Origin: Marmoricola sp.
GTDB taxonomy: Bacteria > Actinomycetota > Actinomycetes > Propionibacteriales > Nocardioidaceae
Assembly: GCA_025964795.1 (NCBI GenBank)
Contig: JAOPYC010000094.1
Location: forward strand, 1-33,501
DNA length: 33,501 nt
Direction of reading: 5' to 3'
Shown here: positions 1 to 33,501 of the stretch, piece by piece
Numbering within the stretch: the stretch's first letter is position 1
Layout of the letters: every line of letters starts with the position of its first letter
Made by a program: the position numbers and the translations under genes
The notes under the pieces: model-generated
The model's database searches: none
Seen by the model: the letters and a program-made list of their open reading frames with translations, nothing else
What the model was told of the DNA's origin: nothing

Positions 1-2
1 TG

Positions 3-377
3 TGGACCGAGGTGCTGCAGTCGCGTCGTGAGAACGCCGCCGACCGGGCCGCCGCCGCCTCCGCCTACCGCAGCCTCTACGGCCTCCGCACCGCGGAGCA
101 CGCCGGCTTCGCCACCGCGATGACCGAGCGGCTGGCCGAGGCCCACCTCGCCCAGCGAGAGCTCGAGGGCCTGGTCACCCAGCACGAGTCGCGCGCCCAG
201 CGGGCCGAGTCCCGGCTCGCCGACGCGGAGGTCCGCGTGCACACCCTCGAGGAGGCCGTGGCGTCCCTGCAGGGCGAGGGCGCCGTCGGCGACCTCGTCG
301 CGTGGGAGGAGCAGGCCGGCCAGAAGGCCGCGCAGAAGAAGGCCGCCGCCCGCCGGCAGGGGCTCAAGCGGGCCTAG
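3..377 (+). CDS. C-terminal end of an unidentified coiled-coil-containing protein (5' end outside window)
   Basis: The reading frame is open from the first complete codon (position 3) to a TAG at 375-377, so the gene probably begins upstream; a GTG at position 12 is the first start-like codon inside the window, but no ribosome binding site is visible. The readable part is about 124 residues, rich in Ala, Glu, Arg and Leu, with a long heptad-like stretch in the middle that predicts an alpha-helical coiled coil, and a Lys/Ala/Arg-rich end (QKKAAARRQGLKRA). I do not recognise the family; such tails occur on many actinobacterial enzymes and structural proteins. Its stop overlaps the stop of the convergent lyase gene in the shared tetranucleotide CTAG at 374-377. 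Function unknown. Confidence 0.6.
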   Translation, partial: WTEVLQSRRENAADRAAAASAYRSLYGLRTAEHAGFATAMTERLAEAHLAQRELEGLVTQHESRAQRAESRLADAEVRVHTLEEAVASLQGEGAVGDLVAWEEQAGQKAAQKKAAARRQGLKRA

Positions 378-1849
378 CCGCCCCGCTGCACCGGCTGCAC
401 GTGGGCCGGCAGCCCGTCGACGAGCTCCTCGGCCAGGATCAGGTCGTAGGTCAGGTCGCGGTCGTGCATGTCCGGGATCCCGCCGTCGCGCTCGTCGAGA
501 TAGGCCAGTGCGCTCACCAGCGTGGGCGGGTGCGCCCGCTGCATGCGCAGGCACCGCAGCGAGGCCACCAGCTCCGCGGCGAGCACCGCGCGGAACCGGG
601 ACACCGACTCCAGCGCCTGGCGGGCGGCCAGGGTGGCGAAGGAGGCGTCCTCCTCGACCCCGCGGGACAGCGTGACCGCCTGGATCCCGGCCGGGGTGGC
701 CAGGGCGCGCAGCTCGGCCAGGGCCGAGGCGGCGCTGTACTCCACGATCATCACCCCAGAAGCCGCCGGCGTGCCGTCGCCGAGGAACGGGTGCAGCCCG
801 GTGTACGCCGGCTCGGCCAGCATCGTCAGCCGGGCCAGGGACAGCTGCGCCGACTGGGCCACGGCCAGCACGAGTGAGTCCAGCGACTGCACGAGGTAGG
901 CGGCGTGGAAGGCGCCGTGGTGGGCGACGCCGAGCTCCGGGGACACGATCGGGTTCTCCGAGGGGCTGTTGGCCATCTTCACGATGACCTCCTCGGCGAA
1001 GGCCAGCCGGTCCATCAGCGCGCCGTGCACCTGCGGGAACGTGCGCAGGCTGAACGGGTCCTGGATCCGGGCCGGCTCGCCGGCCGGGCCGATCAGCTCC
1101 CGCATCGTGCGGCAGACCCAGCGCGACCCGGGGAACGGCGTGGCCACCTCCACCGCGGGGCTGAACGCCTCGGGGTTGCCGCGCACGGCGGCGAAGTCCA
1201 TCGCCGCGATGACGACGGTGGCCCGGGCGAGCCGGCCGAGGTCCCACACGGCCAGGGCCGCGTCCGCGAGGACGGCGGCGTTGCTCGACATGAACGTGAG
1301 CGCGTCCCCGGGCCCGAACTCGGTGGTCGCGGTGACGGGGGGAGTGCTCGGCACCTCGCCGGACAGCACCCGGGCGGTGGTGGCCAGCGCCGCGAGGTCG
1401 GCCGTCCCCACGCTCCCGCCCTCGCGCACCGGAGGCAGCGAGTCCGCGCCGAGCATGGCCGCGAGGGCGTCGAGGACCAGGGGGCTGATCCCGTTGCCGT
1501 CGGTGGCCAGCTGGTTGAGCCGGATCACGAGCATGGCCCGGACCCGGGCCGCGGAGCGCAGCTCCCCGGAGCTGGTCGCGTGCGAGCGCAGCAGCTGCAG
1601 CGCCTGGGAGTCGGGGTCGGGCTGGACGAGGTCCTTGTTGGCGCCGACGCCGGTGGAGCGGCCGTAGATCGGGCGGTTCTCGGCCACCGTGTTCGCGAAC
1701 TCGTGGGAGCGGGCCACGCGTTCCCGGGCCATGGCATCGACCTCGACCGGCCCGCCGGCGCGACGCGAGACCGCGACGATCTCGTCCAGCGAGAGGCGAG
1801 TCCCGTCAAGTGTGGGCAATCCGGACTCCTCTGACAACTTTGTGGCCAC
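374..1849 (-). CDS. MIO-less aromatic amino acid lyase homologue (candidate ergothionase or histidine-betaine lyase)
   Basis: A 491-residue protein of the histidine/phenylalanine ammonia-lyase fold. Seen: YGRSTGVG at 62-69 (equivalent of HAL YGINTGFG with the catalytic Tyr), LLRSH ending at His90 (HAL His83 position), QDPFSLR at 263-269, SENPIV at 297-302 and an acidic VEEDAS at 398-403 where HAL has QEDHVS. The MIO-forming site is broken: HAL reads GSVGASGDLAPL, this protein reads GSVGTADLAAL (145-155), so Ala-Ser-Gly is absent, and the MIO-contacting Asn of the LLNGT segment is Ser. Known: ergothionase, which splits ergothioneine into thiolurocanate and trimethylamine, is a MIO-less member of this superfamily. 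Inferred: this enzyme eliminates an already good leaving group (trimethylamine) from an imidazole or aromatic betaine. The start is a GTG with a weak GGGTGAG upstream. It is divergent from a regulator and quaternary-amine transporter operon. It could instead be a different MIO-independent lyase or an inactive homologue. Confidence 0.85.
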   Translation of the reverse strand: MATKLSEESGLPTLDGTRLSLDEIVAVSRRAGGPVEVDAMARERVARSHEFANTVAENRPIYGRSTGVGANKDLVQPDPDSQALQLLRSHATSSGELRSAARVRAMLVIRLNQLATDGNGISPLVLDALAAMLGADSLPPVREGGSVGTADLAALATTARVLSGEVPSTPPVTATTEFGPGDALTFMSSNAAVLADAALAVWDLGRLARATVVIAAMDFAAVRGNPEAFSPAVEVATPFPGSRWVCRTMRELIGPAGEPARIQDPFSLRTFPQVHGALMDRLAFAEEVIVKMANSPSENPIVSPELGVAHHGAFHAAYLVQSLDSLVLAVAQSAQLSLARLTMLAEPAYTGLHPFLGDGTPAASGVMIVEYSAASALAELRALATPAGIQAVTLSRGVEEDASFATLAARQALESVSRFRAVLAAELVASLRCLRMQRAHPPTLVSALAYLDERDGGIPDMHDRDLTYDLILAEELVDGLPAHVQPVQRGG

Positions 1850-1965
1850 AGCTCACCCGAAGCCTTCCCGATGCGAGAAGGGGGTGCAATAGTTCGGCCA
1901 GCGGCAGCGCGCTTCTGCACAGTGAAACACGACCAAGTCCGAGCACTTACCCGTGAGGAGGATCG

Positions 1966-2712
1966 ATGACCTCCCAGGTTGCCTCCGGTCCCCGGAAGGC
2001 CCTCGTGCCCTCCGGTGTGGAGCCCGGCGTTCCCGCAGGACGCGTCAGCTCCACGCGCGCGGTCGAACGGGCCCTGGCGCTGCTGTCGGAGGTGTGCAGC
2101 CGCGAGGACGTGACCCTCACTGAGTGCGCCCGGCAGACCGGGCTCCCGCCCAGCACGGCCCTGCGGCTGCTGCGGACCCTCGAGACCGCCGGCTTCGTCA
2201 GCCGCGACGACGCGGGGAGCTTCCGTGCCGGCTCACGGATGATCCAGCTCGGCGCGACGGCCATCGGTCGCAACGAGCTGGCCCGGCTGGCCCAGCCCGC
2301 GCTGGACCGCATCGGTACGGCGACCCGGGAGTCGGCGTACCTCTCGATCCGCGGCGTCGGTGACACGGCCGTCTACATCGCCCAGGTGGAGGGCACCCAC
2401 GCCGTGCGGCACCGCGGCTGGATCGGCCGTGCCGTGCCCCTGGAGGGACTGGCCGTCGGCCTGGTGCTTCGCGGTGAGATCCCCGAGGAGGGGTACGTGG
2501 CGGGTCGTGACCGCCTGGAGCCGGACGTGACCGCCATCGTCGCGCCCGTGCGCTACCCGGGCGGCATCGTCGCCGCGCTCAGCGTGCTGGGACCGACCTA
2601 CCGCATCGACAAGGCCACCATGCACCACTACGGCCGCATCGTGGCCACCGAGGCCGCAGACCTCAGCGCTCAGCTCGGCTCGCCGCCCGACCACCAGGAG
2701 ACCTCACGATGA
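1966..2712 (+). CDS. IclR-family transcriptional regulator
   Basis: A 248-residue protein with the IclR layout: a winged helix at about residues 29-95 (SSTRAVERALALLSEV, then TGLPPSTALRLLRTLETAGF as the recognition helix) and an IclR effector-binding domain at about 110-240 (VAPVRYPGGIVAALSVLGP is typical of its end). The effector domain is somewhat short. The ATG has an excellent AGGAGG at 1956-1961. It is the first gene of the transporter operon, overlapping the ATPase by ATGA at 2709-2712, and is divergent from the lyase across a 116-nt gap, so it probably controls both directions and senses the imported compound or its breakdown product (inference). I saw no convincing palindromic IclR operator in the gap. 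Confidence 0.92.
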   Translation: MTSQVASGPRKALVPSGVEPGVPAGRVSSTRAVERALALLSEVCSREDVTLTECARQTGLPPSTALRLLRTLETAGFVSRDDAGSFRAGSRMIQLGATAIGRNELARLAQPALDRIGTATRESAYLSIRGVGDTAVYIAQVEGTHAVRHRGWIGRAVPLEGLAVGLVLRGEIPEEGYVAGRDRLEPDVTAIVAPVRYPGGIVAALSVLGPTYRIDKATMHHYGRIVATEAADLSAQLGSPPDHQETSR

Positions 2713-3809
2713 TCCGCTTCGACCAGGCCACCAAGCGCTACCCCGACGGCACGGTGGCCGTCGACGAGCTCGACCTGGAAGCGCCGTCGGGCAAGATCAC
2801 GGTGCTGGTGGGGCCGTCGGGCTGTGGCAAGACGACCTCGCTGCGGATGATCAACCGGATGATCGAGCCGACCTCGGGCACCATCTGGCTCGACGACACC
2901 GACACCGCGAGCATGCCGGCGCACGAGCTGCGCCGCCAGATCGGCTACGTCATCCAGCACGCCGGGCTGTTCCCGCACCGCACCATCGTCGACAACATCG
3001 CCACCGTCCCGTTCCTGATCGGCACCGACAAGAGGCAGGCGCGGGCGCGGGCGATGGAGCTGCTAGAGCGCGTCGGCCTCGACCCCGCCTTCGCCAAGCG
3101 CTACCCCGGGCAGCTCTCCGGCGGCCAGCAGCAGCGCGTCGGGGTGGCTCGGGCCCTGGCCGCCGACCCGCCCGTGATGCTGATGGACGAGCCGTTCTCG
3201 GCCGTCGACCCGGTGGTCCGCGACCAGCTCCAGGACGAGTTCCTGCGGCTGCAGGACGAGCTCGGCAAGACCATCGTGTTCGTCACCCACGACATCGACG
3301 AGGCGATCAAGCTCGGTGACCAGGTGGCGGTGCTGCGGGTCGGTGGCAGGCTCGCCCAGCTCGCGCCCCCGGCCGAGCTGCTCTCGCGTCCGGTGGACGC
3401 GTTCGTCGCCGGCTTCGTCGGGCGCGACCGCGGCTACCGCGCGCTCGGCTTCACCAGCGCCGGCACCATCGTGACCCGCGACGAGCCCACGGTGACGATG
3501 GGGGAGTCGCTGCCCGGCAGCGACGGCTCCTGGCTGCTCGCGGTGGACCCCTCGGGGGCGCCACAGGGGTGGCTCCACCTCGCCGACGAGCCGCACGGCG
3601 GGGTCGTCGAGGACCGGATGCTCTACCGCGGCGGCACGTTGGCGACCCAGGGCGGCACGTTGCGCGGCGCGCTCGACGCCTGCCTCTCCTCCCCGTCGGG
3701 CCGGGGCATCGTCGTCGACGACTCCGGCCGGCTGATCGGCTCGACGACCGCCCGCGAGGTTCTCGCCCTCATCGAGGGCCTGCCCGACGCCGCCGAGGTG
3801 GGCGCGTGA
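2709..3809 (+). CDS. Quaternary-amine (OpuC/ProV-type) ABC transporter ATPase
   Basis: A 366-residue cytoplasmic ATPase. Walker A GPSGCGKT at 35-42, Q-loop Gln83 in YVIQHAGLFPH, signature LSGGQQQ at 136-142, Walker B VMLMDE at 156-161, and the H-loop His194 in FVTHD are all intact. The IRRMIEP-like segment after Walker A (MINRMIEPTSG) and the C-terminal extension after residue 230, which resembles degenerate CBS repeats, place it in the osmoprotectant/quaternary-amine subgroup, where the CBS part senses ionic strength or ligands. Starts in an ATGA overlap with the IclR gene and ends overlapping the GTG start of the first permease, so translation is probably coupled. The substrate cannot be read from this subunit; the neighbouring lyase suggests an aromatic betaine such as ergothioneine (inference). 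Confidence 0.95.
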   Translation: MIRFDQATKRYPDGTVAVDELDLEAPSGKITVLVGPSGCGKTTSLRMINRMIEPTSGTIWLDDTDTASMPAHELRRQIGYVIQHAGLFPHRTIVDNIATVPFLIGTDKRQARARAMELLERVGLDPAFAKRYPGQLSGGQQQRVGVARALAADPPVMLMDEPFSAVDPVVRDQLQDEFLRLQDELGKTIVFVTHDIDEAIKLGDQVAVLRVGGRLAQLAPPAELLSRPVDAFVAGFVGRDRGYRALGFTSAGTIVTRDEPTVTMGESLPGSDGSWLLAVDPSGAPQGWLHLADEPHGGVVEDRMLYRGGTLATQGGTLRGALDACLSSPSGRGIVVDDSGRLIGSTTAREVLALIEGLPDAAEVGA

Positions 3810-4501
3810 TCCCGCTCGACGCCGCGAGCTCCTCGCCCTGGCACTTCTGGGGCTACTTCCTCGACCACCGGTCGCAGGACCTCGGCTACCTGTGGGACCA
3901 CACCTGGCTCTCGGTGGTCCCGGTCGTCGTCGGGCTGCTGCTGGCCCTGCCGCTCGGCTGGCTGTCCCGGCGCTACAACTGGGTCTACCCGCCGATGATG
4001 TCGATCACCGGGCTGCTCTACACGATCCCGTCCATCGCGCTGTTCGTGCTGATCCCGCCCCTGCTCGGCCTCGACCCGCTCAGCCCGCTCCAGGTGCCGA
4101 TCGCGCTCAGCGTCTACTCCGTCGCGCTGCTGGTCCGCGTGGTCGCCGACGGGCTCGGTGCCGTGTCGCCCGAGACGCTGCAGGCGGCGACCGCCATCGG
4201 CTTCAAGCCGCTGGGCCGCTTCTTCCGCGTCGAGCTGCCGATCGCGGTCCCGGTGATCACCGCCGGCCTCCGGGTGGCGATCGTGGCCAACGTCAGCATC
4301 GTCACGGTGGCCGGCACGATCGGGTTCGACAACCTCGGCCGGCTCTTCGACGAGGGTTTCAAGCTCTCCACCGACACCCCCTACTACCCGCCGATCATCC
4401 TGGGCATCATCCTGTGCGTCCTGCTGGCCCTGGTGCTCGACGGCCTGGTGCTCCTGGTGAACCGGTTGCTCACCCCGTGGAGAAGGGCGGTCCCGACATG
4501 A
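3806..4501 (+). CDS. Quaternary-amine ABC transporter permease (OpuCB-like), first copy
   Basis: A 231-residue integral membrane protein with about five or six hydrophobic segments. The start is a GTG at 3806 that overlaps the ATPase stop (GTGA); the frame stays open further upstream but that part is the shadow of the ATPase gene. The permease coupling loop is visible as QAATAIGFKPLGRFFRVELPI-type sequence, with the typical EAA-like motif contacting the ATPase, followed by hydrophobic helices. An extra loop LSTDTPYYPP before the last helix is typical of OpuCB/OpuCD pairs. It overlaps the next permease by ATGA at 4498-4501. Works with the second permease as a heterodimeric channel. Confidence 0.93.
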   Translation: MIPLDAASSSPWHFWGYFLDHRSQDLGYLWDHTWLSVVPVVVGLLLALPLGWLSRRYNWVYPPMMSITGLLYTIPSIALFVLIPPLLGLDPLSPLQVPIALSVYSVALLVRVVADGLGAVSPETLQAATAIGFKPLGRFFRVELPIAVPVITAGLRVAIVANVSIVTVAGTIGFDNLGRLFDEGFKLSTDTPYYPPIILGIILCVLLALVLDGLVLLVNRLLTPWRRAVPT

Positions 4502-5280
4502 TCGGCGACGTCTTCAGCTGGCTCTCCGACCCCACCCACTGGCAGAGCACCAACTTCGACACCGGCATCTGGGGCCAGCTCGGCGCCCACCTGCGCTACT
4601 CCGCGATCGCCCTGGTCATCGCCCTGGTGATCGCGCTCCCGCTCGGCCTGTGGATCGGGCACACCAACAAGGCCACGTGGATCGTCAGCGCCGCCAACGC
4701 CATCCGGGCCCTGCCCAGCGTCGGCCTGCTGGTGCTGCTCGTGGTGATCATCGCGCCGCACTTCTACGGCCGCACCGACACCGGCTACGTCATCCCGACC
4801 GAGATCGTGCTCGTGCTCCTCGCGATCCCCTCGATCCTGTCCAACACGGTGGCCGGGGTGCAGAACGTCGACCGGGCGGTGCGCGACGCGGCGTACGGCA
4901 TGGGGATGACGGGGCCACAGGTGCTGTTCCGGGTGGAGACGCCCAACGCGCTGCCGCTGATCTTCTCGGGGTTCCGCTCGGCCACCCTTCAGGTGATCGC
5001 CACGGCCACCATCGCGTCGTACGTCACCCTCGGCGGGCTCGGCCGGTTCATCTACGACGGCCTCGCCCAGCAGGACTACCCGCAGATGATCAGCGGCGGC
5101 CTGCTCGTGGCGGCGCTGGCCCTGATCCTCGACCTGCTGCTCGCCCTGCTCCAGCGCTACACCGTCTCGCGTGGGATCACCGGCCGCACGCGTCGCTCCG
5201 ACCGGGCCGGGCACAGCGACGAGGCCCCCGACCCGCGTAGCGCCGTGCTCACCGAGGACCTGGCCCCCGAGGCCGCCTGA
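4498..5280 (+). CDS. Quaternary-amine ABC transporter permease (OpuCD-like), second copy
   Basis: A 260-residue membrane protein with about six hydrophobic segments. The permease signature region AVRDAAYGMGMTGPQVLFRV with the following ETPNALPLIFSGFRSA is the EAA-type coupling helix of OpuCB/OpuCD proteins. A long hydrophobic ALVIALVIALPLGLWIG helix near residue 40-56 and the conserved IRALPSVGLLVLLV stretch support the family. The ATG is within the ATGA overlap with the first permease. The C-terminal 40 residues after the last helix (GRTRRSDRAG onwards) are hydrophilic and probably cytoplasmic. It is paired with the upstream permease and the downstream lipoprotein. Confidence 0.93.
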   Translation: MIGDVFSWLSDPTHWQSTNFDTGIWGQLGAHLRYSAIALVIALVIALPLGLWIGHTNKATWIVSAANAIRALPSVGLLVLLVVIIAPHFYGRTDTGYVIPTEIVLVLLAIPSILSNTVAGVQNVDRAVRDAAYGMGMTGPQVLFRVETPNALPLIFSGFRSATLQVIATATIASYVTLGGLGRFIYDGLAQQDYPQMISGGLLVAALALILDLLLALLQRYTVSRGITGRTRRSDRAGHSDEAPDPRSAVLTEDLAPEAA

Positions 5281-5347
5281 CGCCCGCCCCCAGACCTCGG
5301 CACACGGCCGGAGAAGAGTTGCTCAAGTGAACACAACAGGAGAGAAC

Positions 5348-6292
5348 ATGAGAACCAAGCTCGTCGCCCTCGCCGCCGCTGCGACCGCCCTCACGATGGG
5401 CCTCAGCGGCTGCGGATCCGACTCGTCGTCCAACTCCGGCTCGTCCTCGAAGGGCGGCACCATCTCGTCGCAGATGATCTTCGGCGGTCCGCCGGAGTTC
5501 AAGACCCGCACGGACGGGATCCCGGGGCTGGAGAAGAACTACGGCGTCACCTTCGGCAAGTACACCGTCACCGACACCGGCGGCCCCGTCACGGTCAACG
5601 CCCTCAAGCGCGGCCAGGTGGACGCGGTCGACCTGTTCACCACCGACCCGGCGATCAAGGCCAACGACTTCGTCATCCTCGAGGACCCCAAGGCCAACTT
5701 CGCCGCCCAGAACATCGTCCCGATCGTGAGCAAGGACAAGGCCACTGCCGGGGTCAAGACCGTGCTCAACGGGATCCAGGCGAAGCTGACCGACGACGGT
5801 CTCGGCACGCTGATCGGCCAGGTCCAGAACGACAAGAAGGACCCCGCCGACGTGGCCAAGGGCTGGCTGACCGAGAACGGGCTGGACACCACGGGCACCG
5901 GTGCCAAGGGCGTCACGCTGACGGTCGGCTCGGCGAACTTCCCGGAGAACGTGATCCTGGCGGAGATCTACGCCGGGGCGCTCACCGCGCAGGGCGCTAC
6001 GGTCAAGACCAAGCTGAACATCGGCAGCCGCGAGAAGTACTACCCGGCCCTGAAGGCCGGCTCGCTCGACCTGTTCCCGGAGTACACCGGCACGATCCTG
6101 CAGTACATCGACAAGACCGCCACGGCGACCAGTTCCGACGACGTCTACGCCGCCCTGGGCAAGGCGCTGCCGGCCAACCTGGTCGCGCTCGACCAGGCCG
6201 AGGCGCAGGACAGCGATGCGGTCGTGGTCACCAAGGAGACCGCCGACAAGTACAAGCTCAAGACGATCGCGGACCTGGCCAAGAAGAACTGA
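5348..6292 (+). CDS. Circularly permuted OpuAC-type substrate-binding lipoprotein
   Basis: A 314-residue lipoprotein. Start ATG at 5348 with AGGAGA just upstream; the signal peptide ends in the lipobox LSGC (residues 19-22, lipidated Cys22), followed by a Ser/Gly linker. The order of the two halves is the reverse of normal OpuC-type proteins. Residues about 39-180 (IFGGPPEFKTRTDGIPGL, LFTTDPAIKANDF, KDPADVAKGWLTENGL) match the usual C-terminal half, and residues about 188-314 (LTVGSANFPENVILAEIYAG, LDLFPEYTGT, LKTIADLAKKN) match the usual N-terminal half that normally follows the signal peptide. The end of the second half flows naturally into the start of the first, as a circular permutation should. 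It delivers a quaternary amine to the permeases; with the adjacent lyase, an aromatic betaine is plausible (inference). The family assignment is firm, the substrate is not. Confidence 0.92.
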   Translation: MRTKLVALAAAATALTMGLSGCGSDSSSNSGSSSKGGTISSQMIFGGPPEFKTRTDGIPGLEKNYGVTFGKYTVTDTGGPVTVNALKRGQVDAVDLFTTDPAIKANDFVILEDPKANFAAQNIVPIVSKDKATAGVKTVLNGIQAKLTDDGLGTLIGQVQNDKKDPADVAKGWLTENGLDTTGTGAKGVTLTVGSANFPENVILAEIYAGALTAQGATVKTKLNIGSREKYYPALKAGSLDLFPEYTGTILQYIDKTATATSSDDVYAALGKALPANLVALDQAEAQDSDAVVVTKETADKYKLKTIADLAKKN

Positions 6293-6314
6293 CGGCCCTC
6301 CTCCACGAGCCTCA

Positions 6315-6352
6315 CCGACGCGCACCAGGCCTCCGGGCCCGGTGCGCGTCGG
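6315..6352 (+). terminator. Strong hairpin terminator of the transporter operon
   Basis: Perfect 12-bp inverted repeat CCGACGCGCACC (6315-6326) and GGTGCGCGTCGG (6341-6352). Inside, GGCC-TCCG-GGCC can form a further 4-bp stem capped by a UNCG-type tetraloop. It starts 22 nt after the lipoprotein stop. There is no T-tract, which is common for actinobacterial terminators. Confidence 0.75.
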
Positions 6353-6365
6353 CGTTGGATCCGCC

Positions 6366-6512
6366 ATGCTCAGCGAGGTGCTGAACCGCCAGGTCAACGC
6401 GACGATGCGGCCCCGGTTCCACCTCACCGCGCTCAACGCCGAGGTCGACGGCGGGTTCGCACCGGCGCGCCAGTCGGCCGAGGACTACCTGAGGAAGAAG
6501 GACCTGCTCTGA
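6366..6512 (+). pseudogene. Relic of the C-terminal tail of an OpuAC-type binding protein
   Basis: An open stretch of 48 residues (starting MLSEVLNRQVNATM, then LTALNAEVDGGFAPARQSAE and DYLRKKDLL, with a TGA at 6510-6512) reads like the extreme C-terminus of a normal-order OpuC-type binding protein. In B. subtilis OpuCC the tail has the same pattern: an Asn-Lys helix, then MQELNYEVDG, then an acidic helix ending near the stop. It has no domain upstream, no signal peptide and no ribosome binding site, and is in a different frame from the lipoprotein gene, so it is a remnant. It may be the leftover of the duplicated copy that gave rise to the permuted lipoprotein. Confidence 0.6.
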
Positions 6513-6522
6513 GCGGACTCCC

Positions 6523-6648
6523 GGTCAGCGGCGAGAACAGCTGCTGGCGCAGGACCTCGACGTGGCCGGGGAGCACCTGGGCGATGACCGAGCGGCCGGC
6601 TTTCGTGACGGTGACGCTTCGCTCGTCCTGCACGTGTGGCCGGCCGTA
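6523..6648 (-). pseudogene. Relic of the C-terminal part of a MarR-family regulator
   Basis: Read on the minus strand, the segment RPHVQDERSVTVTKAGRSV followed by a LPGHVEVLRQQLFSPLT stretch matches the end of MarR proteins: the tip of the wing (D-x-R), the second wing strand (V-x-V-T-x-A-G) and the start of the dimerisation helix. A stop codon interrupts the frame just upstream at 6649-6651 and the HTH is missing, while the downstream end runs into the neighbouring relic. No complete gene is possible here. Confidence 0.5.
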
Positions 6649-6670
6649 TCATGAGGCCGGAGGTGCCCGA

Positions 6671-6823
6671 ATGATCGCGTGGCTTCAAAGGCTCAGGGTC
6701 AAGCGCGCGGGCCGGCGATACTTGGCGCGTCGTCAGCGCGGGGTGCTCGACGACCAGCATTACGCCGACGAGCTCCAGGCTGCGCGGGACGGGTTGAGCC
6801 CCCGCCCCTACACCGGAGCCTGA
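6671..6823 (+). CDS. Short basic protein with a SHOCT-like motif, hypothetical
   Basis: A 50-residue ORF starting at an ATG with GGAGG seven nt upstream (6659-6663) and a TANNNT box TATCAT at 6647-6652. The frame is open further upstream, but the ribosome binding site favours this ATG. The N-terminus is a basic helix (MIAWLQRLRVKRAGRRYLAR); the second half, ARRQRGVLDDQHYADEL, has the L-x-x-G-x-L-x-D-x-x-Y/F pattern of SHOCT-type short C-terminal motifs. It sits between gene relics, so it may itself be a fragment. Function unknown. Confidence 0.4.
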   Translation: MIAWLQRLRVKRAGRRYLARRQRGVLDDQHYADELQAARDGLSPRPYTGA

Positions 6824-7214
6824 CTTCGGCAGACCCGCGGTCCCCCACATCGGATCGCGCCTCCGTTCTGTGCGATCTCGAGCCCGTCGAGCGTGCCCCA
6901 TCTGCCGCGGCCTGCGCTCTACTGCCCCACGCCGCCGTCACCACCGATGCCGCCCCATGATCGACCGGGCTGACCTTGGTCCTGCTGGCCCGCGCTCCAG
7001 GGTCGGTCGCCTCCACGAGCCTTGGCCCGGTCCTTGTGCCATTGACGGTTGAGGTCGGCTGAGGAGGGCGTGGCGGACGCGGCGGGGGGCGTGGCTCGGG
7101 GAGCGGCAGAGGACCGGTGGCCGAGGCGGGCCAGCACGGCGGCGAGAATGTTCATCAGACCAGTGTGCGGCGGCCGGGGACGTTGGGGAAGGGAGAGGGC
7201 AGAGGCGGGAGAAA
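6824..7214. other. Non-coding or decayed stretch
   Basis: About 390 nt with no gene I can support. A minus-strand frame at 6919-7155 (78 residues, MNILAAVLARLGHRS at its start, SSADLNRQWHKDRAKARGG in the middle) has a reasonable N-terminus but no ribosome binding site or -10 box, and its Gly/Gln-rich end looks non-coding. The stretch joins the relics at 6366-6648 as decayed DNA between two clusters. Confidence 0.5.
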
Positions 7215-7240
7215 CGGGGCGTCAGGGCAACGCCGCCCCG
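7215..7240 (-). terminator. Hairpin terminator of rmlA
   Basis: Directly downstream of the rmlA stop on the minus strand, CGGGGCG pairs with CGCCCCG around a 12-nt loop that can partly pair itself, followed by a short TTTC run (GAAA at 7211-7214 on the plus strand). Confidence 0.6.
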
Positions 7241-7244
7241 AGGC

Positions 7245-8108
7245 CTACTCGGCCAGCAACCCGAGCAGGTAGGTGCCGTAGCCGCTCTTGAGCAGCGGCT
7301 CGGCGCGCTCCCGGAGCTCGTCGTCGCTGAGGAAGCCCATCCGCCAGGCCACCTCCTCGGGTGCGCCGATCTTGAGTCCCTCGCGGTTCTCGATCGTGCT
7401 CACGTAGTTGCCGGCCTCGAGCAGCGACTCGAAGGTGCCGGTGTCGAGCCAGGCCGTGCCGCGGGGCAGCACCTGCACCTGCAGGCGTCCCTGCTCCAGG
7501 TAGATGCGGTTGATGTCGGTGATCTCCAGCTCCCCGCGCGGGGACGGCTTTAGCGCCTTGGCCATGGCCACGACGTCGTTGCTGTAGAAGTACAGCCCGG
7601 GGACGGCGTACTTGCTGCGCGGGTTCGCGGGCTTCTCCTCCAGGCTGATGGCGCGGCCCTCGGCGTCGAACTCCACCACGCCGTACGCCGTCGGGTCGGC
7701 CACGCGGTAGCCGAAGACGGCCCCGCCGTCGATGTCGTTGAACCGGCGCAGCTGGGTGCCCAGGCCACCGCCGTGGAAGATGTTGTCGCCCAGGACCAGG
7801 GCGACCGAGTCGTCCCCCACGTGCTCCTCGCCGAGGATGAAGGCCTGGGCGAGGCCGTCAGGGCTCGGCTGCTGCACGTGGGTGATGCTGATGCCGAACT
7901 GGGAGCCGTCGCCGAGCAGCCGCTGGAAGCCAGGAGCGTCGTGGGGGGTGGTGATCACCAGGATGTCGCGGATCCCCGCCAGCATCAGCGTCGAGAGCGG
8001 GTAGTAGATCATCGGCTTGTCGTAGACCGGCAGCAGCTGCTTGCTGGGTCCGAGGGTGATCGGGTGCAGACGAGAACCGGCGCCGCCGGCCAGGATGATT
8101 CCGCGCAT
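7245..8108 (-). CDS. rmlA: Glucose-1-phosphate thymidylyltransferase RmlA
   Basis: A 287-residue nucleotidyltransferase that joins dTTP and glucose-1-phosphate to dTDP-glucose, the first step to dTDP-rhamnose and other dTDP sugars. Seen: the N-terminal nucleotide-binding loop [45 protein letters not shown] with the metal-binding Asp, [28 protein letters not shown] and [16 protein letters not shown], all diagnostic for RmlA; the length is normal. The ATG lies 6 nt after a TAGTTT -10 box, so the mRNA is probably leaderless. rmlB, rmlC and rmlD are not in the window. It borders a surface-polymer cluster and probably feeds it. Confidence 0.97.
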
Positions 8109-8114
8109 GCTGAC

Positions 8115-8120
8115 AAACTA
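8115..8120 (-). promoter_or_regulatory. -10 box for leaderless rmlA
   Basis: On the minus strand TAGTTT (TANNNT) followed by 6 nt (GTCAGC) and the rmlA ATG; no Shine-Dalgarno sequence. This spacing puts transcription start at or next to the start codon. Confidence 0.55.
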
Positions 8121-8168
8121 GTGGGACAGCTGCCGTGTTCGCTGCGCCGGAGCCGGTGAGCGGCCCGA

Positions 8169-8174
8169 TAAACT
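8169..8174 (+). promoter_or_regulatory. -10 box for the GT2-like gene at 8183
   Basis: TAAACT (TANNNT) 8 nt before the ATG at 8183, no Shine-Dalgarno sequence. With the rmlA box it forms a divergent pair of near-leaderless promoters in a 74-nt gap. Confidence 0.45.
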
Positions 8175-8182
8175 CCCGCACC

Positions 8183-9619
8183 ATGGCAACGCCCCCAGAG
8201 CAGAGCAGTCAGCGCGCCCAGATCTCCGTCCTGGTCATCGTCGAGGACGCGGACGGGCTCGTCGAGACCGTCCGGTCCCTCGACCTGCAGACTCTCCCGC
8301 GCTCCCAGTACGACGTGCACGTCCTGCTGGCGACCACCGACACCCACCTGGCCGATCGGCTGCGGTCGCTGGAGAAGCGGCGCCCCAACGTGGTGTTCGT
8401 CGACGCTTCGGCGGGTCTCGGAGCAGCGGTCTCGTCGACGCTCGACGGTCTCGACGACGTGCTCGTGCTCCCGCTGGCGGCGGGCACCTTGCTCCACGCG
8501 GAGGCGCTCGAACGCCTCGCCGGCGCGGCCACCGGGGGAGCCGTCGCGGGCCGTCGCTCCGGTGACGGCGCGGTGCTGCCGGCGTCGACCGCGCGGCCGT
8601 TGACCACCCCACTGACGTTCCTCGCGGCCCCCCTGCCCGAGGCCCGGGCGGCCGCAGGCGCGGCGACGTCCGCACCCGTCCCGGAGTGGCTGTCGACCTG
8701 GCAGCAGGCGGTGCTCGCGCAGGAGCAGCCGGTCACGGAGCTCCTCGACTACCCCGCGGTCCGCGGTCAGGAGGTCGTCACGCTCGGCCAGGCCGACGTG
8801 CGGGAGCCCGAGCTGAGCTGGCAGGGCACCCGGCTCCACCTGCGCGTCGGTGTCGCCGCGCACGGGCTGGGCACACCGACCGACGCGACGTTCTTCCTCC
8901 ACCACGTGGGCCTCGGGCTGGAGTACCTCGTCGACGCCCAGGTGACCCTCGAGGGGTCGGAGCTTCTGCTCACCGGCTCGTTCGACCCGAGCGACGCCGC
9001 CCTGGGCAGCGAGCTGCCTGGCGGCGAGTGGCTGGTGGCCTTCGAGGTCGCGTCCGGAGCCGACGTGCTCCGGGCCCTGGTCCCGAACTCCCGGATCACC
9101 CCCGCGATCATCAACGGTCGTCCGGTCATGCGCACGATCCAGCGCGACGAGCTGGGCCTCCAGGTCGACCGGGCCCGGCGGAGCCTGGTGGACGCGGACC
9201 CCGACTCGGCCGAGATCACCGAGTCGGTCGCCGGCACCCGGATGGTCCTGCCCCTGCGCAACCTCTACCTCGGCGGAACCCCCGTCGTCACCGGGACCAT
9301 CGTGCTGGGTCGGTTGCCGGTCCGCGCCGACATCAGGGACACCCCGGACGGGCCGGTGCTGGAGGCCTGGCTCTCCGGCCTGGTCGGGAGCTATCCGATC
9401 GGCGTCAAGTTCGGCGGCGCACCCGTGCGCTCGACCGGACTGGTCCTCGAGGTCGACGGGATCGGCGGCATGCGCGTGGCCAAGGCCAAGACCAAGCCCG
9501 CCGGCCCCAACGCGGGTCCGGGCGCCGACCCGACGCCGGCCACGATCGTGGACCGGCTGCGCGCTGCGGTGCCCGACCCCGTCGCGAAGGCGCTGGGTCG
9601 CCGCGGAGGACGCTCCTAG
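8183..9619 (+). CDS. Degenerate GT2-like protein with C-terminal beta-rich domain, cell-surface cluster
   Basis: A 478-residue protein. The frame is open to 8135, but the ATG at 8183 fits a -10 box 8 nt upstream. Residues about 12-130 follow the course of a GT-A (GT2) domain: ISVLVIVEDADGLVETVRSL in place of the usual SVVIPVYN start, then a Rossmann-like alternation, then VLPLAAGTLLHAEALERL exactly where active enzymes have FLDSDD-x-L-x-P-x-ALE. The DxD metal site is therefore missing and catalysis is unlikely. Residues about 210-420 are rich in beta strands (LHLRVGVAAHG, LLLTGSFDPSD, MVLPLRNLYLGGTPVVTG), similar in character to the accessory domains of teichoic acid glycosyltransferases. It ends tail-to-tail with the methyltransferase in CTAG. 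Probably a structural or binding partner in glycopolymer synthesis (inference). Confidence 0.7.
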   Translation: MATPPEQSSQRAQISVLVIVEDADGLVETVRSLDLQTLPRSQYDVHVLLATTDTHLADRLRSLEKRRPNVVFVDASAGLGAAVSSTLDGLDDVLVLPLAAGTLLHAEALERLAGAATGGAVAGRRSGDGAVLPASTARPLTTPLTFLAAPLPEARAAAGAATSAPVPEWLSTWQQAVLAQEQPVTELLDYPAVRGQEVVTLGQADVREPELSWQGTRLHLRVGVAAHGLGTPTDATFFLHHVGLGLEYLVDAQVTLEGSELLLTGSFDPSDAALGSELPGGEWLVAFEVASGADVLRALVPNSRITPAIINGRPVMRTIQRDELGLQVDRARRSLVDADPDSAEITESVAGTRMVLPLRNLYLGGTPVVTGTIVLGRLPVRADIRDTPDGPVLEAWLSGLVGSYPIGVKFGGAPVRSTGLVLEVDGIGGMRVAKAKTKPAGPNAGPGADPTPATIVDRLRAAVPDPVAKALGRRGGRS

Positions 9620-10365
9620 CCGACCGGGGCGAAGTCCGAGCCCAGCTTCTCGCGGAGCGTCGTGGCCAGGTTGCCGCGCATCGCGGCGACGTCCTCGCGC
9701 TGGTCGCGCAGGATCTCCAGGAACCCGGACTCCAGCACCATCTCGGGCTGCAGCACCGTGAGGCGGTCCATCAGGTCCTCCGGCACCGGCTGCGGGTCGG
9801 GACGCCGGAACTGCGCCACGATCTCGTCGTAGTGGTCGGCGAGCGTGGTGTCCTCGGGGTCCAGCCCGGTGACCAGGAGCAGCCCGGTCGGCCAGGTGTC
9901 GACGGGCAGCACCGACAGCCCGGGGCGGTACTTCGCGAGCACCTCGAGGATCGGGTAGACGTCACCGGTCCACAGGTTGGTGGCGCGGGCGCGGGCCGCC
10001 TCCTTGACCGAGCGGGGGAGCACGTCGTCGAAGATGATTAGGCCGTTCGGGCTGCTGTTGCGCTCGGTGTTGATGAAGTCGCGCAGCGCGAACTCGAACA
10101 GGTGCAGCCCGTCGATGAACGCCATGTCGAAGGGCCGGCCCTGCGTCGGCTCCAGCGGGTTGTCCCGGCTGAAGTACTCGTCGCTCGTCGTCCGGAACAG
10201 CGCGATGTCGCCGTCGATCGGGACCACGAGGGCGAAGCCCGGGTCGATGCCGACGGTCCGGCAGCGGGAGAGGCGCAGGCACTTGCCCTCGGCCACGCCG
10301 ATCTCGAGGTAGGCCTGCGGCTGGAGCTGCTCGTGCACGCTGGTGAAGAAGTCGAGGTAGTACAT
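9616..10365 (-). CDS. Class I SAM-dependent methyltransferase (Methyltransf_24-like)
   Basis: A 249-residue protein. Motif I YLEIGVAEGKCLRLSR (about 19-34) lacks the full GxGxG but has the acidic start and glycine of the family; VGIDPGF follows as the end of strand beta2, and DMAFIDGLHLFEFALRDF (about 93-110) with GLIIFDDVLP are the hallmark of the Methyltransf_24 group, in which the Asp-His region binds a metal. The last 70 residues are helical and probably a separate tail. It lies 9 nt downstream of the large polymerase on the same strand, so it is co-transcribed and likely methylates a sugar or the end of the polymer (inference). Its TAG stop shares CTAG with the convergent neighbour. Confidence 0.85.
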   Translation of the reverse strand: MYYLDFFTSVHEQLQPQAYLEIGVAEGKCLRLSRCRTVGIDPGFALVVPIDGDIALFRTTSDEYFSRDNPLEPTQGRPFDMAFIDGLHLFEFALRDFINTERNSSPNGLIIFDDVLPRSVKEAARARATNLWTGDVYPILEVLAKYRPGLSVLPVDTWPTGLLLVTGLDPEDTTLADHYDEIVAQFRRPDPQPVPEDLMDRLTVLQPEMVLESGFLEILRDQREDVAAMRGNLATTLREKLGSDFAPVG

Positions 10366-10374
10366 GGATAGACC

Positions 10375-13300
10375 CTAGGCGCTGGAGGGACCGAAGACCC
10401 GGTCGACCACGCGGCCGGCGGCCTCTCCGTCGTCCCAGGGGGCGTAGCGCTCGCGGAAGTCCGCGCGCGCCCGGGCGTAGCCGTCGTCGACGCCGTCGGA
10501 CCGGGCCAGGTGCTTCACCAGCTCCTCCTGGTCGGTGAACAGCGGTCCCGGAGCGTCCCGCTCGAAGTCGAGGTAGAAGCCGCGGACCCGGTCGCGGTAG
10601 TCCGCCAGGTCAGGCACCAGGAACATGATCGGCCGGTCGAGGGTGACGTAGTCGAACATCACCGAGGAGTAGTCGGTGACCAGGGCGTCGCTGGCCAGGA
10701 AGAGGTCGTTGATGTCGGGGTAGAGGGTCACGTCGATGACCCCGGAGGACCCGTCGCCGCCGACCGAGTCCCCGGCGGAGGTGTTCGCGTGGCCGCGCAC
10801 CAGGACGACCGTGCCCGGCAGGGCCGTGACGACCTCGACCGGGTCGAGGTAGAGCACCTTGGAGTGGGCGCCGCCCGACCGGGCCGTGTCCCGCCAGGTG
10901 GGGGCGTAGAGCAGCACCCGCTGGTCGTCGCGGATGCCGAGCCGCCGGCGTACGTCGCGGCCCGCCTCCAGGTGGCCGGGCCGGACGAGCGCGTCGTTGC
11001 GCGGGTAGCCGGTCTCCAGCACCGGTCCGTGGTAGCCAAAGGCGCGCGGCAGGATCTCCGAGCAGTAGGGGCTGGGGGAGACCAGGTGGTCCCAGACCGA
11101 GGCCTCGTAGACCATCGTCTGCTGGTAGGTGATCGACAGGAAGCGCTTGTCCTCGATGTCGTTGGCGATCTTCTTCAGCGGGGTGCCGTGCCAGGTCTGC
11201 AGGTAGACCTGCCCGGGGGCCTTGCGGAAGAAGTAGGGGAAGTTGGCGTTGTTCACGACGTACGCCGCCCGGGCGAGCAGCGCGTACCACTCCTCGCTGA
11301 GCCGGACCACGGCCCGGGTGCCCTCCGGGACCCTGACCGAGCCGTCGGCGACGCTCCAGACGAGGTCCAGCTCGCTGCCGCGGCGGACGAGCTCACGGGC
11401 GATGGCCGCCGGGGAGTCACCGGCGCTGGTGCCGGTGAAGGTCTCGAACAGGACGCAGGGCAGGAGCGGCTCCCCGATCGAGGCCTCGTAGACCTCGGTC
11501 CGCAACCAGCGCTGCCGGCGCTGGGGGGCGTCGGCCTCGGGCAGGGCGGTGGTCCTGACCACGAGGGTGGACAGGTGGGTCATCCCGACGTCCAGGTTCT
11601 GGTCGGCGTGCTCCACCACCAGGGGCAGCCGCGCGCGCAGGGAGCCGTCCGCGAACACGTAGCCGTCGTCGTCCGGCACGTCCTCGCCGCCCGGGGGAGC
11701 CAGCAGGGCGAGGTCGTAGGAGCCGAGCGGCAGCGGCCCCGGACCGAGGTTCCAGGGGTCCTGGACGAGCGGCACCTCGACCTCGAAGTCGCCCGCGGGC
11801 AGCGGCTCCGAGGCCAGCCCGTTGGTCCGGGTTCCGAGCAGGAGCAGCCGGTGCCCCTCGGCGGCGAACGCAGTCCCCCGGACGACGAGGCTGCGCTCGC
11901 CCGGGGCGACACCCGAGACGGCCACGGCCGGCTTCGGCTCGTCGACCAGGACGGACTGCGAGCCGCCGCGGTGCACGAAACCGCCGGCGGACGCCTCGCC
12001 CAGCACGCCGGGCTCCTCGCCCCAGAGGGCGTGCAGGCGGCGACCCGATGCGTGCCGCGTGACGAGCCTCCGGGACGGGCCCGGGGTGACCACGACGCGC
12101 ACGGTGCCTGGTTCGTCGCTGCTGACCGTGAGCTCCGGGTCGACGGACCGCAGGTCGCCGAGCGTCGCGGAGACGACCGGGTCGGACACCGAGGTCCGCA
12201 GGGTCAGCTCGAGCGTCGTGTCGTGCAGCATCCGGTGCCCGGCGGTCCAGGCGTAGGTGTCGTGGACCTGGACGCGGTGGCCGGTGTCGACCACGCCCGC
12301 CAGGCGCACCAGCCGGCCGCCGCACTCGTGGGGCTCACGGCTCCCCCCGGAGCCCAGGTTGAACACGTGGGTGATGTCGCTGACCCGCTCGAACCCCGCC
12401 TGGGTCTGGGTGAACTGCAGGCGCAGCCCGGTCTGTCCGGCGGGTGCGACCCGGGCCAGCCACTCGGCGTCGAGCCGCGCCTCGAACCCGGTCTCGCTCA
12501 TGTCGGCGAAGGCCAACCGGGCCAGGTGGTCCAGACCCGGGTCGGCGTAGCGGGTGAGCGGGACTGCGAGGTGCTGGCCGTCGTCGGCGACCAGGTTCAG
12601 CTCCAGGACGTGGGTCCCCATGCTGGTGGGCAGCGGGGTCAGGTACGCCGACCCGCGGAGCACCAGGGTGTGGTCCTCCCACCGCGTCTCCACCAGGCGT
12701 ACGACGGGTCGCACGTCCACGGCGTACACCTGACGCAGCCAGTGGGGGAGGTCCGCCTCGCTCACCTCGAACGGCGGGACGTACTCCAGGTGGTCGCCCT
12801 CGGCCCGGGTCGGCAGACCGGCGGGATGCTGCTCGAACCAGGCACGCATCTGGACGGCCAGGTCCAGGTGGCCGTGGCTGAGCAACCAGGACTTCACCCG
12901 GTTGCGGAAGGCGACCCGGTGCCAGACGGTCTCGGGGACCTCGTCGCGCAGCCGCTCGAGGCGGTCCTGCAGCATCGCGAGGTAGGCCTCGTCGGCGTTG
13001 AGCGCGGCGATCAGGTAGTTCGGCAGGTCGTAGTCGAGCAGCTTGAGGTACCAGCTCTCGCGGACGACCTGCGGCGCCTTGCGCATCAGCTCGGCGCACT
13101 GCTCCTGGCTGCGCAGGCGGTCCGTGAGGTCGAGGATCGAGGCCTTCTGCTGGGTGATCGAGCTGCCGTCGAGCCGGGTGCGCCAGACGTAGACCTTCTG
13201 GCGCAGGACGTCGATGGAGCGGGCGGTGAGGTAGGCCCGGGTGATCGGCACCTGGTCCTCGTAGCGAACCCCCTCCATGAACCGGAACTCGTGCCTGCTC

Positions 13301-13917
13301 CAGAACGAGCGCCGGAAGACCTTGTTCCACGCCGTGATGTCGAGCAGCAGGTCGGGCTCGTCCTTCAGTGAGATGCCGGACCGGTTGCGGCCCATCGTGC
13401 GGTTGACCCAGTGCGGCTTGATGGCCGTAGCCGCGTCGCCGCGGGCGAAGGCGCCGGTGATGAAGTCCGAGCCGCTGTGCCGCAGCTGGTTGACCATGTC
13501 GCGGTAGGCGTCGGGCATCACCAGGTCGTCGGAGTCGAAGAAGGCGATGAACTCGCCGGTGGCGTACTCCGCGCCGGTGTTGCGGGCCGCGCCCAGCCCG
13601 GCGTTCTCCTTGGTGACGATCCGGATGCGGTCGTCCTCGGCGGCGTACTCACGGACGATGTCGGCCGAGCCGTCGGTGGAGCCGTCGTCGACCACGATGA
13701 ACTCGATGTCCTCGAGGCTCTGGGTCAGCACGCTGTCCAGGGCGGGCCGGATCCACTCGCGGACGTTGTAGACGGGGATCACCAGGCTCAGCGCCGGCCC
13801 GTCGTGCGGGCGCCGGTTGGCCACCTTGCGTCCGACCCGGCGGGCGTAGTCCGGTGCGCGCCTGATGCGTCGCGCCACCGCCCGAGCCTTGCGCAGCGGG
13901 GGTCTGGACGCGGGCAA
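10375..13917 (-). CDS. Large GT2 / CDP-glycerol glycerophosphotransferase fusion (teichoic-acid type polymerase)
   Basis: About 1180 residues. The frame is open back to 15258, but that is the shadow of the opposite-strand genes; I choose a TTG at 13917 with GAGGAGG 5 nt upstream and a TATCAT -10 box further up (13953-13958). Order: a basic N-terminus (1-40); a GT2 domain (about 43-270) with SLVIPVYNVREWI, VVDDGSTDGS, ENAGLGAARNTG and FFDSDD (127-131); a helical part; beta-rich linker domains (about 400-780); and a TagF-like CDP-glycerol glycerophosphotransferase domain (about 795-1180) with YLQTWHGTPLKKIAND, YAPTWRD, LVRGHAN, DINDLFLASDALVTDYSSV and the final RFGP-type tail. The His-containing WHGTPLK and DYSS motifs are the catalytic and CDP-binding signatures. 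It would polymerise glycerol-phosphate or ribitol-phosphate units and add a sugar at the membrane face. Confidence 0.9.
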   Translation of the reverse strand: MPASRPPLRKARAVARRIRRAPDYARRVGRKVANRRPHDGPALSLVIPVYNVREWIRPALDSVLTQSLEDIEFIVVDDGSTDGSADIVREYAAEDDRIRIVTKENAGLGAARNTGAEYATGEFIAFFDSDDLVMPDAYRDMVNQLRHSGSDFITGAFARGDAATAIKPHWVNRTMGRNRSGISLKDEPDLLLDITAWNKVFRRSFWSRHEFRFMEGVRYEDQVPITRAYLTARSIDVLRQKVYVWRTRLDGSSITQQKASILDLTDRLRSQEQCAELMRKAPQVVRESWYLKLLDYDLPNYLIAALNADEAYLAMLQDRLERLRDEVPETVWHRVAFRNRVKSWLLSHGHLDLAVQMRAWFEQHPAGLPTRAEGDHLEYVPPFEVSEADLPHWLRQVYAVDVRPVVRLVETRWEDHTLVLRGSAYLTPLPTSMGTHVLELNLVADDGQHLAVPLTRYADPGLDHLARLAFADMSETGFEARLDAEWLARVAPAGQTGLRLQFTQTQAGFERVSDITHVFNLGSGGSREPHECGGRLVRLAGVVDTGHRVQVHDTYAWTAGHRMLHDTTLELTLRTSVSDPVVSATLGDLRSVDPELTVSSDEPGTVRVVVTPGPSRRLVTRHASGRRLHALWGEEPGVLGEASAGGFVHRGGSQSVLVDEPKPAVAVSGVAPGERSLVVRGTAFAAEGHRLLLLGTRTNGLASEPLPAGDFEVEVPLVQDPWNLGPGPLPLGSYDLALLAPPGGEDVPDDDGYVFADGSLRARLPLVVEHADQNLDVGMTHLSTLVVRTTALPEADAPQRRQRWLRTEVYEASIGEPLLPCVLFETFTGTSAGDSPAAIARELVRRGSELDLVWSVADGSVRVPEGTRAVVRLSEEWYALLARAAYVVNNANFPYFFRKAPGQVYLQTWHGTPLKKIANDIEDKRFLSITYQQTMVYEASVWDHLVSPSPYCSEILPRAFGYHGPVLETGYPRNDALVRPGHLEAGRDVRRRLGIRDDQRVLLYAPTWRDTARSGGAHSKVLYLDPVEVVTALPGTVVLVRGHANTSAGDSVGGDGSSGVIDVTLYPDINDLFLASDALVTDYSSVMFDYVTLDRPIMFLVPDLADYRDRVRGFYLDFERDAPGPLFTDQEELVKHLARSDGVDDGYARARADFRERYAPWDDGEAAGRVVDRVFGPSSA

Positions 13918-14046
13918 TCCGGCCTCCTCGTGGACGTTTCCGTGAACACCGGATGATAGCCGTCCGGTGGCAGCCGCCCCGGCACCGTCAGGGTGAGTCC
14001 ACACGGTTCGACCGTCGTGTCCGATGGGTGGAAGGGACCGCCCCTC

Positions 14047-14052
14047 TAGGCT
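14047..14052 (+). promoter_or_regulatory. -10 box for leaderless GT2 gene at 14059
   Basis: TAGGCT followed by 6 nt and the ATG; no Shine-Dalgarno sequence. Confidence 0.55.
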
Positions 14053-14058
14053 CTGCGC

Positions 14059-15156
14059 ATGCCGTTCCGCCGCCGAGTGCCCGCGCGGCCGCACCCCACG
14101 GTCAGCGTCGTGGTGCCGGTGTACGACGTCGCGGCGTACGTCGAGGACTGCCTGACCAGCATCGCGCGGCAGCCGGTGGACGACCACGAGGTGATTGTCG
14201 TCGACGACGGCTCCCCGGACCGGTCGGTGGAGGTCGTCGAGAGGCTGATGCGCCGGGACGGGCGGATCCGGCTGCTCCGCCAGGCCAACGCCGGCCTCGG
14301 CGCGGCCCGCAACGCCGGTGTCGCCGAGGCGACCGGCACCTACCTCGCCTTCGTCGACAGCGACGACGTGCTCCCGCCCGACGCCTGGGGGGCGATGCTC
14401 GCCTCCCTGGAGCGGACCGGCTCCGACCTTGCCGTGGGCACCGCGGAGCGCGACGACGGCATCCGCCGCTGGACCACCCCGCTGATGCGCCGCAACCACG
14501 AGGTCGCCCGCCCGGGCATCGACGTCGCGCAGCAGCCGCTGATCCTGGCCGACGTGTTCGCCTGGAACAAGCTCTACCGGCGATCGTTCTGGTCCGGGGC
14601 CGGGCTCTCGTTCCCCGAGGGGACGCGCTACGAGGACCAGCCGGCGCTCACCCGGGCGTTCCTCGCGGCCTCCTCGTTCGACGTGCTGACCGAGACCGTC
14701 TACCGGTGGGCGGTGCGCGAGGACCGCTCCTCGATCACCCAGAAGCGGCACGAGACCGCGGACCTGGTCGACCGGCTCGAGACCAAGCGGGACAGCGCGC
14801 GGGTCGTGCGCGAGCGCGCCGGCGACGAGGTGGTGCGGGTCTTCTTCGCCGAGGTGCTGCCCGTGGACCTCTGGGAGTACTTCCGGGCCGTGCCGGGCTG
14901 CGACGCGGACTACTGGTCGCTGCTCGTCGCGGGGGTGCGCGAGCTCTGGAACGACCGGACGCTCCCCTTCGAGGAGACGGCCGTGCCGCCCCAGCAGCGG
15001 CTGATGGGCTGGTTCGTGGCGCAGGACCGGCGGGCGGATCTCGAGTCCCTGCTGGCCTGGATCGACGCCAACCGGCCGTTGCCCTTCGAGGGCGGAGAGC
15101 TGGCCCACCCCTGGCGCGCGGAGGCCGGCCTCCCGCCTCTTCCGGGCGGGCAGTGA
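14059..15156 (+). CDS. Family 2 glycosyltransferase
   Basis: A 365-residue inverting glycosyltransferase. GT-A motifs: VSVVVPVYDVAAYVEDCL, VIVVDDGSPDRSVEVVE, QANAGLGAARNAGVAEATG, FVDSDDVLPPDAW (metal-binding DSD), and further on FAWNKLYRRSFWSGAG and GTRYEDQPALTRAFL. It matches the GT2 part of the divergent 1180-residue polymerase at many of the same points (AWNK, RRSFWS, RYEDQ, SSITQ), so the two are paralogues. The last 100 residues are helical and may contact the membrane. Transcript probably leaderless from TAGGCT. It adds a sugar in the surface-polymer pathway; donor and acceptor unknown. Confidence 0.92.
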   Translation: MPFRRRVPARPHPTVSVVVPVYDVAAYVEDCLTSIARQPVDDHEVIVVDDGSPDRSVEVVERLMRRDGRIRLLRQANAGLGAARNAGVAEATGTYLAFVDSDDVLPPDAWGAMLASLERTGSDLAVGTAERDDGIRRWTTPLMRRNHEVARPGIDVAQQPLILADVFAWNKLYRRSFWSGAGLSFPEGTRYEDQPALTRAFLAASSFDVLTETVYRWAVREDRSSITQKRHETADLVDRLETKRDSARVVRERAGDEVVRVFFAEVLPVDLWEYFRAVPGCDADYWSLLVAGVRELWNDRTLPFEETAVPPQQRLMGWFVAQDRRADLESLLAWIDANRPLPFEGGELAHPWRAEAGLPPLPGGQ

Positions 15157-15162
15157 CGCCCG
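15143..15162 (+). terminator. Weak hairpin overlapping the GT2 stop codon
   Basis: CGGGCG (15143-15148) and CGCCCG (15157-15162) flank the stop codon of the GT2 gene. The 6-bp stem has no T-tract; possible weak terminator before the acyltransferase promoter. Confidence 0.3.
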
Positions 15163-15192
15163 TGGCGCCACGGATCGACCCGTCGTGACAGG

Positions 15193-15198
15193 TAGTCT
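15193..15198 (+). promoter_or_regulatory. -10 box for the acyltransferase
   Basis: TAGTCT with GTGACA close upstream but too near for a -35; transcription would start about 15205, leaving a short leader with GGAGGA at 15218-15223 before the GTG at 15233. Confidence 0.4.
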
Positions 15199-15232
15199 GA
15201 CCCGGCTCTCGGAACCCGGAGGATGGAACGAA

Positions 15233-17320
15233 GTGCCGCCTGCCCCGCCGACGCCCACGGCCGTCCGCCCGGAGATCCAGGGGCTGAGGTCGGTCGCGGT
15301 GCTGCTCGTGGTGCTCTACCACCTGTGGCCGGGCCGGCTGCGCGGCGGCTACATCGGCGTCGACGTGTTCTTCGTGATCTCGGGCTTCTTGATCAGCGGC
15401 AACCTGCTGCGCGAGGTCCAGCGCACCGGTCGCGTGTCCCTGGCCCAGTTCTGGGCTCGCCGGGTCCGGCGGCTGCTGCCGGCCGCCTTCCTGGTGCTGG
15501 GGACCACGGCGCTCGGTGTCTTCCTGTTCGTGCCGCACCTGCTCTGGCAACAGTTCTTCAAGGAGATCGCCGCCTCGGGCCTGTACGTCGAGAACTGGTC
15601 CCTGGCCCACGACGCGGTCGACTACCTGGCCTCCTCCAACGCGCCGTCGCCGGTGCAGCACTACTGGACGCTCTCCGCCGAGGAGCAGTTCTACATCGGC
15701 TGGCCGCTGCTCGTCCTTAGCGCCGTGGTGCTCGCCGGGTCCCGCCGGTGGAGCCGCTCGTGGACCGTCACCGCCGTCCTGGGGCTGGTCACGGTGGCCT
15801 CGCTGGCGTTCTCGCTCTGGGACACGGTGCACAACCCGTCGGTGGCCTACTTCTCCACGTTCACCCGCGCCTGGGAGTTCGGTGCGGGCGCCCTGCTGGC
15901 GTGCATGGTTGGCGCCGGGACCGTCCGCGCCCCGCAGCGGGCGGCGCTGCTGTCCTGGGCCGGGCTGCTCGTGATCCTCGGGTGCGCGCTCACCTTCTCC
16001 CACGACACCCCGATGCCCGGCACCGCCGCCGTGCTCGTGGTCGTCGCGACCGTGGCCGTGATCGCCGCGGGGAACTCCGGCCTGGCCTGGTCGCCGACCC
16101 GCGTGCTCACCTGGCGCCCGGCCACGTTCCTGGGCGACATCTCCTACTCGATGTACCTCTGGCACTGGCCGATGCTGGTCATCCTCCCCTACGTGATCGA
16201 CCGGACGCCGGGCTTCGTGGCCCGGGTGCTGATCCTGGTGGCGACGGTGCTCGCGGCCTGGGCCACGAAGGTGTTCGTCGAGGACCCCGTCCGGACCACG
16301 CACCGGTTCTCGCTGCGCCGGTCCGCCGTCGCCCTGACCGCCGCCGCGGCGGCGGCCGCCGTCCTCGTGGGCGTGTGCACGGCCGCCTGGTGGGACGTCG
16401 AGCTGGAGACCCGGCACTCGGCCGCCCTGGCGAGGTCCCTGGTCACGGACGCACCGGCCTGCTTCGGCGCCGCCGCCCGGGACCCGAAGGAGACCGGCTG
16501 TCCCAACCCCAAGCTCAAGGACAGCCTCGTACCCACCGTGACCGCGGCGGCCGACGACTACCCCTTCTACCCCGGGTGCGACAAGCAGATGGCCACCCGA
16601 CCGCTGAAGCCCTGCCAGTTCGGCGACGTCGGCGACAGGTCGATCCCGCACGTGGCCGTGATCGGCGACTCCCACGCCCGGGCCCTGATGCCGTCCCTGA
16701 TCGAGCTGGCCAAGAAGAAGGTGCTCTCGCTCGACCTGTTCACCTCGGGCGGGTGCATCTGGGCCCAGGGAACGCCCAACATCCACGACAAGTCGCTGCG
16801 CGACCTGTGCACCAGCTTCAAGGCCGACCTGCAGCCGCTGCTGCTGCGGACCGCCAGCCAGTACGACTTCATCATCACGACCTCGTGGACGAACAAGACC
16901 CTGAAGCCGATCGAGTCACCGGTCTCGGCGCTGAAGGCGGTGTGGGACCCGATCGTGAGGCTGAAGGTGCCGATCGTCGCCGTACGCGACAACCCGGCTC
17001 CGGGTGGCGCTCCCGAGGCCAACCCGAACAACTGCCTGGCCGACGTGAGCGTGCAGGAGGCCAACGCGAAGTGCGGGCTGGACCGGCGCCAGGCGCTCGA
17101 CCGCTTCCCGGACCCCTTCGGGGCCGCCGTCCGTACGACGCCGCGCACCCACCTGGTCGACCTGAGCCGGTTCTACTGCGACAAGACGGACTGCCCGGTG
17201 GTGATCGGGGGCGTGAACGTCTACCGCGACAACAGCCACGTGACCGTCACCTACGCGCGCACCATGGCGCCGTACCTCTACCAGGCGCTGCTGCGCACCG
17301 GCGTCCTGAAGCCTCGTTGA
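15233..17320 (+). CDS. OafA/YrhL-type acyltransferase with C-terminal SGNH domain
   Basis: About 695 residues from the GTG at 15233, chosen because GGAGGA lies 9 nt upstream; a GTG at 15185 is possible but would precede the promoter-like TAGTCT. The N-terminal part (about 10-390) is an Acyltransferase_3 membrane domain of about ten helices, beginning with EIQGLRSVAVLLVVLYHLWP (the conserved R and H) and GGYIGVDVFFVISGFLIS, with WTLSAEEQFYIGWPLL later. The C-terminal part is extracytoplasmic and carries an SGNH esterase/transferase fold: VIGDSHARALMP with the catalytic Ser (about residue 480) and DNSHVTVTYART near the end, with the Asp and His of the triad. Such proteins move acetyl groups across the membrane to decorate O-antigen, peptidoglycan or teichoic acid. 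Confidence 0.93.
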   Translation: MPPAPPTPTAVRPEIQGLRSVAVLLVVLYHLWPGRLRGGYIGVDVFFVISGFLISGNLLREVQRTGRVSLAQFWARRVRRLLPAAFLVLGTTALGVFLFVPHLLWQQFFKEIAASGLYVENWSLAHDAVDYLASSNAPSPVQHYWTLSAEEQFYIGWPLLVLSAVVLAGSRRWSRSWTVTAVLGLVTVASLAFSLWDTVHNPSVAYFSTFTRAWEFGAGALLACMVGAGTVRAPQRAALLSWAGLLVILGCALTFSHDTPMPGTAAVLVVVATVAVIAAGNSGLAWSPTRVLTWRPATFLGDISYSMYLWHWPMLVILPYVIDRTPGFVARVLILVATVLAAWATKVFVEDPVRTTHRFSLRRSAVALTAAAAAAAVLVGVCTAAWWDVELETRHSAALARSLVTDAPACFGAAARDPKETGCPNPKLKDSLVPTVTAAADDYPFYPGCDKQMATRPLKPCQFGDVGDRSIPHVAVIGDSHARALMPSLIELAKKKVLSLDLFTSGGCIWAQGTPNIHDKSLRDLCTSFKADLQPLLLRTASQYDFIITTSWTNKTLKPIESPVSALKAVWDPIVRLKVPIVAVRDNPAPGGAPEANPNNCLADVSVQEANAKCGLDRRQALDRFPDPFGAAVRTTPRTHLVDLSRFYCDKTDCPVVIGGVNVYRDNSHVTVTYARTMAPYLYQALLRTGVLKPR

Positions 17321-17323
17321 GGC

Positions 17324-19117
17324 TCAGCCGAGGCGCGCGATGACCTCGGTCAGCGCCTCGGTGTTGCGCTCGAAGTCGAACTCCCACGAGGAGTAGTAGG
17401 CCTCGCGGCTCCAGCGGTCGCCCGGATGGGACACGTCGGGGGTGCTCCAGAAGTAGTGCACCTCGCCGCCGAGCAGCGCCAGGTAGAGGTGCTCGTTGCG
17501 GGCGGTGTAGGCCTCATGGTTCAGCAGGATCACGCCGCGGTGGTCGCGGGAGAACAGCACGTTGAACATCGCCGACCCGCCGAAGCCCGCGATCACCTCG
17601 GCCCGGTCGAAGATCGCAGCCTGCTGGGCCAGGTCGAAGAGCTCGGGGTAGACCACGTCGTAGCCGTGGGCGGCGAAGAAGGCCTCCACGTCGCGGGCGT
17701 TCCGGCAGGCCCGGTTGGAGGTGATGTCCTGCCGGGACACGAAGATCCGCCGGCCGCCGCTGCGCCCGAAGTCGCCCGGGATGCCGCCCTGGACCGCGGC
17801 GGCCTCCGCCAGGAACGACTCCCGCAGCCGGTCCCACACCTCCAGCAGCCCGGGGTGCACGTAGTGCGGCACCTGGTTGTGGAACATCGGCGTGACGCCG
17901 ACGACGGACTCCAGCCAGACCGGCTCGTGCACCCACACCACGTCCTCGGGGGCGATGCCGTAGGCGCCGAGGACCCGCTGCTCGAGGACGGGGACGCGCT
18001 CGTCCTCGTGGCGGATCCGGAAGACGGCCTTGAGCTCGGGGAACGCCCTCTTGGCCTGGTCCCAGCCCCAGAGCCGGCTCACGACCTCGGTCATCAGGTG
18101 GCCGAAGTGCCCGGGGTTCTCCGAGTCCAGGTGGAAGAAGCTGCCCGCGAGCTCGCGGGTCGGCCGATCCATGGGCCTGGTCCGCGCGAAGTCGCCGCTC
18201 GCGTCGAGCAGCCGGGGGTTCGTCGGGGAGTAGGCGTTGTGGTGCCGGAAGGACTCGGGCAGGGCGCTGAACCCGGTGTGCATCAGGCCGTTGGAGACCA
18301 TCGCGATCTCGCCGCGGTAGTGCCGCAGGTGGTGCTCGGGGTAGTCCAGCGTCGTCTCGAGGTAGGGGATCGGCACCGCGGCGTCGTGGGAGTGGAACTC
18401 GCAGCGCGCCTCCAGGGTGCCGGAGGGCAGCGTCTCCAGCTCGGTCGTCGTCAGCTCCGGCTCGCGCTCCGGCAGGATCCGGCTGGCCAGCCGGTCCTTC
18501 GTCTTCAAGATGTGCTTGCCCCGCTTGAGCATCACCACGTGGTCGGCATCGACCGTCAGCGACAGCACGGCGACCCGGTGCGCGCGGTCGGACTCGGCGT
18601 CCTCGGGCAGGTCCGGTCCGGTCAGCCCGATCGTGGCCGCGCCCGCGAGCAGCGACGGTGGTACGCCGGTGTCGGTCGCCCGGCGCCGGTCGATGACGTA
18701 GGCGCCGTGCGGTCGCAGGTGGAAGACGAGCTTGCGCCAGACGGCGTCGTAGTCGGCGGTGCTGCGGGCCGCGAGGTCCACGATCACATCGATCGGCCCC
18801 AAGAACCGCAGGTGCCAGTTGACCTGGTCGAGGTTCTCGGCGCCGCGGTGCTCGACCCCGCGCTCCTCCAGCGACCAGGCGGGCTCCGAGGTCGGCGAGA
18901 CCACGATCCGGCGTCCGGCCAGGGGGACGTCGAGGTGGTCGAGCACCGGTGCGTCCGGGCCGTCGGCGAGGATCACCAGGGTCTGGCCCGGCCAGTCCGG
19001 GAGCAGCGAGGCGTAGCGCGCTAAGACCTCGGAACCGGTGGCGCCCGCCGCGGCCGGCGCCTCCGGGCTGCGGATCACCTTGGCCACCCCGGCGAGCCGG
19101 GACCTGAGGCGGGTCAT
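17324..19117 (-). CDS. GT61-family glycosyltransferase with methyltransferase-like N-terminal domain
   Basis: A 597-residue protein. The C-terminal half (about 300-590) has DUF563/GT61 features: SFFHLDSENPGHFGHLMTEV (the conserved N-x-x-H-x-x-x-E pattern), RRIFVSRQDITSNRACRNA, EAFFAAHGYDVVYPE, and AEVIAGFGGSAMFNVLFS followed by a LLN strand. GT61 enzymes build capsule or exopolysaccharide. The N-terminal 200 residues alternate strands and helices and include a GPIDVIVDLAARS and LVFHLRPHGAYVIDRR pair like the end of a SAM methyltransferase fold, but the glycine-rich SAM loop is missing, so this domain is probably inactive or regulatory. The ATG has only a weak GGAAG upstream and a TAGGAT box at 19154-19159. 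Stop lies 3 nt from the convergent acyltransferase stop. Confidence 0.87.
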   Translation of the reverse strand: MTRLRSRLAGVAKVIRSPEAPAAAGATGSEVLARYASLLPDWPGQTLVILADGPDAPVLDHLDVPLAGRRIVVSPTSEPAWSLEERGVEHRGAENLDQVNWHLRFLGPIDVIVDLAARSTADYDAVWRKLVFHLRPHGAYVIDRRRATDTGVPPSLLAGAATIGLTGPDLPEDAESDRAHRVAVLSLTVDADHVVMLKRGKHILKTKDRLASRILPEREPELTTTELETLPSGTLEARCEFHSHDAAVPIPYLETTLDYPEHHLRHYRGEIAMVSNGLMHTGFSALPESFRHHNAYSPTNPRLLDASGDFARTRPMDRPTRELAGSFFHLDSENPGHFGHLMTEVVSRLWGWDQAKRAFPELKAVFRIRHEDERVPVLEQRVLGAYGIAPEDVVWVHEPVWLESVVGVTPMFHNQVPHYVHPGLLEVWDRLRESFLAEAAAVQGGIPGDFGRSGGRRIFVSRQDITSNRACRNARDVEAFFAAHGYDVVYPELFDLAQQAAIFDRAEVIAGFGGSAMFNVLFSRDHRGVILLNHEAYTARNEHLYLALLGGEVHYFWSTPDVSHPGDRWSREAYYSSWEFDFERNTEALTEVIARLG

Positions 19118-19188
19118 CTGGTCACCACTTCCGGCGTCCTCGGCACGACATGGATCCTAGGGCACACCGATCTGGGTCGTCGGTCTCA

Positions 19189-19194
19189 TAGGGT
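19189..19194 (+). promoter_or_regulatory. -10 box for leaderless FkbM gene
   Basis: TAGGGT followed by 7 nt and the ATG at 19202; no Shine-Dalgarno sequence. It also argues against the GTG at 19193, which overlaps the box. Confidence 0.5.
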
Positions 19195-19201
19195 GGCCGA
19201 C

Positions 19202-20236
19202 ATGTCATGGCAGAGGCGGTTGTTCTCCTTCGTCCGGTTCGCCGGTTTGCACACGGCGGACCTGGGCGGCGCGGGGCAGGTGGTCTCCCGCCGGAAGCCG
19301 CTCGTCGCCAGGATGCCCGGAGGCCTGTCCGCCGTCTCCGCCCAGCGCCAGCCCGAGGTGCTGCCGCTGGAGCGCAACGCGTGGTTGCTGCAGACCAGGA
19401 AACCCGGCCACCGCCTCGGTGCACGTGACCTCGGGGACGGAACCTGGCTCGTCGGGCCGCGCCGCGCCCCGCGTCGCGTGGTCCGCGCGCTGGGTCGGTC
19501 GGGCGCCGCCCACCTGGTCTACGAGCCGGCGGCCATGCAGGCCGACATCCGGCTGTTCCAGCAGGGCCTGGGCAACTTCCTCTCCGGCGAGCACGCCGCC
19601 TGGATGATGCGGGAGCAGCGGGTGAACTGCGTCCTGGACGTCGGGGCCAACACCGGTCAGTACGCCCGGGCGCTGCGCGCCGCCGGCTACGAGGGGCGCA
19701 TCGTGTCCTTCGAGCCGCTGGCCCACCTCGTCGAGGAGCTCGAGCGGCACTCCCGCGACGACCCCGACTGGATCGTGGTGCCCTACGCCCTCGGGGACGC
19801 CGACGAGCAGGCCGAGATCAACGTGGTGCCCGGGACCATGTCGTCGCTGCTCGACTCCAGCGAGTTCGGCCGCGAGTGGTCCAGCACGCTGCGGGAGACC
19901 AGCACCCAGACCATCGACGTCCGCCGGCTCGACTCCGTGTTCGACGAGGCCGTCGCCGGCCTCGAGGAGCCCCGGGTCTACCTGAAGATGGACACCCAGG
20001 GGTACGACGTACAGACCTTCACCGGCGCCGGTGCGCGCCTCGCCGAGGTCGTCGCGATGCAGTCCGAGGTCGCCTGCGTGCCGATCTACGAGGGCATGCC
20101 GCAGATGATCGCGCAGCTCGAGCTCTACCAGGCAGCGGGGTTCTCGCTCACGGGCATGTTCCCGGTGACCATCGACCCTCGGTCCCTGCGCGTGATCGAG
20201 TTCGACGCGATGTTCATCCGCGCCGACGCCCGCTGA
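19202..20236 (+). CDS. FkbM-family SAM-dependent methyltransferase
   Basis: A 344-residue protein. Motif I CVLDVGANTGQYARALRAAG with VSFEPLAHLVEELE as the SAM ribose-binding strand, VPYALGD, and YLKMDTQGYDVQTFTGAG are the FkbM signature; this family O-methylates hydroxyls on sugars of surface glycans and polyketides. The first 110 residues are not part of the FkbM fold and are rich in Arg and hydrophobics; their role is unknown. I start at the ATG 19202 from the -10 spacing. It ends convergently with the TarS-like gene in a palindrome made by both stop codons. Likely acts on the same polymer as its neighbours (inference). Confidence 0.9.
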   Translation: MSWQRRLFSFVRFAGLHTADLGGAGQVVSRRKPLVARMPGGLSAVSAQRQPEVLPLERNAWLLQTRKPGHRLGARDLGDGTWLVGPRRAPRRVVRALGRSGAAHLVYEPAAMQADIRLFQQGLGNFLSGEHAAWMMREQRVNCVLDVGANTGQYARALRAAGYEGRIVSFEPLAHLVEELERHSRDDPDWIVVPYALGDADEQAEINVVPGTMSSLLDSSEFGREWSSTLRETSTQTIDVRRLDSVFDEAVAGLEEPRVYLKMDTQGYDVQTFTGAGARLAEVVAMQSEVACVPIYEGMPQMIAQLELYQAAGFSLTGMFPVTIDPRSLRVIEFDAMFIRADAR

Positions 20237-20249
20237 CCCCCAAGGGTCA
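20234..20249. terminator. Small palindrome formed by two convergent stop codons
   Basis: TGACCC-CCAA-GGGTCA. The first TGA is the FkbM stop and the last TCA is the minus-strand TGA of the TarS-like gene. A 6-bp stem with a 4-nt loop; possible weak bidirectional terminator. Confidence 0.35.
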
Positions 20250-21842
20250 CGGACCACTGCGTCCCGGTCGTCGCGGGATCCAGCGCCGCGGTGGCGTACC
20301 GGGGATGACCGTGGCCGCCTGGGTCGACTTCAGCCCGACCACCAGGTTGTCCTTCGAACCCACCCGGAGCACCGCGGTCCGTCGCGTCCCGTCGTCGCTC
20401 TCCCACGACGACTTCGTGGGTTCGAAGCCGGCGGGCGGCAGCAGGTTGCGGTGCTGGGTGAGGTGTGGCGCGGTGATGCGCACGACCAGGCGCCACCGCC
20501 CGGACCCGAGCGACTCGGCGTCGAGGTCTCCCCGGGCCCGGAACCCGGCCTCGGCGTAGGAGACCGGGCCGCCCCCCTCGACGGCGTTGAGGAAGGGCGT
20601 CGGCGTACGGTCCACGTCCAGCTCGACCTCCCGGTCGGAGTCCACCTGGATCAGGGTCACCGCGATCTCGCAGTCCGCGGACGGGATGCCCTTGATGTAG
20701 CCGTGCCCCGAGATCGACAGCGTCCTGCCCTCGAGCCCCACCTGCCAGGTGGCGGTCGCCGCGTCGGGCGGCTCCTTCATGGTGAACAGCTCGTCGGGGT
20801 AGGCGTCGGACTCCCGGAACCCGGGTGCGGCCAGGAACCACCGGCCCCCGTCGTGGACCGCGGGGGACCGCTGCCCGTGCACCCACCACCGCACCAGCCG
20901 GACGACGCGGTCCAGGTCCTCGCGCCCGAGCGCTGCGCAGATCAGCCGTTCGCTGACGGTCAGCTCGGTGTCCAGTCCCTCGACCCGCCAGGCCCGGGCG
21001 TACGGCGCGGCCGTCCTGACCAGCTCGGCCTGCTCCTCGGGTGGGAGGTCGAGAAGGACGTGCTGGATGCGGTGCAGCAGCTCGATCCGGATGTGGCGGC
21101 CGACCAGGTGGGCCTGGTCGGCGCCCGGCGAGGTCTGCTCGACCACCATCCGCACCGTCTCGTCGGCCTGGCGGACGACGTCGGCGTACGGCAGGCCGTC
21201 CTTGCTGAGGTTCGAGCCGTCCTCGCGCCGCATCAGGTAGTAGGCGGGGTAGGAACCGAGCACCGAGATCACGTCCGCAGCCAGGTAGCAGGCGGCCACG
21301 AAGCGCTGGTCCTCGCTGATCCGCATGTGCTCGGGGAACCGGATGTCGTGGTCCATCACGAGCGAGCGCCGGACGAGCTTGAACGGCATCAGCGTGTAGT
21401 AGACGCCGCTGCGCAGCCCCGCCCGGGGCAGGTCCTCCTGGAACACCGTGCGGGGCACGGACCGCCCGATGCCGACGAGCTTGGCCAGGACGACGTCGGA
21501 GTCGTGCTCCCGGGCGAACCCGAGCAGGCGCTCGAGGGCCTCCGGCCCCAGGCAGTCGTCGCTGTCGAGGAAGAAGAGGTAGTCGCCCGTGGCCCGCTCG
21601 ATCCCGACGTTGCGGGGGCGGCCCGCGGTGCCGGACGCGGCCTGGGTGATCACCTGGAGCTGGGGCCACCGCGCGGCCCAGGCGGCGAGCGTCCGGGGAC
21701 TGTCGTCGGTGCTCCCGTCGTCGACGGCGATCACCTCGACCCGCTCGCGGTCCACGCTCTGGTGGAAGACCGAGGCGAGGGTGTCCTCGAGGTAGGGGAG
21801 GGAGTTGTGCACCGGGATGACGACGCTGACCCAGGGATGCAT
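20247..21842 (-). CDS. TarS-like family 2 glycosyltransferase
   Basis: A 531-residue protein. The GT-A part reads VSVVIPVHNSLPYLEDTLAS, VIAVDDGSTDDSPRTLAAW, ASGTAGRPRNVGIERATG and FFLDSDDCLGPEALERL (DSD metal site). SGxxGRPRNVG, VYYTLMPFKLVRRSLVM, MRISEDQRFVAACYLAAD and YYLMRREDGSNLS follow the course of the S. aureus wall teichoic acid GlcNAc transferases TarS/TarP, in which ED-Q holds the catalytic Asp. The C-terminal third (after about 340) is beta-rich, as expected for the trimerisation domains of TarS. I prefer the ATG at 21842 to the GTG three nt upstream because it is 6 nt from a TAGCCT box. It probably glycosylates the polymer made by the fusion polymerase (inference). Confidence 0.88.
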   Translation of the reverse strand: MHPWVSVVIPVHNSLPYLEDTLASVFHQSVDRERVEVIAVDDGSTDDSPRTLAAWAARWPQLQVITQAASGTAGRPRNVGIERATGDYLFFLDSDDCLGPEALERLLGFAREHDSDVVLAKLVGIGRSVPRTVFQEDLPRAGLRSGVYYTLMPFKLVRRSLVMDHDIRFPEHMRISEDQRFVAACYLAADVISVLGSYPAYYLMRREDGSNLSKDGLPYADVVRQADETVRMVVEQTSPGADQAHLVGRHIRIELLHRIQHVLLDLPPEEQAELVRTAAPYARAWRVEGLDTELTVSERLICAALGREDLDRVVRLVRWWVHGQRSPAVHDGGRWFLAAPGFRESDAYPDELFTMKEPPDAATATWQVGLEGRTLSISGHGYIKGIPSADCEIAVTLIQVDSDREVELDVDRTPTPFLNAVEGGGPVSYAEAGFRARGDLDAESLGSGRWRLVVRITAPHLTQHRNLLPPAGFEPTKSSWESDDGTRRTAVLRVGSKDNLVVGLKSTQAATVIPGTPPRRWIPRRPGRSGP

Positions 21843-21848
21843 CACGGC

Positions 21849-21854
21849 AGGCTA
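21849..21854 (-). promoter_or_regulatory. -10 box for leaderless TarS-like gene
   Basis: Minus-strand TAGCCT followed by GCCGTG and the ATG at 21842; no Shine-Dalgarno sequence. Confidence 0.5.
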
Positions 21855-21957
21855 CTGCCGGGACCGGGCCGCCAGGCAGGCGGGACGTCGTGGTCTCACG
21901 CGGTGGTGTGACGCAGCACACCGCGCCGTTCCATTCCGCGGTCGGTGGGCCGCGACG

Positions 21958-21963
21958 TACGCT
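21958..21963 (+). promoter_or_regulatory. Candidate -10 box for the pantothenate/NAD operon
   Basis: TACGCT (TANNNT) about 70 nt before the ATG at 22033, leaving a leader of about 60 nt. I see no clear -35 hexamer and no riboswitch I recognise. Confidence 0.35.
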
Positions 21964-22032
21964 GGCGGACGCACGAAGTTCATGAGTAGTCCGGTACCCA
22001 CCTCGGGACTGGAACGAAAGGGATGTCGTCTG

Positions 22033-22953
22033 ATGGCCCATATCGGGGTTGTTGGCGCCGGCCGTGTCGGCGCCGTCCTGTCCGCTGCGCTGCGCGCTGC
22101 CGGTCACGAGGTCGTGGCTGCAGCCGGGGACTCGCCCGCCTCCCTGCACCGCATCGAGACGCTGCTGCCCGGCGTCCGCGTCGCCAAGCCGACCGACGTC
22201 GCCCGGGCCTGCGACCTGCTGCTGCTCACCGTTCCCGACGACATGCTGGGCAACGTCGTCACGACGCTCGTCGGCGCCGGGGCGATCCGCGAGGGCCAGG
22301 TCGTCGTGCACACCTCCGGGCGGCACGGCCTCGCCGTGCTCGAGCCCGCCACCGCCATCGGCGCCCGCACGGTCGCCATGCACCCCGCGATGACCTTCAC
22401 CGGCACCGACCTGGACCTCGACCGTCTCTCCGGGACGGTCTTCGGGATGACCGCCGGCGACGGTGAGAGCGAGCTCGCCGAGGGCCTCGTCACCGACCTC
22501 GGCGGCATCCCGCTGTGGGTGCCGGAGGGCAAGCGCACGCTCTACCACGCCGGTCTGGCCCACGGCGCCAACCACCTGGTCACGCTGGTCAGCCAGGCCA
22601 TGGAGCTGCTGGCCGCCTCCGGTGCCGAGGACCCTGCCGCCACCCTGCGCCCGCTGCTGAGCGCGGCCCTGGACAACGCGCTCGCCTCCGGTGACGCGGC
22701 CCTGACCGGGCCGATCGTGCGCGGCGACGTACGCACCGTGCAGGCGCACCTCGACGACATCCTGGAGAACGCACCGACCACCATCCCGTCGTACGTCGCG
22801 ATGGCGAAGGCCACGGCCGACCGGGCCGTCCTCGGCGGCCGCCTGCTCCCGATCCGCGCCGCTCGCCTCGTGCGGATGCTCGACGAGGCGCTGGTGCGTG
22901 CCGGGGAGCGCACCGCCACGAACCTCTCGCGCACCCGGAGCGACTCACGATGA
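22033..22953 (+). CDS. Rossmann/DUF2520 protein, candidate ketopantoate reductase
   Basis: A 306-residue protein with an N-terminal NAD(P)-binding loop [17 protein letters not shown], a PDDM loop after LLLLTV, and [16 protein letters not shown]; the C-terminal half is the all-helical DUF2520 domain ([43 protein letters not shown]). The fold is that of 6-phosphogluconate dehydrogenase-like reductases, which include ketopantoate reductase PanE. It is the first gene of the panC-panD operon, overlapping panC by ATGA, as in M. tuberculosis Rv3603c-panC. Reduction of ketopantoate to pantoate is the missing step next to panC, so that is the obvious proposal, not proven here. ATG 22033 follows AAAGGGA at good spacing. 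Confidence 0.9.
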
Positions 22954-23810
22954 GTGCCACGCCCCTCCTCGCGCACAGTCGCGAGGAGCTTCACGGTGCC
23001 CTCGGGAAGTTCGCCGACGCGGGGGTGGCCCTGGTACCGACCATGGGCGCGCTGCACGCGGGCCACGCGGCCCTGCTCGCCCGGGCGCGCCAGGAGGTGG
23101 GCCCCGACGCGCCCGTCGTCAGCTCGATCTTCGTCAACCCCCTGCAGTTCGCCCCGGGCGAGGACCTCGACCGCTACCCGCGGACGTTCGACGCCGACCT
23201 CGAGGTCTGCGCCGAGCAGGGCGTCGACATCGTGTTCGCGCCCTCGGTCGAGGAGGTCTACCCGGGCGGGGACCCGCAGGTGACGGTGGACCCCGGCCCG
23301 CTCGCCGCGGCGCTCGAGGGCGCCTCCCGGCCCACGCACTTCCACGGCGTGCTCACCGTCGTGGCCAAGCTGTTCGGCCTCGTCCGGCCCGACGTGTCCG
23401 TCTTCGGCCAGAAGGACTACCAACAGCTCACCCTGATCCGCCGGATGGTCGCGGACCTGTGCATGGGCGTCGACGTGGTCGGCGCCGAGACGGTCCGCGA
23501 GCCGGACGGGCTGGCGCTGTCCAGCCGCAACGCCTACCTCGACGAGGACCAGCGCTGGCGCGCCACCGCCCTGTCGCGCACGCTCTTCGCGGCCCGGGAC
23601 GCAGCGCGCTACGGCGCCGCGGTCACGATCGACGCGGCCCGGCACGAGCTGCGGCACGCCCGCGGCGTGGACCTGGAGTACCTCGAGCTCCGGGCTCCCG
23701 ACCTCGGCCCCGCCCCGGAGACCGGACCGGCCCGACTGCTGATCGCGGCCCGCGTGGGCGCCACCCGACTGATCGACAACGTCGCCCTCGACCTGAACGG
23801 AGACACCTGA
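22950..23810 (+). CDS. panC: Pantoate-beta-alanine ligase (pantothenate synthetase)
   Basis: A 286-residue enzyme that joins pantoate and beta-alanine with ATP to make pantothenate. Motifs: [15 protein letters not shown] (the HxGH nucleotide-binding motif), [41 protein letters not shown] (KMSKS-like loop) and [11 protein letters not shown]. Length and motifs are normal. Starts in an ATGA overlap with the DUF2520 gene and its stop shares TGATG with the panD start, so the three genes are one operon. Confidence 0.98.
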
Positions 23811-24253
23811 TGCTGCGCACGATGATGAAGAGCAAGATCCACCGCGCCACGGTGACCCAGGCGGACCTGCACTACGTCGGGTCGGTGACGGTGGACGAGG
23901 ACCTGCTCGAGGCGGCCGACCTGCTGCCCACTGAGCTGGTGCACATCGTCGACGTGACGAACGGTGCCCGGCTGGAGACCTACACGATCGCCGGCGAGCG
24001 CGGTTCCGGCGTGCTCGGCATCAACGGCGCCGCTGCCCGGCTCGTCCACCCCGGTGACGTCGTCATCCTGATCGCCTACGGCCAGATGGAGACCGCTGAG
24101 GCAAAGGACCACCGCCCGAGCGTGGTCTTCGTCGACGCCGACAACGCCATCGTCGCCACCGGCTCCGACCCCGCCGAGGCCCTCCCCGGCACCGGCCTGG
24201 TCCGCGGCGACCTGCACAGCTCCGCCCCCTCCGACCTGGTCGCGGGTCGGTAG
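23810..24253 (+). CDS. panD: Aspartate 1-decarboxylase
   Basis: A 147-residue pyruvoyl-dependent enzyme that makes beta-alanine from aspartate for panC. The self-cleavage site is present in [17 protein letters not shown]: cleavage between Gly24 and Ser25 creates the pyruvoyl group. [11 protein letters not shown]-like and [19 protein letters not shown] follow, with ILIAYGQM as the last strand of the barrel. The C-terminal tail after about 120 ([14 protein letters not shown]) is longer than in E. coli and typical of actinobacteria. Its ATG overlaps the panC stop by one base. Confidence 0.98.
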
Positions 24254-24260
24254 GCGGGCC

Positions 24261-24333
24261 TTCGACATGCGAATGTGTCTGTCGTGACTGAAGTGCGACT
24301 CTCGCGTCCCCTCAGCGACATTCGCATGTCGAA
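24261..24333. repeat. Long inverted-repeat element across the nadB start
   Basis: Exact 16-bp arms TTCGACATGCGAATGT (24261-24276) and ACATTCGCATGTCGAA (24318-24333), separated by 41 nt. Inside is a smaller GTCG...CGAC hairpin (24281-24284 and 24296-24299). The right arm contains the ATG that I take as the nadB start. It could be a terminator or attenuator between panD and nadB, or a small palindromic repeat. Compare the element at 27710-27780. Confidence 0.75.
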
Positions 24334-25993
24334 CGGCCCCACCCTCCCCGCGCGCCTGACCTCGGGGGAGCCCGGGTGGACCACGGAGGCCGACGTGGTC
24401 GTCGTCGGCTCCGGGATCGCCGGGCTGACCGCGGCGCTGCGGCTGCGCCACCAGGTCGAGAAGGTCCTCGTCGTCACCAAGGACGTGCTCTCCTCCGGGT
24501 CGACCCAGTGGGCGCAGGGCGGGATCGCCGCCGCGCTCGGCCCCGGCGACACCCCTGAGCAGCACGAGCGGGACACCCTGGTGGCCGGCGCGGGGGCCTG
24601 CGACGCCGAGGCGGTGCGGATCCTGGTCACCGAGGGGCCGGACGCCGTCCGCGAGCTGATCGCCACCGGCGCCAACTTCGACCACTCCCCGGAAGGTGTC
24701 CTCTCGCTGACCCGCGAGGGCGGCCACCACCGTGACCGGATCGCCCACGCCGGCGGGGACGCGACCGGTGCGGAGATCCAGCGCGCCCTGGTGGCGGCCA
24801 TCGACGCCGCGCCCGACATCGAGGTGATCGAGCACGCCCTGGCGGTCGACCTGCTGCTCGCCGAGGACGGCGGCGTCGCCGGGATCACCCTGCACGTCAT
24901 GGGCGAGGGCCAGCGTGACGGCGTGGGCGCGGTCCGCTGCCGGGCCGTCGTACTTGCCTCCGGCGGGCTCGGCCAGGTCTTCTCGCAGACCACGAACCCG
25001 GCCGTCTCATCCGGCGACGGCATGGCGCTCGCGCTGCGAGCCGGGGCGGTGCTGCGCGACCTGGAGTTCGTGCAGTTCCACCCGACTGTGATGTACCTCG
25101 GTCCCGACTCGATGGGCCAGCAGCCGCTGATCAGCGAGGCCGTGCGCGGCGAGGGGGCCTTCCTCGTCGACTTCGAGGGCAACCGGTTCATGCAGGGACA
25201 GCACGAGCTCGCCGACCTGGCGCCGCGCGACGTGGTCGCGAAGGCGATCACCCGCCGGATGCACGAGACCGGGCACGCGCACATGTGGCTCGACGCCAGG
25301 CAACTCGGCCTGGAGTTCTGGGAGAAGCGGTTCCCGACGATCCTGGTCACCTGTCGCGCACACGGTGTCGACCCGGTGACCGAGCTGATCCCGGTCGCGC
25401 CCGCCTGCCACTACGCGTCGGGCGGCGTGGCCACCGACCTGTGGGGCCGCTCCGGCGTCCCGGGGCTCTACGCGACCGGTGAGGTGGCCTGCTCCGGCGT
25501 GCACGGCGCCAACCGCCTCGCCTCCAACTCCCTGCTCGAGGGACTGGTGTTCTCCCGCCGGATCGCCCAGGTGCTGCCCACCGAGCTCAGGGCGTACGCC
25601 GAGCCGGCACCCGACGACCGCGAGACCGGGGTGGTCGCCGCCGAGGTCCGGCCCGACCTGCAGGCCGTGATGACGGAGCAGGCCGGCGTGCTCCGCTCCG
25701 CCGACGGCCTCACCACCGCCCTGCACGAGCTGTCCGCCCTGGCCGAGAAGGGCGGCGAGATCGGCACGGCGTCGTGGGAGGCCACCAACCTGCTGACGAT
25801 CAGCACCGCCCTCGCCGAGGCCGCCCGGCTGCGCGAGGAGACCCGCGGGTCGCACTGGCGCGAGGACTTCCCGGACCGCGACGACGCCCACTGGGCCGGC
25901 CACGTCGACTCCCGACTGACCGCCACCGGGCTGGAGCAGGACTTCCGCCGGGCGCCTGCGACCGACGGGCCGACAGCCGGGGGAGCCGCATGA
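24326..25993 (+). CDS. nadB: L-aspartate oxidase
   Basis: A 555-residue flavoprotein from the ATG at 24326 that oxidises L-aspartate to iminoaspartate, the first step of de novo NAD synthesis. FAD motif VVVVGSGIAGLTAALRLR, SSGSTQWAQGGIAAALG, LASGGLGQVFSQTTNP, LEFVQFHPTVMYLG, ACHYASGGVATDLWGR, GLYATGEVACSGVHGANR and LASNSLLEGLVFS are all family hallmarks. A GTG at 24275 is in frame, but it lies in the palindrome and would add about 17 unlikely residues; neither start has a ribosome binding site. nadB overlaps nadC by ATGA. NadA, which uses the unstable product, is not in the window. Confidence 0.96.
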   Translation: MSNGPTLPARLTSGEPGWTTEADVVVVGSGIAGLTAALRLRHQVEKVLVVTKDVLSSGSTQWAQGGIAAALGPGDTPEQHERDTLVAGAGACDAEAVRILVTEGPDAVRELIATGANFDHSPEGVLSLTREGGHHRDRIAHAGGDATGAEIQRALVAAIDAAPDIEVIEHALAVDLLLAEDGGVAGITLHVMGEGQRDGVGAVRCRAVVLASGGLGQVFSQTTNPAVSSGDGMALALRAGAVLRDLEFVQFHPTVMYLGPDSMGQQPLISEAVRGEGAFLVDFEGNRFMQGQHELADLAPRDVVAKAITRRMHETGHAHMWLDARQLGLEFWEKRFPTILVTCRAHGVDPVTELIPVAPACHYASGGVATDLWGRSGVPGLYATGEVACSGVHGANRLASNSLLEGLVFSRRIAQVLPTELRAYAEPAPDDRETGVVAAEVRPDLQAVMTEQAGVLRSADGLTTALHELSALAEKGGEIGTASWEATNLLTISTALAEAARLREETRGSHWREDFPDRDDAHWAGHVDSRLTATGLEQDFRRAPATDGPTAGGAA

Positions 25994-26901
25994 TCGCGCG
26001 CACCCCGTTCGAGCGCCTGCCCGCACCCCTGGTCGAGGAGCTCGAGGCCGCCGGGCTGGACGCCCGGGCGGTCTACGCCGCGGTCGTGAGCGCCGTCGCG
26101 GAGGACCTCCCCGGAGGAGCGGACGACGTCACCAGCGCGGCGACCATCCCGGCCGACGCGCAGGGGGTCGCCGACTTCGGGGCCCGGGAGGGCGGGGTCG
26201 TGGCCGGCCTCGGGGTCGCGGCGCTCGTCTTCGCCCACGTCCTCGGCGACGAGGCCAGGATCACCGACCGGTTGCCGGACGGCACCCGCGTAGCCCCCGG
26301 CGACGTGGTGATGCGCGTGGCCGGCCCGACCCGGGGGCTGCTGACCGCCGAGCGCACCGCCCTCAACTTCGCCTCGCACCTGTCCGGCGTCGCGACCGCC
26401 ACCTCGCGCTGGGTGGCCGCGCTGGAGGGCACCACGGCCCGAGTGCTGGACACCCGCAAGACGCTGCCGAACTTCCGGATGCTGGAGAAGTACGCCGTCC
26501 GCTGCGGCGGCGGCGTCAACCACCGGTTCAGCCTCGTCGACATGGCGATGGTCAAGGACAACCACGTGGTCGCGGCCGGCGGTGTGGTCCCGGCGTACGA
26601 CGCCGTCCGCGCCGCGTACCCCGACGTCCCCGTGGAGGTGGAGGTCACCGACCTCGACCAGCTGCGTGAGCTGCTCGACGCGGGTTGCGTGCGGATCCTG
26701 CTCGACAACATGACCGACGCCCAGATGACCGACGCAGTCGCGATCACGCGCGCGCACCCCACTCCGGCCACGCTCGAGGCCTCCGGCGGGCTCACCCTCG
26801 ACCGGGCGCGCGACGTGGCGCGGACCGGCGTCGACTTCATCTCCGTCGGCGCGCTCACCCACTCGGTGATCGTCTTCGACCTCGGGATGGACCTGACGTG
26901 A
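25990..26901 (+). CDS. nadC: Quinolinate phosphoribosyltransferase (carboxylating)
   Basis: A 303-residue enzyme converting quinolinate and PRPP to nicotinate mononucleotide. Seen: TAERTALNFASHLSGVATAT, VLDTRKTLPNFRMLEKYAV, CGGGVNHRFSL, MVKDNHVVAAGG, VEVEVTDLDQL and the late LEASGGLTLDRARDVA with VDFISVGALTHS, which line the active-site barrel. ATG at 25990 in an ATGA overlap with nadB. Length normal. Confidence 0.97.
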   Translation: MIARTPFERLPAPLVEELEAAGLDARAVYAAVVSAVAEDLPGGADDVTSAATIPADAQGVADFGAREGGVVAGLGVAALVFAHVLGDEARITDRLPDGTRVAPGDVVMRVAGPTRGLLTAERTALNFASHLSGVATATSRWVAALEGTTARVLDTRKTLPNFRMLEKYAVRCGGGVNHRFSLVDMAMVKDNHVVAAGGVVPAYDAVRAAYPDVPVEVEVTDLDQLRELLDAGCVRILLDNMTDAQMTDAVAITRAHPTPATLEASGGLTLDRARDVARTGVDFISVGALTHSVIVFDLGMDLT

Positions 26902-26920
26902 CGCCGGACAAGGGCCGCTC

Positions 26921-27697
26921 ATGACGCTCCTGTGCGCCGACATCGGCAACTCGCACACCGTCATCGGGCTGCTGGACGACGGCGAGGTGCTCGACCACTG
27001 GCGGGTGGCCACCGACGAGCGTCGTACCGCCGACGAGTGGGCCGTCCTGCTCAAGGGACTGCTGCGCGAGAGCGCCGTCGCCGACGACGTCACCGGCATC
27101 GCCGTGTGCTCGACGGTGCCGGCCGTGCTGCACGAGTGGCGGGACATGCTGGTGGGCCACTACGGGACGGTGCCCTACGTCGTGGTCGAGCCCGGCGTGC
27201 GCACCGGGGTGCCCGTGCTGATGGACAACCCGCGCGAGGTCGGGGCCGACCGGGTGGTGAACGCGCTCGCCGCGGCCAGCCTCTACGACGGTCCGGCGAT
27301 CGTGGTCGACTTCGGCACCGCCACCACCTTCGACGTGGTCAGTCCGCGCGGCGAGTACGTCGGCGGCGCCATCTCCCCGGGCATCGACATCTCCCTCGAG
27401 GCCCTGGGCCGACGCGGCGCCCAGCTGCGCAAGGTCGAGCTGCTCCGTCCGCGCACGGTGATCGCCAAGAACACCGTCGAGGCGCTCCAGTCCGGCATGG
27501 TCTTCGGCTTCGCCAGCCAGGTCGACGGGATCGTCAGCCGGATGATCGAGGAACTCGACGTCCCCACGGAGTCCGTCCACGTGATCGCCACCGGCGGCCT
27601 GGCCCACATCGTGGTCGAGGAGTGCCGGTCGTTCACCGCCCGGGAGCCCTGGCTCACCCTGCTCGGCCTCGAGCTGGTCTTCGCCCGGAACTCCTGA
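26921..27697 (+). CDS. coaX: Type III pantothenate kinase
   Basis: A 258-residue kinase of the ASKHA fold that phosphorylates pantothenate, the first step of CoA synthesis. Motifs: CADIGNSHTVIGLLDDG (phosphate loop with the DxGN), the conserved PREVGADRVVNALAA (GADR), VVDFGTATTFDVV, and GGAISPGIDISLEAL, with VIATGGLA near the end. 19 nt after nadC in the same operon, so pantothenate synthesis and use are encoded together. Type III kinases need a monovalent cation and are not inhibited by CoA. Confidence 0.97.
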   Translation: MTLLCADIGNSHTVIGLLDDGEVLDHWRVATDERRTADEWAVLLKGLLRESAVADDVTGIAVCSTVPAVLHEWRDMLVGHYGTVPYVVVEPGVRTGVPVLMDNPREVGADRVVNALAAASLYDGPAIVVDFGTATTFDVVSPRGEYVGGAISPGIDISLEALGRRGAQLRKVELLRPRTVIAKNTVEALQSGMVFGFASQVDGIVSRMIEELDVPTESVHVIATGGLAHIVVEECRSFTAREPWLTLLGLELVFARNS

Positions 27698-27709
27698 CGG
27701 CCCCGGAAA

Positions 27710-27780
27710 TCCGGGTAGTCCGAGACATCTGAGTCGCTTATCGGGCCGGATTCCGACGCAAACGTCTCGGACTATCGGGA
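27710..27780. repeat. Long inverted-repeat element between coaX and the convergent dehydrogenase
   Basis: Arms at 27710-27726 and 27764-27780 pair at 15 of 17 positions; the inner 11 bp TAGTCCGAGAC / GTCTCGGACTA are exact. The 37-nt loop holds an inner GTCG...CGAC hairpin (27733-27736 and 27754-27757). Placed between converging genes, it can end transcription from both sides. Its design matches the element at 24261-24333: long arms, then TCTG..TCG, then CGAC. Confidence 0.7.
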
Positions 27781-27791
27781 CTGACGCCGCC

Positions 27792-28949
27792 TCAGACGGT
27801 CGCGGAGCTCGCCGGGTCGACCAGGATCTTCGCGTGCCGCTCCGGGTCGCCCAGCGCCTCGAAGGCGCCGGCGACTCCGTCCAGGCCCACGGTCGCGGTG
27901 ATCAGCGGGGTCGGGTCGACGGTGCCGTCGGCGATCAGCCGCAGCGTCTCGTGGAACTCGTGGGGCTGGTAGGCGAAGACGAATCGCAGCTCGATCTCCT
28001 TGTTGATCGCCATCGCTGGCTGGATCGTGTCCGGCTCCATGCACACGCCGACCACCACGACCCGCGTCGCGAGCGGCGCCTGGTTGATCACCTGGTCGAT
28101 GATCCCAGGCACGCCGACGCACTCGAAGACCACCGGGCCGCTCGGCGTCGCCCCCGCCGCCTCGGCGGCCCGCAGCACCCGGGCCCAGGGGAGCAGGGGC
28201 ACGCGGCGCAGCTTGCCCATCGTGTCGAGCGCGAGGTCGAAGAGGTCGTTGGCGTCGGTGATGTAGCGGCTGTCCTCGAACCCGGTCCACGGCGACTCCG
28301 CGCCGGGGTCGATCACCACGTCGGCACCGCACCGCTCGGCGAGCGCCCGACGCCCCGCCGAGAAGTCGCTGGCCACCACGTGCCGGACCCCGCGGGCCTT
28401 GAGCATCAGGATCACGGCGAGACCGATCGGCCCGCACCCGATGACCACGGCGGTCTCCTTCTTGCGGACCCCGCTGCGGCGTACGGCGTGCCAGGCCACC
28501 GCCATCGGCTCGGTGAGCGCGGCCGTCTCCGGGCTCAGCCCGTTGGGCACGTCCATGGTGAGGGACTCCTGGACCAGCACCCGCTCGGCGTAGGCCCCGG
28601 GGGCCTTGGCCGAGAGCCCGGTCATCTGCACCTGGTCGCCCATCCGGATCATCGGCAGCGACACGACCGGCGTCCCGACCGTCCACGGCTTCCGCGTGGA
28701 CGGGCCGTAGTCCAGCACCCGGCCGCTGAACTCGTGGCCCATCACCACGGACTCGTGCGGGCGCATCACGTCGTGGTAGCCGATGCCCGAGGCCAGGTCG
28801 GCGAGCTGGTCCGCGTGCTTGCGGGCGTGCAGGTCCGACCCGCAGATCCCGCCGCGGACCACCTCCAGGAGCACCTGCCCGGGTCCGGGGACCGGGTCGG
28901 CGACCTCCTCCACCTCGAGCTTCGTCTCACGACAGACCACTGCCCTCAT
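27792..28949 (-). CDS. Zinc-type alcohol dehydrogenase / MDR-family oxidoreductase
   Basis: A 385-residue medium-chain dehydrogenase. Catalytic zinc ligands: Cys in GGICGSDLHARKH (about residue 38), MGHEFSGRVLDYG (His-Glu, about 70), with the Glu of LTEPMAVAWHAV later. NAD(P) loop VVIGCGPIGLAVILMLKARG. The four-Cys structural zinc lobe normally near residues 95-115 is absent: that region has no Cys. The ATG at 28949 has GGAGGAG upstream; the longer open frame to 29918 is the shadow of lysS. Probable sorbitol/threonine-dehydrogenase-like role; substrate unknown. Divergent from lysS, convergent with coaX. Confidence 0.9.
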   Translation of the reverse strand: MRAVVCRETKLEVEEVADPVPGPGQVLLEVVRGGICGSDLHARKHADQLADLASGIGYHDVMRPHESVVMGHEFSGRVLDYGPSTRKPWTVGTPVVSLPMIRMGDQVQMTGLSAKAPGAYAERVLVQESLTMDVPNGLSPETAALTEPMAVAWHAVRRSGVRKKETAVVIGCGPIGLAVILMLKARGVRHVVASDFSAGRRALAERCGADVVIDPGAESPWTGFEDSRYITDANDLFDLALDTMGKLRRVPLLPWARVLRAAEAAGATPSGPVVFECVGVPGIIDQVINQAPLATRVVVVGVCMEPDTIQPAMAINKEIELRFVFAYQPHEFHETLRLIADGTVDPTPLITATVGLDGVAGAFEALGDPERHAKILVDPASSATV

Positions 28950-29001
28950 GCGCTCTCCTCCGGTCGGGCTAGGCAGCCTGCCAGACCGACACGTGCGCCG
29001 T

Positions 29002-29036
29002 GCTCTCGGTGCGCCGTGGTCATGTCGCTCTCGGTG
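29002..29036. repeat. Direct repeat in the dehydrogenase-lysS gap
   Basis: GCTCTCGGTG occurs twice, at 29002-29011 and 29027-29036, 25 bp apart, in the 159-nt divergent promoter region. Could be a pair of half-sites on one face (2.4 turns), or chance. Confidence 0.35.
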
Positions 29037-29096
29037 GTGCCTGACACCCGGAGCCGCGTCACTTCCACCGGTTTTCGCGGCCTGCGCACCCGGCTC

Positions 29097-29102
29097 TAAC
29101 CT
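29097..29102 (+). promoter_or_regulatory. -10 box for leaderless lysS
   Basis: TAACCT followed by 6 nt and the GTG at 29109; no Shine-Dalgarno sequence. Confidence 0.55.
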
Positions 29103-29108
29103 TGGCGC

Positions 29109-30614
29109 GTGACCGACACCCCTCCCAGCCCCCCTGCCGACGACGCGCCCGAGCAGATGCAGGTACGCCGCGACAAGCGGCAGCGGCTGCTCGACCGGGG
29201 GGTCCAGCCCTACCCGACGACGGTCGAGCGGACGCACACGATCCGCCAGCTCAGGGAGACCTACGACGGGCAGGACCTGGAGCCCGACACCCGGACGGGC
29301 GGGCGGGTCGCGATCACCGGTCGGGTCATCTTCCAGCGCAACACCGGGAAGCTGTGCTTCGCCCGGCTCCGGGAGGGCGACGGGTCGGAGATACAGGTGA
29401 TGCTCAGCCTCGCGGACGTGGGCGAGGAGTCGCTGGCCGACTTCAAGGCGCTGGTCGACATCGGTGACCTGCTGGCCGTCCGCGGTGAGGTGATCACCAG
29501 CCGCCGCGGCGAGCTGTCCGTCTCGGTGACCGAGTGGGAGCTGGCCGCCAAGACCCTGCGGCCGCTGCCGAACGAGCACCGGCCGCTCTCCGACGAGGCT
29601 CGCATCCGGCTCCGCTACGTCGACATGATGATCCGGCCCGAGGCGCGCGAGATGGTGCGCACCAAGGCGGCCGTGCTGCGCAGCCTGCGCAGCACCCTCG
29701 ACGAGCGCGGCTACACCGAGGTCGAGACGCCGATCCTCCAGCTGACCAACGGCGGCGCGGCCGCCCGCCCCTTCCGCACCCACCTGAACGCCCTCGACCA
29801 GCCGATGCTCCTGCGGATCGCGCTCGAGCTCGACCTGAAGCGGGCGATGATCGGCGGGGTCGAGAAGGTCTACGAAATCGGCCGCACCTTCCGCAACGAG
29901 GGTCTCGACTCCACGCACGCGGCCGAGTTCTCCATGCTCGAGGCCTACGAGGCCTACGGCGACCAGTTCTCCATGATGGAGCTGACCAAGGCGCTCGTGC
30001 TGAACGCGGCGCGGGCGGTCGGGCGCACCGTCGTAGCCGGGCGCGACGGGTCGCAGATCGACCTCGAGGGGGAATGGCGACAGGCCTCGATCCTCGACCT
30101 GGTCTCCGAGGCGGTAGGTGAACAGGTAACAGTTGAAACGTCAGCAAAAACGCTGCGCGCCTATTCCGACACCCACCACGTGGAACTGCAGCCGAAATGG
30201 GGGAAGGCGGAAATAGTTGTCGAACTCTACGAGCAGCTCGTCGAGCACCAGCTGATCAATCCGACATTCGTGATGGATTATCCCTCCGAGGTGAAGCCGC
30301 TGGCCAAGGCGCACCGCAGCAAGCCCGGCCTCAACGAGGCGTGGGACCTGATCATCAACGGGGTGGAGCTCGCTCCGGCGTACTCCGAGCTCAACGACCC
30401 CGTCGTGCAGCGGGAACGCCTGCAGGCGCAGTCCCTCCTAGCCGCACAGGGAGATCCGGAGGCGATGGAGCTCGACGAGGTGTTCCTCAAGGCGATGGAG
30501 TACGGCATGCCGCCCGCCGGGGGACTCGGCCTGGGCGTGGACCGGCTGATCATGCTGCTCACTGGCGCCGGCATTCGCGAAACCATTCTTTTTCCCCTGC
30601 TACGACCCGAGTGA
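29109..30614 (+). CDS. lysS: Lysyl-tRNA synthetase, class II
   Basis: A 501-residue enzyme. N-terminal OB-fold anticodon domain (about 30-160), then the class II catalytic domain: motif 1 around RGYTEVETPILQ, motif 2 KVYEIGRTFRNEGLDSTHAAEF, motif 3 GGLGLGVDRLIMLL near the end. The DSTHAAEF and VELAPAYSELNDP segments match the M. tuberculosis LysS1 type (DSTHSPEF), and its position before lsr2-clpC is the same as Rv3598c. GTG start 6 nt after TAACCT. Odd: at 30121-30240 only 65 of 120 bases are G or C by hand count, with codons such as GTA, ACA, TCA and AAA that are rare around it, and the last 50 nt are also AT-richer. This suggests recombination or a patch under different selection. Confidence 0.96.
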   Translation: MTDTPPSPPADDAPEQMQVRRDKRQRLLDRGVQPYPTTVERTHTIRQLRETYDGQDLEPDTRTGGRVAITGRVIFQRNTGKLCFARLREGDGSEIQVMLSLADVGEESLADFKALVDIGDLLAVRGEVITSRRGELSVSVTEWELAAKTLRPLPNEHRPLSDEARIRLRYVDMMIRPEAREMVRTKAAVLRSLRSTLDERGYTEVETPILQLTNGGAAARPFRTHLNALDQPMLLRIALELDLKRAMIGGVEKVYEIGRTFRNEGLDSTHAAEFSMLEAYEAYGDQFSMMELTKALVLNAARAVGRTVVAGRDGSQIDLEGEWRQASILDLVSEAVGEQVTVETSAKTLRAYSDTHHVELQPKWGKAEIVVELYEQLVEHQLINPTFVMDYPSEVKPLAKAHRSKPGLNEAWDLIINGVELAPAYSELNDPVVQRERLQAQSLLAAQGDPEAMELDEVFLKAMEYGMPPAGGLGLGVDRLIMLLTGAGIRETILFPLLRPE

Positions 30615-30620
30615 GTCGCT

Positions 30621-30648
30621 TTGTTCTCACATAGTGGTCTGTTAGTGT
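30621..30648 (+). promoter_or_regulatory. Sigma-A-like promoter of lsr2
   Basis: TTGTTC (30621-30626), 16-nt spacer, TAGTGT (30643-30648), just after the lysS stop. Predicted start about 30655, giving a leader of about 43 nt. Confidence 0.55.
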
Positions 30649-30697
30649 CGCCAGCGGTAAATGGCTCCGACCACATTTGGCAAGGATGGCTCAACAC

Positions 30698-31024
30698 ATG
30701 TCTCAAAAGGTTCACATCGTGCTCGTCGACGACATCGACCAGAGCGATGCCGAGGAAACGGTGACATTCGGTCTCGACGGCAAGGAATACGCCATCGACC
30801 TGAATCCCAAGAACGCCCGCTCGCTGCGGGACGCGCTCGCCCCCTACGTGGCCCACGGTCGCCCGGTGAGCGGGCGAGGCGCCCGACGCAGCACGGCCAA
30901 GGCCGCTGCCGGCGGCGCCGCCCCGTCCGAGATCCGCAGCTGGGCGCGCGACAACGGCTTCGACGTCCCCGAGCGTGGCCGGGTGGCCGCCGAGGTCCGC
31001 GAGGCCTACGCCGCCGCTCACTGA
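30698..31024 (+). CDS. lsr2: Lsr2 nucleoid-associated protein
   Basis: A 108-residue xenogeneic silencer that bridges AT-rich DNA. N-terminal dimerisation domain: MSQKVHIVLVDDIDQSDAEE, VTFGLDGKEYAIDLNPKNA, LRDALAPYV; a flexible Arg/Ala linker; C-terminal DNA-binding domain IRSWARDNGFDVPERGRVAA with the RGR motif that enters the minor groove. I start at ATG 30698, which aligns with known Lsr2 N-termini and has AAGGA 11 nt upstream; ATG 30686 would add four residues. Has its own promoter after lysS and a strong hairpin behind it. Confidence 0.96.
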   Translation: MSQKVHIVLVDDIDQSDAEETVTFGLDGKEYAIDLNPKNARSLRDALAPYVAHGRPVSGRGARRSTAKAAAGGAAPSEIRSWARDNGFDVPERGRVAAEVREAYAAAH

Positions 31025-31038
31025 GCACCGCATCGCGG

Positions 31039-31082
31039 GACCACCCCCGGGTGGGCGACCAGTCGCCCACCCGGGGGTGGTC
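31039..31082 (+). terminator. Very strong hairpin after lsr2
   Basis: A perfect 21-bp inverted repeat (left arm 31039-31059, right arm 31062-31082) with only CA between; in practice a 20-bp stem with the loop CCAG. It starts 15 nt after the lsr2 stop and has no T-tract. Confidence 0.8.
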
Positions 31083-31104
31083 GTGCGTCCGGCCCCTGTC
31101 TCTC

Positions 31105-31110
31105 TAGGCT
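31105..31110 (+). promoter_or_regulatory. -10 box for leaderless flavin reductase gene
   Basis: TAGGCT followed by GCCCAG and the ATG at 31117; no Shine-Dalgarno sequence. Confidence 0.55.
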
Positions 31111-31116
31111 GCCCAG

Positions 31117-31731
31117 ATGCCTGACTCCGCTCCCCGCACCGTCTTCGACCCCACCGATGCCGACGTCAACGCCTACCAGCTGCTGACCGCGCTGGTCGTG
31201 CCCCGCCCGATCGCCTGGGTCTCGACCCTCGACGCCCAGGGTCGCGGCAACCTGGCCCCGCACTCCTTCTTCACGGTGGCGAGCGGAAAGCCGCCGGTCG
31301 TGCTGTTCAGCTCGCTCGGTCGCAAGGACACGGTGCGCAACATCGAGGAGACCGGCGAGTTCGTCGTCAACTTCACCTCGGAGGAGCTGCTCGACCAGGT
31401 CAACGACACCAGCGCCCCGTTCGAGCACGGCGACGACGAGGCCAGCCTGCTCGGGATCACCACGGAGCCGTCGCAGACCGTGGCGCCGCCCCGGGTGGCC
31501 GAGTCCCCGGCCTCGATCGAGTGTCGGCTCGAGCGGATCGTCGAGGTGGGCCACGCCTTCGTCGTGTTCGGCCTGGTCACCGCGATCACCGTGCGCGACG
31601 ACGTCCTCGTCGACGGGCACCCCGAGATGGCACACCTCGGCCCGGTCTCGCGCCTGGGTCGTGACGAGTGGGGTCGCCCGCCCGAGGTGTTCCGCCTGGC
31701 GCGGCCGCAGTCGACCGACGACGTGCTCTGA
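31117..31731 (+). CDS. Flavin-reductase-like FMN-binding protein
   Basis: A 204-residue protein of the Flavin_Reduct split-barrel family. VVPRPIAWVSTLDAQGRGNL, APHSFFTVASGKPPVVLFSS, RKDTVRNIEETGEFVVNF and the closing LGPVSRLGRDEWGR are typical; the PRPIAWVST and SFF segments bind FMN. Members reduce flavin for a partner oxygenase or act as FMN-dependent oxidoreductases. No partner is visible nearby; the next gene, 22 nt on, is a DUF2071 protein with its own leaderless start. Confidence 0.9.
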   Translation: MPDSAPRTVFDPTDADVNAYQLLTALVVPRPIAWVSTLDAQGRGNLAPHSFFTVASGKPPVVLFSSLGRKDTVRNIEETGEFVVNFTSEELLDQVNDTSAPFEHGDDEASLLGITTEPSQTVAPPRVAESPASIECRLERIVEVGHAFVVFGLVTAITVRDDVLVDGHPEMAHLGPVSRLGRDEWGRPPEVFRLARPQSTDDVL

Positions 31732-31742
31732 GGACGCCTGCC

Positions 31743-31748
31743 TAGAGT
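31743..31748 (+). promoter_or_regulatory. -10 box for leaderless DUF2071 gene
   Basis: TAGAGT followed by 5 nt and the GTG at 31754; no Shine-Dalgarno sequence. Confidence 0.5.
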
Positions 31749-31753
31749 GGCTC

Positions 31754-32479
31754 GTGCCCACGAGCGAACCCGACGACCAGCCGCCCCAGTTCACCGGGCG
31801 GCCGATCATGGACCAGGTCTGGGGCGACCTGGTCTTCCTGCACTGGCGGATCGAGCCGGAGCAGGTGGCGCCCCACCTTCCGCCCGGGTGCCGGCCGGAC
31901 GTCCATGACGGGTCGAGCTGGGTCGGGCTGATCGGGTTCGAGATGCGCGATGCCGGGTTCGGCTACGGCCACCCCGTCCCCTACTTCGGCGACTTCGGCG
32001 AGATCAACGTCCGGCTCTACTCGACCGACGACCAGGGTCGCCGCGGGGTGGTCTTCCGGTCGCTGGAGACCGAGCGCCTCGCCGTGACGGTGCTCGCCGG
32101 CGCGGTGGGCGTGCGCTACCGGTGGTCGCGGGTCCGCGTCGAGCGTGGGCCCACGACGCTGGGCTACCGGAGCTCGCGGCTGGCCCCTCCCTCCCGGGGA
32201 GCGACCACCGACTTCGCCGTACGCACCTCGCCGGGGGTGGTGCGCGACCCGCTCAGCGTGTTCCTCACCGCCCGCTGGGGGATGCACCACCACGTGGGCG
32301 CCCGGCCGCTGTGGGTGCCCAACACCCACACGCCGTGGCCGCTCCGGTCAGCAGAGCTGGAGCACTGCGCCGACGAGCTGGTGGCCGTCGCCGGGTTCCC
32401 CGGAGTCACGGACCGACCACCGGAGTCCGTGCTGTGGTCACCGGGGGTCCGTACCCAGTTCGGCCTGCCACGGAGCTGA
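31754..32479 (+). CDS. DUF2071 (YqjF-like) protein
   Basis: A 241-residue protein. The GTG at 31754 is chosen from its -10 spacing; the frame is open further upstream inside the flavin reductase gene. DUF2071 features: VWGDLVFLHWRIEPEQVAPH, LPPGCRPDVHDGSSWVGLIG, FGDFGEINVRLYSTDDQGRR and GVVFRSLETERL, with YRSSRLAPPSRGATT later and a Trp-rich NTHTPWPLRSAEL near the end. The family is a beta-barrel related to acetoacetate decarboxylase; its reaction is not known. Confidence 0.88.
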   Translation: MPTSEPDDQPPQFTGRPIMDQVWGDLVFLHWRIEPEQVAPHLPPGCRPDVHDGSSWVGLIGFEMRDAGFGYGHPVPYFGDFGEINVRLYSTDDQGRRGVVFRSLETERLAVTVLAGAVGVRYRWSRVRVERGPTTLGYRSSRLAPPSRGATTDFAVRTSPGVVRDPLSVFLTARWGMHHHVGARPLWVPNTHTPWPLRSAELEHCADELVAVAGFPGVTDRPPESVLWSPGVRTQFGLPRS

Positions 32480-32502
32480 GGCCAGCCAGGCGTCACCGGC
32501 CG

Positions 32503-32520
32503 TGTTCGCTGACAGCGATA
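32503..32520 (+). promoter_or_regulatory. ClgR-type operator upstream of clpC
   Basis: GTTCGCTGACAGCGATA (CGC at 32507-32509, five-base spacer TGACA, GCG at 32515-32517) fits the CGC-N5-GCG operator known for the actinobacterial ClgR regulator of clp genes. It lies just upstream of the likely -10 box (32542), the usual place for an activator. Confidence 0.7.
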
Positions 32521-32541
32521 ACCCTCTGAGGCTGGAACACG

Positions 32542-32547
32542 TAGGCT
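32542..32547 (+). promoter_or_regulatory. -10 box of clpC
   Basis: TAGGCT, with the ClgR box in place of a good -35. Predicted leader about 60 nt, ending in GAGGAG before the ATG at 32615. Confidence 0.5.
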
Positions 32548-32614
32548 GGGCGAAGGGTTTAACCGGCCGTGCGGGTCGCACTGGTCGACCCTGCAGATAC
32601 TTGAGGAGTAGCCC

Positions 32615-33501
32615 ATGTTCGAGCGGTTCACCGACCGAGCCCGACGAGTCGTCGTGCTGGCCCAGGAAGAGGCCCGCATGCTCTCGCACAACTACATCGG
32701 GACCGAGCACATCCTGCTCGGTCTCATCCACGAGGGCGACGGCATCGCCGCCAAGGCGCTGGAGAGCCTCGGCGTGTCGCTGGAGGCCGTGCGCGCCCAG
32801 GTCGAGGAGATCATCGGCCAGGGCCAGCAGGCGCCCAGCGGCCACATCCCGTTCACCCCTCGCGCCAAGAAGGTGCTCGAGCTCTCCCTGCGCGAGGCGC
32901 TGCAGCTCGGCCACAACTACATCGGCACCGAGCACATCCTGCTGGGCCTGATCCGTGAGGGCGAGGGCGTCGCCGCCCAGGTGCTGCACAAGCTCGGCGC
33001 CGACCTCAACCGGGTGCGCCAGCAGGTCATCCAGCTGCTGTCCGGCTACCAGGGAAAGGAGCAGCAGACCGCGGGCACGGCGCCCGAGGCCGCGCCCTCC
33101 AGCTCGCTGGTGCTCGACCAGTTCGGCCGCAACCTGACCCAGGCCGCCAAGGAGGGCAAGCTCGACCCCGTGATCGGACGTGGGCAGGAGATCGAGCGCG
33201 TCATGCAGATCCTGTCGCGGCGCAAGAAGAACAACCCGGTCCTGATCGGGGAGCCCGGCGTCGGCAAGACGACGATCGTCGAGGGCCTCGCCCAGGACAT
33301 CGTCCGCGGCGACGTGCCGGAGACGCTGAAGGACAAGCAGATCTACACGCTCGACCTCGGCGCCCTGGTCGCCGGCTCGCGCTACCGCGGTGACTTCGAG
33401 GAGCGCCTGAAGAAGGTCCTCAAGGAAATCCGGACCCGCGGCGACATCGTGCTGTTCATCGACGAGATCCACACCCTCGTCGGCGCCGGTGCGGCCGAGG
33501 G
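32615..33501 (+). CDS. clpC: ClpC AAA+ chaperone-unfoldase (3' end outside window)
   Basis: The first 295 residues of the Hsp100 ATPase that feeds proteins to ClpP. ATG at 32615 with GAGGAG upstream. N-domain with two Clp_N repeats: [39 protein letters not shown], and again [20 protein letters not shown] at about 106-125. Linker, then D1: [17 protein letters not shown], Walker [34 protein letters not shown] pore-loop region, Walker [20 protein letters not shown], where the window ends. No stop codon occurs. The position after lsr2 matches Rv3596c (clpC1). Confidence 0.98.

Follow-up and report, generated by a model that had tools for sequence, protein, structure and literature searches.

The window, a stretch of 33,501 nucleotides of Marmoricola sp. 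DNA, was found to carry the gene of a lyase (374–1849, minus strand) that belongs to a real and conserved family of MIO-free enzymes with the fold of histidine ammonia-lyase (HAL), related to ergothionase but distinct from it. Ordinary HAL-type lyases need MIO for ammonia to leave, and trimethylamine is a better leaving group. As far as its sequence can be interpreted, the enzyme is probably a trimethylamine lyase for a histidine-derived betaine, and there is about an even chance that its main substrate is hercynine. The explanation that on balance accounts best for the locus is that of a MIO-independent HAL-fold lyase working with a betaine importer, the reaction most likely being the conversion of hercynine to urocanate and trimethylamine. 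The gene and its diagnostic residues are located as follows, the best 80 loci being those examined among at least 564 confirmed relatives.

374–1849, minus strand: MIO-less HAL-fold lyase, 491 residues, GTG start; a single Pfam domain, PF00221, at 326.6 bits.
1394–1417, minus strand: shortened former MIO motif GSVGTADL, residues 145–152, from codons and alignment; Treponema ergothionase has SSIGEGDI at the equivalent site.
1664–1666, minus strand: Y62, aligned with Tyr53 of both P. putida HAL and Treponema denticola ergothionase; Tyr in 80/80 of the best loci.
1580–1582, minus strand: H90, aligned with His83 of the same two enzymes; His in 80/80 of the best loci.
737–742, minus strand: E370-Y371, a family-specific pair by alignment (Q-K383 in T. 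denticola ergothionase, mostly Q-Y or Q-V in MIO lyases); Glu and Tyr in 79/79 and Lys in 0/79 covering loci among the best 80.
653–655, minus strand: E399, aligned with Glu414 of HAL and Glu411 of T. denticola ergothionase; Glu in 79/79 covering loci among the best 80.

The HAL architecture that the preliminary description had attributed to this protein was borne out by the PF00221 match, the only Pfam name that it earned (aromatic amino acid lyase). Its best NCBIfam matches were histidine ammonia-lyase models, all below their cut-offs, including the HutH equivalog TIGR01225 (256.7 bits, cut-off 539.15). The codons GGG AGC GTG GGG ACG GCC GAC CTC at 1417–1394 of the minus strand read GSVGTADL, as had been described, against GSVGASGDL in P. 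putida HAL. One residue is missing, only Thr149-Ala150 is left of the HAL triad Ala142-Ser143-Gly144 (GSVGT-ADL), and the Ala/Cys/Ser/Thr-Ser-Gly triad that forms MIO is absent. The MIO-contacting Asn is likewise gone, the column of HAL Asn195 being occupied by Ser188, though N190 stands two residues further on. The catalytic Tyr and His90 were correctly said to be kept, and Tyr53, His83, Arg283 and Glu414 of P. putida HAL correspond to Y62, H90, R269 and E399. QDPFSLR had also been listed as a kept motif, which does not hold, because the HAL Tyr280 column contains Phe266. HutH of P. putida and T. acidophilum shares with the lyase the fold and the equivalents of these four residues, but differs in having the ASG triad, Asn195 and Tyr280; furthermore, the profile of the lyase family is some 13 residues shorter than HutH in the segment that follows the motif. 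Since the cofactor is missing, histidine ammonia-lyase activity is unlikely for this protein. The genome has a second PF00221 gene on another contig; this is a canonical hutH whose triad is CSG, and hutU comes after it.

The same loss was found among relatives. A genome-collection scan with the family alignment confirmed at least 564 stretches as relatives, and the MIO-free family seems to be common in actinomycetes, to which all of the best 80 loci belong by record title. The motif was GT[GA]D in 80/80 of these best loci (of at least 564), a set partly selected for the motif because it was chosen with two short patterns, one over the MIO motif and one around Tyr62. Tyr62, His90, Gly148, Thr149, Asp151, Ser189 and Arg269 were invariant in the best 80, as were Glu370, Tyr371, Arg396 and Glu399 in the 79 loci extending over the C-terminal sites, and the HAL Tyr280 column held Phe in 33, Tyr in 44 and Leu in 3. 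A similarity search of the 293 genomes of the window's order (E ≤ 1e-50) gave a match to the lyase in 53, a number that includes at least one canonical hutH (G023; G048 and G150 are of similar score). Loci were obtained for 30 of the 53 genomes, and the triad was absent in 29/29 when the window's own locus was excluded. Triad loss is thus common to relatives in many actinomycetes, and therefore reflects neither chance, an error nor a decayed copy. The window lyase is 87% identical to a protein of Marmoricola sp. URHB0036; the loci L036 and L121, both with the motif GTGD, were counted with the actinomycete clade.

An unrooted tree of 65 hand-chosen rows (IQ-TREE, LG+C20+F+G4), which omitted the Rhizobium plasmid locus L124 and many near-copies, placed the 38 actinomycete rows in one group (100/100) and 17 MIO lyases in another (94/84). 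Ergothionase grouped with rows from Sinorhizobium, Paracoccus and S. meliloti (100/96), and the window lyase was found in the actinomycete clade, separate from that of Treponema ergothionase. When the motif and Asn columns were removed, the actinomycete group and the four-row ergothionase group formed one side of a 99/96 branch, with the other 23 rows on the opposite side. A phylogeny had been proposed as a check on kinship with ergothionase, and in this unrooted tree the lyase does group with ergothionase, apart from the MIO lyases. The grouping is compatible with a single loss of MIO, short of proof because the tree is unrooted. Six rows with other triad losses (GSVGY--L, GS---D) were placed on the HAL side, and their loss of MIO may have been a separate event.

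That ergothionase lacks MIO is stated in PMC13405746. The T. denticola enzyme (PDB 6s7j, 6s7q) resembles the lyase in its HAL fold, in its lack of the MIO triad and in a motif shorter by one residue, IG[ET]-[GA]D. Both proteins have S-[SC]-N-A in place of HAL N-G-T (SCNA in ergothionase, SSNA in the lyase) and the pattern GVGxN[KR] (GVGWNKD and GVGANKD, respectively), and Tyr53, His83, Glu411 and an Arg of ergothionase align with Y62, H90, E399 and an Arg of the lyase. The main exception among the diagnostic sites is Lys383, which is Tyr371 in the lyase, after the invariant Glu370; Tyr occupies this position in every covering locus among the best 80 (79/79), and L157, a row of the ergothionase clade, also lacks the Lys and has Ala there. 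The residues essential in ergothionase reportedly include, from work by Maurer in 2019, Glu411 and a Lys (Lys384), the latter probably being Lys383 in the chain numbering. The two proteins share 22% identity over the structural alignment and fall in separate clades. The lyase was nearer HAL than ergothionase both in a plain search (7tqr, 132.8 bits; 6s7j, 94.7 bits) and with the family profile (272.9 and 214.6, respectively), whereas the motif region alone put the two level (73.8 and 73.3). As regards the structure-based alignment with HAL and Treponema ergothionase that had been recommended, the diagnostic sites match ergothionase with Lys383 as the main exception, and the structural match to ergothionase is tied with those to tyrosine aminomutase and HAL.

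On the other side of the lyase start, a divergent set of genes encodes a regulator and an ABC importer.

1850–1965, no strand: intergenic region separating the divergent genes of the lyase and the IclR regulator, bounded by the gene coordinates; probable shared control region.
1966–2712, plus strand: IclR-type regulator (HTH_IclR, IclR_C), matched in 14/80 of the best loci.
2709–3809, plus strand: ProV/OpuCA-type ABC transporter ATPase (ABC_tran; best NCBIfam match TIGR01186 proV, 296.2 bits, below the cut-off of 326.6), matched in 57/80 of the best loci.
3569–4501, plus strand: ABC permease A, extent of the open reading frame, true start probably near 3806 (BPD_transp_1 at residues 126–300).
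3892–5280, plus strand: ABC permease B, extent of the open reading frame, domain in the second half (BPD_transp_1 at residues 249–422).
5348–6292, plus strand: OpuAC-type lipoprotein binding protein (OpuAC), circularly permuted; start assigned by visual reading of the lipoprotein signal MRTK...LSGC.

Compared with solved homologues, including EgtUC, and with relatives, the binding protein has its C-terminal half ahead of its N-terminal half. Its best solved matches include the ergothioneine-binding EgtUC and nicotine and acetylcholine sensor proteins. The importer resembles EgtUC and ProX/OpuC-type betaine importers in its OpuAC-type binding protein and in its subunit make-up, but differs in that the binding protein is circularly permuted and a separate lipoprotein, whereas that of EgtU is fused to the permease. 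The permuted order is common to the binding proteins of the window and of loci L034, L035, L036, L038, L044, L046 and L052, and the usual order was observed in the other relatives compared, such as L048, L050 and L067. The importer is followed by a cell-surface sugar region (7245–15258) with RmlA, glucose-1-phosphate thymidylyltransferase (7245–8108), and a large glycosyltransferase/CDP-glycerol glycerophosphotransferase protein (10375–15258).

Gene neighbours were counted within at most 8 kb to either side in the best 80 loci (of at least 564) with hand-set bit-score thresholds for the probes, and 20 hand-chosen canonical hutH loci, in all of which the HutH probe matched (20/20), served as control. 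The ATPase was matched in 57/80 loci, and 52/80 had it together with a binding protein and one or more permeases, compared with 0/20 controls in both cases; the complete importer was absent from 28/80, in some through contig ends. The ergothioneine genes EgtD, EgtC, EgtB and EgtA were matched in 13, 12, 11 and 7 of the 80, respectively. Further matches were to a LacI regulator (28/80), a cysteine-dioxygenase-like protein (25/80) and an amidohydrolase-like protein (21/80), and each of these genes, like the four egt genes, had 0/20 in the controls. The name amidohydrolase-like comes from a reading of the sequence only, and the copies that were scanned gave no match to any model of Pfam or NCBIfam. 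HutU was found in 26/80 loci (54/80 without it) compared with 11/20 controls, and a canonical MIO-type HutH beside the lyase in 7/80. A single strand of an Arthrobacter plasmid carries in succession the genes of IclR, the ATPase, two permeases, the binding protein, HutU and the lyase. Among the genomes of the order, the amidohydrolase-like gene was present in 46/53 with a lyase match and 15/240 without (Fisher test, uncorrected for kinship; tallied by hand), a count slightly mixed because the 53 include at least one canonical hutH; with one large genus excluded, the figures were 8/15 and 15/240. In the window's genome, an amidohydrolase-like and cysteine-dioxygenase-like pair is found on another contig (8377–9917 of locus L161). 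No EgtD match was obtained in this genome (92% completeness), and therefore the betaine would be scavenged, not made.

In the mechanism proposed, the neighbouring betaine-type importer would bring in a histidine-derived betaine, whose carboxylate would be held by R269 and whose imidazole by E399 and H90. Y62 would act as the base for the beta-proton, and no electrophilic MIO would be required for the departure of trimethylamine, which is a good leaving group as it stands. The substrate would most likely be hercynine (N,N,N-trimethylhistidine), elimination from which would give urocanate directly, to be degraded to glutamate by the cell's ordinary Hut pathway. Hercynine is favoured because the ergothionase Lys is absent, HutU is canonical and no thiourocanate hydratase was recognised. 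Urocanate hydratase, thiourocanate hydratase and S-methyl thiourocanate hydratase each have their own NCBIfam model, and ten urocanases were scored singly (the window genome's own, a hand-chosen five of the 26 family neighbours, one of two from Haloarcula, and those of Klebsiella, Arthrobacter and Paracoccus). All ten exceeded the HutU cut-off and fell below those for the two thiourocanate enzymes. The urocanase of the window's genome and six that neighbour members of the actinomycete clade (five of 26, plus Arthrobacter) were thus canonical by score. Among the 29 lyase-bearing genomes of 30 hand-chosen loci of the best 80, 28 had one urocanase-family match each and none (0/29) had a thiourocanate hydratase over the cut-off; the latter was found in 0/293 genomes of the order, and both figures are weak evidence because no genome known to carry the enzyme served as a positive control. 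These urocanase results, with the separate clade and the missing Lys, suit hercynine no less than ergothioneine. Nevertheless, the HutU genes near the lyase may be there for histidine, given that HutU occurs in 11/20 controls, is absent from 54/80 loci and is accompanied by HutH in 7/80; the hutU gene of the window's genome adjoins the canonical hutH on a different contig.

Considered in favour of hercynine elimination were the motif likeness to ergothionase, the 99/96 branch, the Glu414 equivalent in 79/79 loci, the importer, the HutU and egt neighbours and the absence of Lys383; against it stood the closer match to HAL over the whole length, the structural tie, the 28/80 loci without a complete importer, and the egt genes, which are equally apt for ergothioneine. 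Ergothioneine is left as the main rival because of the egt linkage and the EgtUC-like importer. The family could be a true ergothionase that converts ergothioneine to thiourocanate and trimethylamine, a separate actinomycete lineage activating the thioimidazole differently, and this is a real but lesser possibility. The shortened motif and S-[SC]-N-A segment common to both, the aligned residues (Tyr, His, Arg, Glu), a binding protein near EgtUC, and the egt and cysteine-dioxygenase-like genes near many relatives would all agree with it, whereas the replacement of Lys383 by Tyr371, the separate clade, the canonical neighbouring urocanases and the lack of thiourocanate hydratase in the lyase genomes and the order (with no positive control) argue against it. 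The earlier proposal of ergothionase activity or one close to it is partly supported, by the HAL fold without MIO, the motif and active-site residues shared with ergothionase, the 99/96 grouping and the importer; ergothionase itself is not supported, in view of the lyase's own clade, the missing Lys383, the canonical urocanases among those scored and the lack of thiourocanate hydratase in the genomes searched.

A trimethylamine lyase for another aromatic betaine (of tryptophan, tyrosine or phenylalanine) was considered very unlikely. MIO-less relatives on proteobacterial plasmids, with importer and beta-oxidation-type genes, hint at cinnamate-like products, but these are of the GSVGY--L type and on the HAL side of the tree (L124 left out), and in the window's clade the equivalent of HAL Glu414 is retained and hut and egt genes are neighbours in part. 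That the protein is catalytically dead or has a non-eliminating role, for example as a regulator or binding protein, is highly improbable: the defining cofactor has been lost, and in the window protein Tyr280 too, but Y62, H90, R269 and E399 are kept in every covering locus of the best 80 and the transporter linkage in 52/80. Returning to hercynine, an actinomycete route can be sketched in which ergothioneine is imported and desulfurised to hercynine, which the MIO-free lyase would convert to urocanate and trimethylamine ahead of HutU; as a whole this route is unlikely. The cysteine-dioxygenase-like protein, often with the amidohydrolase-like protein and LacI regulator, would remove the sulfur, a step suggested only by gene linkage and by amidohydrolase-like co-occurrence, and the route would differ from the one through thiourocanate.

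If the hercynine or ergothioneine assignment is true, the family constitutes a sink for one of these betaines and a source of trimethylamine, and the HAL fold works without MIO once the leaving group is already activated. The corresponding annotation rule would be IG[TE]-[GA]D with S-[SC]-N-A, followed by Lys or Glu-Tyr at ergothionase position 383. In a literature search covering few subscription papers, hercynine lyase was named in no title or abstract opening, which is no proof of novelty, and no paper was found on 'thiourocanate hydratase' or joining MIO, histidine ammonia-lyase and trimethylamine.

Further lyases were observed in several distinct settings. At L114 (Sinorhizobium sp. B11, 5986–7470), a GSIGA-GDL lyase also lacks the active-site His (LIRGRG) and neighbours LLM flavin oxidoreductase genes and an ornithine cyclodeaminase family gene. 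The ergothionase-clade row L157 (S. meliloti pSymA, 7623–9263), annotated hutH, has a DMSP-lyase-like cupin gene and an ABC importer at a distance of 2.7 kb. An archaeal lyase on a Haloarcula sp. GH36 plasmid (L119) shows a third kind of loss, GSA---DNA. Close to it are two hutU genes and genes for an amidohydrolase, a rhodanese-like protein and an importer of the glycine betaine type. The lyase of a Klebsiella quasipneumoniae plasmid (L122, 5953–7485), with the triad lost as GSVGY--L, adjoins an ABC importer, hutU, hutC, hutD and formimidoylglutamate deiminase, and 197 Klebsiella plasmid records had some match to the window protein, whatever the triad type. The GSVGY--L lyases on Agrobacterium, Sodalis and Rhizobium plasmids (L116, L117 and L124, respectively) are accompanied by an ABC importer, 3-hydroxyacyl-CoA dehydrogenase and enoyl-CoA hydratase, and those of L116 and L117 also by a CoA transferase; these neighbours suggest another betaine, the product of which would be degraded as a CoA thioester.
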